In this document: piece after piece, positions 1 through 64,000 of the stretch
How positions within the stretch are numbered: the first letter of the stretch is position 1
Layout of the letters: every line of letters begins with the position of its first letter
Assembly: GCF_018343775.1 (NCBI RefSeq)
Contig: NZ_CP074349.1
Coordinates: 2,222,001-2,286,000, forward strand
Reading direction: 5' to 3'
Length of the DNA: 64,000 bases
Origin: Pseudomonas cichorii
GTDB taxonomy: Bacteria; Pseudomonadota; Gammaproteobacteria; Pseudomonadales; Pseudomonadaceae
The notes under the pieces: model-generated
The model's database searches: none
The model's input: the letters and a program-made list of their open reading frames with translations, nothing else
What the model was told of the DNA's origin: nothing
Position numbers and translations under genes: made by a program

Positions 1-403
1 GCAGGTTGAAGTCTTCCACGATGAAACCCTGGCTGTCGAAACCGTTTTCATCATGAGGCACCAGTTCGCGTAACGAGGCGACGGGCTCGAAATATCCCCA
101 CACCGGTTTGTTCAGCGCCACCGCCATGCCAACCTCGAACGCGGTGCCTGAGTCGGGTTCCAGGCCGCGAAAGACATTGAGGTTGGCCAGCACCGCCGTG
201 CAACGCTGGATCATTGCGATGTTCATCGTGCAGATCAATTGCGCTGTGTCGTGAGCAGACAACCCGGACGGCACTTCATTGTCGAACGGGTACAACCCTT
301 CCAGACCCTGGGCTGCACACAGGTTCTTGAGGTATTGACCATATTCGACGGCGTCCTGGCGGAACACATCAAAACCTGCGAGGTAAACCAGCGGCGCTTG
401 CAT
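1..403 (-). CDS. Nucleoside 2-deoxyribosyltransferase family protein (partial, C-terminus outside window)
   Basis: The reading frame opens at the ATG complementary to 401-403 (MQAPLVYLAGFDVF) and runs off the left edge, so only about 134 residues are visible. The opening PLVYLAGFDVFRQDA, the stretch LICTMNIAMIQRCTAVLANLN and the later GTAFEVGMA are typical of the family: a Rossmann-like core with the catalytic Glu in the G-T-A-x-E motif. Such enzymes cleave or exchange the base of 2'-deoxynucleosides in nucleotide salvage; some relatives act on other N-glycosides. The gene is divergent from the nuclease gene at 488. Substrate is unknown. Confidence 0.72.
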   Translation of the reverse strand, partial: MQAPLVYLAGFDVFRQDAVEYGQYLKNLCAAQGLEGLYPFDNEVPSGLSAHDTAQLICTMNIAMIQRCTAVLANLNVFRGLEPDSGTAFEVGMAVALNKPVWGYFEPVASLRELVPHDENGFDSQGFIVEDFNL

Positions 404-487
404 ATCCGCTCCTTGCCAAAAAGGGCGATCTTACGGCCCGCAGGCCCTTTTGCGAAATGCACCATTTATCGGGCGACCTGAAAACCG

Positions 488-2215
488 ATGGATTCATGGC
501 TGGAATCTGTACGGATAACCAGTATCCTTGGCCGCCTGTCTCTGCCGTATGTGACCGTATCCTTGAGCACTCCACCTCTCGACAATCCGTTTTATTACCT
601 GGAAAACTTCCGTCAGGTCCTGGCCTGGATCGTTCAGCGTTACGACGATCTGCTGGATGAGCACGAGCGCCGGTTTATCAGTGATTTTTCCGGGTTGCCG
701 ACGCCTGCCCAAGGGTTGCTGGTGCGTATGGTCATGCGCAAGGGCACGCTGTTCCGGGCCAGCAAGCTCGATTACGACGAAATTGGCGATACCCGCGAAG
801 CGGCGCTGCCATTGCTGGCGCATGGCTTGATCGACGCACGTCCGCGGCTTGATCTGGAAGCGTTGTTTCAATTGCTGCGCAAGGACGAACTGAGCCAGTG
901 TTTCAAGGCCCATGCGGTAAAAGGGCCGGAGCGCAAGCCGCAGTGGCTTGAGCGGCTGCAATCGGTCTATGAAGTCGCCCAGCCTCTGGATCAGTGGCAC
1001 CCCGACCTGGACGATCAGGTATTCGAGCTGAAGGTGATGCCGCTGTGTGATCGCCTGCGCCTTCTGTATTTCGGCAATCTGTATCAGGAGTGGTCGGAGT
1101 TCGTGCTGGCGGATCTGGGCATCTTTCGCTATGAGAAAGTCGAATTTTCCCCGGATTCACGGGCCATCAGCGAACGGGTGGACATAGACGTCTGCCTGCA
1201 ATTGCATGCCTGCCGGGAAGCCATGGAGCAGGGCATCGAGCTGGCGTTGCTGGCCGAACAGGCGATGGCCATCGAAACACGCAATCCGTGGCTGCAAAGG
1301 CGCTGTGCCAAACTGCTGTTCCATATCGGGCAGCAGGCCGAGCGCTTGAAGGAATGGCCGCTGGCACTGGAGGTCTATCGCCAGTGCAATTATCCCGGTG
1401 CGCGTTCGCGGCAGATCCGGGTTCTGGAACTCAGTGCCGAATATGCCCAGGCCATGGCGCTGCTGGAGCAGGTCAGGGCCGTGCCACAGAACGATGCCGA
1501 GCTTCAGCATCTGCAACGCATTCTGCCGCGTTTACAGCGCAAGCTGGGTCTGGCGGTCGAGAAGCGTGCGGCCGCTCGCAGCGTGTCACGCCTGGATCTG
1601 AGCGTTGTGCCGGTGCCGGGTCTGAGTGTCGAGTTCCTCACCCGCGAGCATCTGGCAGAAGAGGGCAGCGAGGTGCATTACGTCGAGAATGCGCTGATCA
1701 ACTCACTGTTCGGCCTGCTGTGCTGGAAGGCTATTTTCGCACCGCTGCCGGGAGCGTTTTTCCATCCCTTCCATAGCGCCCCCAGCGATCTTCTCAGCCC
1801 GGATTTCTACCAACGCCGTGCCGCATTGTTCGATGAATGCCTGGCCCAGTTGGAAAGTGGTACCTATCAGGCGACGATTCGTGAGCACTTCCAGAGCAAG
1901 TCCGGCCTGCAGTCGCCCTTCGTGTTCTGGAGCGTCCTGACCCCCGAGTTGCTTGAGCAGGCTCTGCATTGTTTGCCTGCCGAGCACCTTGGCCACTGGT
2001 TTCGCCGCTTGCTGCAAGACATCAAGGCCAATCGCACCGGCATGCCTGACCTGATTCAGTTTTTCCCCGAACAGCGTCGTTATCGCATGATCGAGGTCAA
2101 GGGACCTGGCGACCGGCTACAGGACAACCAACTGCGCTGGCTGGATTTCTGTGCCGAGCATGGCATGCCTGTAGAAGTCTGTTACGTGCAGTGGGCACCC
2201 GATCAACTGGACTGA
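488..2215 (+). CDS. VRR-NUC domain nuclease, bacterial FAN1-like
   Basis: A 575-residue protein resembling the Pseudomonas FAN1 structure-specific nuclease, which cuts 5' flaps and interstrand crosslink intermediates. The C-terminal VRR-NUC (PD-(D/E)xK-type) domain occupies about residues 515-575 and shows MPDLIQFF followed by MIEVKGPGDRLQDNQL, supplying the catalytic Asp, Glu and Lys. The long alpha-helical N-terminal and middle region, with TPR-like repeats around residues 260-330, matches family architecture. The start is uncertain: homologues tend to begin near PLDNPxYYLENF, so the in-frame GTG at 551 is an alternative to the ATG at 488. It stops two bases before the end of the opposite-strand gene at 2218. 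Confidence 0.82.
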   Translation: MDSWLESVRITSILGRLSLPYVTVSLSTPPLDNPFYYLENFRQVLAWIVQRYDDLLDEHERRFISDFSGLPTPAQGLLVRMVMRKGTLFRASKLDYDEIGDTREAALPLLAHGLIDARPRLDLEALFQLLRKDELSQCFKAHAVKGPERKPQWLERLQSVYEVAQPLDQWHPDLDDQVFELKVMPLCDRLRLLYFGNLYQEWSEFVLADLGIFRYEKVEFSPDSRAISERVDIDVCLQLHACREAMEQGIELALLAEQAMAIETRNPWLQRRCAKLLFHIGQQAERLKEWPLALEVYRQCNYPGARSRQIRVLELSAEYAQAMALLEQVRAVPQNDAELQHLQRILPRLQRKLGLAVEKRAAARSVSRLDLSVVPVPGLSVEFLTREHLAEEGSEVHYVENALINSLFGLLCWKAIFAPLPGAFFHPFHSAPSDLLSPDFYQRRAALFDECLAQLESGTYQATIREHFQSKSGLQSPFVFWSVLTPELLEQALHCLPAEHLGHWFRRLLQDIKANRTGMPDLIQFFPEQRRYRMIEVKGPGDRLQDNQLRWLDFCAEHGMPVEVCYVQWAPDQLD

Positions 2216-2217
2216 TC

Positions 2218-2511
2218 TCAGTGATCCGAGGGTTTTTTATCATTGGCGGTACTGCTGTCGTTATCGCCGTTCGAGCCCTGAGTGCTGTCGCTGCCCATCC
2301 CGTTGGTTTGCTCCGGGTCCGGGACCCTGCCGTCCGCTTCGGGGCTGCTGCCGTCGGTGTTGTCTTCCTGATCGCTTTTCAGCTCCATGGCCGGGCTGTC
2401 CGGGTCATTGCCTTCTGGATGGGTAGGGCCGGTCGATCCTGCCCATGTACCTGCGCTCATACCTGCCAGTAAGGCCGCAAGGCCCCAAGCCGCTATTCGG
2501 TTGCCGATCAT
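2218..2511 (-). CDS. Small exported acidic hypothetical protein
   Basis: A 97-residue protein starting at the ATG complementary to 2509-2511. MIGNRIAAWGLAALLAGMSAGTWA is a clear Sec signal peptide with likely cleavage after TWA. The mature part is short, low-complexity and rich in Asp, Glu, Ser, Asn and Gly (for example NGDNDSSTAN), so probably disordered. No domain is recognised. An upstream in-frame start exists at 2625, but it would put 38 poor-quality residues before the signal peptide. It converges tail-to-tail with the FAN1-like gene with two bases between stops. Periplasmic or cell-surface location is inferred; function unknown. Confidence 0.6.
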   Translation of the reverse strand: MIGNRIAAWGLAALLAGMSAGTWAGSTGPTHPEGNDPDSPAMELKSDQEDNTDGSSPEADGRVPDPEQTNGMGSDSTQGSNGDNDSSTANDKKPSDH

Positions 2512-2666
2512 GATGTGAGTCTCCAATGTTGGGTCGTTACCTGTCATTGGTCTGGACTGGGAAAAGATAGGTGCGATGCTTCCGACCGGCGGAGTCTTCA
2601 AGACCTTGTTGCTATAAAAAGTCATCTCCAGCCTGACATTGGTTCTAAAAAGACGCGCTTTCTTAC

Positions 2667-2698
2667 AATTTAAAAACAGAGATGGCTCTGCGCCATCT
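2667..2698 (-). terminator. Terminator-like hairpin, minus strand
   Basis: AGATGGC (2680-2686) pairs with GCCATCT (2692-2698) over a five-base loop. Read on the minus strand, the stem is followed by CTGTTTTTAAATTG, a T tract. No annotated minus-strand gene lies upstream, so it may end a small RNA or an attenuated leader of the small exported protein gene. Confidence 0.35.
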
Positions 2699-2741
2699 TG
2701 ATGGGGTGGCAGATTGATATTTTTCGGGATTCAGGAGGAAA

Positions 2742-2773
2742 CCCCTGTAAATACGGGGCTTTACCGGTTTTTT
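2742..2773 (+). terminator. Terminator-like hairpin, plus strand
   Basis: CCCC (2742-2745) and GGGG (2755-2758) form the core stem. A second pairing of the upstream AAACC with GGTTT just before a six-T run (2768-2773) is possible. It lies about 60 bp upstream of the Pho box candidate and would insulate pstS from read-through. Confidence 0.3.
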
Positions 2774-2835
2774 ATGGTGGGCGGGCGTAGGAGATCGACT
2801 ACAAAAAACGCTCATTTCTGACACGAGTCGACGGA

Positions 2836-2869
2836 CTGTCATTAAACAGCAACATTTCAGGTTTTAAAT
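2836..2869 (+). promoter_or_regulatory. Candidate PhoB-dependent promoter of pstS
   Basis: A perfect Pho half-site CTGTCAT (2836-2842) is followed by TAAA and a weak second half CAGCAAC (2847-2853; about 3 of 7 matches). Ten bases later comes TTAAAT (2864-2869), a fair -10 element. In Pho promoters the box replaces the -35 and sits about 10 bp before the -10, which is the spacing seen. Only one half-site is strong. Confidence 0.42.
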
Positions 2870-2926
2870 CCGCCTCGGGCCTCCTTAAGTGGACCACCAC
2901 ACTTTCTCCTGGACTGAGGTATTACC

Positions 2927-3946
2927 GTGATACTGCTGACTAAAAAACGCTTGTCGCTTCTGATCGCTTCGCTGTGCCTGAGCGGTGCTGCCCACGCGAC
3001 TGATGTTACTGGCGCTGGTTCGAGTTTCGTTTTCCCGGTTATTTCAAAGTGGTCCCAGGACTACAGCAAGAATTCTCCAAACCGCATCAACTATCAGTCG
3101 ATCGGTTCGGGCGGCGGTATTGCCCAGATCAAGGCAGCAACCGTTGACTTCGGCGCATCCGATGCCCCGATGTCGGCAGAAGACCTGCAGGCCGCTGGCC
3201 TGGGTCAATTCCCTAGCGTGATCGGTGGCATCGTGCCAATCGTCAACGTTGAAGGCATCGAAAGCGGCAAGCTGAAGCTGGACGGCGAGACACTGGCCAA
3301 GATCTTCATGGGCACCGTGAAGACCTGGGACGACGAGGCCATCAAGGCACTCAACCCTGGCGTGACTCTGCCTAAAACCAACATCACTGTTGTTCACCGT
3401 TCCGACGGTTCGGGCACTTCCTACAACTTCACCAACTACCTGAGCAAAGTCAGCCCGGAGTGGAATGAGAAGTTGCAGTTCGGTTCCACCGTCAAATGGC
3501 CAGTGGGTGTGGGTGGCAAGGGTAACGAAGGTGTTTCTGCCTACGTCAAGCAGATCAAGGGTTCCATCGGCTACGTAGAGTACTCCTACGCGGCAACCAA
3601 CAAACTGTCTTACACCCAGCTGAAAAACGCGGCTGGCAAGTTTGTAACCCCGACTTCCAAGACCTTCGCCGCTGCGGCTGACACTGCCGACTGGGCAAGC
3701 GCCAAGGATTTCGGTCTGATCATGACCAACGCTCCGGGCGACGAAGCATGGCCGATCACCGCCACCACCTGGATCATCATGTACAAGAAGGCCAAGAACG
3801 AAGAGCGAAGTGCAGCCACTTTCGACTTCTTCAAGTGGTCTCTGGAAAATGGCCAGAAGCAGGCCGAAGAACTGGATTACGTCGCTCTGCCGAAATCGCT
3901 GGTTGAGCGTGTAGAAGGCTACTGGAAAACCGAATTCACCAAGTAA
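2927..3946 (+). CDS. pstS: PstS, periplasmic phosphate-binding protein (E. coli type)
   Basis: A 339-residue substrate-binding protein of the high-affinity phosphate ABC transporter. It starts at GTG 2927, with CTGAGG upstream as ribosome binding site. Residues 1-24 are a Sec signal peptide ending in GAAHA. The mature N-terminus (DVTGAGSSFVFPV) and the phosphate-binding loops (SIGSGGGIAQIKA, FGASDAPMS, HRSDGSGTSYNF) match the E. coli PstS branch rather than the longer PstS carried next to phoU in many pseudomonads. First gene of pstSCAB; a terminator-like hairpin separates it from pstC, which would give excess binding protein over permease. Phosphate-starvation control is inferred from the upstream Pho element. 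Confidence 0.95.
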   Translation: MILLTKKRLSLLIASLCLSGAAHATDVTGAGSSFVFPVISKWSQDYSKNSPNRINYQSIGSGGGIAQIKAATVDFGASDAPMSAEDLQAAGLGQFPSVIGGIVPIVNVEGIESGKLKLDGETLAKIFMGTVKTWDDEAIKALNPGVTLPKTNITVVHRSDGSGTSYNFTNYLSKVSPEWNEKLQFGSTVKWPVGVGGKGNEGVSAYVKQIKGSIGYVEYSYAATNKLSYTQLKNAAGKFVTPTSKTFAAAADTADWASAKDFGLIMTNAPGDEAWPITATTWIIMYKKAKNEERSAATFDFFKWSLENGQKQAEELDYVALPKSLVERVEGYWKTEFTK

Positions 3947-3967
3947 GTGATTCAAGCCTGTAGCTCA

Positions 3968-4012
3968 CCCCTGTCATCAACCGCGATATCGGTTCGGTGA
4001 CGGGGGCTTTTT
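3968..4012 (+). terminator. pstS-pstC intercistronic attenuator/terminator
   Basis: CCCCTGTCA (3968-3976) pairs with TGACGGGGG (3998-4006; one G-T wobble) around a loop that can itself pair AACC with GGTT, then CTTTTT (4007-4012). It sits between pstS and pstC and probably lets only part of the transcripts continue, a common way to raise binding-protein dosage. Confidence 0.7.
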
Positions 4013-4030
4013 CTTGCGAGTGGACTCAAC

Positions 4031-5026
4031 ATGACTGAAAACACCCAATACCTGTCCGCGAACGTCTCAGACATCGACTCCGAAGGCGAAAAGCGCGCCA
4101 AGCGGGATCATCGACATGACGCCTGGTTCAGGCGTTCGCTGCAAGGCGCCGCCATGCTGGTGCTGGCATTGCTGGGATGTATTGCCCTGTCGACCCTGTG
4201 GGGCGGAAGTCTGGCATTCGAGACCTTTGGTTTTGGTTTTCTGACCAGTTCCGAATGGGACGTGAACAACGGCAAGTTTGGTGCCCTGGTTCCGATCTAC
4301 GGTACGCTGGTTACATCTTTTCTGGCTTTGCTGATCGCCGTTCCGGTGAGTTTCGGCATCGCCATCTTCCTGACGGAAGTCGCGCCGCCCTGGTTGAGGA
4401 TGCCCATTGCCTCGGCCATCGAGCTGCTGGCCGGCATTCCTTCGATCATCTACGGCATGTGGGGACTGTTCGTATTCGGCCCGTTCATGGCTGAACACCT
4501 GTCGCCGTGGATCAATGAAAACCTGGGTGGCCTGCCCATTATCGGCAGCCTGTTCCAGGGCCCGCCGCTGGGTATCGGCATGCTGACCGCAGGTATCGTC
4601 CTGGCGATCATGATCACGCCGTTCATTACTTCGGTGATGCAGGAAGTTTTCCGTACCGTTCCTACGACCCTTAAAGAGTCTGCCTACGCCTTGGGCGGCA
4701 CGACCTGGGAAGTGGTCTGGGACATCGTTCTGCCTTACACCCGCTCGGCGGTGGTTGGCGGTGTGTTCCTGGGGCTGGGTCGTGCTTTGGGTGAAACCAT
4801 GGCAGTGACCTTCGTTCTGGGTAACGCCCACCAGTTCTCCGCATCCCTGATGATGCCGAGCAGCTCCATTGCATCGGTCATCGCCAACGAGTTCAACGAG
4901 GCCTACACCGACCTGCACCGTTCGGCGCTGATCGCACTGGGCTTCCTGCTGTTTGTGGTTACTTTCATCGTGCTTGCCCTTGCACGTCTGATGTTGTCGC
5001 GTCTTTCGCGTAAGGAGGGGTTATGA
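4031..5026 (+). CDS. pstC: PstC, phosphate ABC transporter permease
   Basis: A 331-residue inner-membrane permease. The first 40 residues are a charged cytoplasmic tail (EGEKRAKRDHRHDAWFRR), then about six membrane helices. The binding-protein-dependent transport loop appears as LKESAYALGGTTWEVVWDIVLP (about residues 214-235), the EAA motif that contacts PstB; GRALGETMAVTFVLGN follows. Pairs with PstA to form the channel. Its last codon overlaps the pstA start (ATGA at 5023-5026), so translation is probably coupled. It starts 84 bp after pstS, beyond the attenuator hairpin. Confidence 0.95.
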   Translation: MTENTQYLSANVSDIDSEGEKRAKRDHRHDAWFRRSLQGAAMLVLALLGCIALSTLWGGSLAFETFGFGFLTSSEWDVNNGKFGALVPIYGTLVTSFLALLIAVPVSFGIAIFLTEVAPPWLRMPIASAIELLAGIPSIIYGMWGLFVFGPFMAEHLSPWINENLGGLPIIGSLFQGPPLGIGMLTAGIVLAIMITPFITSVMQEVFRTVPTTLKESAYALGGTTWEVVWDIVLPYTRSAVVGGVFLGLGRALGETMAVTFVLGNAHQFSASLMMPSSSIASVIANEFNEAYTDLHRSALIALGFLLFVVTFIVLALARLMLSRLSRKEGL

Positions 5027-5907
5027 GTAAGGACGTAACCGGTAGCGAGCGCCTGTACCGGGTTCGTGATATCAAGAACAAGATCGCAATGGTGCTCAGC
5101 TGCGGCGCCACTGCATTCGGTCTGTTGTGGCTGGTATGGATTCTGCTGACCACCATCATCAAGGGCATTGATGCCCTGAACCTGCAACTGTTCTCCGGCA
5201 TGACCCCGCCGCCGGGTGTCGAAGGCGGTCTGGCCAACGCGTTCTACGGCAGCCTCCTGATGTCCGGTATCGGTCTGTTGATCGGTACGCCAATCGGCCT
5301 GATGGCCGGTATCTGGCTGGCCGAGTTCGCCCGCTACTCCAAGCTGGGCAACGCAGTGCGTTTCATCAACGACATTCTGCTGTCGGCGCCGTCGATTGTG
5401 CTGGGTCTGTTCGTGTACACCGTGGTCGTGCTGCCGCTCAACCAGCTCACAGGCCAACAGGTCGGTTTCTCGGCGATTGCCGGTGCCCTGGCCCTGGCAT
5501 TGCTGGTGATCCCGGTGGTGGTGCGTACTACCGATGAAATGATGCAACTGCAACCTTCGACCATGCGCGAAGCCGCATTGGCCCTGGGTGTGCCGCAATG
5601 GAAGCTGACCCTGCAAATCGTCCTGCGTGCCGCCAAGGCGGGCGTGGTGACAGGTGTTCTGCTGGCGCTGGCACGTATCACCGGCGAAACCGCGCCGCTG
5701 CTGTTCACCGCTTTCGGCAACCAGTTCTGGAGCAGCGACCTGCTCAAGCCAATCGCCAGCGTTCCGGTGGTTGTCTTCCAGTACGCCATGAGCCCGTTTG
5801 AAGACTGGCACTCCCTGGCATGGGCCGGTGCATTGGTCATGACGCTCTTCGTACTGATACTGAGTCTGCTTTCTCGCTTAATTCTTCTGCGCAATAGGGC
5901 GTCCTGA
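5023..5907 (+). CDS. pstA: PstA, phosphate ABC transporter permease
   Basis: A 294-residue permease, partner of PstC in the phosphate channel. Six membrane helices are apparent. The EAA-type loop is [24 protein letters not shown] (about residues 180-203), followed by [17 protein letters not shown], which is characteristic of PstA. The start overlaps the pstC stop by four bases and the stop overlaps the pstB start (TGATG at 5905-5909), so the three genes form a tightly coupled translation unit. Confidence 0.95.
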
Positions 5908-6686
5908 TGAACAACCTTTCCCTTGCCAACGAAAAAACCAAGATTCAAGTGCGCGGTCTGGAGTTTTTCTACAACGACCAGAAGTCACTGAAATCCATCG
6001 ACATGATGATCCCTGAAAAGCGCATCACGTCGATCATCGGCCCGTCCGGCTGCGGCAAGTCCACCCTGCTGCGTGTGTTCAACCGTATCTACTCGATGTA
6101 CCCGAAGCAGGAAGCGCGCGGCGAAGTGCTGCTCAATGGCGAAAACATCCTGGCGCCGGGTTACTCGATGAACCGTCTGCGCAGTCAGGTGGGCATGGTG
6201 TTCCAGAAGCCGGTGCCGTTCCCGATGTCGATCTTCGAGAACATTGCCTACGCTATCCGTCACCACGAAAAGCTGTCGCGTCGTGAAATGGAAGACCGCG
6301 TCGAGCAGGCCCTGCGTGGCGCCGCTTTGTGGGATGAAGTGAAGGACAAGCTCAAGAACAGCGCCACCAGCCTGTCCGGTGGTCAGCAACAGCGTCTGTG
6401 TATCGCGCGTACCATCGCACTGCGTCCTCAGGTCCTGCTGCTCGATGAGCCGACTTCGGCACTGGACCCGATCTCCACTGGCCGTATCGAGCAGTTGATC
6501 ACCGAACTGAAAGAGCAGTTCACCGTGATCATCGTGACCCACAACATGCAACAGGCGGCCCGTTGCTCGGACTACACGGCGTTCATGTTCATGGGTGAAC
6601 TGATCGAACACGGCGATACCGACACCATCTTCACCAAGCCTTCCAAGACCCAGACCGAAGACTACATCACCGGTCGCTTTGGCTGA
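5907..6686 (+). CDS. pstB: PstB, phosphate ABC transporter ATPase
   Basis: A 259-residue ATPase energising PstCA. The Walker [10 protein letters not shown] (about residues 46-54), Q-loop [22 protein letters not shown], signature [16 protein letters not shown], Walker [14 protein letters not shown] and the H-loop VTHNM are all intact. The [13 protein letters not shown] stretch is diagnostic of PstB. No phoU follows, unlike the classical pstSCAB-phoU operon; instead the 3' end overlaps the convergent LysR gene by 20 bp. Confidence 0.96.
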
Positions 6687-7614
6687 TGCCCTCCAGGGCG
6701 GGCACCGCCTGGTGCTCGCCCATGAATTCCTCGATCCGGCTGCGCAGCCAGCGTTCTGCCGGATCGCTGTCCATAACGCTCAACCATGTCATCGACAGAT
6801 CCAGCCCCGGCGTACTGAACGGCAAGGGCTCATCGTGCAATAACCCTAACGCACTCATTGCACTGGCCGTGAAGTCTGACAGACCGGCGATCAGGTCGGT
6901 CCCGGCCATCAGCGCGGGCAGGGTGGTGAAGCGCGGCACGGACAGCACCACCTTTCGCTTGCGTCCCAGCGCCGTCAGCCACTCATCGGCAAAGCTGCTG
7001 ACGTTCGCTGCATGGGACACCACCACATGAGGCCGTGAACAGTATTCATCCAGCGTCATGGGTGTCGACGACTTGTCGGCCCTTACAACCCGCGGCTGTA
7101 CATTGCGCAATGGCTTGCGCTTGGCATTGGCTGGCAGGTCGCGGGTCAGGCAGACGCCTACGGTAATCTCGCCGGACATCAGCACTTCCGAGATATTCAG
7201 GTAATCGACGTGCTTGACCACCAGCACCACGCCCGGTGCTTCCTTGCGTACCGCCTTGAGCAAGGCGGGGAGCAAGCCGAATTCCACATCGTCCGACATG
7301 CCAATGCGAAAGGTCATGGTGCTGACCGACGGATCGAAGTCGCTGGCCAGGCTGAGCGCCATGGACATGGCATCCAGTGCCGGGGTCAGGTGCCTGAGAA
7401 TTTCATGGGCGCGGGCGGTGGGTTCCATGCGATGACCGACCCGGATGAACAGCGGGTCGTTGAGCAGGCTGCGTAACCGATTGAGTGCAGCACTGATGGT
7501 CGGCTGGCCGAGAAACAGTTTTTCGGCAGTGCGCGTCACATTGCGCTCCAGCATCAATGTCTCGAAAACCACCATCAGGTTGATGTCTGCCTTGCGCAGT
7601 TCATTGCGATTCAT
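6667..7614 (-). CDS. LysR-family transcriptional regulator, NodD/SyrM-like branch
   Basis: A 315-residue LTTR. The N-terminal winged helix is residues 1-65 ([48 protein letters not shown]), with a C-terminal effector domain of the periplasmic-binding-protein type 2 fold. The HTH wording fits the NodD/SyrM/LeuO-like group. It is divergent from the exported hydrolase gene at 7782 (167-bp shared upstream region), so that hydrolase is its likeliest target together with autoregulation. Its 3' end overlaps pstB by 20 bp in convergent orientation. Effector unknown. Confidence 0.85.
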
Positions 7615-7781
7615 CGTTATTCCTTTGCTCCATGCCAGGCCGTACTTCGAAAGGATGGCGACAGTCTATCTGACTCGGCGTTAACACTATGAAATGTCTG
7701 CTTGCGTGACAGGAGCAAGTCTGTAGGCAAGCATGATGAATTCCCGCATGTTCATGCTCCATTTCCTACAGGAGGTTCTTT

Positions 7782-8786
7782 ATGCGTGCTGCAAAGATCG
7801 CAGGTTTTCTCATGACACTTGCGCTGCCGGGTGCAGTGTTTGCCGAAACGCCCAGCTATGGCCAGCAACTCGAAGGGTTCGCCTATCCCCATGCCCTGAA
7901 GAAATTCAGCTTCCAGTCCCAGGGCCAGAAACTGGAAATGGGCTACATGGATGTCGCGCCCACCGGCAAGGCCAATGGCCGCACGGCCGTATTGATGCAT
8001 GGCAAGAATTTCTGTGCCGCTACCTGGGAAGACAGCATCAAGGCACTGAGCGAGGCGGGTTATCGCGTCGTGGCGCCGGATCAGATCGGTTTCTGCACCT
8101 CCACCAAGCCTGGCTACTACCAATACAGCTTTCAGCAGTTGGCAACCAATACCCATGAGTTGCTGACCAGCCTGAAGGTTGACAAGGTTTCGGTGATCGG
8201 TCATTCCACGGGCGGCATGCTGGCTACACGTTTTGCGCTGATGTATCCGCAACAGACTGAAAAGCTGGTAATGGTCAACCCGATCGGCCTTGAAGACTGG
8301 AAAGCCCTGGGCGTGCCTTATCGCAGCATCGATCAATGGTATGAGCGTGAACTGAAGGTAACCGCCGAAGGGATTCGCCAATACGAGCAGAAGACGTATT
8401 ACGACGGCCGCTGGAAGCCTGAGTACGACAAGTGGGTCGATATGCTGGCCGGTCTGAACAAGGGGCCGGGCCAGAAAGCGGTCGCCTGGAACTCGGCGCT
8501 GATCTACGACATGATTTTCACCCAACCGGTCTTCTACGAATTCCCGAAACTCAAAGTCCCGACCTTGCTGATGATCGGTGATGCCGACACCACAGCCATT
8601 GGCAGCGATATCGCGCCACCGGAGGTCAAGGCCCGGATCGGTAATTACAAGGTGTTGGGCAAGCAGGTTACCGAAATGATTCCGGGCGCCACCCTGGTCG
8701 AGTTCAAAGGCATGGGGCATGCCCCTCAGATGGAAGATCCGGAAGGCTTCAACAAGGCCCTGGTTTCAGGTTTGCTCCTGAAATAG
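7782..8786 (+). CDS. Exported alpha/beta hydrolase
   Basis: A 334-residue protein with a Sec signal peptide MRAAKIAGFLMTLALPGAVFA (cleavage after residue 21), so periplasmic. Alpha/beta hydrolase hallmarks: oxyanion-loop region LMHGKNFCAATW, nucleophile elbow GHSTGG with Ser142, acid within GDADTT (Asp267 or Asp269) and His313 in GMGHAPQMEDPEGF. The family includes esterases, epoxide hydrolases and haloalkane dehalogenases; the sequence does not decide the substrate. AGGAGG lies just upstream of the ATG. Transcribed away from the LysR gene at 7614, whose product may control it. A perfect palindrome follows the stop. Confidence 0.82.
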   Translation: MRAAKIAGFLMTLALPGAVFAETPSYGQQLEGFAYPHALKKFSFQSQGQKLEMGYMDVAPTGKANGRTAVLMHGKNFCAATWEDSIKALSEAGYRVVAPDQIGFCTSTKPGYYQYSFQQLATNTHELLTSLKVDKVSVIGHSTGGMLATRFALMYPQQTEKLVMVNPIGLEDWKALGVPYRSIDQWYERELKVTAEGIRQYEQKTYYDGRWKPEYDKWVDMLAGLNKGPGQKAVAWNSALIYDMIFTQPVFYEFPKLKVPTLLMIGDADTTAIGSDIAPPEVKARIGNYKVLGKQVTEMIPGATLVEFKGMGHAPQMEDPEGFNKALVSGLLLK

Positions 8787-8790
8787 ATGC

Positions 8791-8826
8791 CAGGAGCGAA
8801 TTCATTCGCGAATGAATTCGCTCCTG
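8791..8826. repeat. 36-bp perfect palindrome (GAATTCATTC-type intergenic repeat)
   Basis: The 18-base arm CAGGAGCGAATTCATTCG is followed at once by its exact reverse complement. It lies between the convergent hydrolase and HDOD genes and could form a hairpin in either transcript. Further copies or derivatives are at 14130-14152, 19027-19056, 21577-21600 and 41920-41958. Confidence 0.88.
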
Positions 8827-8839
8827 CGCGCGGAGGGGT

Positions 8840-9664
8840 TCAGGACAGCAGTTGTGAGAACGCCTTGTCTGCCTCCAATACCGCAGGCAGGCCTTTGAAC
8901 AGGGCATCCAGGTCGATGCCCTCCATCAACGGGCCGCTTGCTGCCTTCTGTGCTTCAGGTGTGGCGCCGCCACCGGTTTCCAGTGCGTCGGAAATCACGA
9001 TGGCCTGAGCCACGATGCGTGGCAGCGGGGCGTTGTCCGGTGCCTGGACCGGGTTGGCCTGATAGGCAATCGCCTGTTTGATGACATTCGGCAGATGCCA
9101 GCGGTTGGCAAGCTCTGCACCCACTTCCGGATAACCGAAGCCCAACTGCAGTGTTTCATTGGCTGCACGTCCTGCTGTCCCGGCCCTGGCGGCGTTGTTC
9201 AACCGTTCGGCCACTTGTGGCGCACCGGTCTGGATCAGCAGTTCACCAATGTTGTGCATGACCCCGCACGTAAAGGCGATTTCAGGATCTGCGCCGGTCT
9301 GCTTGGCCAGCATCCGGCAGATCCCCGCGACCTGGAAGCTTTTGAGCCAGAACGCCTTGAGATCGAAACTTGGCCCGGCCTTGAAAGCACCCGTCACTGC
9401 CGAGGCCATCACCAACGTGCGCAGGGTATTGAAGCCCAGACGCATGGCTGCGTCTTCGATACTGGATGATTCCCGGGAGCCGCGAAACCGTGCAGAGTTG
9501 GCCAGACGAAGTACCTTTGCGGCAATCACCGGGTCCTTCTCGATATTGCGGGCGATGCTTTCCAGGTTGGAGGAGGGGTTATCGAACTGCAGCATCAGGT
9601 CCTGGGCCACTTTGGGAATGCTGGGCAGGCTGTGCAAATCTTCAAACAGTTTTTCAAGAGTCAT
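8840..9664 (-). CDS. HDOD domain protein
   Basis: About 274 residues. An HDOD domain (a catalytically degenerate relative of HD phosphohydrolases) covers about residues 8-205: LHSLPSIPKVAQDLMLQF, then IEKDPVIAAKVLRLANSARF, IEDAAMRLGFNTLRTLVMAS and FTCGVMHNIGELLI. Such proteins take part in signalling, chemotaxis or biofilm control without a known enzymatic activity. The ATG complementary to 9662-9664 is preferred because GAGG lies nine bases upstream; an ATG three codons earlier (9673) has GAGG directly abutting it. It converges with the exported hydrolase gene across the palindrome. Confidence 0.85.
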   Translation of the reverse strand: MTLEKLFEDLHSLPSIPKVAQDLMLQFDNPSSNLESIARNIEKDPVIAAKVLRLANSARFRGSRESSSIEDAAMRLGFNTLRTLVMASAVTGAFKAGPSFDLKAFWLKSFQVAGICRMLAKQTGADPEIAFTCGVMHNIGELLIQTGAPQVAERLNNAARAGTAGRAANETLQLGFGYPEVGAELANRWHLPNVIKQAIAYQANPVQAPDNAPLPRIVAQAIVISDALETGGGATPEAQKAASGPLMEGIDLDALFKGLPAVLEADKAFSQLLS

Positions 9665-9673
9665 CGATGGCAT

Positions 9674-10197
9674 CCTCGTACGTCGGATGATTCAACGATA
9701 GTCAGTTTTTTCCTCTGTGCACGTTTGCCGATGCATTGTGAGAGGTGCATCTCAGCTCTGGCACCCTGAGCACATCATCCAGGGTATTTACGATGCGATG
9801 AGCGGCGTTGAAAAAACTGGATAAAAAGTTTATGGCATGTTTATGGTCAAGTAAGGCATGTCCTTTTGAAAAGTATGTGCACTCGCCAGAATGATCATTC
9901 AAGTCGGATTGTTCGGCACTTTATTGACGTCATTAATGAAAAAATTAAACAGGAGACGTTTTCAGACAAGGCATTTTAAATAAATGCTCAAATTGTCATG
10001 GAAAATGCATGTGTGTATGATATCAATTCGCTCCGTTTCCGGAGCAAGCTGTTGCTGAAAGCTTTCTGGATTGCAGGCACCTACTGACATATCAGCGGTT
10101 TTTGCCAATCTCCCTGGTTCGTAGAAACGACACAGTTGTCAGGCTTTTCGGGTGATTGCTATTTCGCCGTTCCGGTTTCTGCAATGGAAGTATTCTC
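9674..10197. other. Intergenic region between HDOD and chemoreceptor genes
   Basis: About 520 bp, distinctly AT-rich compared with its flanks, lying between divergent genes. A 66-codon frame on the minus strand (9702-9902) lacks coding character. No clear sigma-28 element, terminator or operator could be identified; it probably holds the divergent promoters. Confidence 0.5.
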
Positions 10198-12090
10198 ATG
10201 ATTAAAAGTTTAGGTTTCAGCAAGAAAATTCTGCTGGCGGCTGCGTTGATTGTGGTGGTCGCGTTTAGTGCGTTTATTGTCATCAACGACTATCGACAAC
10301 GCCAAACTTTGAAATCCAATGTCCTGTCCGAATTGCAACAGCTGGGCACTCTGACGACTCAGAATATTCAGACCTGGCTGGAAAGCCGTTCGCAACTGCT
10401 GCAGTCCATGGCCCAACAGATTGCTGTCGATGGCAAGGCCCTGCCTCAATTGCAACGGGCAATCGGCTTGCAGGCTTACAGCGAGAACTTCCAGCTCAGT
10501 TACTTCGGCAGCACCGAAGGCGTGATGTTTTCCATTCCGGCTGGCAATCGCGCCGCCGATTACGATCCGCGTGCCCGTGGCTGGTACAAGGCAGCGCAGA
10601 ACGCGCCCGGCATCATCGTCACCGAACCTTACATAGCCGCTTCCTCGGGCAAACTGGTGGTCACCCTGGCGACACCGGTCAAGATCCAGAATCAGTTTGC
10701 CGGTGTCGCGGGTGCGGACATTTCCCTGGACAGTATCAGCAAGACCATCAACTCCCTGAATTTCGGCGGCCATGGTTATGCGTACATTGTCAGTGCAGAG
10801 GGCAAGATCCTGATTCACCCGGACAGCAAGCTGGTCCTCAAGAACATCAGCGAAGCCTATCCGAACAACACGCCCAAGATCGTGGCCGGTGTCAGTGAAA
10901 TCACCTCCGGTGGCAAGACGGAGTTCGTCTCCTTCACGCCGGTCCAGGGCATTTCAACAGCGAACTGGTATGTCGCTCTGGTACTGGATCAGGAAGCGGC
11001 CTACTCGATGCTCAGCGAGTTCCGCACGTCGGCGATCACCGCCATGGGCGTGGTCGTACTGGTGATCATCCTGTTGCTGGGCCTGCTGATTCGTGTGCTG
11101 ATGCAGCCATTGCACCAGATGGGGCGCGCCATGCGTGACATTGCGGACGGTGAGGGCGATCTGACCAAGCGGCTGGCCATTACCTCCCAGGATGAGTTCG
11201 GTGAACTGGCGCAATCCTTCAACCACTTTGTCGAGCGTATCCATACCTCTATCCGGGAAGTGGCTTCCACTGCCGGGCAACTGGGTGAAGTCGCAACGCG
11301 AGTGGTCAAGGCGTCCAATTCGTCCATGACCAACTCCGATCAGCAATCCAATCGTACCGAAAGTGTTGCCGCAGCCATCAATCAACTGGGCGCTGCAGCC
11401 CAGGAAATCGCCCAGAATGCTGCTCGCACTTCGCAACAGTCCAGCGATGCCAGCGACCTGGCCGGTGAAGGGCAGAGCGTCGTGCAGCAGACCATTGCTG
11501 CGATGAACGAGCTTTCGGGCAAGATCAGCGAGTCGTGCGTCAACATCGAGAGCCTCAATGGCAAGACCGCCAATATCGGGCAGATTCTCGAGGTCATCAC
11601 CAGCATTTCCCAGCAGACCAACCTGCTGGCCCTCAACGCTGCCATCGAGGCGGCTCGCGCAGGTGAAGCGGGCCGTGGTTTTGCCGTGGTGGCCGATGAG
11701 GTCCGCAACCTGGCGCACCGGACTCAGGATTCTGCCCAGCAAGTGCAGACCATGATCGAAGAGTTGCAGGTCGGCGCCCGGGAAGCGGTCGTGAACATGA
11801 CCGAAAGCCAGCGTCAGAGCGAGGACAGCGTGAGCATCGCCAACCGCGCCGGTGAGCGTCTGGGCAGCGTCACCCGACGTATCGATGAAATCAACGGCAT
11901 GAACCAGTCGGTTGCTACTGCAACTGAAGAGCAGACCGCCGTTGTGGAGTCGATCAACGTCGACATCACGCATATCAACACCCTCAACCAGCAGGGTGTC
12001 GATAACCTGCGCTTGACGCTGGATGCCTGTAACCTGCTGGAAGAACAGGCCGCCCGTTTGCAACAATTGGTGGGAAGTTTCCGCATCTGA
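10198..12090 (+). CDS. Methyl-accepting chemotaxis protein with dCache sensor, PctA/B/C-like
   Basis: A 630-residue chemoreceptor, the length of P. aeruginosa PctA. It has one membrane helix at about 9-31, a periplasmic double-Cache sensor at about 35-275, a second helix at about 278-302, HAMP (about 303-355), then the MCP signalling domain with the conserved tip [23 protein letters not shown]. The sensor carries [16 protein letters not shown] and GADISLD, matching the amino-acid-binding dCache motif (Tyr, Arg-x-Trp-Tyr, Tyr, Asp), so L-amino acids are the probable ligands. The ATG at 10198 is chosen over a start 14 codons upstream because [13 protein letters not shown] matches family N-termini. 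C-terminal FRI replaces a CheR-tether pentapeptide. Confidence 0.92.
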
Positions 12091-12136
12091 CGTGTGAAAC
12101 AGGGCTACTGAATATCCCCTTGAACGATTATCATCC

Positions 12137-12155
12137 GGCCAGTCTTTTACTGGCC
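12137..12155 (+). other. Hairpin between chemoreceptor and phnN genes
   Basis: GGCCAGT and ACTGGCC form a 7-bp stem over CTTTT. No T tract follows, so it is not a standard intrinsic terminator; it may protect the 3' end of the chemoreceptor transcript. Confidence 0.4.
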
Positions 12156-12212
12156 GTGGTGTGAGCGCCCCACGGTCTGTCGTTACCCGCAACGTCTGGC
12201 GAGGGTGTTTTG

Positions 12213-12779
12213 ATGGTGGGCAGGTTGATCTATCTCATCGGGCCGTCCGGCTCAGGCAAGGACAGCCTGCTGGATGCCGCACGGGAAACATTGGCCTTCA
12301 ATGATTGCCGTATCGTGCGGCGGGTCATTACCCGTTCTGCCGAGGCCGTGGGCGAAGCAGCCCAGGCCGTCAGCGTCGAACAGTTCGAGACCATGCGCGA
12401 GCAGGGCGCCTTTGCCTTGAGCTGGCAGGCTAATGGTCTGCGCTACGGAATTCCCATCGAAATAGACCAGTGGCTGCTTGAAGGCCATAACGTGCTCATC
12501 AACGGTTCAAGGGCTCACTTGCAGCAGGCGCAAGTGCGTTATCCGACGCTGCTGGCGGTGCTGCTGACGGTCGATCAGCAGGTCTTGCGTCAGCGTCTGT
12601 TGGCACGAGGACGTGAATCGGTCGCGGAAATCGAAGCAAGGCTGGAGCGCAACGCTTCCTTTGCCGTGAATGTAATGGCCAGCAATCCCTCGGTTTTCCT
12701 GCTGGATAACTCCGGCGAACTGCAACAGACCGTCAACACCCTCATTCGCTACATCAACAGCCAGCGCGAACCCGCCTGA
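12213..12779 (+). CDS. phnN: PhnN, ribose 1,5-bisphosphate phosphokinase
   Basis: A 188-residue P-loop kinase of the guanylate-kinase-like fold. Walker A is GPSGSGKDS (about residues 9-17), followed by DCRIVRRVITRSAEAVGE and LSWQANGLRYGIP, both diagnostic of PhnN. The enzyme phosphorylates ribose 1,5-bisphosphate to PRPP, the last step of carbon-phosphorus lyase-dependent phosphonate breakdown, and can also supply PRPP independently of that pathway. ATG 12213 is preferred, with GAGGGTG eight bases upstream. No other phn gene is nearby: it stands alone between a chemoreceptor gene and a hydrolase gene. Confidence 0.88.
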   Translation: MVGRLIYLIGPSGSGKDSLLDAARETLAFNDCRIVRRVITRSAEAVGEAAQAVSVEQFETMREQGAFALSWQANGLRYGIPIEIDQWLLEGHNVLINGSRAHLQQAQVRYPTLLAVLLTVDQQVLRQRLLARGRESVAEIEARLERNASFAVNVMASNPSVFLLDNSGELQQTVNTLIRYINSQREPA

Positions 12780-12936
12780 CCGAACCATCGGTCCACCAGG
12801 GCACATCCACACAAGGCTATGCCCTTATTACGGTCTAGTCTCAATTCCCACACCTTCGATGCGTCGATTGCGTATGACGTCGCGCGAATGTCGTCCTTGT
12901 TCCTGTCACTGCTGCATAACATGAGGATTGATGTTT

Positions 12937-13758
12937 ATGGGCCTGTTGAAAGTCAAAGATGGCACCGAGATCTACTACAAGGATTGGGGTTCCGGGCAAC
13001 CGGTAGTGTTCTCCCACGGCTGGCCGCTGGATGCCGATGCCTGGGATGCCCAGATGAACTTCCTGGGTCGGCTCGGCTACCGAGTCATTGCCCACGACCG
13101 GCGCGGACATGGCCGCTCAGGCCAGCCGTGGGATGGCAATGAAATGGACACTTACGCCGACGATCTGGCCGAGCTGTTCGAGGCGCTGGACCTGAAGGAT
13201 GCGGTTCTGGTCGGTCACTCCACAGGCGGCGGCGAAGTCGCCCGCTATATTGGTCGTCATGGCACTGCACGGGTCGCCAAGGCGGTGCTGATTGGCGCAG
13301 TACCGCCGATCATGCTCAAGACTGAGGCCAATCCCGACGGGCTGCCTATCGAATTCTTCGATGGCATTCGCGAGAGCGTCACGGCCAATCGTTCGCAGTT
13401 CTTCAAGGAACTGGCGATACCTTTCTATGGTTTCAACCGCGAGGGCGTCGAGGCTTCTCAGGGCACCATCGATGCGTTCTGGGCCATCGGCATGCTGGGT
13501 TCTATCAAGGGCGAGCTGGATTGCATCAAGGCATTTTCCGAAACCGATTTCACCGAAGACCTGAAGAAGTTCGATATTCCCACCTTGATCCTGCATGGCG
13601 ATGACGACCAGATCGTGCCCATAGCCGCTTCGGCTATTAAAAGTGCAGAGCTGGTGCGTGGTTCGGAGCTGAAAATCATCCCCGGTGCCTCTCATGGCAT
13701 GTGTACGACATTGATTGATGAGATCAACGGCTATCTGCTGGACTTCATCAAGCAATGA
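12937..13758 (+). CDS. Alpha/beta hydrolase, non-heme chloroperoxidase/arylesterase family
   Basis: A 273-residue cytoplasmic hydrolase. [30 protein letters not shown], nucleophile elbow [17 protein letters not shown] (Ser95) and [10 protein letters not shown] with the final His in ASHG are the hallmarks of the bacterial cofactor-free haloperoxidase/perhydrolase and arylesterase group (P. fluorescens chloroperoxidase F and esterase). Likely activity is ester hydrolysis or perhydrolysis; the physiological substrate is unknown. The ATG at 12937 fits the AGGA at 12924-12927; ATG 12931 is too close to it. Apparently monocistronic, with a repeat-rich spacer downstream. Confidence 0.85.
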
Positions 13759-13901
13759 GCCGTTCGCGAATGAATGCGCTCTCATCAAACAAGACGCAAG
13801 ACCATGAATTAGAAAGTATTTTATGTAGGGTAAAAATGTTATCCGGCGTACATATCCATTATTGATATGTGCTGCTCCTACTGGTTCCGCCTTTACGGCG
13901 G

Positions 13902-13927
13902 CCCCCTTTTGTTTCGGCAAAAGGGGG
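13902..13927. repeat. 10-bp perfect stem-loop inside the composite repeat
   Basis: CCCCCTTTTG (13902-13911) and CAAAAGGGGG (13918-13927) pair exactly over TTTCGG. The smaller CCGCC-TTTAC-GGCGG hairpin (13887-13901) abuts it. Confidence 0.8.
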
Positions 13928-14129
13928 AAAACCATCCGCTCCGGTTCGGCCCCGCCTTGGGGCGGGGTTCCCTCGCTCCGGCATTGCTCCGTGGGTACGC
14001 GCCGACGGGCCTTCCATGGCCCTGCGGCGCTTGCTCGGCGTCCTGCCTCGCACCCCACTACGCAATACCTCCACTCGGCCGTCACCCACGTCGCAATCGG
14101 TGGTGTCTGGAGGATTTTTGCTCATCCCG

Positions 14130-14152
14130 GTAGGAGCGAATGAAGCTCCTAC
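14130..14152. repeat. Short hairpin related to the GAATTCATTC palindrome family
   Basis: GTAGGAGC (14130-14137) and GCTCCTAC (14145-14152) pair over GAATGAA. It looks like a shortened derivative of the palindrome family, sharing the GGAGCGAAT edge. Confidence 0.7.
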
Positions 14153-14371
14153 ACAACAATCGTGAGAGCGCCGCAGAACGCGCCGTAAAGGCGCAAGGCG
14201 GCCTCAAGCCGAACCATGAACCTGGAAACACCTGCTCCTGTTTGCTGCGCGACAGCGCGGTGCCGAGGCGGCGGGTGATCTCCTGCAACCTCAAGCAACA
14301 TACCTCTTTCGGATTGAGGCATGGACCCGCTTTTGCATGGAGACCCCGAACTCCACCCGTGAAGCTATTCC

Positions 14372-15667
14372 ATGACTGATAAAAACATGCCCGCAGCATT
14401 GCGTTTCATGTTGGCTGCGCGCCGCAGCGAACTGGAAGGCCTGGAAGGATTGGCCTCCACTTGCCAGATGGTGACGCAGGTCGGCCAGCTGGTGCATGCC
14501 CTGCAACGTGAGCGTGGTTATTCCAATATGTATCTGGGCAGCGGCAAGGCCCATCACCTGACCCAGCTTGATGTACTGACAGCCGAGGCCAAGGCCATCG
14601 AAGCCCGGGTCCTGGACTGTTTCGAGCGTATTGATCTGGACGCTGCCAGTGCATCCGACCGCGCCCGGCTGTTCAACCGTATCGCCTATGTCATGCATGG
14701 CCTGGATGAACTGCCTGGCTTGCGGCGACGCATTCGCGAGCAGCGGCTTAAGCCTCAGGACGCCACCATGGTGTTGAGCCGTCTGATCGGTGGCTTGCTG
14801 GCGGTTGTATTCGAGGCCGCTGACACCGCCATCGACCCGGTGGTTACCCGCGTTCTGGTGGCGATGTTCAATTTCATGCAGGGCAAGGAACTGGCAGGGC
14901 AGGAGCGTGCCTGTGGCGTGGGCGGCTTTCTGGCGGGCTATTTCGATGCTGCAGCTCATGACCGGCTTCAACATCTGGTGCAGAGCCAGGAGCGTTGTTT
15001 CCAGACCTTCATCCAGTTCGCCGACGACGATGCCCGACGCCTGTGGCGCAATCAGGAAAGCAGCGATTGTGTGGCGCAGCTTGGGCGTTTGCGTGGCGTG
15101 GCGTTGAAAACCTCGGAGGCCGAGAAAGTCGATTCGATGCTGTCGGAGGTCTGGTTCGACCTTAATAGCCTGCGCATTGATGCCATGCGCGATATCGAGA
15201 TCTACCTGGCCGATGGGCTGCTGGCCCGTTGTCAGGAGAGCATCAAGCAGGCTCGTGCCGATCTGGACAACCACCGCCAATTGCTCGCCCGTCTGGTGAG
15301 CCTGGAAGCTGAAGGCAGTGTCGATCAGGCGCGCCTGTTCAGTGTCCAGGCCATCGATCTGGACAGCACGCCAACCGATGGCCTGGGGCCGAACCTGGGG
15401 CGTTCGGTTCTGGATCTGTTGCAGTCTCAGACCCAGCGCCTGCTGAGCGCCAACGATGAGCTCGAAGAGGCACGACAGGCCCTCAACGAACGCAAGTTGA
15501 TCGAGCGGGCCAAGCGCCTGTTGATGGATGAACATCAGTTGAGCGAAGGCCAGGCCTACGAGCGCCTGCGCCAGTCAGCCATGGAGCGCGGCCAGCGTAT
15601 GGTCGACGTCTCCCAGACCCTGCTGGCCTTCGCCGCCGCTCGTCCTGCACCGCGCAAGCGTCACTGA
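14372..15667 (+). CDS. nasR: NasR-like nitrate-responsive ANTAR antiterminator
   Basis: A 431-residue regulator. About residues 20-310 are alpha-helical and match the NIT (nitrate- and nitrite-sensing) domain, with VHALQRERGYSNMYLGSG near the start. The C-terminal ANTAR RNA-binding domain (about 365-425) carries ALNERKLIERAKRLLMDEHQLSEGQAYERLRQSAMERG. In Klebsiella, NasR binds nitrate or nitrite and prevents termination in the leader of the nitrate assimilation operon. The next genes are nrtABC, whose leader holds an ANTAR-type hairpin overlapping a strong terminator, so the same mechanism is very likely here. The ribosome binding site before ATG 14372 is weak. Confidence 0.88.
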   Translation: MTDKNMPAALRFMLAARRSELEGLEGLASTCQMVTQVGQLVHALQRERGYSNMYLGSGKAHHLTQLDVLTAEAKAIEARVLDCFERIDLDAASASDRARLFNRIAYVMHGLDELPGLRRRIREQRLKPQDATMVLSRLIGGLLAVVFEAADTAIDPVVTRVLVAMFNFMQGKELAGQERACGVGGFLAGYFDAAAHDRLQHLVQSQERCFQTFIQFADDDARRLWRNQESSDCVAQLGRLRGVALKTSEAEKVDSMLSEVWFDLNSLRIDAMRDIEIYLADGLLARCQESIKQARADLDNHRQLLARLVSLEAEGSVDQARLFSVQAIDLDSTPTDGLGPNLGRSVLDLLQSQTQRLLSANDELEEARQALNERKLIERAKRLLMDEHQLSEGQAYERLRQSAMERGQRMVDVSQTLLAFAAARPAPRKRH

Positions 15668-15794
15668 CCCTTGTGCACTTGCGCCGGGCAAGCGGTGCAG
15701 GTCGCGCCCCAGTAATGTGCGAAACGATCCCGAGGCGCACAGCGAGCCAGACACATCTTCGCTACAAGCCACGCGATTCGTGGTTGTTGCAGAG

Positions 15795-15811
15795 CTGGCA
15801 TGCAAACTGCT
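15795..15811 (+). promoter_or_regulatory. Sigma-54 promoter of nrtABC
   Basis: CTGGCATGCAAACTGCT has GG (15797-15798) and GC (15809-15810) separated by exactly ten bases and agrees with YTGGCACG-N4-TTGCW at all but two fixed positions. The start of transcription would be near 15822. No NtrC pair of sites with the right spacing was found. Confidence 0.6.
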
Positions 15812-15870
15812 TTACAGGTTGTGCAAGCCGGGTGCTTCAAGACGAAGACTGCGGCACATAAGCGAATTCC

Positions 15871-15884
15871 GGACAACGGCGTCC
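15871..15884 (+). promoter_or_regulatory. ANTAR-type hexaloop hairpin (antiterminator) in nrt leader
   Basis: GGAC-AACGGC-GTCC: a four-base-pair stem with a six-base loop having A at position 1 and G at position 4, the known ANTAR recognition signature. Its 3' half lies inside the 5' arm of the terminator at 15875-15930, so the two structures exclude each other. The expected partner hairpin may be CTTC-AAGAC-GAAG (15835-15847), but that loop has five bases and lacks the signature. Confidence 0.6.
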
Positions 15885-15930
15885 ACACGTTCATCGGCAA
15901 AGGCCTGGAGCGTGTGTACGCCGTTTTTTT
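15875..15930 (+). terminator. Intrinsic terminator/attenuator in nrt leader
   Basis: AACGGCGT (15875-15882) pairs with ACGCCGTT (15918-15925), continued inward by ACACG (15885-15889) with CGTGT (15911-15915). A run of seven T ends at 15930. It stands 23 bp before the nrtA start. Confidence 0.82.
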
Positions 15931-15953
15931 ATGCGTGTTTTTGGGGGAGTGAT

Positions 15954-17288
15954 ATGGACGAGAAGCCAGATAGCCACGAGCAAGACAGCCCGGAAAATGC
16001 GCCTCGGCGGTCTTTCCTCAAACAGTCGCTGGGCTTGCTGGGCGGCGGTGCGGCATTGAGCATTCTGCCGCCAGGCTTGCAGTCCGTGGTCTGGGCTGCT
16101 GGCACCGATGGCCTGGAAACCACCAGTGCCAAGCTGGGGTTCATTGCCCTGACCGACGCTGCGCCGCTGTTCGTGGCTGACGAGAAAGGTCTGTTCGCCA
16201 AATACGGCATGACCGGTGTCGAAGTGCTGAAACAGTCTTCCTGGGGCACCACACGCGACAACCTGGTGCTGGGCTCGGCCAGTAATGGCATCGATGGTGC
16301 ACACATCCTGACGCCCATGCCTTATCTGATCGCCGCAGGCAAGATCACCCCCAATAACAGGCCGGTGCCGATGTACATCCTGGCGCGCCTGAATGTGGGT
16401 GGTCAGTGTATTTCCGTTGGCAACGAATACGCTGACCTTAAGCTGGGCCTCGACTCGGCACCTTTCAAGGCTGCACTGGATGCCAAGAAAGCAGCAGGCA
16501 AGAGCATCAACGCCGCAATGACTTTCCCTGGCGGCACCCATGACCTGTGGATGCGCTACTGGCTGGCGGCCGGTGGCATCGACCCGAACAAAGACCTGTC
16601 GACCATCGTCGTGCCGCCACCGCAAATGGTCGCGAACATGAAGGTCGGCAGCATGGACAGCTTCTGTGTGGGCGAGCCGTGGAACGGGCAACTGGTCAAT
16701 CAGAAGATCGGCTACACCGCCAACACCACCAGCGAAATCTGGAACAACCACCCGGAAAAAGCTCTGGCGTTGCGTGCCGATTATGTAGATGCCAACCCCA
16801 ATGCGGCCAAAGCCTTGCTCAAGGCAGTGATGGAAGCACAGATGTTCTGCGATCAGCCTGAAAACAAGGAAGAGGTCGCCAAGATCTGCGCCAAGCGCCG
16901 CTGGATCAACGCACCTTACGAAGACATTGTGCAGCGCATGAAAGGCAACTTCGATTACGGCACCGGTAAGGTCGTGGAAAACAGCCAGTTCATGATGCGC
17001 TACTGGAACGAGTTCGCGTCCTACCCGTTCAAGAGCCATGACCTGTGGTTCCTCACCGAGAACAAACGCTGGGGCTACCTGCCGCAGGGCTTCGACAGCC
17101 AGGCGCTGGTGGACAAGGTCAACCGCGAAGACATCTGGCGCAAGGCTGCAGCTGAACTGAATGTACCGGCGGCACAGATTCCGGCCTCCACCTCGCGTGG
17201 TATCGAGAGGTTCTTCGATGGCAAGACCTTTGATCCGCAAAACCCGCAGGCCTATCTGGACAGCCAGACCATCAAGGCTTTGTCCTGA
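15954..17288 (+). CDS. nrtA: NrtA, nitrate ABC transporter substrate-binding protein (Tat-exported)
   Basis: A 444-residue binding protein of the NrtA/CmpA family. The N-terminus has a twin-arginine signal, PRRSFLKQSLGLLGGGAAL with RR at residues 18-19, so it is exported folded. Family motifs include KLGFIALTDAAPLFVADEKGLFAKYG and the C-terminal FDYGTGKVVENSQFMMRYWNEFASYPFKSHDLWFLTE. Specificity for nitrate rather than bicarbonate or cyanate is inferred from the neighbouring NasR-like gene. The ATG at 15954 has GGGGGAG upstream; earlier in-frame starts would lie inside the terminator leader. First gene of nrtABC. Confidence 0.9.
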   Translation: MDEKPDSHEQDSPENAPRRSFLKQSLGLLGGGAALSILPPGLQSVVWAAGTDGLETTSAKLGFIALTDAAPLFVADEKGLFAKYGMTGVEVLKQSSWGTTRDNLVLGSASNGIDGAHILTPMPYLIAAGKITPNNRPVPMYILARLNVGGQCISVGNEYADLKLGLDSAPFKAALDAKKAAGKSINAAMTFPGGTHDLWMRYWLAAGGIDPNKDLSTIVVPPPQMVANMKVGSMDSFCVGEPWNGQLVNQKIGYTANTTSEIWNNHPEKALALRADYVDANPNAAKALLKAVMEAQMFCDQPENKEEVAKICAKRRWINAPYEDIVQRMKGNFDYGTGKVVENSQFMMRYWNEFASYPFKSHDLWFLTENKRWGYLPQGFDSQALVDKVNREDIWRKAAAELNVPAAQIPASTSRGIERFFDGKTFDPQNPQAYLDSQTIKALS

Positions 17289-17315
17289 TAGTGGCCACTC
17301 GCTTGGGAGAAATCG

Positions 17316-18191
17316 ATGAACGCTGAAAGTAAAAGCTTCAAGGCCGCGGGAACGCCCGTGAGCGTTACCGGCAAGCCCGCCAGTCGCTGGCCTGCACGAA
17401 TCAAGAACCTGCGTCAGTTCCTTGTGCAGGGTGTATTGCCACCGCTGGTGGTGGGCGCGCTGTTTCTATTGCTGTGGCAAATGCTCTGCAGCGGCAAGGG
17501 CGCGGCCTTGCCGCCGCCGACCCAGGTCATTCATGAAACCTGGGAACTGATCATCCATCCGTTCTATGACAACGGCGGCAATGACAAGGGCATGGCCTGG
17601 CAACTGCTCGCCAGCCTGCAACGTGTCGCTTACGGCTATACGCTGGCAGTGGTCGCCGGGATCAGCCTCGGGGTGCTGATCGGTCAGTCGGCCTGGGCCA
17701 TGCGTGCACTTGACCCGCTGTTCCAGATCCTGCGCACCGTACCGCCACTGGCCTGGTTGCCGCTGTCGCTGGCAGGCTTCAAGGACAGTCACCCTTCGGC
17801 GATCTTCGTGATTTTCATCACTGCGATCTGGCCGATCATCATCAATACCTCGGTGGGCGTGCGCAACATTCCCGATGACTACCGCAACGTGGCCAAGGTC
17901 CTGCGTCTCAATGGCGTGGAGTACTTCTGCAAGATCATGTTGCCTGCTGCTGCGCCGTACATCTTCTCCGGCCTGCGCATAGGTGTCGGTCTTTCCTGGC
18001 TGGCGATCATTGCCGCCGAAATGCTGATCGGTGGCGTGGGTATCGGTTTCTTTATCTGGGATGCGTGGAACGCCTCGCGCATCAGCGACATCATCCTGGC
18101 GCTGATCTACGTCGGTGTCGTCGGGTTTCTACTCGACCGGTTGGTGGCCCTGATCGGTCATCTGGTCACTCGCGGCACATCGGCCGGTTAA
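17316..18191 (+). CDS. nrtB: NrtB, nitrate ABC transporter permease
   Basis: A 291-residue inner-membrane permease of the NrtB/SsuC/TauC family. About 37 N-terminal cytoplasmic residues are followed by six predicted helices. The EAA loop is RNVAKVLRLNGVEYFCKIMLPAAAPYIFSGLRIG (about 190-223), the contact site for the ATPase. The start is preceded by GGGAGA. It lies 27 bp after nrtA and 11 bp before the ATPase gene, so one transcript is expected. Confidence 0.92.
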   Translation: MNAESKSFKAAGTPVSVTGKPASRWPARIKNLRQFLVQGVLPPLVVGALFLLLWQMLCSGKGAALPPPTQVIHETWELIIHPFYDNGGNDKGMAWQLLASLQRVAYGYTLAVVAGISLGVLIGQSAWAMRALDPLFQILRTVPPLAWLPLSLAGFKDSHPSAIFVIFITAIWPIIINTSVGVRNIPDDYRNVAKVLRLNGVEYFCKIMLPAAAPYIFSGLRIGVGLSWLAIIAAEMLIGGVGIGFFIWDAWNASRISDIILALIYVGVVGFLLDRLVALIGHLVTRGTSAG

Positions 18192-18202
18192 GGAGCAAGC
18201 AC

Positions 18203-19012
18203 ATGAATGCGCACGACAAGTATCTGAGCATCGAAAACGTCAGCAAGACCTTCGAGCGTGATGGCGTCTCCAGCCAGGTCCTGACCGGCGTCAACCTGGA
18301 AGTGGCGCGGGGCGAGTACATCTCGATCATCGGCCACTCGGGTTGTGGCAAGTCCACGGTATTGAACATCGTGGCCGGGCTGACCGAATCCACCAGCGGT
18401 GCGGTAATCCTGGATGGCAAAGAGGTTCGCACACCGGGCCCGGATCGCAGCCTGGTGTTCCAGAACCATTCGCTGCTGCCCTGGCTGACGGTCTACGAGA
18501 ATGTGGCGCTGGCGGTCGATAAAGTCTTCAAACGCAGCAAGAGCAAGGCCGAACGTCATGAATGGGTGCTGTATAACCTGGACATGGTCAGCATGAGCCA
18601 CGCCCTGCACAAGCGCCCGAGCGAAGTGTCTGGTGGCATGAAACAGCGGGTCGGCATCGCCCGTGCGTTGGCCATGCAGCCCAAGGTCCTGCTGCTGGAC
18701 GAACCCTTTGGCGCGCTGGATGCGTTGACTCGCGCCCACTTGCAGGACGAGGTGATGCGAATCCAGAGCGAATTGCAGAACACGGTGCTGATGATCACCC
18801 ACGATGTGGACGAAGCGGTGTTGCTTTCCGACCGCATCGTGATGATGACCAACGGCCCGTCGGCGACCATCGGTGAAATTCTCAAGATCGACTTGCCGCG
18901 CCCGCGCAACCGCATCGCTATGGCCGATGACCCGCTGTACAACCAATATCGCCATGCGGTATTGAGCTTCCTGTACGAGAAGCATCGCAAGGTGGAGGCG
19001 GTGGCTGTTTAG
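18203..19012 (+). CDS. nrtC: Nitrate ABC transporter ATPase (NrtC/NrtD-type)
   Basis: A 269-residue ATPase starting at ATG 18203 (AGGAG nine bases upstream). Walker A is GHSGCGKST, the Q-loop region is LVFQNHSLLPWLTVYENVALA, the signature VSGGMKQRVGIARALA, and Walker B VLLLDEPFGALDA. It is a single-domain ATPase without the extra substrate-binding domain fused to cyanobacterial NrtC, so it resembles NrtD in size; the name nrtC is positional. Last gene of the operon; the 19027-19056 palindrome follows. Confidence 0.9.
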   Translation: MNAHDKYLSIENVSKTFERDGVSSQVLTGVNLEVARGEYISIIGHSGCGKSTVLNIVAGLTESTSGAVILDGKEVRTPGPDRSLVFQNHSLLPWLTVYENVALAVDKVFKRSKSKAERHEWVLYNLDMVSMSHALHKRPSEVSGGMKQRVGIARALAMQPKVLLLDEPFGALDALTRAHLQDEVMRIQSELQNTVLMITHDVDEAVLLSDRIVMMTNGPSATIGEILKIDLPRPRNRIAMADDPLYNQYRHAVLSFLYEKHRKVEAVAV

Positions 19013-19026
19013 CACCACTGCCGTGT

Positions 19027-19056
19027 AAGCGAATTCATTCGTGAATGAATTCGCTT
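19027..19056. repeat. 30-bp palindrome between convergent genes
   Basis: AAGCGAATTCATTCG is followed by its reverse complement with a single mismatch (T for C at 19042). Same family as 8791-8826. It lies between the convergent nrt ATPase and AEC-carrier stop codons, so it may serve both transcripts as a 3'-end hairpin. Confidence 0.85.
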
Positions 19057-19065
19057 GGCAGATGT

Positions 19066-19965
19066 TTAAAGCAGCGTCCCGATCCACATCCATAACGGCA
19101 ATGTCCCCACCGACAGAAGGGTGGTCAGGCAAATCGCCGAGCTGGTTTTCTGGACGTCCGGCACGGTCCGGGCAAAGCCCAGCACATTGACCCCGGACGG
19201 CCCGGCTGCCATCAGCACCAGCACGGCCCGCGGCATGCCTTCGATGCCCAGCACGACACAGGCCAGCAACACCAGCAGCGGCATCAGCGCGAGTTTGGCG
19301 AAGGTGATACCCAAGGCCTCGGCGCTGGGTGTCAGCCGGTAGCTGGAAAGGTTGGCACCCAGCACGATCAAGGCGCAGGGCAGGGCAGCCTGGGCCAGCC
19401 AGGTGGTGAGGTGATCGGCCCAGTCGGGTAATGCCAGGCCGGACAGATTCAGCGCCACGCCCAGCAACAGACCAATGATCATCGGGTTCGCGAGGCTCGC
19501 AATCAATGAGCGCGAATTGAACGGCTCGTTGCCCGCAAAACTGTCGTACAGGCTCTGGAAGCTGAACAGCAACAGGCTGTGAACGGCAATCACGGTAAAC
19601 AGCAGAACCAGCCCCGGATTGCCGAACAGACCGGCAATCATCGGAATGCCGATCAGCACGTTATTGGAAAAACTCGCCGTCAGGCCGAATGGCGTCGGGT
19701 GTCCGGCAAAGCGGTGGTTTACCAGATTGACCAGCGCAAACACCATCAGCGCAGGAATGAAGTAGGCCGCCAGTATCCGGATATCCAGACCATCGTGCAG
19801 GGGTGCCTTGGCCATGCCGGTAAACAGCACCATGGGCATGAACAGCTTGAAGGCCAGATTGCTCAGGGCCTTGGTGCTATCGGGAGTGAGTGTCTTGCGG
19901 CGTCCCAGCACGTACCCCAGGACGATCAACAGAAATATCGGCAGGATGGCTTGGGAAACGGCCAC
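19066..19965 (-). CDS. AEC-family (auxin efflux carrier) transporter
   Basis: A 299-residue membrane protein with about ten helices in two repeats. FSNNVLIGIPMIAGLFG (conserved NxxxxGIP) and the C-terminal PSGVNVLGFAR are AEC-family features. Bacterial members move malonate, malate or other carboxylates; the auxin name is historical. The start is GTG (complement of 19963-19965), preceded by AAGGAG. It lies 60 bp after the amidase gene on the same strand and may export or import products of that catabolic cluster. Confidence 0.82.
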   Translation of the reverse strand: MAVSQAILPIFLLIVLGYVLGRRKTLTPDSTKALSNLAFKLFMPMVLFTGMAKAPLHDGLDIRILAAYFIPALMVFALVNLVNHRFAGHPTPFGLTASFSNNVLIGIPMIAGLFGNPGLVLLFTVIAVHSLLLFSFQSLYDSFAGNEPFNSRSLIASLANPMIIGLLLGVALNLSGLALPDWADHLTTWLAQAALPCALIVLGANLSSYRLTPSAEALGITFAKLALMPLLVLLACVVLGIEGMPRAVLVLMAAGPSGVNVLGFARTVPDVQKTSSAICLTTLLSVGTLPLWMWIGTLL

Positions 19966-20025
19966 AGATTCAAGCTCCTTGGGGGATGGCCGGGCATTAT
20001 TGCGCTGTTCGCCCGGCCATGCCTA

Positions 20026-21546
20026 TCACATCGCCCCGATATCCGGCTTGAGCGTGCTCGATCCGCCATAGATGGGTGGGTGAGTGACGATATGGGTCAG
20101 GTCCACCGCCGAGTTCATCAGTTTTTGCAGGTCCGGTCGCGGGCGGGACAGGCGCGGGTCGCCTGCGGTGGCCTGTTCGAGCGCCTGGGCGCAGGCCATC
20201 AAGGCTGCATCGCCCCGGAAGCCGCCAATCATTTGCAGGCCGAACGGCATGCCTTTGTGGTCCAGACCACAGGGGATCGAGACGGCAGGGTTGGTGGTCA
20301 GGGTGATGGTGTAGCACAGCGCCAGCCAGCGATAGTAATTGTCCAGCGGCACGCCATTGACTTCACGCAAATACAACTCGGTCCACGGGAAAGGCGAAAC
20401 CGGTGTGGTGGGGGCGAGGATCAGGTCGTAGCGCTCGAACTGCTGCTGGAAACTGCGGAAGATGCGGCTCTGTTCGCCATGGGCCTTGACGCAATCCTGC
20501 AACGACATGGCCGCGCCCATTTCATAGTTGGCACGGGTGTTGGGGCCGAGTGCGTCCGGGTCACGCTCATGGGCATCCTGAAGGCCGGCGACAAAGGCTT
20601 CGGCGCGCAAGACATCGAAGGTGCGATGGGCGCTTTCCAGATTCAGGTCGATGGCCTCGCAGGATTTGAACAGGTGCTTGAGGGCGTCGATTTTTGCCCG
20701 GAACACGGCGCGGATTTCGTTATCCACGGCGCAACTGCCAAAGTCTTCGCTGTAACCGACGCGCAACTGGCTCAGGTCGATGGAGCGGGGCGCAAACTCG
20801 TCGTTGCTGATGGCATAGCTCAACGGGTCGGACTGGCCCAGACCCGCCGATGCCCGCAATTGCAGCAAGGTATCGGCCACAGTTCGGCCCATGGGGCCGA
20901 CCACTGAAATGGGAGTCCAGCCCAGTTTCTTGCGCTCGCTGGGCACCAGACCTGGTGAAGGCCGCAGGCCAACGATGCCGCACAGGGCGGCGGGAATGCG
21001 CAATGAGCCCCCGGTGTCGGAGCCGCTGCAAAGCGGCACCATATCCACCGCCAGCGCAGCAGCCGAACCGCCCGATGAACCACCGGCATTCAGGTTTGGA
21101 TCAAAAGGATTGCCGGTGGCTCCCCAGACCACATTGCGGGTGTTGGCTCCTGCGCCCATTTCCGGGACGTTGGTCTTGCCGACCATGATCGCTCCGGCGC
21201 TGCGCAGACGGTCTACAAAGACATTGTCACGGCTGGGCACATTGTCGCGAAACAGTTGTGAGCCGTAAGTGGTCAGTACGTCGGCGGTTTCTTCCAGGTC
21301 CTTGATGCCGATGGGCAGGCCATGAAGCAACCCCAGAGGCTTGCCTTGCATCACCGCCTGCTCGGCTTCTGCCGCTTCCTTGCGGGCGCGCTCGAAACAG
21401 GTGGCGGAAAAGGCATTGATCTTTGGGTTGAGGGTTTCGATTCGCTGGATGCAAGCGTCCAGCAGTTCGACGGGGGAAAGTTGTTTGTTGCCGATCAGGG
21501 TGCGCAGTTCGGTGGCGGGTTTGCTGAGCAGGTCGGAGTGAGGCAT
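20026..21546 (-). CDS. Amidase (amidase-signature family)
   Basis: A 506-residue enzyme with the complete Ser-cisSer-Lys site: Lys in LPIGIKDLEET, cis-Ser in GGSSGGSAAALA and the nucleophile Ser in GSDTGGSLRIPAALCGIVGLRPS. It hydrolyses amides to acids and ammonia; the true substrate cannot be told from the sequence. The C-terminal MIGGFRGDAALMACAQALE is usual for the family. It lies downstream of two M20 peptidase genes and a peptide-type ABC transporter, separated by 51 bp containing a degenerate palindrome copy, so it may process imported peptide or amide substrates. Confidence 0.88.
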   Translation of the reverse strand: MPHSDLLSKPATELRTLIGNKQLSPVELLDACIQRIETLNPKINAFSATCFERARKEAAEAEQAVMQGKPLGLLHGLPIGIKDLEETADVLTTYGSQLFRDNVPSRDNVFVDRLRSAGAIMVGKTNVPEMGAGANTRNVVWGATGNPFDPNLNAGGSSGGSAAALAVDMVPLCSGSDTGGSLRIPAALCGIVGLRPSPGLVPSERKKLGWTPISVVGPMGRTVADTLLQLRASAGLGQSDPLSYAISNDEFAPRSIDLSQLRVGYSEDFGSCAVDNEIRAVFRAKIDALKHLFKSCEAIDLNLESAHRTFDVLRAEAFVAGLQDAHERDPDALGPNTRANYEMGAAMSLQDCVKAHGEQSRIFRSFQQQFERYDLILAPTTPVSPFPWTELYLREVNGVPLDNYYRWLALCYTITLTTNPAVSIPCGLDHKGMPFGLQMIGGFRGDAALMACAQALEQATAGDPRLSRPRPDLQKLMNSAVDLTHIVTHPPIYGGSSTLKPDIGAM

Positions 21547-21576
21547 GGGGGCAGTCCTTGGAATAAGCGGTGGGCT

Positions 21577-21600
21577 TTTTCGCGAATAAATTCGCTCCTA
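21577..21600. repeat. Degenerate half-copy of the palindrome family
   Basis: TTTTCGCGAATAAATTCGCTCCTA resembles the right half of the 8791-8826 palindrome with a T to A change in the core. It sits in the gap between the M20 and amidase genes, where it could lower read-through. Confidence 0.5.
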
Positions 21601-22770
21601 CGGCGTTGGTGTAGGGGCGGATGATTCATTCAGCGCCAGAATGGTCGCGACCAGTGCCTGGCCTCTTGGGACCAGGGTCGCCAGTTCCAGGTATTCGCGA
21701 TCGGTATGCACCTTGCCGCCGACCGGCCCCAGACCACACAGGGTCGGGATGCCCAGGCTGGCGGTAAATCCGGAGTCGGCGCAGCCACCGGTGAATTCGC
21801 CTTCCACGATGAAACCCAATTCAGTTGCCTGTTGCTGATAGAGACGCAAGAGCTCGGTACTGTGTCTGGCTTCCATGGGCAGGAAGGTGGTGGCTTCCAG
21901 CAGACGGGCCGTTGTGCCGGGCAGTTCCTCTTCGGCGACGATGGCCTTAATGGCCTTGAGAATTTCATCCCATTGCCTGAGTTCCACAAAGCGCACATCG
22001 AGCTTTGCCGTGGCGCTTGGGGCGACGGTATTGCTGGAGGTGCCGCCGGACATCAGACCCACATTGGTGGTGATGCCTGCCGCATAGTCAGTCAAGGCAT
22101 GCAGCTTGATGATCTTGTGCGCCAGTGCCTGAATGGCGCTGGCACCGTCGGCATGGTTGACCCCCGAATGCGCGGCGCGGCCGCTGACTTCGATGATCAG
22201 CGTGGCGCCACCTTTGCGGGCGCTGACGACATTGCCGCTGGCGCGTCCCGGTTCCGGGTTGAGCACGGCCTGGGCTGCACGGGCATGACGTTCAATATGA
22301 ACACGGGCGCTGCCCGAACCGATTTCTTCATCGCCGGTATAGAGAATCTGTACCGGAAACGGCAACGGCGGCAGGCGTTTCAGGGCCTTGAGGGCGAAGC
22401 AGTTGAGCACCAGCCCGCCTTTCATGTCTGCCACGCCCGGGCCGTAGGCCAGTTTGTCATCGCGGGAATAGCCGCGAGTGGCGGTGGTGCCTTTGGGGAA
22501 AACCGTGTCGCGATGCCCCAGCAGCAGGACCGGCCTGCCCGGACCGCCCGGCAGTTCGGCCAGCAGTACATCGCCGAAATTCTCGACGGCGATGCGTTCG
22601 ACGCCGATGCCATCGGCCTGTAGCTCGGCGGCGAGCAGTTCACCGACCGCATCGACGCCAGCCTTGTCGTAGCTGTTGGAGTCGGTGTCCACCAGCCGTT
22701 GCAATAGCGACTCCATGGCATCGTGCTGTCCGGCGAGCCATTGGGTGGCCAGCTTTTTAGCTTCATTCAT
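21598..22770 (-). CDS. M20 family metallopeptidase (carboxypeptidase G2-like)
   Basis: A 390-residue di-zinc peptidase. Metal and catalytic residues are visible: LLGHRDTVFPKG (His and Asp), GVADMKGGL (bridging Asp), TGDEEIGSG (catalytic Glu and ligand Glu) and LGPVGGKVHTDREYL (final His). ARSGVNHADGASAI-type residues mark the lid domain (AAHSGVNHADGA). The group removes C-terminal Glu or other amino acids from folates and peptides. It overlaps the upstream M20 gene by four bases, so translation is coupled. Confidence 0.87.
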   Translation of the reverse strand: MNEAKKLATQWLAGQHDAMESLLQRLVDTDSNSYDKAGVDAVGELLAAELQADGIGVERIAVENFGDVLLAELPGGPGRPVLLLGHRDTVFPKGTTATRGYSRDDKLAYGPGVADMKGGLVLNCFALKALKRLPPLPFPVQILYTGDEEIGSGSARVHIERHARAAQAVLNPEPGRASGNVVSARKGGATLIIEVSGRAAHSGVNHADGASAIQALAHKIIKLHALTDYAAGITTNVGLMSGGTSSNTVAPSATAKLDVRFVELRQWDEILKAIKAIVAEEELPGTTARLLEATTFLPMEARHSTELLRLYQQQATELGFIVEGEFTGGCADSGFTASLGIPTLCGLGPVGGKVHTDREYLELATLVPRGQALVATILALNESSAPTPTP

Positions 22771-24194
22771 AAGGCGTTCTCCAGTGCCTGATGTTCGCGG
22801 GTCAGGCGTTCAGCATCATTGCCCAGGTCCCAGAACAGACCGGTCATGATTTGCAGGCTTTCCTTGACCACCGGTGCCAGCAGGTGTTCGTTGGGAGCAT
22901 GCTGCGAACACGCCGGGTACGAATGTGGCACCCAGACGGTGGGCAGGCCAAGTACTTCTGCAAACACATCATTGGGCAACGAGCCGCCAAGGTTGGGCAG
23001 CAACGCGGGTTTCTTGCCGGTGGTGGTGGTCAGCGAAGCAAGTGCCCATTCCACCCAGGGGCTGTCAGGCGACAGGCGAGTGGCGTTCATGACGTCGATC
23101 CGGCCTTGCTTGACCTCGACATTGCTGAAGCCATGGGCATCCAGATGAGCACGTACGGCTGGTATGAAGGTGGTGTAGTCGCTGTCCACCACAAAGCGCA
23201 TATGGCAATGGGCAAAGGCCTTGCCGGGGATGGCGTGAACCGGAGCGTCCGGGTTGCCGGTCTTGAAAGCCAGCACGTCCAGGGTATTCCAGCCGAACAC
23301 CTTTTCGCTCAGGGACAGGCCTGGCTCGCCCCAGTCCGGATCGATATCGGGGTCACCAGGACCGCCACCCACTTCGATATCCGCCAGCGCTTCACGCACT
23401 TTTTCAGGGATGGCCTTGGGCATCAGCCCGGCGACTTTCACCCGGCCCTTTGCATCGACCATGCTGGCGATGGCGTTGGCCAGGATGATGCCCGGGTTGG
23501 CCAGCAGTCCGCCCCAGTTGCCGGAGTGATGCGCGCCTTCGCGCAAGTCCACGTTCAGCTCGAAATTGAAGACGCCCCGCGAGCCGAGAAACAGCGTCGG
23601 TCGTGACGCCGCCAGACGAGGGCCGTCGGACGCAATGAAGATATCGGCCGCCAGCGCTTCGCTGTATTTTTCGCAAAATTCGCGCAAGCCGGGGGAGCCG
23701 TCTTCTTCGCCCATTTCCAGCAGCAGCTTCACATTAAAACCCAGCTTGCCGTTGCGAGCCTTCAGGGTCTGCTCCAGTGCGGTCAGATTGATCAGGTGCT
23801 GGCCCTTGTTATCCGCTGTACCGCGACCGTACCAGCGATCCCCGCGTTCGACCACTTGCCAGGGCGACAGACCTTCGTACCATTGCGCGTCGTAACCGCG
23901 CACCACATCGCCGTGGCCATAGCTGAGCAGGGTTGGCAGGTGCGGGTCTTCAATGCGGGTGGCGATCATCAGCGGACCGCGTCCGGCCACCGGGTTTTCA
24001 TGGATCTGCACGCTGAAGCCCAAGCGCTCCACATGCGGCGTGATGAACTCCTTCAGGTAGCGATAAAGCTCCGGCAAGCTGGCGGCTTCCTGGCTTTGGG
24101 TCGGGTAGGCGACGCTGCTTTGCAACAGGGCGAAGAAAGCGCCGTTGTCGAATTGTTCGCAGACGTTATCGATAGCGTTCGAGCGACTACTCAT
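22767..24194 (-). CDS. M20 family metallopeptidase (CNDP-like dipeptidase)
   Basis: A 475-residue member of a different M20 subfamily from its neighbour: longer, with LLSYGHGDVVRG, YGRGTADNKGQHLIN, EMGEEDGSPGLREF, a second-metal Asp in IASDGPR and the terminal His in VWVPHSYPACSQHAPNEH. It resembles the dipeptidase/succinyl-diaminopimelate branch. Start and stop overlap both neighbours by four bases. Together with the ABC transporter it suggests import and intracellular hydrolysis of dipeptide-like compounds. Confidence 0.88.
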   Translation of the reverse strand: MSSRSNAIDNVCEQFDNGAFFALLQSSVAYPTQSQEAASLPELYRYLKEFITPHVERLGFSVQIHENPVAGRGPLMIATRIEDPHLPTLLSYGHGDVVRGYDAQWYEGLSPWQVVERGDRWYGRGTADNKGQHLINLTALEQTLKARNGKLGFNVKLLLEMGEEDGSPGLREFCEKYSEALAADIFIASDGPRLAASRPTLFLGSRGVFNFELNVDLREGAHHSGNWGGLLANPGIILANAIASMVDAKGRVKVAGLMPKAIPEKVREALADIEVGGGPGDPDIDPDWGEPGLSLSEKVFGWNTLDVLAFKTGNPDAPVHAIPGKAFAHCHMRFVVDSDYTTFIPAVRAHLDAHGFSNVEVKQGRIDVMNATRLSPDSPWVEWALASLTTTTGKKPALLPNLGGSLPNDVFAEVLGLPTVWVPHSYPACSQHAPNEHLLAPVVKESLQIMTGLFWDLGNDAERLTREHQALENAL

Positions 24195-25177
24195 GAGGCT
24201 ACTAGCTCCAGGGGTTGAGGGGTGTCGCGAAGATGGCAGCGCACGGTTCCGCCCTTGACGGAAACATTGGCCGGATAGTGCTGCTTGCAGGTGTCGCCGC
24301 TGCTTGGGCAGCGCGGATGGAAGGCGCAGCCGGTCGGGGGCGACATCGGGTTGGGGAAGTTGCCATGCAGGCCAAGGTCGGGAATGCCCAGATGCGGGTC
24401 GGGGGTCAGCACCGAGTCCAGCAGTGCCTGGGTATAAGGATGGCCAGGCTCGGAGAACAGCGATTCGCGGCTGCGCTCTTCGACGATGCGGCCCAGATAC
24501 ATCACTGCGACTCGGTCTGCCAGGTGTTCGATCACCGCCAGGTTGTGGCTGATCAGCAGGTAGGTCAGGCCGAACTCGCGCTTGAGGTCCTGCAACAGGT
24601 TGAGGATCTGCGCCTGTACCGAAACGTCCAGCGCCGAAGTGGGTTCGTCGCAGATCAACACATCCGGGCGCATGATCAGCGCACGGGCGATGGCCACACG
24701 CTGCCGCTGGCCACCGGAAAGCTGGCTGGGATAGCTGTCGATGACCCGTTTGGGCAAGCCGACCACATCAAGCATTTCTTCTGTGCGCTTGCGGCGTTCG
24801 GCCGTGTTGCCGATGTCATGCACGATCATCGGCAGGGTCACGATTTCGCGCAGGGTCTTGCGCGGGTTCAAAGAAGAGTAGGGATCCTGGAAGATCGGCT
24901 GGATGCGTCGCGCCATTTCCTTGCGGTCGGTGGCGGCCAGATGCTTGCCGTTGACCAGTACATCACCGCTGCTGGGCGGCAGCAGACCCAGCAGCATTTT
25001 CGCCAGGGTGCTCTTGCCGCAACCGGACTCGCCCACCAGCCCCAGTGTTTCGCCGCGCATCAGGCGCAGGGACACGCCATCCACGGCTTTCAGGGTGGCG
25101 GTCGGTTTGAAGAAACCGCGATTGATCTTGAATTCCCGACGGATATCACAGAGTTCCAGAGCGATATCTTTTTTCAT
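24191..25177 (-). CDS. Peptide-type ABC transporter ATPase (OppF/DppF-like)
   Basis: A 328-residue ATPase with Walker [10 protein letters not shown], signature [15 protein letters not shown], Walker [14 protein letters not shown] and the H-loop [15 protein letters not shown]. The C-terminal [19 protein letters not shown] contains the cysteines of the oligopeptide ABC C-terminal motif, which in this group may bind an iron-sulfur cluster. It pairs with the ATPase encoded directly upstream (four-base overlap). Confidence 0.92.
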
Positions 25178-26175
25178 GACAGTGCTCCTTCCCGGTGGAA
25201 GACGGTGGGCGTTGCGGGAGTGGCAAACAGGCAGCGGGCCATGTGGTCGTCGTTTTCCACGGGGGGGACGTGACTGGCGCAGGCTTCAATCGCTTGTGAG
25301 CAACGGTTGCGGAACGCGCAGCCTTGTTGTTCGCCTACCAGGCTCGGCACCAGACCGGGAATCGACCCCAGCGGCTGACCCGGTTGCGTGCGCCCCGGAA
25401 TCGGGATACTGGCCAGCAGGCCACGGGTATAAGGATGCTGCGGGTTCTCGAACAACTGCACGGCGGGTGCCGTTTCGACGATTTGCCCGGCGTACATCAC
25501 CGCAACCCGGTCGGCGATGCGGGCGACCAGCCCGAGGTCGTGGGTAATGAAGATCACGGCCATGCCGAATTCTTTCTGGATATCGCGAATCAGCCGCAGA
25601 ATCTGCGCCTGAATGGTCACGTCCAGCGCCGTGGTGGGCTCGTCGGCGATGATCACATCGGGTTCGCACATCAACGCCATGGCGATGATGACCCGCTGGC
25701 GCAGGCCGCCCGACAATTGATGCGGGTATTGACGCAGGCGTTCGCCCGCATTGCTGATGCCGACCTTTTCCAGCATCTGCCCTGCACGCAACATGGCATC
25801 CTTGCGCGACACCTTGCGGTGGCGCAGCAGCACTTCGCACAGCTGATCGCCAATGCTGTAGGCCGGGTTCAGCGAGGTCATGGGTTCCTGGAAGATCATC
25901 GCCAGGCGGTTGCCCCGCAGGTCGCACATCTGGCGTTCGCTCTGGGTCAGCATATCGATGCCGTCCAGGCTGAGTTGCGTTGCGGTACGTTTTGCCTTGC
26001 GCGGCAGCAGGTCCATGAGCGCCAGGGACGTCAGGGATTTTCCGCATCCCGACTCGCCGACGATGCACAGCATTTCGCCGCGCTCGACATGGAAATCCAG
26101 GCCGCGAACGGCGTGCAGGGTTTCCTGGCCAAGGGGGATATCGACGCGCAGGTTTTCAACATGCAAGAGAGCCAT
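25174..26175 (-). CDS. Peptide-type ABC transporter ATPase (OppD/DppD-like)
   Basis: About 333 residues from the ATG complementary to 26173-26175 ([17 protein letters not shown]). Walker A is GESGCGKSL, with signature [15 protein letters not shown], Walker [15 protein letters not shown]-loop [15 protein letters not shown] and the C-terminal cysteine motif [15 protein letters not shown] start ten codons earlier adds residues with no family support. Second ATPase of the heterodimer. Confidence 0.92.
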
Positions 26176-26191
26176 GTCCGGATATCCTCTG

Positions 26192-27100
26192 TCAGTTGCG
26201 CCCATCGGGCAGGATCAAGTCACGCAGGCCGTCACCGACCAGGTTGATGCCCAGCACCAGCACCATCAGTGCGACACCGGGGATGGCGATGACCCAGGGG
26301 GAAAAGAACATGTAGGGTTTGCCTTCGGCGATCATCAGGCCCCAGGACGGAATCGGCGGTTGTACACCCACGCCCAGGAACGACAGCGCCGACTCCAGCA
26401 GGATGGCGTGGGCCATTTCCAGGGTGGCAACCACGATCAGTGCGCCGACCAGGTTGGGCAGGATTTCACTGGCCAGGATGCGAAAGGTCGAGCAGCCCAG
26501 TGCCTGGGCCGAGGCGACATATTCGGCATCGCGAATCTGTTGCACCGCCGCACGGACCACCACTGCGAAACGGTCCCACAGCAGGCAACCAAGCAGAATG
26601 ATCACCACTTTCAGCGAACCGCCCATCAGCGAGGCCGAGGCCAGCGCGACCATGACCACGGGCATGGCCAGGCGGGTGGTGATCAGGTAGCTGATCACGG
26701 CATCGACCTTGCCGCCGAAGTAGCCGGCCAACAGGCCCATGACCGTGCCAATCAGGCCGGAGATCAGTGCTGCCGAGAAACCGATGAACAGTGAGATACG
26801 CGCGCCATAGAGAAGGCGCGACAGGTAATCGCGGCCCAGCTTGTCGGTGCCCAGAATGTAATCCCAGGTGCCGTTGGCCATCCATACCGGCGGCTTCATG
26901 CGCAGCATGACGTCCTGAGCGTAAGGGTCGTAAGGCGCAAGCCACGGAGCAAACAACGCGCCGAACAGAATGATTGCCAGCAGCAACATGCCAATCGCAA
27001 AGCCGCGATGACGCAGGCTGTTACGCAGGCTTCGCAGGATGCTTTTCGCCGGTGGCTGGTAGTCGTTGATGACCAGAGCGGATGAGGTTGTCGTGCTCAT
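26192..27100 (-). CDS. Peptide-type ABC transporter permease (OppC/DppC-like)
   Basis: A 302-residue permease. A cytoplasmic N-terminus of about 37 residues is followed by a first helix and the usual DppC stretch YILGTDKLGRDYLSRLLYGARISLFIG. The EAA loop is DAEYVASAQALGCSTFRILASEILPNL. Six helices are apparent. It sits 8 bp after the partner permease gene. Confidence 0.92.
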   Translation of the reverse strand: MSTTTSSALVINDYQPPAKSILRSLRNSLRHRGFAIGMLLLAIILFGALFAPWLAPYDPYAQDVMLRMKPPVWMANGTWDYILGTDKLGRDYLSRLLYGARISLFIGFSAALISGLIGTVMGLLAGYFGGKVDAVISYLITTRLAMPVVMVALASASLMGGSLKVVIILLGCLLWDRFAVVVRAAVQQIRDAEYVASAQALGCSTFRILASEILPNLVGALIVVATLEMAHAILLESALSFLGVGVQPPIPSWGLMIAEGKPYMFFSPWVIAIPGVALMVLVLGINLVGDGLRDLILPDGRN

Positions 27101-27108
27101 GGGGCCTC

Positions 27109-28026
27109 CTATTTCACGCGAATGCGCGGGTCGAGCAGTGCGTTGAGCACGTCGGCCAGCAGGGTGAGAACGATGTAGATCACGGCAATCAGCAACACCA
27201 CGGCCTGAACCACCGGGAAGTCGTCACGGGCGATGGCATCCCAGGCCAGTTGACCGATGCCTTGAAGGGAGAACACCGTTTCGATGACCACCGAGCCGCC
27301 GAGCATGAAGCCGAATTCCACGGCCGCCAGTGCGACCACTGGGATCAGGGCATTGCGCAGCGCGTGCTTGAACAGCACGGTCGAAGGGCGCAGCCCTTTG
27401 GCGCGAGCAGTGCGGATGTAATCGGAGTTGAGCACATCGAGCATCCCGGCGCGGGTCAGGCGCATGATGGCCGGTGTGGCGTAGTAACCCAGGGCAATGG
27501 CGGGCATCACAAAATGCGCCCAGGTGGCATTGCCGGAAACCGGCAGCCATTTCAGCGTGACCGAGAACACCACGATCAGCATCAGGGCAAACCAGAAGCT
27601 GGGCATCGCCTGACCCAGAACCGCGATGCTCAAGGCCAGACGATCAATCCAGGTATCGCGCTTGACCGCTGCCAGTACGCCCAGCGGAATGGCGATCAAG
27701 AGGGCGATGCCCAGAGCCATGGCTCCCAGGCCGAGGGTGATCGACAGGCGCGAGGCGATCAGGTTGTAGACCGACTCCTGAAAGAAGAACGAATCACCCA
27801 GGTCCAGGCGCAGCAGGTCGCCCAGCCAGTTGAAGTATTGAGTGACCAGCGGCTTGTCGAGGCCGTACTGCACACGGATCTGCTCGATCTGTTCGCTGGT
27901 GGCTTCCGGTCCGCCAATGGCGGTGGCCAGGTCACCGGAAAGGTGCAGGAGAGAGAAACTGATGATCGACACGGTAATCGCCACGCACAGGGCGATACCA
28001 AGGCGACGCAAAAGGAATCCATACAT
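27109..28026 (-). CDS. Peptide-type ABC transporter permease (OppB/DppB-like)
   Basis: A 305-residue permease starting at the ATG complementary to 28024-28026 (MYGFLLRRLGIA), preferred because DppB proteins begin just before the first helix. The EAA loop is LNSDYIRTARAKGLRPSTVLFKHALRNALIP and the C-terminal end is VLTLLADVLNALLDPRIRVK, both typical. Pairs with the DppC-like protein. Confidence 0.92.
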   Translation of the reverse strand: MYGFLLRRLGIALCVAITVSIISFSLLHLSGDLATAIGGPEATSEQIEQIRVQYGLDKPLVTQYFNWLGDLLRLDLGDSFFFQESVYNLIASRLSITLGLGAMALGIALLIAIPLGVLAAVKRDTWIDRLALSIAVLGQAMPSFWFALMLIVVFSVTLKWLPVSGNATWAHFVMPAIALGYYATPAIMRLTRAGMLDVLNSDYIRTARAKGLRPSTVLFKHALRNALIPVVALAAVEFGFMLGGSVVIETVFSLQGIGQLAWDAIARDDFPVVQAVVLLIAVIYIVLTLLADVLNALLDPRIRVK

Positions 28027-28106
28027 GGCAAGTGACCTTGTATCCATGGGATGACATTGATGAGTGCGCAGTGGTGCCGCACTCACCGATTTACTTCAGG
28101 TGGCGC

Positions 28107-29627
28107 TTACTTCCAGCTCGACAGAACGAAGCGCGGCAGCTCGTCCGGGTAAGGCTTGAAGTTCAGGTCCGAGACATACGCATAGTTCATCGAGTAGTTG
28201 AACAGCGGTGCCCAGTAGGCCTGTTCGCTGATGCGCTGCAAGGCCAGGCGGTAGTTGTCCTTGCGCACTTGTGGGTCCAGCGCGTTGTCTGCGGTTTGCA
28301 GCCAGCCCTGGACTTGCGGGTCCTTGATGTTGTCGTCCGGGTTGCCTTTGAACCATGTGCCGGCCGAGGCCGAGGTGTCGAGGATCGAGAACGAGCCCCA
28401 GGCCTGGAACGACATCGGCACCTTGCCGCCGCGCTGCTGGTCACGCAGTGCCGCGTATTTCAGGTAGCGAAGCTTGGCGTTGATCCCTACGGCGCGCAGG
28501 TTGCCGATAATCGCCTCTACATAGTCTCGGTCACGGTAGGCGAAGATTTCAGTCTCGAAACCATTGGGATAGCCCGCTTCTGCAAGCAGCGCCTTGGCCT
28601 TGGTCGGGTCGTAGTTGTAGACCGTTGCCGCCGTGGTGTCGCAACCGAACTGACCAGGGTAGCAGGCCACTTGCAGCGGCTTGCTTTCGCCGCCCACCAG
28701 TTGTGAAGCCAGGCCTTCACGGTTGATCGCGTGGTTGATTGCCTGACGCACCTTGAGGTGCTTCATGGGCGAATCGGCGCTGGAGGTGCCACGGGCATCG
28801 AGGATCAGAAATCCGATACGCATGGTCCCGCCGCTGGTCACCACCAGGCTTTGCATGCCCTTGAGGCTTTGCGCCTGATCCGGTGCCACGCGCCAGACCC
28901 AGTCAACGCCACCGGTCATCAGCTCGGCGAGGCGGGTTTCGGAGTCCGCAATCACCTTGAACTGGATATGACCGATTTTCGGCTGGCCTTGCGGGCTGCC
29001 CTGGAAGTAGTCCGGGTTCTTGTCCATGTTCACGCCGACACCGCTGGTGATGGACGCAACCTTGTAAGGGCCGGTACCCACCGGTTTGCGGCTGAACTCA
29101 GCCAGGCCGACTTTCTCGAAATAGTTTTTCGGGAACATCGGTACGGCATTGGACAGGTATTCGAGTGCGGCCGGGAAGGGCTTTTTCAGGTGCAGGCGGA
29201 CGCTGTAATCCCCCAGCTTTTCTGCGCTCTTGATCCAGTCGACGTTTTGTATGGTGACGACCTTGGAGTCCGGCGACACCACGTAGTTGAGGGTGAACAC
29301 CACATCGTCGGCCGTGAAGGCATCGCCGTTGTGGAATTTCACGCCCTGGCGCAATTCGAAATCGATGGTGCTGTCGTCGACCTGTTTCCAGCTGGTGGCC
29401 AGCATGGGTTCCAGTTGGCCGCTGTCGGGGTTGCGATAGACCAGGTTATCCCAGATGAGTCGACCCAGAATGACGCCTTCGCGCAAGTCGTTGTGATAAG
29501 GACTGATGTTTTCAGGTTCACTGTCGGATGCGTAAACCAGCGTGTCATCGGCTTTGCCTGCGAAGGCGGAAAAGCTGCTGAACAAGCCCAGCAGCGCAAT
29601 GCTGCGAGCGAAACCCTTGATGCCCAT
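28107..29627 (-). CDS. Peptide-type ABC transporter substrate-binding protein (SBP family 5)
   Basis: A 506-residue periplasmic binding protein starting at the ATG complementary to 29625-29627; the signal peptide MGIKGFARSIALLGLFSSFSAFA is clear. FELRQGVKFHNGDAFTADDVVFTLN is the family-5 signature and AINHAINREGLASQLVGG the later conserved block. The ligand is unknown; the family carries di- and oligopeptides, opines, glutathione and nickel chelates. First gene of a probable nine-gene leftward unit (binding protein, two permeases, two ATPases, two M20 peptidases, amidase, AEC carrier). Divergent from a LysR gene (187-bp shared region). Confidence 0.92.
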   Translation of the reverse strand: MGIKGFARSIALLGLFSSFSAFAGKADDTLVYASDSEPENISPYHNDLREGVILGRLIWDNLVYRNPDSGQLEPMLATSWKQVDDSTIDFELRQGVKFHNGDAFTADDVVFTLNYVVSPDSKVVTIQNVDWIKSAEKLGDYSVRLHLKKPFPAALEYLSNAVPMFPKNYFEKVGLAEFSRKPVGTGPYKVASITSGVGVNMDKNPDYFQGSPQGQPKIGHIQFKVIADSETRLAELMTGGVDWVWRVAPDQAQSLKGMQSLVVTSGGTMRIGFLILDARGTSSADSPMKHLKVRQAINHAINREGLASQLVGGESKPLQVACYPGQFGCDTTAATVYNYDPTKAKALLAEAGYPNGFETEIFAYRDRDYVEAIIGNLRAVGINAKLRYLKYAALRDQQRGGKVPMSFQAWGSFSILDTSASAGTWFKGNPDDNIKDPQVQGWLQTADNALDPQVRKDNYRLALQRISEQAYWAPLFNYSMNYAYVSDLNFKPYPDELPRFVLSSWK

Positions 29628-29814
29628 GCCGTCATCTCCATAAGGCGAAGTGGTTGTATCAAAGGGCAGTGGATCGCAAATGCGAAAGGAGAAAGGAGTA
29701 CAAGCAGGCAATGGTTTTATTAGGCCTCGACACGACTCTAGGCAAAGCGTATCAATGCCACAAGCACAATCTTTCGATACTTGCTTTGCCGAAAAGGCAA
29801 CGCTGGAGGCGTTC

Positions 29815-30723
29815 ATGCAACTCTACGGTGTGCAATCCACGGCCTTGCGCTACTTTCTGGAAGTGTCGCGCTGCGGGTCGATCAGTGAGGCATCATTGCG
29901 ACTGAATGTCGCGGCATCGGCGGTCAGCCGCCAGATCGCCAAGCTGGAGCGGGATCTGGATGCGGTGCTGTTCGAGCGGCGTGCCCGAGGTATGGTGTTG
30001 AGCGAGGCGGGGATACGCCTGGCGGCCTATGCGCGCAAATCCCAGCTCGAAGCCGAGCAGGTGGTACTGGAAATCACCGAATTGCACGGCTTGCAGCGCG
30101 GTCATGTCCGCATTGCCTGTTCCGAAGGCTTCGCCCTGGAATTTCTGCCCAAGGCCATCGCGCTGTTTCGCCGGACCTATCAAGGCATCCATTTTTCACT
30201 GGAAGTCTGCGCACCGGCCCAGGCCACGGAAAAGGTACGCTCCGGCGATGCTGACCTTGGCCTGACGTTCAGCCTGACGCCGCAAAAGGAGATCAAGGTC
30301 GAATACATCCATACCGGAGCCATCTGCGCGGTGGTGAGCAACCACCATCCTCTGGCAGAACGCCCGGAAGTCTCGCTGGCAGAGCTTCAGCCTTATGCCA
30401 TCGCCTTGACCAATACCGATACGACACTGCGTCAGTTGTTCGATATCTGCTGCGGCGTACAGGGCCTGCTGTTCGATCCGGTGCTGACCAGCAATTACAT
30501 AGGCGCGCTGTTGCGCTTTGTCCGGGAGGAGGGCGGCATCAGTCTGTCCAGTGAAATGACGCTGGACAGGCGTCTGCTTGGCAAGGAGTTGCGCTCTCTG
30601 CCGATCAGCGACGAAGGCATGAAAGCCCGACGCATCGAGTTGCAGAGCATGGCCGGGCGCAACCTGCCCGCGGCGGTCAGTGCGTTTCGGGACTTCCTGA
30701 TCGAGGAGCTGGCGAAAACCTGA
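29815..30723 (+). CDS. LysR-family regulator of the peptide/amide cluster
   Basis: A 302-residue LTTR. Helix-turn-helix at about residues 5-65 (ALRYFLEVSRCGSISEASLRLNVAASAVSRQIAKLERDL); effector domain with VRIACSEGFALEFLPKAIALF. The ATG 29815 (MQLYGVQSTALRYF) is selected because longer frames run back across the divergent promoter. Divergent placement next to the binding-protein gene makes that operon its likely target. Confidence 0.87.
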   Translation: MQLYGVQSTALRYFLEVSRCGSISEASLRLNVAASAVSRQIAKLERDLDAVLFERRARGMVLSEAGIRLAAYARKSQLEAEQVVLEITELHGLQRGHVRIACSEGFALEFLPKAIALFRRTYQGIHFSLEVCAPAQATEKVRSGDADLGLTFSLTPQKEIKVEYIHTGAICAVVSNHHPLAERPEVSLAELQPYAIALTNTDTTLRQLFDICCGVQGLLFDPVLTSNYIGALLRFVREEGGISLSSEMTLDRRLLGKELRSLPISDEGMKARRIELQSMAGRNLPAAVSAFRDFLIEELAKT

Positions 30724-30766
30724 GGCGCAATACCCGAGGAGGCATGTCTGGTTCTCTGGTTGCTAA

Positions 30767-30781
30767 TGTTATAGTGTATCA
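30767..30781 (+). promoter_or_regulatory. Candidate Zur box upstream of folE2
   Basis: TGTTATAGTGTATCA fits TGTTATA-N-TATAACA: the left half is perfect and the right half has five of seven matches. A nearly identical 15-mer (TGTTATATTGTATCG) precedes the TonB receptor gene at 36580-36594. It lies about 90 bp before folE2 and contains a possible -10 (TATAGT). Confidence 0.6.
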
Positions 30782-30869
30782 ATATTGGCTGGCGTAGAAC
30801 GTTGCCCATATCGCTTACATCATGCTTCGCCCGTGGTGGCGGAGCAGGCCAACGAGATGAACTACAGAA

Positions 30870-31775
30870 ATGAATAACCCCCTCCCTGACGTTGCCCTGA
30901 CGGAAGTTTCCAAAGTCCTGATTCCCCTTGACTGGGTAGGCATGCAAGGTGTCGAAGTCCCGATTCAGTTGGGCGAACCCGGTGTGGCGCATCCGATACA
31001 TGCCTATGTGGATCTGCAGGTCGACCTGGCGGATCCCGGCGTCAAGGGTATTCATATGTCGCGCCTTTATACCTTGCTCGACAGCTTTGCCGAACATCAG
31101 CCATTCATTCCTGGCACCCTGGCGGCGCTGCTTGAAGCCATGGTCACCAGCCATGCCGATTGCCATTCCAGCCGCGCCCGGCTCAAGGTGAATTTCAATC
31201 TGTTGTGTCGCCGACCGGCATTGAAAACCCCAGGCCTGAGTGGCTGGAAATCCTATCCAGTGACATTGAGTGCGGTCTGGGCAGGAGGGCGGTTATCCCT
31301 CGATGCCTCGGTGGATGTCACGTATTCCTCGACCTGCCCGTGTTCGGCAGCCTTGTCGCGCCAGTTGGTGGAAGAGGCGTTTCTGGCGCGCTTTGCCGGT
31401 CAGGAAGCATTGAGTCCTGCTCATGCGGCGGTCTGGCTGCGTGAAAATGCTTCCTTCGCAACACCTCATAGCCAGCGCAGTGTGGCAACGGTTCAGGTAC
31501 GCATCTCGGAGCAGGCCACCGCGCTTGGCCTGATGGCATTGATCGATGCCACCGAAAGCGCCCTGGGCACTCCGGTGCAAACTGCCGTCAAACGCGCCGA
31601 CGAGCAGGCCTTTGCCCGGCTCAATGGCCAGAATCTGATGTACGTCGAAGACGCTGCACGCAAGATCCAGCAGGCACTGGAAGGGCTGTTTGCCGCATCC
31701 AGTGTCAGCGTGCGTCACCTGGAAAGCCTGCACCCCCACGATGCCGTGGCCTATACCTCCAACTATACGTCCTGA
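30870..31775 (+). CDS. folE2: GTP cyclohydrolase FolE2 (type IB)
   Basis: A 301-residue enzyme converting GTP to 7,8-dihydroneopterin triphosphate, the first step of folate synthesis. DWVGMQGVEVPI near the N-terminus, YSSTCPCSAALSRQLVEEAF with the active-site cysteine region, and PHSQRSVATVQVRI are FolE2 hallmarks. Unlike FolE, this enzyme does not need zinc and in many bacteria is induced by zinc starvation through Zur. The upstream Zur-like box and the gamma-carbonic anhydrase gene 11 bp downstream support that role here. Confidence 0.95.
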   Translation: MNNPLPDVALTEVSKVLIPLDWVGMQGVEVPIQLGEPGVAHPIHAYVDLQVDLADPGVKGIHMSRLYTLLDSFAEHQPFIPGTLAALLEAMVTSHADCHSSRARLKVNFNLLCRRPALKTPGLSGWKSYPVTLSAVWAGGRLSLDASVDVTYSSTCPCSAALSRQLVEEAFLARFAGQEALSPAHAAVWLRENASFATPHSQRSVATVQVRISEQATALGLMALIDATESALGTPVQTAVKRADEQAFARLNGQNLMYVEDAARKIQQALEGLFAASSVSVRHLESLHPHDAVAYTSNYTS

Positions 31776-31786
31776 GGACTACCACC

Positions 31787-32347
31787 GTGATCCGCAAGAA
31801 CCCTTCCGGCCATCTGCCGGTCATTGCCGAGTCAGCCTATATCGATAAAACCGCGATCATCTGCGGCAAGGTCATCATCAAGGACAACGTCTTTGTCGGT
31901 CCCTATGCCGTGATCCGGGCCGACGAGGTCAACGCCAATGGCGATATGGACCCGATCATCATCGGTGCCAATTCCAATATTCAGGATGGCGTGGTGATCC
32001 ACTCCAAGTCCGGTGCGGCAGTGACCATCGGCGAATATACGTCCATTGCTCACCGCTCCATCGTCCACGGCCCCTGCACGGTGGGCGACCGGGTTTTCGT
32101 CGGCTTCAACAGCGTGCTGTTCAACTGTCAGGTGGGGAATGGCAGTGTCGTGCGCCATAACTCGGTGGTGGATGGTCGCGATCTGCCGGAAAGTTTCTAC
32201 GTGCCGTCCACCACCCGCATCGGCCCGAACACCGATCTTTCGCAGTTCCCGCCGGTGAGTATTTCGGCCTCGGAGTTCTCGGAAGATGTGGCACACACCA
32301 ATATCGATCTGGTTCGCGGCTACAAGGCCTTGCAGAACGAGTTCTGA
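31787..32347 (+). CDS. Gamma-class carbonic anhydrase-like protein
   Basis: A 186-residue left-handed beta-helix protein of hexapeptide repeats (VIIKDNVFVGPYAVIRADE, VTIGEYTSIAHRSIVHGPCTVGDRVFVGFNSVLF). The candidate metal-binding His residues are in GVVIHSKSG, IAHRS and IVHGP. Gamma-class enzymes can use iron or cobalt as well as zinc, which fits service as a substitute under zinc limitation beside FolE2. Probable two-gene operon with folE2. Confidence 0.87.
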   Translation: MIRKNPSGHLPVIAESAYIDKTAIICGKVIIKDNVFVGPYAVIRADEVNANGDMDPIIIGANSNIQDGVVIHSKSGAAVTIGEYTSIAHRSIVHGPCTVGDRVFVGFNSVLFNCQVGNGSVVRHNSVVDGRDLPESFYVPSTTRIGPNTDLSQFPPVSISASEFSEDVAHTNIDLVRGYKALQNEF

Positions 32348-32474
32348 AATATGGCACTGTCATGGGCAAGCCTGACTGCGGCACAATGCGCCCGGCGTTT
32401 TGTGTGAGCGAGGCTTGCCCGCACGTTTGAAGCATCATGCACCTGTTACAGCCCTCAACGGACAAGAACCTTCC

Positions 32475-33641
32475 ATGACAACAGCTGTTCCCTCGACTCC
32501 TGCGCCGTCCTCACGGTTGCGATCGATCGACGCCCTGCGCGGGTTGATCATTCTTTTCATGTTGCTGGACCATGTGCGGGAAACCTTCTTCCTGCACCGT
32601 CAGGTCAGTGATCCGATGGATGTCGCCACGACTGCGCCGGAACTGTTCTTCAGCCGCTTGCTGGCCCACGTGTGTGCGCCCTTGTTCGTGCTGTTGACCG
32701 GGCTTTCGGCCTATCTGTATGGCGAAAAGTACAGTGGCAGAACTGACGTTTCGGCCTTTCTGCTCAAGCGCGGCCTGTTCCTGATTGCCCTGGAGTTCAC
32801 GCTGGTCAGCTTCGCCTGGACCTTCAAATTCCCGCCCACCATTATTTACCTTCAAGTCATCTGGGCTATCGGTCTGAGCATGGTTGCCTTGTCGGTGATG
32901 GTGTTTCTGCCGCGCTGGGCGCTGGTGGTGATCGGGCTGGTAATCGTTGCCGGGCATAACCTGCTGGACTCGCTGCATTTCGGTGTCGAGTCGGCCATGC
33001 ATATTCCGTGGGCGATTCTGCATGATCGCGGCTGGATCGAAGTCAGTGACACCCTGCGTTTGCGCACCTCTTATCCGTTGCTGCCCTGGATCGGTGTCAT
33101 CGCTCTGGGCTATGCCGCCGGCCCCTGGTTTTCGTCGGCTATGGATGCTGTTGCGCGCCGTACTCGCTTGCTGGTCTGGGGGCTGGGCGCGCTGGTGGGT
33201 TTCATGGTCCTGCGCGTCATCAACGGCTATGGCGAAAAGCCCTGGAGCGTTGGTGAAACCGGCGTGCAGACGCTGATGAGCTTTTTCAATATCACCAAAT
33301 ACCCGCCGTCACTGCTGTTCATCAGCCTGACACTGGGCGTTGGCCTGCTGGTGCTGATCTGGTTCGAGCGTATTCAGGATAAGGGCTGGTTGAAACCGCT
33401 GGTGACCCTGGGCGCAGCACCGATGTTCTTCTACTTGCTGCACCTGTATGTGCTGAAGTTCCTGTACCTGATTGCTGTAGCGATCTGGGGCAAGAATCAG
33501 GGCGATTACTTCGGTTTCGATGCGATGTGGGGCGTATGGCTGAGTTCAGTGCTGCTGGCGGTGGTGTTGTTCCCGGCAGTGCGCTGGTTTGCGGGGCTGA
33601 AAGCGCGGCGGCGTGATATTACCTGGTTGAAATACCTGTAA
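32475..33641 (+). CDS. DUF1624/heparan N-acetyltransferase-like membrane protein
   Basis: A 388-residue polytopic membrane protein with roughly ten helices. The opening SRLRSIDALRGLIILFMLLDHVRE is the classic start of DUF1624/DUF418/acyltransferase-3-like membrane proteins, with His in helix 1 (LDHVRE); FFYLLHLYVLKF near the C-terminus is also family-like. Probably transfers an acyl group across or at the inner membrane; the acceptor is unknown. ATG 32475 is chosen over a start 25 codons earlier. It lies 127 bp after the carbonic anhydrase gene, so co-transcription is uncertain. Confidence 0.78.
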   Translation: MTTAVPSTPAPSSRLRSIDALRGLIILFMLLDHVRETFFLHRQVSDPMDVATTAPELFFSRLLAHVCAPLFVLLTGLSAYLYGEKYSGRTDVSAFLLKRGLFLIALEFTLVSFAWTFKFPPTIIYLQVIWAIGLSMVALSVMVFLPRWALVVIGLVIVAGHNLLDSLHFGVESAMHIPWAILHDRGWIEVSDTLRLRTSYPLLPWIGVIALGYAAGPWFSSAMDAVARRTRLLVWGLGALVGFMVLRVINGYGEKPWSVGETGVQTLMSFFNITKYPPSLLFISLTLGVGLLVLIWFERIQDKGWLKPLVTLGAAPMFFYLLHLYVLKFLYLIAVAIWGKNQGDYFGFDAMWGVWLSSVLLAVVLFPAVRWFAGLKARRRDITWLKYL

Positions 33642-33649
33642 CGCCGACC

Positions 33650-33679
33650 TGCAGGAGCGGACTTGTCCGCTCCTGCAGA
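33650..33679. terminator. Bidirectional terminator-like hairpin
   Basis: CTGCAGGAGCGGA (33650-33662) pairs exactly with TCCGCTCCTGCAG (33667-33679) over CTTG; ATTTTG follows on the plus strand. It separates the convergent genes ending at 33641 and 33690. The GGAGCG edge is shared with the palindrome family but the core differs. Confidence 0.75.
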
Positions 33680-33689
33680 TTTTGTTGCA

Positions 33690-34418
33690 TCAATCGTGAT
33701 GCGCTTCCCCCACGAAGGTCAGCGAGGTAAACAGGCCTCGCGCTTCGATATCGGCATCGTTGCTGACCGGCAGCGTGACTTCGGCGGCAATCACATTCAA
33801 TCCCTCGTTACGCACGACTACATTGGCGCGACCTTCAGCATCGGTTTCGGCACTCACCACGTCCGGAGCGCTGCGGTAATCCCCGAACAGCTTGATACCC
33901 GCCGCAGGCTTGCCATCCACCAGCACACGCACCGGCAACGGTTTGCCCGGCCCGACTGTCAGCGGGTCGACCTGAGGCACGATCACGAACTTCAGTTTGT
34001 CGAATGACGGCAGGCGAGCGCCTTCCTCATAAATCGCCAGGCTGTACTTGAAGGTATGGATCGACTCGGTGCCGCCCGGTACTTTGCTGCGGCCTTCGTT
34101 GATCCACTTCTTGTCCTTGTTTCTGGTCCACATGCCGTTGTCCAGCGCGACAGACATCACCGCCACCGGCTTCAGGGGGTGCAGGCGTGCATGGTCGTCC
34201 AGACGCTGCACCGTGACCGGAACCCTCCGGCCAGCAAGATCATAGGCCCAGGCTCCGCTGACCTTTTGCGCCTTGAAGGCGTTGTCTTCTGCGCCATGGC
34301 CGTAGACCACTTCGATATTGCCGCGACGCTGTTCGGTCCACAGACCGTGAGCGCTCGCATGGCCCGCGAAAAGGGCGCCCAGCAGGCTCAAGGCCAGAAC
34401 TGATGGTTTGCAAATCAT
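33690..34418 (-). CDS. DUF4198 periplasmic protein, putative metal-binding
   Basis: A 242-residue exported protein. The signal peptide ends in HASA, so the mature protein would begin His24-Gly-Leu-Trp (HGLWTEQRRG). DUF4198 proteins, including NikK-type accessory proteins of metal transporters, often expose such an N-terminal histidine, which suits metal coordination through the amino group and imidazole. The second half has a beta-sandwich look (VRVLVDGKPAAGIKLFGDYR, TDAEGRANVVV). It follows the TonB receptor gene by 19 bp, so both probably act in uptake of the same metal or chelate. Confidence 0.8.
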   Translation of the reverse strand: MICKPSVLALSLLGALFAGHASAHGLWTEQRRGNIEVVYGHGAEDNAFKAQKVSGAWAYDLAGRRVPVTVQRLDDHARLHPLKPVAVMSVALDNGMWTRNKDKKWINEGRSKVPGGTESIHTFKYSLAIYEEGARLPSFDKLKFVIVPQVDPLTVGPGKPLPVRVLVDGKPAAGIKLFGDYRSAPDVVSAETDAEGRANVVVRNEGLNVIAAEVTLPVSNDADIEARGLFTSLTFVGEAHHD

Positions 34419-34437
34419 GATGCGTCCTTTTTTCCGG

Positions 34438-36558
34438 TCAGAGGTTGAGGGTCAGGCTGACAGTGAAGTTACGTGGCTCGCCCGGTGCGACCCAGTAATT
34501 GCTGTAGGAGCGCTCGAAGTATTTCTCGTCAAACAGGTTGTTGAGGTTCAGGCCAACGGTCACGTTCTCAGTGGCCTTGTAATGGGCGAGCAGGTCTACG
34601 GTATGGTAAGCCGGCAGCTCGAAACGGGTCCCGGCTTCGCCGGAGCGATCCCCGACATAGGTGAACGCGGCGCCCACATCAGAGCCTCGCAATACGCCTT
34701 CCTGGAATTCATAAACGCCCAGCAGGCTGCCACTGCGCTTGGCGACACCGAGAATCCGGCTGCCGGTCGGAATGGTCCGGTCACCCTTGGTCACTTCGGC
34801 ATCGATATAGGCAAAGGCCCCGATCACACGGATGGCATCGGTGACTTGACCCGTCAGTTGCAGATCCACGCCCTGACTGCGAGCCTCACCGATGGCACGG
34901 TTGCTGTCGGTGGAAGGATCGAGGGCCAGCACGTTTTCCTTCTCGATATGGAAGGCGGCGAGGGTGGTGCTCAAGCGATCGTCGAACAGCTCGCTCTTGA
35001 TCCCGATCTCGTAACCGACACCTTCTTCCGGATCGAAGGTTTTACCTGAGGCATCCAGACCGTTATTGGGTTTGAATGAGGTCGAGGCGTTGGCGAACAG
35101 GCCGACTTGTGGCGTCAGTTGATACAGCAGGCCGGCGCGCTGGGTGAAGGCGTCATGGCGCTGTCTTGAGGTCGGGTTGGTTGCGGTAGGGGTGTAGTCA
35201 TCGATCTGCTGATCGAAATGCTCGTAGCGAGCACCGATCATGCCGCGCAACTTGTCGGTGAAAACGATCTGATCCTGCAGGTTCAGGGCTCGGCTTTCGA
35301 CATGCTCGAAGAAGTCCGTACCGGTGCGGGCACCATTGGGTTTGGCCTGGCCATAGACCGGGTTGTAGATATTGATGGCATAGTTGCTGCCGCCAATATT
35401 GGTAACCCGCTCGTTCTTGCGGTAGTTCTCGTATTCGGTGCCGATCAGCACCTCATGCTCCAGCCCCACGGCGTCGAAACGGCCGCGCAGTTCCAGTTGG
35501 GTGATGCTGTCATGCCAGTTCATGTCGCGTTCGCGATAGCGGCGGTTGACGGTTTGCGAGTTGGCGCTCAGCGCCCGGGATTCACTGGCGTAGCCCGACA
35601 GTTCGCCTTCCTTGTAATGGCTGGCCAGACGCAGCGACCAGGCATCATTGAGGTGATGATCCAGCGCGACCTGAATCATGTTGTTGTCGTTATCGATATC
35701 GTCGTCCGGCTCGCCCAGAAAGGTGGAACGGGACATGCCGCTCCACTTGTTGTTCGGCGCGACGATGCCACGGTCGAAAGTGGACTTGTGGCGTACGAAC
35801 TCGGTTTCCACCAACAGGCTGGTGTCGGGATTCAACTGCCAACTGAAAGACGGGGCCACGAACACGCGATTGCTCTCGACGTGATCGCGGAAACTGTTGT
35901 TGTCCTCGACCGCCAGATTGACCCGCGACAGGACATTGCCTTCTTCATCCAGAGGCGTGTTTACGTCCAGCGCCGTGCGATAACGATCCCAACTGCCAGC
36001 ACTGGTTTGCAGCGTGGTGAACGCCTCGCGTTGCGGCTTCTTGGTCACGATATTGACCGTACCGCCGGGATCGCCACGGCCATACAGGCTGGCCGCCGGG
36101 CCTTTCAAGACCTCGATACGCTCTATATTGGCGGTGTCCGGCGTCGTCGGGTAACCACGGTTGGCGCTGAAGCCATCCTTGTAGAACTCGGAAGTGGTAA
36201 AGCCGCGAATGCTGTACTCGTAAAGGGTCAGACCGCCGAAGTTATTCTGCTTCGACACACCACCGGCATAGTCCAGGGCGCGTTCGACACTGTTGCTGCC
36301 CAGGTCCTTGAGTACCGAGGCCGGAACCACGCTGATGGATTGCGGAATGTCCTTGATGGCGGTGTCGGTCTTGGTCGCCGTTGCCGAGCGCGTGGCCCGA
36401 TAACCCTGAACCGGGCTGGTGGCCGTCTCATAGTGGTAATCGGAGGAAATGTTGACGCTGTCCAGTTCGAGGGTTTGCGGCAGTTCTTCAGCGAAACTGA
36501 CATTGCCCAGCACTCCGATTGCCAGGCTGGTCAGAGACGCGATTTTACGAGACGACAT
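34438..36558 (-). CDS. TonB-dependent outer-membrane receptor, probably zinc- or chelate-related
   Basis: A 706-residue receptor from the ATG complementary to 36556-36558. Signal peptide ends near NVSFA; the plug domain (about residues 50-165) has AIKDIPQSISVVPASVLKDLG and IERIEVLKGPAASLYGRGDPGGTVNIVTKKP; the barrel continues to the C-terminal FTVSLTLNL. There is no STN signalling extension, so no sigma/anti-sigma partner is expected. By sequence it belongs to the siderophore-receptor-like group. A Zur-like box and a Fur-like stretch both lie upstream, so the cargo could be a zinc or iron chelate; the operon partner DUF4198 favours zinc. Ligand not determined. Confidence 0.9.
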   Translation of the reverse strand: MSSRKIASLTSLAIGVLGNVSFAEELPQTLELDSVNISSDYHYETATSPVQGYRATRSATATKTDTAIKDIPQSISVVPASVLKDLGSNSVERALDYAGGVSKQNNFGGLTLYEYSIRGFTTSEFYKDGFSANRGYPTTPDTANIERIEVLKGPAASLYGRGDPGGTVNIVTKKPQREAFTTLQTSAGSWDRYRTALDVNTPLDEEGNVLSRVNLAVEDNNSFRDHVESNRVFVAPSFSWQLNPDTSLLVETEFVRHKSTFDRGIVAPNNKWSGMSRSTFLGEPDDDIDNDNNMIQVALDHHLNDAWSLRLASHYKEGELSGYASESRALSANSQTVNRRYRERDMNWHDSITQLELRGRFDAVGLEHEVLIGTEYENYRKNERVTNIGGSNYAINIYNPVYGQAKPNGARTGTDFFEHVESRALNLQDQIVFTDKLRGMIGARYEHFDQQIDDYTPTATNPTSRQRHDAFTQRAGLLYQLTPQVGLFANASTSFKPNNGLDASGKTFDPEEGVGYEIGIKSELFDDRLSTTLAAFHIEKENVLALDPSTDSNRAIGEARSQGVDLQLTGQVTDAIRVIGAFAYIDAEVTKGDRTIPTGSRILGVAKRSGSLLGVYEFQEGVLRGSDVGAAFTYVGDRSGEAGTRFELPAYHTVDLLAHYKATENVTVGLNLNNLFDEKYFERSYSNYWVAPGEPRNFTVSLTLNL

Positions 36559-36879
36559 GGAGGACTTCCTGATAGTTATCGATACAATATAACATCTCCA
36601 TTGAGAATTATTACTGAGTGTGAATGTAACTGGATGTAAATTTTTTGCTCTGCCGATGCCCGTCGCCATGGCTTGCCGGCAGCGAGGACCGATCACGCAG
36701 GTCCCACCGATGTCTGCGATGAGGAAATCCTGATCTGCGCTGGAGGTGGGGAGTGCATCGTCAGTGGTAAGGATGTTCAGTTGATCCACTTGTATTTATA
36801 TTGGCCAAGCTGTTTTGAGAGCAGAAGAGGGCTGACTCCTGGCCGTGTGTACCTGCAGAAACTCTATTGGGGTGATTTT
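36559..36879. other. Control region of TonB receptor and leader of orphan gene
   Basis: A 321-bp divergent spacer, AT-rich near the TonB gene. It contains the Zur-like 15-mer at 36580-36594 and, read on the minus strand, AGTAATAATTCTCAATGG (36596-36613), which resembles a Pseudomonas Fur site. The right half precedes the AT-richer gene at 36880; a frame open from 36673 has no support as coding sequence. Confidence 0.5.
36580..36594 (-). promoter_or_regulatory. Candidate Zur box upstream of TonB receptor gene
   Basis: Read on the minus strand, TGTTATATTGTATCG. It matches the folE2 box TGTTATAGTGTATCA at 13 of 15 positions and lies about 20 bp before the ATG, where a bound repressor would block transcription or elongation. 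Confidence 0.58.
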
Positions 36880-37533
36880 ATGAGTACGTTGTATTCGCTG
36901 CGCTCGTTTGTGAAAACAGAGGGGTCTGACGCCGAGCCCGTTGTCAGAGAGCACTTGGAGCTTCTGGTGCAACTCAGTGAAGCAAAGGCCGATTATTTCA
37001 AGATCAAAACGGCTTCTGACTTGCGTGTGTCGGGAACCACGGACAATGCTCAAGTCCCCATTGAAAGCATTCTGGAAACAGACTCCAGGGTATTTGCAGT
37101 GACAAGGATCGAAGGCGATACGATAAAAAATACCGTCGAGCCACTGATGGAAAAAATATCTCCGGGCGTGGGGAGCGGGGGTAAGAAAGCTATCAATGCC
37201 ATGGTGACAAACATCGTGTCCGGCTTTCTGGGGAATTCGCCAGCCTTTGGAAATACCGAAGAATATTACATTGTCTACGCTGAGCATAATGCGCTCATAA
37301 GGCTTGATATCCACCTGTGGAATCAGAAGGTGAATTTTTCAGGGGAGGTGAAGAAAGAGTTAAATGGCCTGTTGGTAATGACCTACTCGAAATCGGCCAT
37401 CGACGTGCAAAAACTTAAACTGAATACATTCATTGCTCTGTATCAGCGCCAGCTTTCTTCGATAAACCTCAAGATTGACATTGATGAGATATCCCGGATC
37501 AAAAGCATTTATAGCTTGCTTCATGACGCCTGA
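36880..37533 (+). CDS. Hypothetical protein, AT-richer than neighbours
   Basis: A 217-residue protein not recognised. It has no signal peptide or long membrane helix; only GVGSGGKKAINAMVTNIVSGFLGN (about residues 96-119) is mildly hydrophobic and glycine-rich. Charged, Ile/Lys-rich composition (KLKLNTFIALYQRQLSSINLKIDIDEISRIKS) and codon choice differ from the surrounding GC-rich genes, suggesting recent transfer. ATG 36880 has GGGGTG eight bases upstream. It stands alone, followed by a good terminator at 37578-37600. Confidence 0.62.
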   Translation: MSTLYSLRSFVKTEGSDAEPVVREHLELLVQLSEAKADYFKIKTASDLRVSGTTDNAQVPIESILETDSRVFAVTRIEGDTIKNTVEPLMEKISPGVGSGGKKAINAMVTNIVSGFLGNSPAFGNTEEYYIVYAEHNALIRLDIHLWNQKVNFSGEVKKELNGLLVMTYSKSAIDVQKLKLNTFIALYQRQLSSINLKIDIDEISRIKSIYSLLHDA

Positions 37534-37577
37534 TTCCCAAAAAAAGGTCGGTTGAAGTCAGCACTCAATTCATCCAG

Positions 37578-37600
37578 AGGGCGCTTGTGAGGCGCCCTTT
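37578..37600. terminator. Intrinsic terminator between convergent genes
   Basis: AGGGCGC (37578-37584) and GCGCCCT (37592-37598) form a 7-bp GC-rich stem over TTGTGAG, followed by TT and a short T-rich stretch. It probably ends the orphan gene, and may also act on the converging racemase transcript. Confidence 0.75.
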
Positions 37601-37612
37601 ACGTTTCACTTT

Positions 37613-39109
37613 TCAAGCCGCATCGATCTTTACCCTGACCGGCTGTTCACCCGCCAACTCAATGCATTTCAACGCAAGAATCGTTGTGGGATCGACCAGC
37701 GCGACGGTGTGATCCTTTATCTGAAACACCTCGCTGTGGGCGAGTACCAATGGCAATTCCGTGCAGCCGAGAATCAACACTTCAGCGCCCAGTTCACACA
37801 GGTGCTCCGCCGCCAGCAGCAATTGCTCCTTGCAGAGACCCTCCGTGAATCCGGCCTTGATGCCGCGCTCGCCGTAGATGGCTTCCATGACCATGTGCTG
37901 GTAATCGAGCCCCGGCGTGATGATCTGTAGCCCTGCGCGGTTTGCCGCTTCGTGGTAGACCTGACTTTGAACCGTACCGGACGTGGCCAGGAGGCCGACG
38001 TTCTTGCCTGAGCCGTATTGCTGCACGATCCACTCCACCGTTTCGGTCAGCATGTTGACGATGGGTACCCGCAAATGAGGCTGGATGCGTCCGACAAAAG
38101 CGTGAGCGGTGTTGCAGGGGATTGCGATGGCGTTTGCACCAGCGCTTTCCAGGCGTTTGCAGGTTGCGTACATCGCCATGGTCGGGTCGGTTTCGTCATG
38201 CAGCAAGCTGGCGGTGCGATCAGGGATCTGCGGATTCTGCTCGACCACCATCTTGATGTGTTCCTGATCCTTTCCCGCTGGAGTATGGGCAACCACTTTG
38301 CCCATGAAGTCCACGGTGGCGGCAGGCCCTACGCCGCCTACGATGCCAAGTTTGAAAGGCGGGCGTGCAGACTGGCCTTTTTCCAGCGTCGCAAAGCTGG
38401 CGTAGATTTCGTTGATATCCAGAACCGATACCCCGCGGCGCTGAAGCTCTGGGCAAACCAGTGATAGCTCCGTCATACCGGGGAGCACCACCGCAGCCCC
38501 TTGCGCCTGCAAGGAGAGACACGCCTCATGGACCGTTTTCAGAGGCGCGCCTTCAAGGTGGCCGTCCTTGATGCCGTTAACGCCGTACATCGCGTCCATC
38601 AGCGCAGACTGCGCTTCTGGATCGGGGTAAACGATCCTGAAATCCTGGCCCAGATACCGCTCGAACAGCCCTGAATGAGCGACGAAATCCGAAGCAATCA
38701 CGCCCAGCGTCGTTCCGGGTTTGATCCTGAGACGAATGTGCCGTACCAGCGCCTGCATCATGTCCAGCACCGGAATGCCCAGTTCCTCCTGAATTTCGGC
38801 GCGGAACGTATGGCTGGCAAAGCAGGGAAGCATCACCGCATCGACACCGCTTTCCTCGAACGACTTGCACACCTGGAACACATAGAACTTGCGCGACGTC
38901 ATGTTGGCTTCCTTGTCCAGCGGCAGCCGCACGTCCTTGAACGGGTGCTGCTCGAACAGGAAGTGGTAGCGGCCCTGATCCTCAAGCACCGCCCTGGATT
39001 TGACCAGCTTGTAGAAGAGGTCACCACCGGCCAGCGAGCCCAGCCCTCCAACAATACCCAGCTTGCGAACAAAGGCACCCTTGCTGGCCGACCTGGATTT
39101 TCTCTTCAT
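37613..39109 (-). CDS. Tandem aspartate/glutamate racemase-family protein
   Basis: A 498-residue fusion of two Asp/Glu racemase-like domains (about 15-250 and 255-490), each opening with LGIVGG(L/V)G. The enzymes use two cysteines to invert the alpha-carbon. The C-terminal domain keeps both (AIPCNTAHAF near residue 330 and LGCTELPLVL near 450). The N-terminal domain has the first (LPCFASHTF near 96), but the second site reads LPGMTELSLV (near 210), with Cys replaced by Met, so it is probably not a two-base racemase. A 12-bp gap to the symporter gene upstream suggests joint use of a dicarboxylic amino acid. Confidence 0.85.
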   Translation of the reverse strand: MKRKSRSASKGAFVRKLGIVGGLGSLAGGDLFYKLVKSRAVLEDQGRYHFLFEQHPFKDVRLPLDKEANMTSRKFYVFQVCKSFEESGVDAVMLPCFASHTFRAEIQEELGIPVLDMMQALVRHIRLRIKPGTTLGVIASDFVAHSGLFERYLGQDFRIVYPDPEAQSALMDAMYGVNGIKDGHLEGAPLKTVHEACLSLQAQGAAVVLPGMTELSLVCPELQRRGVSVLDINEIYASFATLEKGQSARPPFKLGIVGGVGPAATVDFMGKVVAHTPAGKDQEHIKMVVEQNPQIPDRTASLLHDETDPTMAMYATCKRLESAGANAIAIPCNTAHAFVGRIQPHLRVPIVNMLTETVEWIVQQYGSGKNVGLLATSGTVQSQVYHEAANRAGLQIITPGLDYQHMVMEAIYGERGIKAGFTEGLCKEQLLLAAEHLCELGAEVLILGCTELPLVLAHSEVFQIKDHTVALVDPTTILALKCIELAGEQPVRVKIDAA

Positions 39110-39120
39110 GACCCTGCTCC

Positions 39121-40416
39121 TCAGGCGACCGAAACCGGGTGTCCGGGTTGGGCGTGTACATCTGCGTTATCCGCTGTTTCATCGGGCTCTTCGTGTGGCT
39201 CGGATTTCGCGACCACGGCTGTGGCGATGCTGTTGCCCACGACGTTGGTGGCGGTACGCGCCATGTCCAGAAACTGGTCGATGCCGATGATCAACAGCAG
39301 CCCGGCTTCCGGCAGGTTGAACATCGGCAGGGTTGCGGCGACCACGACCACCGAAGCACGTGCCACGCCTGCCATGCCTTTGCTGGTGATCATCAGCGTC
39401 AACAGGATCAACAGTTGCTGGGTGAAGCTCAGGTCAATGTTGTAGGCCTGGGCGATGAACATGATGGCGAAGGCCTGGTACATCATCGAACCATCGAGGT
39501 TGAACGAATACCCCAGCGGCAATACGAAACTGGACACCCGCTTGGGCGCACCGAATTTCTCCAGGGCTTCCATGGTTTTCGGGTAGGCGGATTCGCTGCT
39601 GGCTGTCGAAAACGCCAGCAGAATGGGTTCGCGAATCAGCTTGCCCAGCGTGAAAACGGAACGCCCGAGGAACAGATAGCCAGCACCGAACAGCACGCCC
39701 CAAAGGACCGCAATCCCCAGATAGAACTCGGCGATCAGCTTGCCGTAATCGACCAGCAGACCCAGCCCCTGAGTCGTGATCGCCGAAGCGATGGCCGCAA
39801 ACACACCGATTGGTGCCAGGGCCATGACGTAATCGGTGATCTTGAACATCACCTTGGCCAGCTCATCGATGGTGTCGGTGATCCGTGTGTAACCGGCGCG
39901 CTTGACGCCAGCCAGCGCAAAGCCGAAGAACAGTGAGAACACCACGATCTGCAGAATCTCGTTATTGGCCATGGCCTCGGCAATGCTGCGGGGAAACACG
40001 TGGCTGATGAACACCTTGAGGCTGAAGTCGCCGGTATTGACCGGCACCGCCGCCGTCGCATGCTGGGTGACGTCCATATTGAGCCCGGCTCCGGGCTGAA
40101 ACAGGTTGACCAGCCCCATGCCGATTGTCAGCGAGATCACCGAAGCGGTCACGAACCAGGCCATGGCGCGCATGCCGATGCGCCCGACCGATCGTGAGTT
40201 CCCCAGGCTGGCAATGCCGCCGACCAGCGTGGCGAATACCAGCGGTGCGATGATCATCTTGATCATGCGCAGGAAAATATCGGTGATCATCGAAAAGTAC
40301 GAAGCAATCTGCCTGGCATTCTGCTCGTTCCCTGCGAAATGGTGACACGCCCAACCCACCAGCACGCCCAGTGCAATACCAATGGCGATTTGCCGTGGAA
40401 GTCTGTTTTTCTTCAC
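39121..40416 (-). CDS. Dicarboxylate/amino acid:cation symporter (DctA/GltP family)
   Basis: A 431-residue DAACS-family carrier with about eight helices and two re-entrant loops. The hallmark SSESAYPKTMEALEKFG, the NLDGSMMYQAFAIMFIAQ stretch and the late ASVVVVAATLPMF region with GIDQFLDMARTATNVVGNSIA carry the substrate and cation sites (Asp in DMARTATNV). Transports C4-dicarboxylates or acidic amino acids with protons or sodium. First gene of the symporter-racemase pair; divergent from a LysR gene. Confidence 0.92.
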   Translation of the reverse strand: MKKNRLPRQIAIGIALGVLVGWACHHFAGNEQNARQIASYFSMITDIFLRMIKMIIAPLVFATLVGGIASLGNSRSVGRIGMRAMAWFVTASVISLTIGMGLVNLFQPGAGLNMDVTQHATAAVPVNTGDFSLKVFISHVFPRSIAEAMANNEILQIVVFSLFFGFALAGVKRAGYTRITDTIDELAKVMFKITDYVMALAPIGVFAAIASAITTQGLGLLVDYGKLIAEFYLGIAVLWGVLFGAGYLFLGRSVFTLGKLIREPILLAFSTASSESAYPKTMEALEKFGAPKRVSSFVLPLGYSFNLDGSMMYQAFAIMFIAQAYNIDLSFTQQLLILLTLMITSKGMAGVARASVVVVAATLPMFNLPEAGLLLIIGIDQFLDMARTATNVVGNSIATAVVAKSEPHEEPDETADNADVHAQPGHPVSVA

Positions 40417-40644
40417 GAAGCTGTCCTCAAGTGGTTTTTTGATTTTTTTATCCGGCAGGAGACCAATCAGATTCGCCCAATGGCTCTTGTGGCCCTGGTG
40501 CTAGCGGCGATTCTAGGGAAGCGCTTGTCAGCGATGATGAGTAATCATGCTAAACCCATGCGTTTTTGGAATAGTTGCTCAAATGGCAGCGATAGGGCTG
40601 CGAAGTCGACGTAAAATGCACCTCTCACAGCGGGAGATGCGGGT

Positions 40645-41559
40645 ATGCAAATCAAATGGCTGGACGATCTTCTGGCTATCGCCGAATGGAAAAACTTTTC
40701 CCGTGCGGCCGAAGTTCGTTGCGTGACCCAATCGGCCCTGTCGCGACGGATTCGCTCACTTGAAGAGTGGGTGGGCGTCGAGCTGGTTGACCGTGGCACC
40801 TATCCCGTGCGACTTACCGCTGCCGGAAGCGCCTTCTGTGAAGAGAGCCGTGAAGTGTTGGCAGGCTTGCTGAGGCTGCGCTCAACCTTGCGCGAAGTGG
40901 AACGCATGCCTGGGCGTTCCATTCAGGTCACGGCCGGGCACAGCCTGTCGATGACGTTTCTGCCCAAGTGGCTTTCGCAGTTTCAGCAACAGAACGAGCA
41001 ATTCAACGCACGGGTTGTCGCCGCCAACATCCATGATGCCGTGATTGCTCTGGAGGAGGGCAGTTGCGACCTGATGATCGTCTACCACCATCCCCTTGCG
41101 CCCATCATGCTGAATGCCGAACGCTTCGGCAGCCTGGCCTTGGGGCATGACGCTTTCATCCCCTTGTGCGCCCCGGACAAGAAAGGCCAGCCGTTGTACC
41201 GCTTGCCGGGCAGCGCCGCAAAACCCGTCCCGCACCTTGCCTACACCGCAACGACGTTTCTGGGGCGTGTCGCTGATATCGTCACCAAGAATGGCCCGAC
41301 TCCCCTCAATCTGGAGCGCTGCTACGAAGCGGACATGGCCATGCTCCTGATGCGCATGGCCATCGAAGGCTACGGCGTGGCCTGGTTGCCACAAAGCGCG
41401 GTTGTTGACGAGCTTGAACGAGGGTTACTGGTAAGAGCCGGTGGCGAAGAGTGGAGTACTCGTCTGGAAATCCGTTCTTACTGCGCGATAGCCAATCAGA
41501 ACCCGACCATGCGCAAACTCTGGAAAACGCTGGAAGGGGCTTCGCGGCTGAATCAGTAA
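40645..41559 (+). CDS. LysR-family regulator, YjiE/HypT-like
   Basis: A 304-residue LTTR. Helix-turn-helix WLDDLLAIAEWKNFSRAAEVRCVTQSALSRRIRSLEEWVG (about 5-45), followed by LVDRGTYPVRLTAAG. The effector domain resembles the YjiE/HypT branch. It is divergent from the symporter-racemase operon (228-bp shared region), so it likely controls uptake and racemisation of an acidic amino acid; an oxidative role as in E. coli HypT is possible but not supported by context. Confidence 0.86.
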   Translation: MQIKWLDDLLAIAEWKNFSRAAEVRCVTQSALSRRIRSLEEWVGVELVDRGTYPVRLTAAGSAFCEESREVLAGLLRLRSTLREVERMPGRSIQVTAGHSLSMTFLPKWLSQFQQQNEQFNARVVAANIHDAVIALEEGSCDLMIVYHHPLAPIMLNAERFGSLALGHDAFIPLCAPDKKGQPLYRLPGSAAKPVPHLAYTATTFLGRVADIVTKNGPTPLNLERCYEADMAMLLMRMAIEGYGVAWLPQSAVVDELERGLLVRAGGEEWSTRLEIRSYCAIANQNPTMRKLWKTLEGASRLNQ

Positions 41560-41572
41560 ATGCTGTGAGCAA

Positions 41573-41890
41573 ATGATGGCTAAGCGTATCGCTAATGGAA
41601 ACTCCCCAATTTCTGCCCAATGTTGCTCACGGATTGCAGAAGGTGATCAACTGGTTTCGGACTTGCGTGTCCGGCTTGCAGGCATGGAAGCAGTAGAAGA
41701 AAAAAGACGGCAATTCGATATGAATATCCGGAAGAAAATCGAGCAGGCGGCTGACGATGCGATAGAAAACTATGCCCGCTCGCAAAAGTACGAACGGGTA
41801 GTGGGTAGCGACTCCAGCATCGTGTACAACGAGAAAAAGGTCGTGCTGGATATCACCGAGGCGGTTATCGAGTCGATCAAAAATCGATAG
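41573..41890 (+). CDS. Small protein with Skp/OmpH C-terminal-like segment
   Basis: A 105-residue ORF. The last 40 residues (ENYARSQKYERVVGSDSSIVYN then VVLDITEAVIESI) closely resemble the end of the periplasmic chaperone Skp/OmpH, where SQxxDxVVDANxVxYN and DITxxVL occur. The N-terminal half shows a charged helix (GMEAVEEKRRQFDMNIRKKIEQ), as in Skp arms, but there is no signal peptide and the protein is shorter than Skp (about 160 residues). It may be a remnant, a truncated paralogue, or use the later ATG at 41684. It lies 13 bp after the LysR gene. Confidence 0.5.
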   Translation: MMAKRIANGNSPISAQCCSRIAEGDQLVSDLRVRLAGMEAVEEKRRQFDMNIRKKIEQAADDAIENYARSQKYERVVGSDSSIVYNEKKVVLDITEAVIESIKNR

Positions 41891-41919
41891 TGAAATGCAG
41901 TCTTTCATGAGTGCGCTTT

Positions 41920-41958
41920 GCGAATGAATTCGCTCACTCAAGGAGCGAATTCATTCGC
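41920..41958. repeat. 16-bp inverted repeat between convergent genes (palindrome family)
   Basis: GCGAATGAATTCGCTC (41920-41935) and GAGCGAATTCATTCGC (41943-41958) are perfect complements around ACTCAAG. It contains the same arms as 8791-8826 but in the outward order. It lies between the convergent Skp-like and heme oxygenase genes. Confidence 0.88.
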
Positions 41959-41966
41959 GAAGACGA

Positions 41967-42557
41967 TCAAACCACGCCATACACCTGCTGCAACCGGTCA
42001 CGATAGAAATCAAACGCCGCCCGTGCCCCGGCAATCACTTCCTTGTCCTGTTCTTCAGTCAGTTCCAGTGCATCCAGTTGCTGGACGAAGGCGCGCCAGT
42101 GCAGGGCGCGGCCGTCTTCGTGGGCGGCAAGGTGGCGGGCGCCGTGGGTTTCGTTCAGGTCGAGCTGGCGAGTGTGTTTGAACAGGATGGCAGCGCCCAG
42201 GTTCGAGCCTTCGCTGCAATACAGCCAGCCCAGTGCATGATAGACCGAGCCGATGGCGGCCGGTGCCGGGGTGTGCGGCGTGGGGATCTGCAGATCGTTC
42301 AGGTCCGCTTCGACGGCCGGGAAGCGGTCGAGCTGGCTCAGGCCTGGCAGCAATTCGTTCAGGTTTTCATTGAGGTAGACCGGTTGCAGCGCACCATGAA
42401 AACCATGTTGCAGGCGCAGGAAGTTGCCGTAGTTTTCAATGCTCTGAAAGGGCGCGTTGCGCATGACCAGATCGTTGATGTTGTCGTGTTCGGTATGAGT
42501 CCCGGCTTTCAGTCGTTTGGCGCGTGATAGCGGTTCTGCAAGGGTGGCGGTGGACAT
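41967..42557 (-). CDS. Biliverdin-producing heme oxygenase
   Basis: A 196-residue helical protein of the bacterial heme oxygenase family. The proximal-helix region is KRLKAGTHTEHDNIN, with a candidate axial His, and the distal helix carries the flexible glycine motif (SEGSNLGAAILFKHT). It opens heme to biliverdin, carbon monoxide and iron, for iron release or as a bilin source for a bacteriophytochrome. No phytochrome or heme receptor gene is next to it. It lies 85 bp after the M50 fusion gene on the same strand, so it could be the last gene of that long unit or separate. Confidence 0.86.
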   Translation of the reverse strand: MSTATLAEPLSRAKRLKAGTHTEHDNINDLVMRNAPFQSIENYGNFLRLQHGFHGALQPVYLNENLNELLPGLSQLDRFPAVEADLNDLQIPTPHTPAPAAIGSVYHALGWLYCSEGSNLGAAILFKHTRQLDLNETHGARHLAAHEDGRALHWRAFVQQLDALELTEEQDKEVIAGARAAFDFYRDRLQQVYGVV

Positions 42558-42642
42558 GTCGGACTCCAGCGTGAAAGTAGAAATGCACGATAGAGTCCGC
42601 GTCAGTTGCCAACAATCGCGGGTCCATTAAGAGTTGTTAAGG

Positions 42643-44766
42643 TCAGAATGCGGCTTCGCGAATCAATACGGCGACCACATTCTGCCAGGCGTAAAGCAGC
42701 GGGCTGCGCGTCTCGGCGTCGATGCTGACGCTGCCTCTGAGGACCTGTTCGATGTTCTGCGATGCTCCGCGCGGTTGCAGCAGAACCCGATACACCGCCT
42801 GTTCCGGGACGGGTTCGTGTTCCTTGTTCAGACGGGTGGCGATGCCGCCCTGATAATCCGAAGCCAGTTCGGGAGCCGAAGCCAGTTTGCGCACGGCGGT
42901 TTGCTCGACTCGGGTTACCAGCAGCTCGATGCGCGGACGAGACAAGTCCTCGGGGTAGAACCAGGCGCGATTGTCTGCGGCGATGCGGTGCATGTCCTGT
43001 TCACTGACGAAAGCCTCGATCAATGCGCTGCCCGGCGCGGCGAGGGTCGCCAGCCATTCTCCGGGCGGCAGCCATTGGCCGACAGCCAGGGGCTCGGCCA
43101 TATCGACAAGGGTGCCGTCGAAGGGTGCACGAATCTGCAATTGATCGATCTGGCTGCGCAAGGCGTTGTAGCGCTCCTGAGCGGTGTCGAGTTCACGCTG
43201 CACCACCGGCAAGCGGGTGGCGGCGTCCTTGTCCATGCGCTGGAAGCTCAGTTGCCAGCTCAGGGTCTTGATCTGGAGTTCAAGGTTGCTCAGTTCATGA
43301 GTCAGCGTCGGTGCTTCAAGGCGAAACATCGGTTGATCGCGCTCGATAATCTGACCGGGCCGCACATTGATGCTTTGCAGCCGGGCACCGTTGGGCACCA
43401 GCAAGGGTGCCTGCTGGCTGGCGCGCAATAGCGCCGGAGCCTGGACGCTGCTGCGCCATGGCAGGCAGACGCCCAGTAGCAGAGCAGCGAGTACAGCGCA
43501 GGTGATCAGGGTATTGCGGTTCATGCGGTAGTCCTTGCGGCGTCCGGCCCAGTGTTGCAACTCGCGAAAGATCGGCATCAGGATAAAAACGCCGATCTCG
43601 ACGGCGAACAGCAGCAGCCCCAGCAACTTGAATGCGAAGTGATAGACCAGCAGGGCAATGCCCAAAAACAGGAAAAAGCGGTAGATCCAGGTGCCGAAGG
43701 CGTAGAGCAGCAGCGTACGTTCCAGCCACGGCTCGAACACTTCCGGGCGCGGGTCGTCCAGGCCGAACAGCCACTCGCGCAGACGCCAGCGGGCCAGCGC
43801 AAAACCACGGCTTTGCAGATTGGGAACGTCCAGCGCATCGGACAGCAGAAAGTAGCCATCGAAACGCATCAAGGGACTTAGGTTGATGGCCAGGGTCAGA
43901 ATCCAGGTGGTGGTCGCCAGCATGAAGGCCGCACTGCGCAACGGGCCGTCAGGCAAGAAACTCCAGAGCAGGGTCGCCCAGGCGGCCAGTGACAGCTCCA
44001 CCAGCATGCCTGCCGCGCCAATCGCCAGGCGCTGGCGGCGTGCAGTCAGGCGCCAGGCCCCGGTGGTGTCGGTGTACAGCACCGGCCACATCACCAGCAA
44101 GGCCACGCCCATACTGGCTACCCTGCAACCGAAACGCTTGCAGGTGTAAGCATGTCCCAGTTCGTGAAGCACCTTGGTACAACCCAGGGTCATGGCTGCC
44201 AGCAGCGCGCCTTCAAGGCTGAAGAAGTGCAGGAAGGTATGCACGAAGACGTCCCACTGACGGGCAACCAGGATCAGTCCGGTCAGGGCTGCCATCAATG
44301 TCAGAAGGGCAAAGCCGCGACTCATCAACGGTCGCACCCACGGCAATGTACGCTCCAGAAACGCATCGGGATTGACCAGCGGAATACGCACGAACAGGTA
44401 GTTGTGCATTAGCCAGCCGGCCCAGCCATGTTTGTTCTGCTGGCTGATCTTGAGCAGCCTGTCGTTGCCTTCCGGCCCTTGGACCTGGACCAGTTGCAGG
44501 TTGCCGAGAAACGCCGCAAAGCCTTTGATGTCCTGAATATCCAGGGTCAGGGATGTCTGGGTGTTGACCGCATCCAGCACCTTTTGGCTGTTGCCGGTTT
44601 CCCAGCGGGCCAGCATTTCCACTTCGGCCCAGCCAAGCCGGAAGAACTGCCCGCGAGCAGGGTCTTCAAGGGTCCAGCTGGGCGAGCCGTCGCGCAGTCT
44701 TGGGCCGCGATGCAGTTTCAGTTCCTGGCGCAGTTGTGGCAGGTCCATGCTTGAAGGGCTGTGCAT
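42643..44766 (-). CDS. PqqD-like/M50 membrane protease/HlyD adaptor fusion
   Basis: About 707 residues in three parts. Residues about 10-100 look like a PqqD-type winged helix (WTLEDPARGQFFRLGWAEVEMLARW). About 145-400 is a polytopic M50 (site-2 protease) domain with HELGH at 201-205 and LSPLMRFDGYF, supplying the third zinc ligand. After a further helix near 415 comes an HlyD-type adaptor (LLVPNGARLQSINVRPGQIIERDQPMFRLEAP, a coiled-coil arm, then IRAPFDGTLVDMAEPLAVGQWL). The ATG complementary to 44764-44766 has GGGG nine bases upstream. Inner-membrane component of the putative export cluster; may cleave or hand over the giant LEPR-XLL protein. Confidence 0.84.
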   Translation of the reverse strand: MHSPSSMDLPQLRQELKLHRGPRLRDGSPSWTLEDPARGQFFRLGWAEVEMLARWETGNSQKVLDAVNTQTSLTLDIQDIKGFAAFLGNLQLVQVQGPEGNDRLLKISQQNKHGWAGWLMHNYLFVRIPLVNPDAFLERTLPWVRPLMSRGFALLTLMAALTGLILVARQWDVFVHTFLHFFSLEGALLAAMTLGCTKVLHELGHAYTCKRFGCRVASMGVALLVMWPVLYTDTTGAWRLTARRQRLAIGAAGMLVELSLAAWATLLWSFLPDGPLRSAAFMLATTTWILTLAINLSPLMRFDGYFLLSDALDVPNLQSRGFALARWRLREWLFGLDDPRPEVFEPWLERTLLLYAFGTWIYRFFLFLGIALLVYHFAFKLLGLLLFAVEIGVFILMPIFRELQHWAGRRKDYRMNRNTLITCAVLAALLLGVCLPWRSSVQAPALLRASQQAPLLVPNGARLQSINVRPGQIIERDQPMFRLEAPTLTHELSNLELQIKTLSWQLSFQRMDKDAATRLPVVQRELDTAQERYNALRSQIDQLQIRAPFDGTLVDMAEPLAVGQWLPPGEWLATLAAPGSALIEAFVSEQDMHRIAADNRAWFYPEDLSRPRIELLVTRVEQTAVRKLASAPELASDYQGGIATRLNKEHEPVPEQAVYRVLLQPRGASQNIEQVLRGSVSIDAETRSPLLYAWQNVVAVLIREAAF

Positions 44767-44769
44767 CAC

Positions 44770-46104
44770 TTACAGCCCCACATGGATACGCAAGGCTGCC
44801 AGAGGTCGGCGCAACAGGTAGTAGAACAACACCGTGGGTTCGGCATACAGCTTGGCACTGCCCTTGAGGCCGATGCGGATACGTGGGTCCTGGGTATCGA
44901 AGGTGCCTTTCAGTCGATAGGCCATCACGCCATCGGGGTTGACGCTGGCGCGGTAGCCGATGCGTTGCAAGGTCGCATCCAGTGGCGCCGTGGGGTCGGT
45001 GTTCAGGAACAGCTTCACCGGTGTCTGCGCTTGCAGGGCAATGGCATCAGCGACGGGGAGCTGGATTTCCAGATCGGCATCCTGAGGTTCGGCGATCAGC
45101 ATGATGCGTTCTCCCAGATTGACGGGACGACCGATCCAGTCACTGGGATCATCGAAAATCGCGATGCCGTCACGGGGAGCTTCAATGCGCAGGCGATTGA
45201 GGTTGGCGGTGTAGAACTCGACATCGTTTCTGGCCTGCTCGCGTCGTCCTTGCAGGGTGGCCAGTGTGGCTTTACTGCGTTCGTCGAACAGCGCCTGTTG
45301 CTGAGCCTGACGCAGTTCGGCATCGGCCACGGCGTAGGCCTGTCGAGCCGACTCCAGATGATTGCTTTGCTCGCGGGTATCGAGTTGTACCAGCGGTTGG
45401 CCTGCGGTGACTCGCTGGTTCGGCTGAACCAGAATGCGGTCCACTACCGCAGCCAGCGGCGCACGCAGCACGGCCGGGTCCCGTGCAACGATTTCCGCCG
45501 GAGCCAATACCGACTGTCGCACCGGTAGCATCAATAATGCGGCTACGGCCAATCCGGCAGCCCACCACAGGCGTTTGCGTCTGCGCAGTGGCTGGCGTTG
45601 CGGACGATGCCTCAACAGGCTGCTCCAGGCGTGGCCATAGCAATCCAGCAGCAAGGGCGCCAACAGCCGTTCGGTGTCGCGCAGCGGGACATCGCGACTC
45701 AAGAGCAACGCGCCCAGAAGCGGGCCGCCCGCCTTTTGCAACGGCAGCCAGATCAGGCGCTGTGCGCAATACTCGCTCCATTGCGGCTGGTCTTCGGTGG
45801 CCACCGTCGAAGCGGTCAGTTCATGGATATGCCGGGCATTGTCGGTCTGTTCCCAGCGACGGCACTGGCGGTTCAGCCAGGTCACCATGGGAGCCTGCTG
45901 CTCCACGACGGCCAGCCCCGAGAAGCCTTGTACGGTCTGGGTGTCGCAGCGCCAGAGGATGGCTTGCCGGTATTCGAGCAGCGAGTGGCTGTCGTTGAGC
46001 AGAATGAAGCCCAACGCTTGCAGGCTCTCGGCAGCGCGGACTTGCTGCTCCAGTTGGACCAGCAAGGTCAGGTGTTCCATGGAGCGGCTTTGCGCCTGAA
46101 TCAT
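44770..46104 (-). CDS. HlyD-family adaptor with N-terminal GAF-like domain
   Basis: A 444-residue protein. Residues about 20-170 resemble a GAF domain (LQALGFILLNDSHSLLEYRQAILW, then IWLPLQKAGGPLLGALLLSRDVPLRDTERLLAPLLLDCYGHAW). A basic stretch (RPQRQPLRRRKRLWW) precedes one membrane helix (about 183-202). The periplasmic part is an adaptor with the usual biotinyl-lipoyl halves (VVDRILVQPNQRVTAGQPLVQLD and IEAPRDGIAIFDDPSDWIGRPV) around a coiled coil. The cytoplasmic GAF domain may sense a ligand or act as docking surface. Overlaps the preceding gene by four bases. Confidence 0.82.
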   Translation of the reverse strand: MIQAQSRSMEHLTLLVQLEQQVRAAESLQALGFILLNDSHSLLEYRQAILWRCDTQTVQGFSGLAVVEQQAPMVTWLNRQCRRWEQTDNARHIHELTASTVATEDQPQWSEYCAQRLIWLPLQKAGGPLLGALLLSRDVPLRDTERLLAPLLLDCYGHAWSSLLRHRPQRQPLRRRKRLWWAAGLAVAALLMLPVRQSVLAPAEIVARDPAVLRAPLAAVVDRILVQPNQRVTAGQPLVQLDTREQSNHLESARQAYAVADAELRQAQQQALFDERSKATLATLQGRREQARNDVEFYTANLNRLRIEAPRDGIAIFDDPSDWIGRPVNLGERIMLIAEPQDADLEIQLPVADAIALQAQTPVKLFLNTDPTAPLDATLQRIGYRASVNPDGVMAYRLKGTFDTQDPRIRIGLKGSAKLYAEPTVLFYYLLRRPLAALRIHVGL

Positions 46105-46865
46105 GACTCACCCGGAGCCGTCAGTTTCGCCACGCCGCTCATGCCCGGCAGCAGGCTTTCATCGCTCTGGGTGATGCGCCCGAATACTTTCACCGACTGG
46201 CTGACCGGGTCGATGATCGCGCCGATCCGGCTGATCTGCGCCGGATAGTCCTTGCCGCTTTCGTCCAGATGCACGCTGAAGTTCTGGCCCGGTTTGAGCC
46301 AGCGCAACCAGTTGGACGGCACGATCAGTTCCAGCTCATAGGCGCTGTCATCGTAGATGCTCAGCAGCTCCTTGCCTTCCGCGACGTACTCCCAGCGTTG
46401 CGCCTTGCGTGCCGCGACTCGCCCCGAGAAGGGCGCAGTGATTGCGCAGCGTCCCAGAATCGCCTGGTTGATACCGCTTTCGGCCCTGGCAACTGCCATG
46501 GCCGCCTGGGCCTGGGTCACATCGGCGACGCTGATGGAGTTGAGCTTGTCGAGGCGGTTGGCGACTTCAAGCTTCTTGCGTGCGCCTTCCTGCACGGCGG
46601 CGGTACGATTCAACTGCGCCTGATAGACACTGCAATCGAACGCCACCAGCCGGTCGCCTTTCTTGAATCGCTCACCTTCCTTGATGGACAGTTCGGTGAT
46701 CTTCCCGGCGACTTCGCTGGACAGCGTGGTCTGGGCAATGGCGCTCAGTTGCACGCGCAACACTGGCTGGGTATCAGCAGCATGCGCCATGTTGGCGGCA
46801 ACGCTGATCAGAATCGCCAGCCAGACTCGCGAATGCTGTCTGATGGAGGCTGGTTCAGCGTGCAT
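46101..46865 (-). CDS. Periplasmic adaptor of HlyD/RND type
   Basis: A 254-residue adaptor starting at the ATG complementary to 46863-46865, with a signal peptide ending in ANMAHA. SSEVAGKITELSIKEGERFKKGDRLVAFDC and ITAPFSGRVAARKAQRWEYVAEGKELL form the split lipoyl domain; the coiled-coil hairpin between them is short. It ends with the barrel region. It has no membrane anchor or lipobox, so it is probably soluble in the periplasm and assembles with the two anchored adaptors. Overlaps the TolC-like gene by 11 bp and the next adaptor gene by four. Confidence 0.85.
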   Translation of the reverse strand: MHAEPASIRQHSRVWLAILISVAANMAHAADTQPVLRVQLSAIAQTTLSSEVAGKITELSIKEGERFKKGDRLVAFDCSVYQAQLNRTAAVQEGARKKLEVANRLDKLNSISVADVTQAQAAMAVARAESGINQAILGRCAITAPFSGRVAARKAQRWEYVAEGKELLSIYDDSAYELELIVPSNWLRWLKPGQNFSVHLDESGKDYPAQISRIGAIIDPVSQSVKVFGRITQSDESLLPGMSGVAKLTAPGES

Positions 46866-48552
46866 TTGTCGTGCTTCCCTGTTCCTTGAGCTCAACGCCT
46901 TGCAGCGAACCCAGACTGTCGAACATATCGACCCTGGCAATCGGCGCGATGGCGACCGGGCTGACAGGGGCCGGGCGGCTTTGGGCTGCGGTATTCAGCG
47001 GTGTTTCAAAACGCGGGATATGCACCTGACCGCTTGCCAGGTCAACTGCATTGCGGGCGATGGCCTGAGTCAGTTCGGCAATGCTTTCGCCTGCCAGACG
47101 CTGGGGCAGGGGATCGAGCCCGGCAGCCTGCTGAATGGCGCCGTAGGTGGCTTGCAGCTCTGCGAAGCTGCGATCACGGGTGCGTTTCGCCAACACGGTT
47201 TCGGTTTCGATCCGTACCTTCTCCAGCAGGCTCTGAGCCTGGCTGCTATAGGCACTTTCACTTTGCGCCAGAATGCCGTCCTGCAAGCGTTGCAGCTCGT
47301 TGGAACGCTCGAACAACTGGTGGGCGCGCTGGTATTGCTGCCAGGCCACGTTGACCTGGGTCAGCACCGCCATGCGCACCGCCTGACGACGCAGTTCGGC
47401 CACGGCTTCGCGGTTTTCGCCAGTCTTCTTGATCGACGAATAGGACAGCACGCTCATCAGGTTCCAGCTGATCTGCATGCCGGCGTCGGCCCATTGTTCA
47501 TTGACCAGATAGCTGTTGCTGTCACGGTTCAGGCCTGCGAACAGATTGACGCCGGGCAACAGCTTGAGCATTGCCATGCGGGTTTCCAGCACCGCATTGC
47601 GGGCCTGATAGGTTTCTTCGCGGATTTCCGGGCGTTGGGTCATGGCCAGGGTTTCCAGATCGTCCAGGCTGTAGGCCACGGCGGGCGCAGTCATGCTGGC
47701 ATCGTCCGGGACGGCCAAGGTGTACTGGCTGGCAGGCGGAATGTTCATCAAGCCTGCAAGACGTGCCTTGGCCAGCGCCAGTTCCCCATCCAGCACTTCC
47801 AGCTGACGAATCATTTCCACCAGGCTTTTCTGGTAGCGCAGCGAGTCGATAGGCGTGAGCAGACGCTCGCGTTCGGTGACACGAGCCTGATCCAGCGCGG
47901 CGCGGGCCTGAACCAGTGTGGATTGCACCTGCGGCTTGAGGCGTTGCGCCGTGGCAGCATCCCAGTAAGCGGTACGTACTTGCTGGATGATGTCGGCAAT
48001 CACCCGGCGACGACGTTCTTCAGCCGCCAGACTCTTGTTGGCCTGGACCTTGGCGCCGAAGTAGCTGATACCGAAATCCAGCACGTTCCACGACAACTGC
48101 AAGTCAGCCGTATGGCCGGAACGATCAGAACTGGTGGAAGGCTCAAGGGATTGTGTCCGGGTGCGGACCGATTCACTGGAGGACCCGGCGACATTGTCCC
48201 GGCCACGCCAGCCTGCGCGAGCGGCCAGTTGCGGCAGCATCGACAGGTTCTGGGTATCGAGCAGACCTTCTTCCATGGCCTGTTCCATCAGGCCGAGGCG
48301 TTGTTGCAGGTTGTATTTCACCGCTCGCGCCATGGCTTCGTTGAGGCTGACCGGTCGGCTCAGGGGCTCTTGCCGGTCGAACATCTTGCTGCGGTCGGCA
48401 CTGGCCTGGGCCAGTTGCTGGTCCAGGCTGACAGGTTCGGGTTTGACCGCACAGGCGCTCAGGCCGGCAATGATGCAGCCGATGGTCAGGCACAGGACGG
48501 TCTTGCGCAGCACAAGGCCTGGCAGTCGCTGTTCTTGGGTGATTCTGGACAT
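46855..48552 (-). CDS. TolC-family outer-membrane lipoprotein
   Basis: About 565 residues. The ATG complementary to 48550-48552 is chosen because AGGGGAA stands nine bases upstream. The signal peptide ends in a lipobox (GLSAC), so the mature protein begins with a lipidated Cys. Two outer-membrane-efflux repeats follow, with long helices (LARARLAGLMNIPPASQ-type segments and PEIREETYQARNAVLETRMAMLKLLPGVNLFAGLNRDSNSY). It should form the outer-membrane duct of the export system made with the adjacent adaptors. Confidence 0.88.
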   Translation of the reverse strand: MSRITQEQRLPGLVLRKTVLCLTIGCIIAGLSACAVKPEPVSLDQQLAQASADRSKMFDRQEPLSRPVSLNEAMARAVKYNLQQRLGLMEQAMEEGLLDTQNLSMLPQLAARAGWRGRDNVAGSSSESVRTRTQSLEPSTSSDRSGHTADLQLSWNVLDFGISYFGAKVQANKSLAAEERRRRVIADIIQQVRTAYWDAATAQRLKPQVQSTLVQARAALDQARVTERERLLTPIDSLRYQKSLVEMIRQLEVLDGELALAKARLAGLMNIPPASQYTLAVPDDASMTAPAVAYSLDDLETLAMTQRPEIREETYQARNAVLETRMAMLKLLPGVNLFAGLNRDSNSYLVNEQWADAGMQISWNLMSVLSYSSIKKTGENREAVAELRRQAVRMAVLTQVNVAWQQYQRAHQLFERSNELQRLQDGILAQSESAYSSQAQSLLEKVRIETETVLAKRTRDRSFAELQATYGAIQQAAGLDPLPQRLAGESIAELTQAIARNAVDLASGQVHIPRFETPLNTAAQSRPAPVSPVAIAPIARVDMFDSLGSLQGVELKEQGSTTNAR

Positions 48553-48575
48553 TGTTGCGTTTCCCCTGAAAAAGA

Positions 48576-51500
48576 TCATGCGACGCGCTGGTCGTCTTGG
48601 GTCGCTGCGTTGGCGACGGTTTCGTTGGATTCGTTGTCCACGATCGAGAGCAGGCTTTCCAACAGGCTCTGGGCCTGATGAGCCAGGTTCAGGCTCGGCG
48701 CGCTGTCTTGCAGTCGGGCGCGCAAGGCCTGTTCCGGTATGGGCGCTTGTGGAGTGTTTGCAGGTGTTGGCCGGGTGGCTGCATCCTGAGGCCGTTCACC
48801 GGCCTCGATCTGGACGGGTGTGCGTTGTTCCTGACCGGAGCGGTCGCGGGTGATCAGCACCAGGTTCAGGCGTTGCGCGGCAGTCAACTGGCGGTTATCG
48901 ACAATCAGTTTGCCGCTGCGCGGGTCGAATCGAACCCAGCTTGGCAAGGGCAAACCATTACTCATGCGCAGTTGCGGGCTGCTCTGGTTGTTGGCGAGCA
49001 ACGACAGCGGCAGTTGCACTTCGCTGTTCCCGCTGCTGGCAGCATTGACCTGCATCTGCCAGGTTTCGCCCGGACGTGCCGACTGGCTGGAGGCCAGGGT
49101 GTCGCTGAGGATGCTGCTACTGCCGAGCAGTTGCTCGGTGACGCTGCGCTGACTCGATTCCAACCCCGTGGCGTCGGGCAGGACAGTGTTCAGCGTGCTG
49201 TTTATCTCTGCTGGCAAGCCGAGCGGGCTGATGCCCGGTGGCAAGGACGTTTCTGTTTGCCGGACTTCATTGAACCCGCTTGGGCGCAGCCCCATCAGCG
49301 GCGCGGATTGCGTTGCAACGATAACCGGCTCGGTGACGTTGGTTGTCGGGGTGCTGCTGCCGGTATCCACGTCGGTTGGCGGCGGTGTAATGACGGTACC
49401 GCCGTCTGTATCTGGCGGCGTTACTACAGGAGGTGCTACGACTGGCGGTGTCACTACAGGCAGTTCCACGACAGGAGGCGTCACCACTGGCGGCGTTATG
49501 ACGGGCGTGCTGGTTGCCGTGATTGCGATGGTAAAACTCGCGCTGTTCGAGTCCAGCAGCCCATCGTTGATACTGGCCGCCAGTTGCACCTGCGCAGGCG
49601 GTGTGTCGGCGCTGTTGAGGTAGGTCAGGTGTTGCAGCACCGACTGCGCCTGTGCCTGGCTGATATCGCCGGTAAAGGTGATGGTCAGGCGGCCAGCGCT
49701 CTGGCTGAACGTGGCGATGGCGGTGTCGTTGAGCAGGATCTGGCTGCCATCGCTGGACAGGGTAAGCGTTGCAGAATCTTGCAGGCCAAAGCGGTCTTCG
49801 GCGCTGGCACCGTCCTGGCGCGCCACGGTGAGGGTGGCCCCTTTGTAATTGCCTGTGCCCTCGTTCAATGCATCCAGCTCGGCATCGCTGACAAGCCCGT
49901 TAGGCGCGAGCAGTACGGCATCGCCACCCTGAGTGAAGTGCGGGGCGCTGGTCGGGCTGCTCAAGATCACCACATCCGAACCTGACCACTCGCTGCCCAA
50001 GGCATACAGGCTGCCATCTGTGGCGCTGACGAGGTTGTTGAAGCCTGTCGATGACGAATAGGCACGAACAAAGGTCAAGGCACCGCTGGTGGCGTCTCGG
50101 CTGTACACCAGCAGGCTCGGATCACTGCCTTCGTGGGCAAGATAAAAAGCGCTGCCATCGGCACTGAGGGTTATATCCGCCAGTGAATAGACACTTCTCA
50201 GCCCGTCCCTGAGGGTGCTGGTCAGCGTCAGGGTGCCATCGGCGTTGCGGCTGAAAACCCGGATCGAGTTGCTGTTCTTGTCCGAGACATAAAGAAAGTC
50301 GCCCGCGCTGGACAGGGCAAGCCCGCCGATCGAACTGAGGTTTTGACCGTTGCCCAGTGCTGTCAGTGAACCCACAAAGCTGAGTGCGCCGGTGGTTGTG
50401 TCGCGGCTGAATATAGCGATGCCACTGTCCCAGCTATTGCTGACATAGACCGAGCGGCCGTCGCTGGAAATCACCACGTCCGAGCTTTGGCCAATACCGT
50501 CCGACAGATGCCCGGATTGAGTCAGGCCTCCCTGAGCATTGATGGTGAAGGTCGTGATGCCGCTGTTTGAGCTGTCGGCGCTGACGGCATACAACGACCT
50601 TCCATCGGCGGACACCACCATTTGCCCAAAATAGTTACTGCTTGTGGCGTTGCTGGCGGCAATGCCCATATAACTGAGCGCCCCGGTGGTGACGTCGCGC
50701 TGATACAGGGTGATGGTCGAAAGCGCACCTGTCTCGGAAGTAGCCTCGAAACCGGCCACATACAGAAACCTTCCATCCACCGACAGCGTGACCGAGGATA
50801 CCCGGTCCATACCTTCCAGGAAGACGTCCCGGTCGCTGAAATACTGGTCGTCGCTGAAGCTGCCTTGCTCGACCAGGCCGTCTGCTGTTCTGGCGTAGAT
50901 CGTCAGGGTCTTGCCGGCCACGATATAGACGAACTTGCCATCACTGGAAGTGGCCATGGCTGAAGGTGCCGAGTCCACGCTGCCCGGTGTCAGTTGGGTG
51001 GGTTGGGTCGGGTCGGTGATGGCGGGTGAGGTCAGCACCGTTCCCGGATTCGGGTTGCTGATGCCGGGTGCGGTATTGGCAGTGACATTCACTGTGGAGG
51101 CAATGTTCAGGTCGCTGACGTCAGTTCCGCCATCCAGCGTGCCGCCGCTGTCCTGAATGCTCACCAGCGTTACGGTACGGCTGCCCAGGGTCGGTGCCAG
51201 GCTGGCATTGCTGTAACGGATGCCGTCTATCAGGGTTTGCGCCGCTTCAGTGCTGATGCCGCTGACCGGGGTGATAGTCAGCGTGGCCGTGTCTGTCGAC
51301 AGGCTGACGGTGTAGGTGTAATCGCCGACCGTTTGCGTGCCGTTCACCAGTTCCACAAGGGTGCCATTGATGTTCAGGCGTTCCTGGCTGCCATCGCTCA
51401 GGCCGGTTATTTCCAGACGCAACACTATGATGGATTGACCCTGTTCCACCGTGGAAATCTGCGTGTCGCTGAACAGCGCCGTGTTATTGCCAAAACTCAG

Positions 51501-54194
51501 GGTCGGGTCGAGGGCACTGGCGGTCAACTCTGGCGCGTCGTTGATTTCGGTCACGGTGATGGCAATGGTATGTACGGTCGATGTCAGACCGTCGCCATCG
51601 TTGATCGACAGGTTCAGGCTGACCTGGCTGCCTGGATCGCTGTTTTCATTGGCATAGGTAATCTGCTTGAGAACCTGATTGGCATCGGCGGCGCTGACCG
51701 GCTGGCTGGCCGTGAAGGTCAGCACCAGTGCGCCGTCTGTCAGGTTGAAGCTGGCAATGACGTTGCCGTCCTTGAGCACTTGCTGGCCATCGGCGGACAG
51801 CGTAAAGCCGTTGCCTTCCTGAAAACCGAAGATATCGGCTGCGTTGGCACCTTCGCTGCGCACGATACGGATGCTGGCGTCGCGGTAATCGCCATCGCTG
51901 TCCAGTTCGACATCGCTGAAGCCTGTGTCTGCGAGCAGTGAAATCGCTGCCGCTTTTTCGGTGTAGGCCAGGTTTGTCGGTACGTCACTGAGCAGCGGTG
52001 CGCTGTTATCGCGCATGGTCACGGTGGAGGTCAGGTTCAGCGCTGTGCTGTCGATGCCGCCATTGGCTGTTGTGCCGTTGTCGCGAATCAGTGTCAGGCC
52101 GACCACCCGATCAACGCCGGTGATGGTGGTGCTGTCGTTGTAATAGCCGATGCCGTTTACCAGCGCCTGCGCATTGGTCACGCTGAGGTTGCCGCCACTC
52201 AAACCGATACTGGCGGTTGTGCCGCTGACGCTGACCACATAACTCAGGCCACTGCGGGTGGTGCCGGTATTGCCTTGGGTGAGGGTGATGCGTGTGCCGT
52301 CAACGACCAGCACTTCGTTGGTACCGTCCTGTATGTCGGTGACGCTCAGGTCCAGGCCGCTGACCGACTGGGCTCTTTCGCCGGTATCGATGACAGTGTC
52401 CTGAAACACAGCGACCGGGTTGCCTTGGGCGGAGTATCTGGGATCGGTGGCGGTGGTGGTCAGAGTGGGGGCGTTGTTGATGTCCACCAGACGCACTTCC
52501 ACGTTCAGTGAGGTGCTGGCGCCCTGGCCGTTGTCGAACGCCATTACCATGACCGCCAGGCTTCCGGCATCCGAACTGGTGTTGCTGTAGCCGACCTGCT
52601 GGAGTACCTGATTGGCCAGCGCGGTGCTGACCTGGCCGGTAAAGGTGATGCTCAGGCTGGAGCCATTGACTGTCAGGTTGGCGATGGCCGTGCCGCCGTT
52701 CAGGATTTGCGAACCGTCACTGCTCAAGGTCAGGCTGCCGGTGGGGATAAAGCTCAAGGTGTCTTCGGCGTTGTCACCGCGTTGCGGCGTGACGCTGAAG
52801 CTTGCGCCGTTATAGTCACCATTACCGTTGTCGAGGGCGTCCAGGGTTGAGTCGCTGACCACTGCATCGCTCAGCTTTTGTGCGGTCGTGCCTTCCAGGT
52901 AGCGGGTGCTGGCTTCTTGCAGAACGCTGATGCCCGAGCCCGTGACAATCACGCCGCCATCGGCGCTGACCTGAATCGCGCTGGCGTCGCTCTGGCCACC
53001 GGCTGTGCTATTGAGCAGCACCAGACCTGACGTCGTGGCGCTGTAGCGATTGATGGTGCCGTCGCTGAGAGTGGCATAAAGCGTACTGCCGTTACTGCTC
53101 AGGGCCGTTGAAGTGATATTGGCCTGGCTTATCGAGTTCTGGACGACAAAGGACTGGCCTTCGACCCGGAACGTGACAATGCCTTCAGAGGTGGTTACGT
53201 AGAGGTTCTGGCCATCGGGCGAGACATTGATCTGGCTCGGCGCCTTGAGCGAAACCGTCGTGCCGGCGCTGTCCTGCTGACCATCGCGAATGTAGAACGG
53301 CGAGCCCAGGTTGCCATCGGCATCGCGTTGATAGGCGATCAGGGTATGGGGTGGGGAGAAGGTCTGGGTTGTTACGAATACGTAATCTCCCCGGCTCTCC
53401 ATGGCCGATATGGCGAACATGTAAGGTGGGCTCCATGACGTGTTCTCGACCAGATTCAGTCGCGTCAGACTGCCGCTGGCGGTATCACGGCTGAAGACAT
53501 AGATCCCTTCGTTGCCGCTATCGACGGCATATACCGACTTACCGTCGTCCGAGATTTCCAGTGTTTCTATCGTGAGGATGTAATGGCTTTCAAGGAAGAC
53601 AAGGCTTCCTGTGGCTGGATCGCGGTTGAATACGGCAAGCGTGTCCGAATAGGACCTGCCGTTTGCACCGCTCATAAGGAGCGTTTCGCCATCCGGGCTG
53701 ATCTTCAGATCAATGATTAAAGTCAGCTGAGTGTCGCTGGCCGTCAGGGTGTTGCTTAGCGTCAACGCGCCAGTCTCGGTGTCACGGCTGAAGATCGCCA
53801 GCTCACCTGTACTGCTGGCTGCGTACAGGGTCTTGCCATCACTGGACAGTTCGGTTTGCGCAATATTGCTCAGGCCGCTGATCGTGTTCAGGGTTTCCAG
53901 GCTTGTCAGAGCGTCCAGACTCAGGTGGGCACCGTTATCGGTCGCCAGCGCTGTGGTGCGCTGGCTTGTGGTGGCGTTTTCCTGATCATTGCCTGAAGTG
54001 CTGCTGTTCTCATGAGCAATGCTGGTCGTGGAGTTGTCTGCCGTTTTATCTGCTGCCGGACTGGCGCTCTGGGTTTCGCTTGCAGCAGCGACTTCCGTCG
54101 CCGTGGCGACCGCCGCTGCATCGAACATCATCCGGGGTTCGAGCGCCAGATAGAGTCGCTGGAGGCGGGGACGGGCAGGGGAACGCTCAGTCAT
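48576..54194 (-). CDS. Giant LEPR-XLL surface protein with beta-propeller and cadherin-like repeats
   Basis: A 1872-residue protein. The N-terminus has LYLALEPRMMFDAAAVA, with LEPRMMFD at residues 18-25, the LEPR-XLL motif that marks many giant exported proteins; there is no classical signal peptide. Order: Thr/Ser-rich linker (about 30-85), a YncE-like beta-propeller (about 90-425), four cadherin-like repeats of about 150 residues ending in motifs such as DINNAPTL and EINDAPEL (about 430-1040), a second propeller (about 1060-1410), one more repeat (about 1415-1555), a proline-rich PPVVTPPVV linker (about 1560-1608) and a C-terminal Ig-like domain (about 1700-1810) with an acidic tail. No RTX nonapeptides are seen. 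Likely an adhesin; its stop overlaps the upstream in-frame end of the TolC-like gene. Confidence 0.82.
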   Translation of the reverse strand: MTERSPARPRLQRLYLALEPRMMFDAAAVATATEVAAASETQSASPAADKTADNSTTSIAHENSSTSGNDQENATTSQRTTALATDNGAHLSLDALTSLETLNTISGLSNIAQTELSSDGKTLYAASSTGELAIFSRDTETGALTLSNTLTASDTQLTLIIDLKISPDGETLLMSGANGRSYSDTLAVFNRDPATGSLVFLESHYILTIETLEISDDGKSVYAVDSGNEGIYVFSRDTASGSLTRLNLVENTSWSPPYMFAISAMESRGDYVFVTTQTFSPPHTLIAYQRDADGNLGSPFYIRDGQQDSAGTTVSLKAPSQINVSPDGQNLYVTTSEGIVTFRVEGQSFVVQNSISQANITSTALSSNGSTLYATLSDGTINRYSATTSGLVLLNSTAGGQSDASAIQVSADGGVIVTGSGISVLQEASTRYLEGTTAQKLSDAVVSDSTLDALDNGNGDYNGASFSVTPQRGDNAEDTLSFIPTGSLTLSSDGSQILNGGTAIANLTVNGSSLSITFTGQVSTALANQVLQQVGYSNTSSDAGSLAVMVMAFDNGQGASTSLNVEVRLVDINNAPTLTTTATDPRYSAQGNPVAVFQDTVIDTGERAQSVSGLDLSVTDIQDGTNEVLVVDGTRITLTQGNTGTTRSGLSYVVSVSGTTASIGLSGGNLSVTNAQALVNGIGYYNDSTTITGVDRVVGLTLIRDNGTTANGGIDSTALNLTSTVTMRDNSAPLLSDVPTNLAYTEKAAAISLLADTGFSDVELDSDGDYRDASIRIVRSEGANAADIFGFQEGNGFTLSADGQQVLKDGNVIASFNLTDGALVLTFTASQPVSAADANQVLKQITYANENSDPGSQVSLNLSINDGDGLTSTVHTIAITVTEINDAPELTASALDPTLSFGNNTALFSDTQISTVEQGQSIIVLRLEITGLSDGSQERLNINGTLVELVNGTQTVGDYTYTVSLSTDTATLTITPVSGISTEAAQTLIDGIRYSNASLAPTLGSRTVTLVSIQDSGGTLDGGTDVSDLNIASTVNVTANTAPGISNPNPGTVLTSPAITDPTQPTQLTPGSVDSAPSAMATSSDGKFVYIVAGKTLTIYARTADGLVEQGSFSDDQYFSDRDVFLEGMDRVSSVTLSVDGRFLYVAGFEATSETGALSTITLYQRDVTTGALSYMGIAASNATSSNYFGQMVVSADGRSLYAVSADSSNSGITTFTINAQGGLTQSGHLSDGIGQSSDVVISSDGRSVYVSNSWDSGIAIFSRDTTTGALSFVGSLTALGNGQNLSSIGGLALSSAGDFLYVSDKNSNSIRVFSRNADGTLTLTSTLRDGLRSVYSLADITLSADGSAFYLAHEGSDPSLLVYSRDATSGALTFVRAYSSSTGFNNLVSATDGSLYALGSEWSGSDVVILSSPTSAPHFTQGGDAVLLAPNGLVSDAELDALNEGTGNYKGATLTVARQDGASAEDRFGLQDSATLTLSSDGSQILLNDTAIATFSQSAGRLTITFTGDISQAQAQSVLQHLTYLNSADTPPAQVQLAASINDGLLDSNSASFTIAITATSTPVITPPVVTPPVVELPVVTPPVVAPPVVTPPDTDGGTVITPPPTDVDTGSSTPTTNVTEPVIVATQSAPLMGLRPSGFNEVRQTETSLPPGISPLGLPAEINSTLNTVLPDATGLESSQRSVTEQLLGSSSILSDTLASSQSARPGETWQMQVNAASSGNSEVQLPLSLLANNQSSPQLRMSNGLPLPSWVRFDPRSGKLIVDNRQLTAAQRLNLVLITRDRSGQEQRTPVQIEAGERPQDAATRPTPANTPQAPIPEQALRARLQDSAPSLNLAHQAQSLLESLLSIVDNESNETVANAATQDDQRVA

Positions 54195-54236
54195 TGGGAC
54201 AGTCCTTTGGGGCGTAGACGGAAATAGGGAGGCGCA

Positions 54237-55763
54237 TCATTCAACCAGCAGCACGCGATTGGCCTGGCTCTTGAGTTCATTGGCGATGCTGTCGAAAGCG
54301 GCCTTCAGATCACCGGGGGTGTCCGATGAGTTGCCTTCGATGACATGCAGGCGTTGGCCGCCGCCGGTGCAGGGATTCAGCCAGTCGGCAGGTGTCACGT
54401 AGTGGCCGCCGGGGCTGTTGATGTCTGTGGTATTGCGAACCACGGCGTAGAAAACGATTCCGTTGTCGCTGAAGGATTGGCAGGTGTCGAGGTAGTTGCG
54501 CAGGGTTTCCTTTTCCTCACGCCACGCAGAACCTGCATTCCAGTTCATCAACAAGACAATGGCCTTGCGATTGGGACCGCTGCCATCGGCGTTGAAGTCC
54601 AGCGGGTATGTGCTGTCGCCCCAGCCGTTGCCGCCACGCCAGTTGGGTGACAGGGTACTGCCTGCCCATACCAGCCCGGGCAGGGGATGGATCTGCCAGT
54701 CCCCTCTGATCTCGCGCACGCGCGTTTCGATCTTGCTTCTGCTGGCTTCCAGAGGCAGCAAGGGGGCATTGGGGATGGTGTGGTCGGTCATGATCGTCTG
54801 ATCGGCACCGTCTGCATCCACTGTGCTGAGTGAGAACATGCGGCGCTCGGAAACGACGGGACGATTGTCTTCCGGGTTCAGGTACATCATGTTCGCGTTC
54901 AGACGCATCCTTGACTCGGCAGGCGAGGCAATCCAGTCATAGGTCTTGTCCCGGTAGTTGTCTCCCCTGTAGAAACTCTGGCGCCTGGCTCTGCGGTCCG
55001 GAAACATGATATTGCTCAAGTCGCCGTACTGCCGGTAGAAGCCCCGGGTGCGCAGGCTCGGGATCGGATCTTCAGTGGTCAGTGCATCCGGAGTCGTCCA
55101 CTCCTTGAGCCGTGGTTGACTGTTTCGGCTGTGATCGGGGTCGTACAGATTGACATCGTTGCTGAAGGGAATAATGGCTACCCGCAGGTTTTCTTTCTCC
55201 TCGCGGGTATTGCCATTGCTGTCCTGGCCGAACAGTTCGCCCAGAAAGTGTTCCGTTGCGTCCATGTGCAACTGTGCGTCCGGGCTGATACCGGAGAATA
55301 TCGAGGCAAAGTTGACAGACGAATCAATCGCCAACGCCACCTCCAGCGGCTTGCTGATCAACTCTGCCGTGGAATGCACGGTCAGGTCCTGACTGGCATT
55401 ACCGCTGACTTGTGGGTCGTGACGGGACGTCGCGGTTACCCGGTAGGTGGGATTGCTGTCGGCGCTGCGTCCTTCTTCGACGGTGACTTCGCCCAGGTTA
55501 TCCAGAAGCTGCGCATCCATGCCCAGGTTCTGGCGCACATAGGCGGTGGCAAAACCGGTGGGGGCCTTGCTGACGTTTTCATCGCCGTCGGCATTGGCCC
55601 GGCCGACGGCCAGGGCGGCGGCGTCGGTCGCGCGCTTGAGTTGCGAGGCGTTGCCGGTCATGCGCGTCACGTCTATCGCGTAGGCACTGGCCAGTAACAG
55701 GCCGCCAGTGGCAAGGATCATGAAGGGCGCGACGTTACCGCGCTGAAGCCTGCGATTGAGCAT
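54237..55763 (-). CDS. tadG: TadG-like pilus assembly protein with von Willebrand-like domain
   Basis: A 508-residue protein. LQRGNVAPFMILATGGLLLASAYAIDVTRM is a pseudopilin-like N-terminal helix; the body resembles a vWA domain. The metal-binding DxSxS motif reads DSSVN, so the last Ser is Asn and metal binding may be weak. It anchors or finishes the Tad pilus at the outer membrane in other bacteria. Separated from tadF by 116 bp that contain a possible internal promoter, and only 42 bp upstream of the LEPR-XLL gene. Confidence 0.85.
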   Translation of the reverse strand: MLNRRLQRGNVAPFMILATGGLLLASAYAIDVTRMTGNASQLKRATDAAALAVGRANADGDENVSKAPTGFATAYVRQNLGMDAQLLDNLGEVTVEEGRSADSNPTYRVTATSRHDPQVSGNASQDLTVHSTAELISKPLEVALAIDSSVNFASIFSGISPDAQLHMDATEHFLGELFGQDSNGNTREEKENLRVAIIPFSNDVNLYDPDHSRNSQPRLKEWTTPDALTTEDPIPSLRTRGFYRQYGDLSNIMFPDRRARRQSFYRGDNYRDKTYDWIASPAESRMRLNANMMYLNPEDNRPVVSERRMFSLSTVDADGADQTIMTDHTIPNAPLLPLEASRSKIETRVREIRGDWQIHPLPGLVWAGSTLSPNWRGGNGWGDSTYPLDFNADGSGPNRKAIVLLMNWNAGSAWREEKETLRNYLDTCQSFSDNGIVFYAVVRNTTDINSPGGHYVTPADWLNPCTGGGQRLHVIEGNSSDTPGDLKAAFDSIANELKSQANRVLLVE

Positions 55764-55816
55764 GAAGCGGTCATTCCTGAGGGGATCAACAGGCCGCTAT
55801 GACAGCAGCCTTGAGG

Positions 55817-55844
55817 TTTATACAAGAATAAGAATCTTTCCCAA
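55817..55844 (-). promoter_or_regulatory. Candidate sigma-70 promoter before tadG
   Basis: On the minus strand TTGGGA and TATAAA are separated by 16 bases. The element lies about 55 bp before the tadG start in the only sizeable gap of the right-hand operon, so tadG and the export cluster could be transcribed separately from the rest of tad. Confidence 0.4.
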
Positions 55845-55879
55845 CTAGCAGCAAGGCTGGCTCCATTAAGAAGGCTTAA

Positions 55880-56458
55880 TCAACTCTGGTCCGTGTCCAG
55901 ACCGGCCTCCTGCGCCAGATCTTCAGCCAGTTGCAGGTCGCTGTTCTGCATGCGGTCCAGAGCGACGCTTTGCAGGATTCTGCCGCCAAACAGGTCGCTG
56001 CTCATGGCCAGTTCGGTACTGGCCTGGCAGGTCTGCACGATCAGCATCGAGACCGTGTCTTGCTGTGGCTCTTCGGAGGAAGATGGTGTGGGGCTGCTTT
56101 CGGGCAGCTCGCCGCTGTACTGGCTGCTGGCGAAAGGGTCATCGCACAGCCCGGTGGCATTGCCCCGTTGCAGATGCCAGACCACTTCACCGCTGCGTCG
56201 GACCTGAGCGATGAAAATCTGATAGTTGTCCTTACGCGGGCCACGTATGTTCTCGATCAGCTGTTCGAGGCCGCCACGGGTCAGCCGATCCTGAATCGAC
56301 AGGATCGAGGAGAGCGTCGAGGTGCTGCGCTCCATGTCGGTTTTGGCACGGCTGAGGTTGTAAAGGTCGGCGCAGATAAAACCCGTGCCCAGGATGATCG
56401 GCAGGGCCAGTGCAGTTTCCAGCAGGGCGCTGCCGCGTTGCTGCGTACGCTTGATCAT
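55880..56458 (-). CDS. tadF: TadF-like pseudopilin
   Basis: A 192-residue minor pseudopilin-like protein. QQRGSALLETALALPIILGTGFICADLY shows a prepilin-type site, cleavage after Gly with Glu at +5, then a hydrophobic helix. The prepilin peptidase TadV is expected to process it together with TadE. Overlaps tadE by four bases. Confidence 0.83.
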   Translation of the reverse strand: MIKRTQQRGSALLETALALPIILGTGFICADLYNLSRAKTDMERSTSTLSSILSIQDRLTRGGLEQLIENIRGPRKDNYQIFIAQVRRSGEVVWHLQRGNATGLCDDPFASSQYSGELPESSPTPSSSEEPQQDTVSMLIVQTCQASTELAMSSDLFGGRILQSVALDRMQNSDLQLAEDLAQEAGLDTDQS

Positions 56459-56964
56459 TGCTCGTTACCAATCAGGGCGGTGTTATAGAGGTTGCCCAGC
56501 ACCTGCCGGTACTCATAGGTAAAACGGTCGGGCAGGGCGAGCAGTTTGGGCAGGGCGGTGATGTAGGCTTGTTGCAAGGCCACCTTGACGACAATCACCG
56601 GCTGGCTGCCGTCGGGCAATTCAGTGCCGGACTCATCGGCGTTGGCATCGTCCCCGCCCATGACTTGCAAGGCGCTGTAGGACGTTGCATCGACCTGGAT
56701 TTCGTTGGCCTTGAGGTAGCCGTAGGACGCCAGCAGAATCCGCTCGGTGATCAAAGGCTGAAGCTGTTCGGTGGCCATCAGGTCGATTTTCTCCCTGCGC
56801 AGGCCGCCCAGCGCCGAGTCCAGCGCCAGATTGCCTATGATCACCACCAGCGCGATGCGCGCCAGCTCGAAGAACATCATCAGGCCGATCAGGATCACCG
56901 GCATGATCAGCGCGGTCTCCACCGCCGTTACGCCGCGTTGGCTGTAGGGGCCTGCCCGCTTCAC
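56455..56964 (-). CDS. tadE: TadE-like pseudopilin
   Basis: A 169-residue pseudopilin. SQRGVTAVETALIMPVILIGLMMFFELARIALV has the cleavage site after Gly and Glu at +5 followed by a long helix, as in TadE. Required for Flp pilus assembly in other systems. Overlaps both neighbours by four bases. Confidence 0.85.
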   Translation of the reverse strand: MKRAGPYSQRGVTAVETALIMPVILIGLMMFFELARIALVVIIGNLALDSALGGLRREKIDLMATEQLQPLITERILLASYGYLKANEIQVDATSYSALQVMGGDDANADESGTELPDGSQPVIVVKVALQQAYITALPKLLALPDRFTYEYRQVLGNLYNTALIGNEQ

Positions 56965-57869
56965 TGCGGTGTGCCCAGTGCCAGCGGACGCTGGCTGGCA
57001 GCGAGCAGTTCGGTTGCGGCAGGGGAGCCGGCATGGATGCGGGCGACACTGGCCTGCAAGGCTTGCAGCAGATCTTCGGTATTGGCATCGGGCAGGTTGC
57101 GGCTCAGGGTCTGACGCGCCTGATCGTTATCGCCCTTGAGCAGATGCGCCAAGGCCAGGTTCAGCACCAGGCTGGGTGTGGCATTGAGGCTGGCGCCTTG
57201 CAGAAGAGTGATGGCCTGCTGAGGCTGGTTGCTGCTCAGGTAGGTCATGGCCAGATTGTTCAGCGCGGGCTGGTTGGACGGGTCGATCTCCAGTACGTGT
57301 TGAAACAGCTTCTGAGCCTGCTCGGTCTGGCCAAGGCTGTTGCTGGCCACGCCCAGACCATTGAGGCCTTCGGTGCTGTCCGGCTGGGCCTTGAGCGCGC
57401 AATTGAAATCCTTCACCGAAGCCTGAAGCTGATTCAGTGCCAGACGCGCACGGCCCATGCCCAGGCAGGTAATCAGGCTTTCGGACGGGCTGAGATTGTC
57501 GGCACCGCCAAGGGCGTGTCGGGCACGGCCGTAGAGTTCCAGTGATTGCTGCGGCTTGCGCACCAACGCCGCAACACTGGCGTATTCCAGCAGTTCCCGG
57601 GGGCTGAGTTGCTGGCGCTGGTCCATCTTGGCGTAGACCTCGGTGGCCGCTTCGATACGCCCGTTATCGCGCAGCACGCGGGCCAGCCTCAGTGCTTCGG
57701 CGCTTTCCTTTTTGCTCAGGGGGGCGTTGGTCTGTGGCTGGGCATTGTCACGGTCGATGCCGGGCAGGCTGGAGCAGCCGCTTGCGCCGATGATCAGCAG
57801 CGAAAGCAGGGCGAGGCGTGAAAGGGACAGAGGTGAGGACACGGTATTCTCCAGAGACAAGGCAGGCAT
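56961..57869 (-). CDS. tadD: TadD, TPR lipoprotein of Tad pilus assembly
   Basis: A 302-residue lipoprotein: the signal peptide ends in IIGASGCSS, with lipidation expected at Cys32. Several tetratricopeptide repeats follow (GLNGLGVASNSLGQTEQAQKLFQHVLEIDPSNQPALNNLAMTYLSSNQPQQAITLL). TadD acts as pilotin-like partner of the secretin. It starts in the stop codon of tadC (one-base overlap). Confidence 0.87.
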   Translation of the reverse strand: MPALSLENTVSSPLSLSRLALLSLLIIGASGCSSLPGIDRDNAQPQTNAPLSKKESAEALRLARVLRDNGRIEAATEVYAKMDQRQQLSPRELLEYASVAALVRKPQQSLELYGRARHALGGADNLSPSESLITCLGMGRARLALNQLQASVKDFNCALKAQPDSTEGLNGLGVASNSLGQTEQAQKLFQHVLEIDPSNQPALNNLAMTYLSSNQPQQAITLLQGASLNATPSLVLNLALAHLLKGDNDQARQTLSRNLPDANTEDLLQALQASVARIHAGSPAATELLAASQRPLALGTPQ

Positions 57870-58822
57870 CAGTTTTGCGCCAGAGCGCGGACCAGGCGGA
57901 TCATCGCCGGGGCGCCCATGACCGCGATGATCGGTGGCAGGATCAGGACCATCAGTGGCACGCTCATTTGCGCGGGCAGCTTTCCGGCTTTTTCTTCAAG
58001 GCCCAGCACCAGGGTCTTGCGACTTTCATCGGCGATGGTGCGCAGTGCCTGGGACAGGGGAGTGCCGTAGCGCTCGGCCTGGATCAGGGTTCCCACCATG
58101 CTTTCGATTTCCCGGACGCCCGTGCGCTCGGCGAGGTTGAGCAATGCCCGTGAGCGGTCACTGACGATTTGCAGTTCGGCGAAGGTGTAGCGCAATTCAT
58201 CCGCCAGTTCGGGAGCCGACAGCGCCAGTTCCCTGGCCACCACTTGCATGATGCGGCCCAGCGGCAGGCCGGCTTCGGCGCAGATCACCATCAGGTCCAG
58301 GCCATCGGGAACCGAACGGGCCATGCGCCCGCCGCGCCGCGCCGCCCGCCATTTCAGCCAGGCTTCGGGCAGGGTGGTGCCGACAAACAGGGCGATCAGG
58401 CCCATGGCCAGACCCTTGAGGCCGAAGCGGCTCTGGGCATCCAGAACACCAAACAGAACGATGCCCAGAAACAGCAGGCCGTTGGCATATTTGGCGACCA
58501 TCAACAGACCCAGGCTGGCCTGGGCACGAAAGCCCGCCATGCTCAGCAGGCGGTTGAGGTGTTGGCGATCCTGTGCCGTGCCCGCCAGATGCTCGCCGGC
58601 CGAAGCCAGTGGCAGCAGTAGACGTTTGGCATTGGCGGACAGAGCCAGTTGGTCGGTGCGCAGGATGTTGGCCTGGACCTGTTGCTGGCGATTGTCCTCG
58701 CTGCGGCCCAGGCGCAGGTCCAGGCTTTTCTCCGAAAGACCCAGGTACCAGCCGAGCAGGCCCAGGCCGGTGCCGGTCAACATCACCCCCAGGGCGAGCA
58801 GAATGAGCGTTTCGTGGGTCAT
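57869..58822 (-). CDS. tadC: TadC, inner-membrane platform protein
   Basis: A 317-residue type II secretion F-domain protein from the ATG complementary to 58820-58822. The T2SF domain has DGLDLMVICAEAGLPLGRIMQVVARELAL and ERYGTPLSQALRTIADESRKT. With TadB it forms the membrane platform driven by TadA. A TTG six codons earlier is a less likely start. Confidence 0.9.
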   Translation of the reverse strand: MTHETLILLALGVMLTGTGLGLLGWYLGLSEKSLDLRLGRSEDNRQQQVQANILRTDQLALSANAKRLLLPLASAGEHLAGTAQDRQHLNRLLSMAGFRAQASLGLLMVAKYANGLLFLGIVLFGVLDAQSRFGLKGLAMGLIALFVGTTLPEAWLKWRAARRGGRMARSVPDGLDLMVICAEAGLPLGRIMQVVARELALSAPELADELRYTFAELQIVSDRSRALLNLAERTGVREIESMVGTLIQAERYGTPLSQALRTIADESRKTLVLGLEEKAGKLPAQMSVPLMVLILPPIIAVMGAPAMIRLVRALAQN

Positions 58823-58850
58823 GGCTGTTGTTCTCCGCAAAAGCGAGCGT

Positions 58851-59831
58851 TCATCCGACTCGGCTCACCATCAGGTGGTTGATGACCAGCCCCAGCGTGA
58901 CGCTGGCAAGGGCGTAGAACAGCACCATGTTGCCGGTGGGGTCGTTGAGCAGAAAGCGGAAGTCCTGAGGGGCATTGATGTACATGTAGCCCAGCATGGC
59001 GGGCACCAGCGATGACACGATCTTGGAAGAGGCCCGTGCTTCGGAGGTCTTGGACAGAATCTTCAATTGCAGCTCGTGACGGTCGCGCAGGGTGGTCGAG
59101 AGCCGGTCCAGGGTTTCGCCCAGACGGCCACCGGCTTCCTGGTTGATGATCAGGATCACCGCGAAAAACCGGTACTCGGCCAGTGGCACGCGCAGGGTCG
59201 AATCCTGCATGACCCGCCGCAGCGGCACACCCAGGCGCAGCCAGTGATCGATAATCGCGAATTCCACGCTCAACGGCCCGCTCAGATGATCGGCGACCAG
59301 CGCGAAGGCATTGCTGATCGGTACGCCTGCACGGCAGGTGCGGGTGATGGAGTCGATGGCTTCGGGCAGTGACTGGCGCAGTTGCTTGTGGTACTTGGCC
59401 AGAGCCTGGCGATAGAACAGCGTGAACAGGGCGATGGCGGCGAATACCGCAATCAGGCTGCCGAACAGCAAGGGGATGGGCGTGTCGCGACCAATCAGCA
59501 CCCCGGCGAAAAAGCCGCCGATGCCGAAGGCAATGACCCGTCCCTTGAGGGTCTTGCGCCAGCCCAGCAGGTTCAGGTTGATCCACAGGTGAGTGATGTG
59601 GGTGCCGAGCACGGGAATGTGGCCCAGGGGGGCGCTCTGCATTTCCCGCATGATGCTTTCAACTTCGGTTTTAGGTGCATTCACCGTCACCTTGTCGCGC
59701 AGCAATTGTTCCAGACGCGCCGCGCTTTCGGCGGCTCGCTGGCGGCGTTTGCTCAGGCTCAGCAGCCCATAGAAGGCGAACATCACGCAGGCGAAGACCA
59801 GCAGTGTGAGTAAATCGAGGACAGCTTGCAT
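58851..59831 (-). CDS. tadB: TadB, inner-membrane platform protein
   Basis: A 326-residue paralogue of TadC with the T2SF domain at about residues 150-285: LPEAIDSITRTCRAGVPISNAFALVADHLSGP and LAEYRFFAVILIINQEAGGRLGETLDRLSTTLRDR. One or two N-terminal helices and two at the C-terminus. Encoded 11 bp after tadA. Confidence 0.91.
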   Translation of the reverse strand: MQAVLDLLTLLVFACVMFAFYGLLSLSKRRQRAAESAARLEQLLRDKVTVNAPKTEVESIMREMQSAPLGHIPVLGTHITHLWINLNLLGWRKTLKGRVIAFGIGGFFAGVLIGRDTPIPLLFGSLIAVFAAIALFTLFYRQALAKYHKQLRQSLPEAIDSITRTCRAGVPISNAFALVADHLSGPLSVEFAIIDHWLRLGVPLRRVMQDSTLRVPLAEYRFFAVILIINQEAGGRLGETLDRLSTTLRDRHELQLKILSKTSEARASSKIVSSLVPAMLGYMYINAPQDFRFLLNDPTGNMVLFYALASVTLGLVINHLMVSRVG

Positions 59832-59842
59832 GGGGTGTCCTC

Positions 59843-61210
59843 TTAAAGATCGCCAAACAGATGGGCATGCTGGTTGTAGAACTCGGGCCGTTGGCCGCTA
59901 CTCACGTAGTCGCCCACAATCTTGCCTTGGCTGTCGGTGGAGCGGACCTTGAAGCCGAACAGCTCCTGAGTCTGGATGACGTCGTTTTCCATGCCGCAGA
60001 CTTCAGTGATCGAGACAACACGTCGTCCGCCGTCACGCTGGCGTTCGACCTGAACCACCAGGTTCACGGCACTGGCGATCTGGCGTCGAATGGCTTCCAT
60101 CGGCAGTTGCATGCTTGCCATCATCACCATGTTTTCCAGGCGCATGATGGCGTCGCGAGGGGTGTTGGCGTGGACGGTACAGAGCGAGCCGTCATGCCCG
60201 GTATTCATGGCCTGCAACATGTCGAAGGCTTCACCGCCGCGTACTTCACCGAGGATGATCCGGTCTGGCCGCATCCGCAGGGCGTTGCGCACCAGATCGC
60301 GCTGATCGACCTTGCCGGTGCCTTCGGCACTGACCGGCCGTGTTTCAAGACGCACCACATGGATCTGTTGCAGTTGCAGCTCTGCGGCATCTTCGATGGT
60401 CAGGATACGATCGTCTTCGCTGATCTTTTGCGACAACGCATTGAGCAGCGTGGTCTTGCCCGCACCCGTACCGCCGGACACCACGATATTGAGCTTGGCA
60501 ATCATTGCGCGGTTGAGCACCTGGACCATTTCCATCGACATGGCGTTACGTGCCGCGAGGGATTCCAGCGTCAGGTTGCGGCGCATGAATTTACGGATGG
60601 AGATGGTGGTGCCGTCGATGGCCAGCGGGTAAGTAATGACGTTGACCCGGCTGCCGTCAGCCAGCCGTGCATCGACCATGGGGTTGGCTTCGTCGATGCG
60701 TCGTCCTACACCGGCCGCGATACGCTGGGCAGTGTTGAACACATGCTCTTCGTCCAGAAACGTGATGGTCGACAGCTCCAGCTTGCCGAAGCGCTCGACG
60801 AACACCTGACCCGCGCCATTGACCAGAATATCGTTGACCGTGTCGTCGGCCAGCAGCGGCTGGATCGGCCCGATACCCAGCATCTCGTCCAGCATTTCGC
60901 TGGCGATCTGCTCTTCTTCGGGGCGAGACAGTTGCAGGCGGTTTTCATCGCAGATGCGTCGTATCTGGCTTTCAATCTGCTGACGCAGCTTGTCACGCCC
61001 CATGGCCGCAGCCTTGAGCGGGTCGATCTGGTCATAGAGGAAACCGCGGATCAGGCGTCGGTTCAGGTTGGCGCCGCTGTCGGCATGCTTGCTGGCAGGG
61101 TTTGCCTTGGTCGTGTTGACCTTCTGCATCTCGATGACCGACTCGCCGCTTTCCTGCACGGGCAATGTTGCCGGAGCGGGGGCAGGGGTTCTGGGCTTGC
61201 GTATCAGCAT
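59843..61210 (-). CDS. tadA: TadA, Flp pilus secretion ATPase
   Basis: A 455-residue CpaF/TadA-type ATPase. Walker [10 protein letters not shown] at about residues 244-252, Asp box and Walker B region ([35 protein letters not shown]), and the His box [18 protein letters not shown]. Powers both assembly and retraction of the pilus in well-studied members. Normal family length. Confidence 0.95.
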
Positions 61211-61226
61211 GATCCGGCTCCTTGTG

Positions 61227-62459
61227 TCAGGCCGCGTTACGACGGGTCAGGGCGCCTTTGAGGCGGGCCAGCACCGACGGCGCTACGAGGGCATTGCCCG
61301 GTTTGCGGCCACAGGCCAGGTCTGCCAGATTCAGCAGGGCCTGACGAAAGGCCGGTGCAGCTTCCAGACGCAGAGGCCCGCTCAACAGGCTGTCGCTCAG
61401 GGCATGCCCGGCGTAAGGCAGCACCAAGTCCACGCGCCTGCCGACAAAGGCCTCGAACTGTTCGCGGGCGACTGTCTGGTGAGTGCCGTGGTTCTGGTTG
61501 ACGACCAGCAGCAGTTGCTGGCCCTCGCTTTCGTCACCGATCTCTTCAAGCAGGCGCTGGGTATTGCGGGCGCCTTGAATGGTGAATTCGCTGAGCAGGA
61601 TGCGGGTTTCGACGTGGCGCAACACCTCCAGCGCACCTTGAGGGTGGCCGGATGGCAAGTCCCATACGACCTGATTGAACAAGCGGCACAGGTTGGCGCC
61701 CAGTTCAAGCAGGTGATCGGTATCGATAGGCGCGAAATGGTCGGCCGAAGGTTCCTGGGCCAGCAGATGCAGGCGGTCATCCAGACGAGTCATGGCCCGT
61801 TGCAGAAAACGGGCATCGATCTCGCTGCTGCTCAAGGCTGCGGCCAGTCCGCAATCGCCCTGAGCCCCCAGCAGCAGGGACAGGTCTGCGTTGTGCCGAT
61901 CGTAATCCACGGCGGCCACTGGCATATGCCGTTCGTGTGACAGCAACAGGCTCAGCCCGGCGCTGACCGTGCTGGTGCCCAGCCCGCCGGAGCAAGCCGT
62001 CACGGCAATGCTGCGGCCGGTACGCACCTGGCGGGTCTGGGGTTGCTGATGGATATTGCGCGCACGCTCCAGGCTGCTGGCCAGCAAGTCCAGTGGTACG
62101 GGTTTGCACAGGTAATCCACCACGCCGCTGTGGGTCAGGGCGCGATACAGGTCCACATTCTGCTGGCTGCCGATGGCCAGAATCGCACAACCCGGATCGC
62201 ACAGGCTCGACAGTTCAGAAATGGCCTGCAAGGGCAATTGCTCGCCATCCAGGTCCACCAGCAGCAGGCTGGCCCGCTGTTCGGCACACCAAGCCTTGGC
62301 CGCTTCGATTCCGCCGCTCAGGACCAGCGCCTCGGGCTGGCCCAGGCGCTGCAACTGTTCGGCGAAGCTGCGCTGGTCAGCCGTACTGGCGGCAAACAGG
62401 ACCGGTGCCAGAAAGGTTTTGTCGCCGCTGGGCAGTACAGTGTTGGTCTTGTCGTTCAT
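61227..62459 (-). CDS. tadZ: TadZ/CpaE-like localisation protein
   Basis: A 410-residue protein with an N-terminal receiver-like domain (about 15-130: LLVDLDGEQLPLQ, GVVDYLCKPVPLDLL) and a MinD/ParA-type domain. The deviant Walker A near residue 155 reads SGGLGTSTV instead of KGGVGKS/T, lacking both lysines, so ATP binding may be weak, as in several CpaE/TadZ proteins. It positions the Tad machine at the pole in other bacteria. Confidence 0.88.
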   Translation of the reverse strand: MNDKTNTVLPSGDKTFLAPVLFAASTADQRSFAEQLQRLGQPEALVLSGGIEAAKAWCAEQRASLLLVDLDGEQLPLQAISELSSLCDPGCAILAIGSQQNVDLYRALTHSGVVDYLCKPVPLDLLASSLERARNIHQQPQTRQVRTGRSIAVTACSGGLGTSTVSAGLSLLLSHERHMPVAAVDYDRHNADLSLLLGAQGDCGLAAALSSSEIDARFLQRAMTRLDDRLHLLAQEPSADHFAPIDTDHLLELGANLCRLFNQVVWDLPSGHPQGALEVLRHVETRILLSEFTIQGARNTQRLLEEIGDESEGQQLLLVVNQNHGTHQTVAREQFEAFVGRRVDLVLPYAGHALSDSLLSGPLRLEAAPAFRQALLNLADLACGRKPGNALVAPSVLARLKGALTRRNAA

Positions 62460-62469
62460 GGCGGCGTCC

Positions 62470-63135
62470 TCAGTCGTCCTGGGAGAAGTCGATGTTCATC
62501 AGTTCGGTGGTCTTGCTTTCCTGATAACGCTGCACGGCATTGTTGGCCTGATTGCCATCGGCGCTGTCCAGAGTGCGTGGGCGGACCAGGTCGCGAGGGT
62601 CGCTGACCATCCGCGCAATGTTGGCCCGGTTGGCACAACCAAGGGTGCCGACTGCCTGATAAGGGGTCATGGTCCAGGCATCGGCGTTGGCGATCCGGCA
62701 GTCGGGGATTTGCGCGACCATGGCCTCGGAAATCACCTGCAGGTCCCACCCGCCGGACTGTTCGGCAGCCTTGAGCTGGACCGGCGCCAGGATGATGCGG
62801 TCGGCATCCGCGCCGCGTTCGCTCAGCACCCGTACCAGGCGTTTGGCCATCTGCTCACCCGCAGGAGTGAAGGGTTGCAGGGTCAGGCTCTGATTTTTCA
62901 GACGGCCCTGATTGCTCAGCATCGTGTTGAGGTTTTCCAGGGATTCGGCGGTCAGCCCCTTACCCTGATTGACCGTATTGAGGGAAACGCTCAGGGCGCT
63001 GGGGTTCACCTGCGTGACCGGCATCGGCGTGTTGGCAAAGCGCTTGGCGCGCAGTTCGTTGTACTGCGCGGTACAGCCCGCCATGAACAAGGGCAGGCAG
63101 ACCAGCAGTGCGAGGCGGAAAGTGGCAGGCTTCAT
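62470..63135 (-). CDS. CpaD/RcpB-type Tad pilus lipoprotein
   Basis: A 221-residue lipoprotein starting at the ATG complementary to 63133-63135, with GGAGA eight bases upstream; an ATG at 63150 is five codons earlier. The lipobox MAGC follows a short signal. VRVLSERGADADRI and PDCRIANADAWTMTPYQAVGTLGCANRANIARMVSDPRDLVRPR are the CpaD-family signature. Outer-membrane partner of the secretin. Confidence 0.86.
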   Translation of the reverse strand: MKPATFRLALLVCLPLFMAGCTAQYNELRAKRFANTPMPVTQVNPSALSVSLNTVNQGKGLTAESLENLNTMLSNQGRLKNQSLTLQPFTPAGEQMAKRLVRVLSERGADADRIILAPVQLKAAEQSGGWDLQVISEAMVAQIPDCRIANADAWTMTPYQAVGTLGCANRANIARMVSDPRDLVRPRTLDSADGNQANNAVQRYQESKTTELMNIDFSQDD

Positions 63136-63149
63136 TTTCAAGGTCTCCA

Positions 63150-64000
63150 TCAGTACAGGTACCCTGCGCTGGCCTGGCGCGGCATCTGCGCATCCATGCC
63201 TGGCAGGCCGCGGCCCGGGGTTTGCAATTCACCTTCGGTGACGGGGTCTACGACATAAGCGGTCGCCAGAATCACCAGTTCGGTGTCCTCTTGTGTGCTG
63301 GTTTCACCCTCGAACAGGCGGCCGAGCAACGGCACGCCCTTGAGACCCGGCAGGCCGCTGACTTGCTGGGCAACGTTGCTGCGCAGCATGCCCGCGAGGG
63401 CGAAGCTCTGGCCGCTGGCCAGTTCCACCGTGGTGTCGGCGCGACGAACCTTGAAGGCCGGAATGGTCGAGCCGCCATCGGGCAGGGTCACTGCGCCGTC
63501 ATCGGACAGATCACTGACTTCCGGTGCGATATGCAGGCTGATGCGGTTGGGCGAGAGCAGGGTGGGCGTCATGCGCAGGATCACGCCGTAGGATTTGTAG
63601 GTGATGCTGACGTTGTTGTTGGTGATCACCACAATCGGCACTTCACCACCGGCGGCGAAGCCTGCGGTTTCGCCGGACATGGCCGTCAGGTTGGGCTCGG
63701 CCAGGACCGAGGCCATGCCTTCCACCGACAGGGCGTTGATCAGCCCGGTCAGGTTGCCGTCGGTGAATCCAATGGTGTTGGCCGTGCGGATCAACTGACC
63801 GGCCTGGGTCGCGCCAGCGATGGTGCCTGCCGATGAGGCCGCGTTGGCGGCGTTGAACAGGCTGGTCGAAGAACCGGTCGCCAGACGGAACTTGCCGCTG
63901 TTCATGACCGAGTCCCAGTTCAGGCCCAGCGTGTGGCTGAGGTTGCGGGACACTTCGACGACCCGAACCCGGATGTTGACCTGTGCCGACAACTCGACCT
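63150..64000 (-). CDS. rcpA: RcpA/CpaC-type Tad secretin (partial, N-terminus outside window)
   Basis: The C-terminal 280 or so residues of an outer-membrane secretin, entering from the right edge. Secretin-core features: VNIRVRVVEVSRNLSHTLGLNWDS, GLINALSVEGMASVLAEPNLTAMSGETAGFAAGGEVPI and TLLSPNRISLHIAPEVSDLS, ending with LGRLFEGETSTQEDTELVILATAYVV. It forms the pore through which the Flp pilus leaves. Its upstream partners (flp, tadV, rcpC) are expected beyond the window. Confidence 0.93.
   Translation of the reverse strand, partial: VELSAQVNIRVRVVEVSRNLSHTLGLNWDSVMNSGKFRLATGSSTSLFNAANAASSAGTIAGATQAGQLIRTANTIGFTDGNLTGLINALSVEGMASVLAEPNLTAMSGETAGFAAGGEVPIVVITNNNVSITYKSYGVILRMTPTLLSPNRISLHIAPEVSDLSDDGAVTLPDGGSTIPAFKVRRADTTVELASGQSFALAGMLRSNVAQQVSGLPGLKGVPLLGRLFEGETSTQEDTELVILATAYVVDPVTEGELQTPGRGLPGMDAQMPRQASAGYLY

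Follow-up and report, generated by a model that had tools for sequence, protein, structure and literature searches.

The window analysed here is a 64,000-nucleotide stretch (G000:C1:2222001-2286000) of the 5.98-Mb genome of Pseudomonas cichorii. Positions 42643-54194 hold five adjoining genes, all on the minus strand and all verified in the ORF list and by Pfam, in the domain order described by the initial annotation (Table 1). The genes are tightly packed, with successive overlaps of 4, 11 and 4 bp, while the GAF-HlyD and fusion genes abut. Across the cluster Pfam identifies OEP, HlyD_3 in three proteins and Peptidase_M50, and it finds no ABC ATPase among the five genes, in agreement with what had been claimed.

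Table 1 Genes and features of the five-gene cluster, in positions of the window
Feature	Position	Strand	Details
Giant LEPR protein	48576..54194	-	1872 aa
TolC-type outer-membrane efflux protein with lipobox	46855..48579	-	574 aa; OEP PF02321, E 2.6e-26
Soluble periplasmic HlyD-type adaptor	46101..46865	-	254 aa; HlyD_3, E 1e-21
GAF-like domain, one TM stretch (residues 182-203) and HlyD adaptor	44770..46104	-	444 aa
PqqD-like / M50 intramembrane protease / HlyD fusion	42643..44769	-	708 aa, GTG start
LEPRMMFD signal motif, giant residues 18-25	54120..54143	-	Sequence; alignment A3; profile match
PqqD-like (RRE-like) N-terminal domain, fusion residues 1-95	44485..44769	-	Model and profile comparison
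HELGH zinc motif, fusion residues 202-206	44152..44166	-	H202, E203, H206 invariant in 61/61
FDG second metal-ligand motif, fusion residues 303-305	43855..43863	-	D304 invariant in 61/61
Periplasmic HlyD/MacA-like adaptor arm of the fusion, residues 438-690	42700..43458	-	

Upstream of the cluster, in 54237-61210 on the same (minus) strand, a Tad-domain gene comes first after a 42 bp gap, followed by further genes that by eye resemble those of Tad/Flp pili, and the giant may be co-transcribed with these upstream genes. The next gene downstream encodes a heme oxygenase (41967-42557, minus strand), which also adjoins the cluster in L036, a locus whose group recurs in nine core loci (those of the branch to which the window belongs). 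The same genome carries a second core cluster, L022 (G000:C1:5543001-5563000), with a fusion 40% identical to that of the window, a LEPRMLFDGA giant of its own, a gene for a sulfotransferase between fusion and giant, and adjoining chemosensory genes. In L113, a locus related to L022, a phage-tail-collar protein is encoded between fusion and giant.

The fusion protein, 96% identical to a Pseudomonas cichorii counterpart, retains both of its metal-binding motifs. HELGH lies in the membrane protease domain, where it had been annotated, FDG is likewise intact, and H202, E203, H206 and D304 are invariant in all 61 aligned fusions (the window plus 60 of the best 80 of 282 loci). Alignment A4 covers these 60 of the 80 named loci, and A5 covers 50 of them. 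The M50 domain scores 28.7 bits with PF02163 against a cut-off of 27.2, its region models as helical, and the fusion profile matches MJ0392 (3b4r, E 1.9e-4). From its sequence, the invariant catalytic residues fit a predicted active protease. The C-terminal adaptor arm models as a structure resembling MacA and EmrA.

The N-terminal residues 1-92 of the fusion are modelled with a β-β-β-α-α-α topology, and alignment with the PqqD profile gives an hhalign probability of 52% for the window's subfamily and 93% for a sister subfamily, with all 11 controls below 1%. The Pfam PqqD model matches one of 61 fusion relatives (E 0.14). Foldseek and VIA, applied to the whole fusion model, return adaptors, biotinyl domains and similar structures with the PqqD-like part outside their coverage, so these matches speak neither for nor against a PqqD fold. 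The initial annotation had proposed that this domain could recognize the substrate, a prediction that gains support from the profile comparison and from the pairing of two fusion subfamilies with two LEPR variants described below. Among NCBIfam models the fusion matches that of the daptide M50 protease, NF041824, best, at 163.5 bits and below its 300-bit equivalog cut-off.

The remaining machine components are a TolC-type protein with an LSAC lipobox identified by eye, and two HlyD-type adaptors. In the soluble adaptor an ATG start precedes a signal-peptide-like stretch, while the longest ORF begins at TTG 46940. The second adaptor had been described as GAF-bearing and anchored: its model (pLDDT 94.5) places an N-terminal α/β region ahead of a single TM stretch, in keeping with anchorage, and GAF PF01590 matches 11 of 51 relatives, but the window's own protein has no Pfam match to GAF. 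A GAF domain in this position hints at regulation by a small ligand. Among the 80 named loci (the best 80 of 282), 53 display the complete set of four machine families, and 52 of these 53 have the order TolC, HlyD, GAF-HlyD, fusion on one strand; in many of the remaining 27 loci, the DNA ends before the cluster does.

The giant protein combines lactonase/β-propeller-like stretches with a tandem-95-like repeat, is net acidic and contains no cysteine (the mean over 41 giants is 0.60 Cys per 1000 aa), and hydropathy analysis finds no TM-like hydrophobic stretch in it. Its translation bears out the LEPRMMFD motif reported at residues 18-25. The motif, in full LEPRMMFDAA, is of the subtype LE[PQSA]RxMFD[GA]A, and the visible N-termini of giants near fusions share an ungapped LE[PQSA]Rx[ML]FD[GA]A segment. 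NCBI's model of the classical LEPR-XLL signal, NF012209, scores the giant at 13.4 bits by hmmscan and 18.6 bits in a six-frame search, against a curated cut-off of 17. We distinguish the window's variant, LEPR-FDGA, for which 33 signal sequences were aligned without gaps (A3) and made into a 40-aa profile. The window's signal scores 63.4 bits with this genome profile, of which it is itself a member.

A strict LEPR regex matches 21 of the 80 named loci (best 80 of 282), against 0, 1, 0 and 1 for control patterns, and a wider one matches 44 of 101 loci, against 0-1 for each of five controls; two of the wider matches, in L026 and L063, were judged to be chance given their length and surroundings. 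Visual inspection of 17 large ORFs added an LEQR variant that the strict regex overlooks. Four positions are invariant in A3, in part because the regex dictates them; the flanking preferences for L, M, A and ATA are independent of it. The N-terminus of the window's giant is less hydrophobic than the signal peptide of the neighbouring HlyD adaptor: in 10-residue windows it reaches 1.38, against 2.69 for the adaptor, and in 8- to 12-residue windows none of the 33 signal segments matches the adaptor's hydrophobicity. Over 19 residues, 4 of the 33 do reach it, so a weak Sec signal is possible; a cut-off of 1.6 over 19 residues is a poor signal-peptide test, as it overlooks the HlyD signal peptide too.

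A collection scan gave 282 confirmed loci, of which the best 80 were analysed; the titles of these 80 name Proteobacteria, Nitrospira, and Desulfo- and Geobacter-type bacteria. Within Pseudomonas, fusions of both clades (E<=1e-20) occur in 72 of 149 genomes. To relate signal and machine, the fusion profile (A2) and the signal profile (A3) were scanned on the same 299 proteobacterial genomes, with fusion I taken as at least 597 bits with A2, and all counts of fusion, signal and SecA-like genes in these genomes refer to the matches listed. LEPR-FDGA (E<=1e-3) is found in 55 of 59 fusion genomes, which span 23 families, and in none of 240 others, so that the signal is missing from four fusion genomes at this threshold. 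At E<=1e-2, 57 genomes have both signal and fusion, two have the fusion only, two (G231 and G299, with weak matches) the signal only, and 238 neither. Among 148 Nitrospirota genomes the signal occurs in 22 of 23 with the fusion and 0 of 125 without it, and 25 of 33 signal matches there lie within 20 kb of a fusion. The corresponding Fisher values, 8e-56 for Proteobacteria and 2.4e-25 for Nitrospirota, are too small because the genomes are related. Up to three candidates per genome were scored in the proteobacterial fusion and SecA-like searches, and up to seven in Nitrospirota.

Of the 107 signal matches listed in Proteobacteria, 52 are on the same contig as a listed fusion, 49 of them within gene length plus 10 kb, and the remaining 55 lie on a different contig from the fusion. 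The signal is visible in 31 of the 80 named loci (best 80 of 282); of the remaining 49, 40 belong to genomes that carry it (E<=0.05), and the nine without it are all MAGs. Since the training set of A3 consisted of signals found next to fusions, Nitrospira members included, adjacency is partly built in, but the training set does not explain the absence of the signal from genomes without a fusion. The association of signal and fusion, near-perfect in two phyla, is beyond chance. The initial annotation had made its reading depend on the conservation of the gene association in other genomes, and the association is conserved. The same result bears on a quite different reading, in which the fusion matures and exports a RiPP-type peptide and the giant is an unrelated neighbour. 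The daptide protease as best NCBIfam match (below its cut-off) and the PqqD-like domain would suit it; we strongly disfavour it as very improbable, since fusion and LEPR signal co-occur in two phyla, including those signals encoded on contigs other than the fusion's.

The classical LEPR-XLL giants have a machine of their own. NF012209, an NCBIfam model made independently of this analysis, gave 35 LEPR-XLL matches in open frames with a median of 7246 aa and a maximum of 19,427 aa. Beside such giants we find a second fusion subfamily, fusion II, in which H215, E216, H219 and D317 are present in 12 of 12 aligned proteins (A7, covering 12 of 13 sister loci). LEPR-XLL, counted at E<=1e-3 where not overlapping an A3 match, occurs in 28 of 31 fusion II genomes and in 0 of 268 others among the 299 proteobacterial genomes, after a targeted re-search; G311 (E 0.0023) falls just under the XLL threshold although its XLL gene adjoins the fusion. 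The targeted search covered 20 chosen genomes: in the nine XLL genomes without fusion II in the first scan, where up to three candidates had been scored, it found fusion II in 9/9 at >600 bits, while four fusion-I-only genomes gave cross-matches only, at <=354 bits. The 31 sister-type genomes thus comprise 22 from the first scan (G150, G182 and G311 also being in the targeted search) and nine from the targeted search; the remaining genomes whose candidate list was full lay outside the re-search.

Adjacency follows the same division. Among listed fusions, 49/107 FDGA signals lie near fusion I and 0/107 near fusion II, while 12/35 XLL signals lie near fusion II and 0/35 near fusion I. The two fusion subfamilies therefore pair with the two LEPR variants, FDGA with fusion I and XLL with fusion II. 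Three M50-HlyD matches of about 220-310 bits (G170:C133, G185:C119 and G204:C133) fit neither branch well and were excluded from the 31 sister-type genomes; these genomes have no XLL match at E<=1e-3 apart from A3 matches, and the three proteins perhaps represent a third subfamily.

Type I secretion requires an ABC ATPase together with an adaptor and TolC, yet no ABC ATPase recurs in 99 core loci. A motif regex finds ABC-ATPase-like ORFs in 12 of the 99, at scattered positions, the nearest being at 183 bp on the opposite strand (L104) and at 1361 bp on the same strand (L037). Clustering of conserved neighbours among the ORFs of the 99 loci gave labelled groups that are the cluster families; the unlabelled groups look like antisense frames from their strand and place, and four of these (L113, L036, L103 and L022) are by Pfam local neighbours or without a match.

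The TolC and HlyD parts could also serve type I secretion with an ABC ATPase encoded in trans, the M50 fusion being only an adaptor or processing subunit. Many giants also share a C-terminal motif, as a C-terminal signal would be shared: one like G[KR]xx[FL]xxQ[LMIF], usually placed 22-45 residues before the C-terminus, occurs by a looser regex in 27 of 44 TolC-linked giants (shuffles: mean 3.2, maximum 9), although this regex was composed after viewing the alignment and matches 10 of 112 control C-termini too, and some of the 27 matches (L041, L059) fall outside the aligned motif. The window's giant has neither this motif, which plays no part in our explanation, nor a Pfam RTX-repeat match. 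With the pairing tracking the N-terminal signal and the ABC-like ORFs of the 99 core loci scattered and none recurrent, we regard export by an ABC ATPase in trans as improbable.

The sister branch offers another lead. In 11 of 13 fetched loci a SecA-like gene encoding about 640-730 aa lies beside fusion II, with SecA_DEAD matches of E 1e-95 in L121 and 9e-18 in L138; GEGKT and DEAD are kept in 8 of 10 aligned proteins, the exceptions being L138 and L128 (L138:3971-5890 and L128:8741-10693), both beside fusion II and without GEGKT. The genome of L138 (G162) has three SecA-like genes. Defined as >590 bits, the next lower score of 531 being canonical SecA, SecA-like genes occur in 27 of 31 fusion II genomes against 1 of 268 others, and in 1 of 40 fusion-I-only genomes, among the matches listed. 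That one is G224 (G224:C108:2588-4510), in which three core-type matches took up the whole candidate list, so that fusion II was not scored, and which lay outside the fusion II re-search.

In alignments with SecA chains such as 1m6n and 3jv2 the SecA-like profile covers about residues 17-608, and the protein therefore seems to be without the C-terminal part, which, from the length and domain limits of SecA, we take to be the scaffold/finger region. As the SecA-like ATPase is encoded beside the sister fusion, the most promising lead on the energy source is a SecA-type motor, and this ATPase is a candidate motor of the sister system. It is absent from 100 of 100 core loci and the window's genome shows one SecA only, with no dedicated second copy, so the core branch would have to use housekeeping SecA or something else.

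Taken together, these data make it reasonably probable, in our judgement, that the cluster serves specifically to export and process one giant surface protein bearing an N-terminal LEPR-FDGA signal. The roles proposed for its genes derive from family membership, and the following steps are accordingly conditional. First, the PqqD-like domain of the fusion would bind the LEPR segment in the cytosol, by analogy with PqqD-type domains, which bind RiPP leader peptides; homology and the specific pairing point this way. Second, the unfolded chain would cross the inner membrane, powered by a motor of the SecA type: housekeeping SecA in the core branch and the dedicated SecA-like ATPase in the sister branch; this is the weakest step. 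Third, the M50 domain, to judge from its invariant catalytic residues, may cleave the leader either inside the membrane or next to it. Fourth, the three HlyD arms (of the fusion, GAF-HlyD and soluble HlyD) and the TolC-type protein would form, as their families suggest, a conduit to the surface.

The initial annotation had proposed a tripartite export route for the giant in which the protease fusion replaces the ABC transporter. The association of the LEPR giant with the M50-HlyD fusion stands, but that the fusion substitutes for the ABC transporter as translocator is unproven, a cut near the LEPR motif, which the annotation had also suggested, is likewise conjectural, and to our knowledge M50 proteases are not known as channels. 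The same parts could also act in retention and release as in the Lap system: the giant would be exported by other means, its N-terminus plugged in TolC/HlyD, and the M50 protease would cut the LEPR segment, either freeing the giant or anchoring it. An N-terminal signal with an adjoining protease and an adhesin-like, cysteine-free giant are what such a scheme would lead one to see, but no other exporter recurs near the cluster among the 99 core loci, the LEPR motif is much shorter than the LapA retention module, and the sister system's own SecA-like ATPase suggests translocation beyond mere release. We consider retention and release unlikely, though less so than an ABC ATPase in trans, and return to dedicated export.

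The cluster resembles several known systems without coinciding with any. Like type I systems such as HlyB-HlyD-TolC and LapBCE, which exports LapA, it joins HlyD-type adaptors, a TolC-type protein and a giant cargo, but it has no ABC ATPase, its conserved signal is N-terminal, and one adaptor is fused to PqqD-like and M50 domains. MacAB-TolC and EmrAB-TolC are alike in that the adaptor arms of the fusion and GAF-HlyD model on MacA and EmrA, and differ in that the cluster encodes no MacB, RND or MFS partner. The N-terminal LEPR motif on very long proteins is shared with NF012209 (also termed LEPR-8K), whereas the window's motif pairs with the other fusion subfamily. RRE-dependent RiPP maturation, including that of daptides, also combines a PqqD-like domain with an M50 protease; here the substrate is a giant protein, an HlyD arm is fused on, and the NF041824 score is below cut-off. 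Finally, the dedicated SecA-like ATPase beside the sister giant recalls the accessory Sec system (SecA2/SecY2) of Gram-positive adhesins, but LEPR systems are Gram-negative and include the HlyD/TolC parts and the M50 fusion, and no second SecA was seen in the window's genome.

In the literature, the sections of a tripartite-system review that treat adaptor partners name ABC, MFS and RND transporters, with no reports for PACE, MATE and SMR (PMC8277102). The BapP cluster, in the passages of PMC12153261 that describe it, is an ABC-type system and hence not the present one. A LEPR-XLL giant is mentioned in passing in PMC10868602. The signal/fusion system is not described in the passages searched of the open-access literature, including PMC12710340, PMC7470986, PMC11575400, PMC12114271 and PMC13106123, subscription papers lying outside this scope. 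The cluster resembles tripartite export but lacks, within its own loci, the ABC ATPase of type I secretion, and we rate its composition as categorically new within that open-access literature.

Whether it represents a new class of protein secretion is a more tentative matter. Here a PqqD-like/site-2-type protease/adaptor fusion would read the N-terminal LEPR signal, a SecA-type pump without the C-terminal part of SecA would move the chain, and TolC would provide the exit; we hold this possible but rather less than even in probability. That the two branches (FDGA with fusion I; XLL with fusion II and the SecA-like ATPase) share one mechanism across phyla belongs to the same reading, and we hold it no more firmly.

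LEPR-XLL is an NCBI domain name to which the passages searched of the open-access literature assign no export route. If our reading is true, it would account for the exit of some of the largest bacterial surface proteins from the cell, by a secretion route outside type I that uses the same adaptors and outer-membrane channel without an ABC ATPase, and with leader recognition resembling that of peptide natural products. The signal/machine pair in two phyla, in two branches with matching variants, makes the question of export testable, and the SecA-like gene of the sister branch provides a concrete clue to its energy source.
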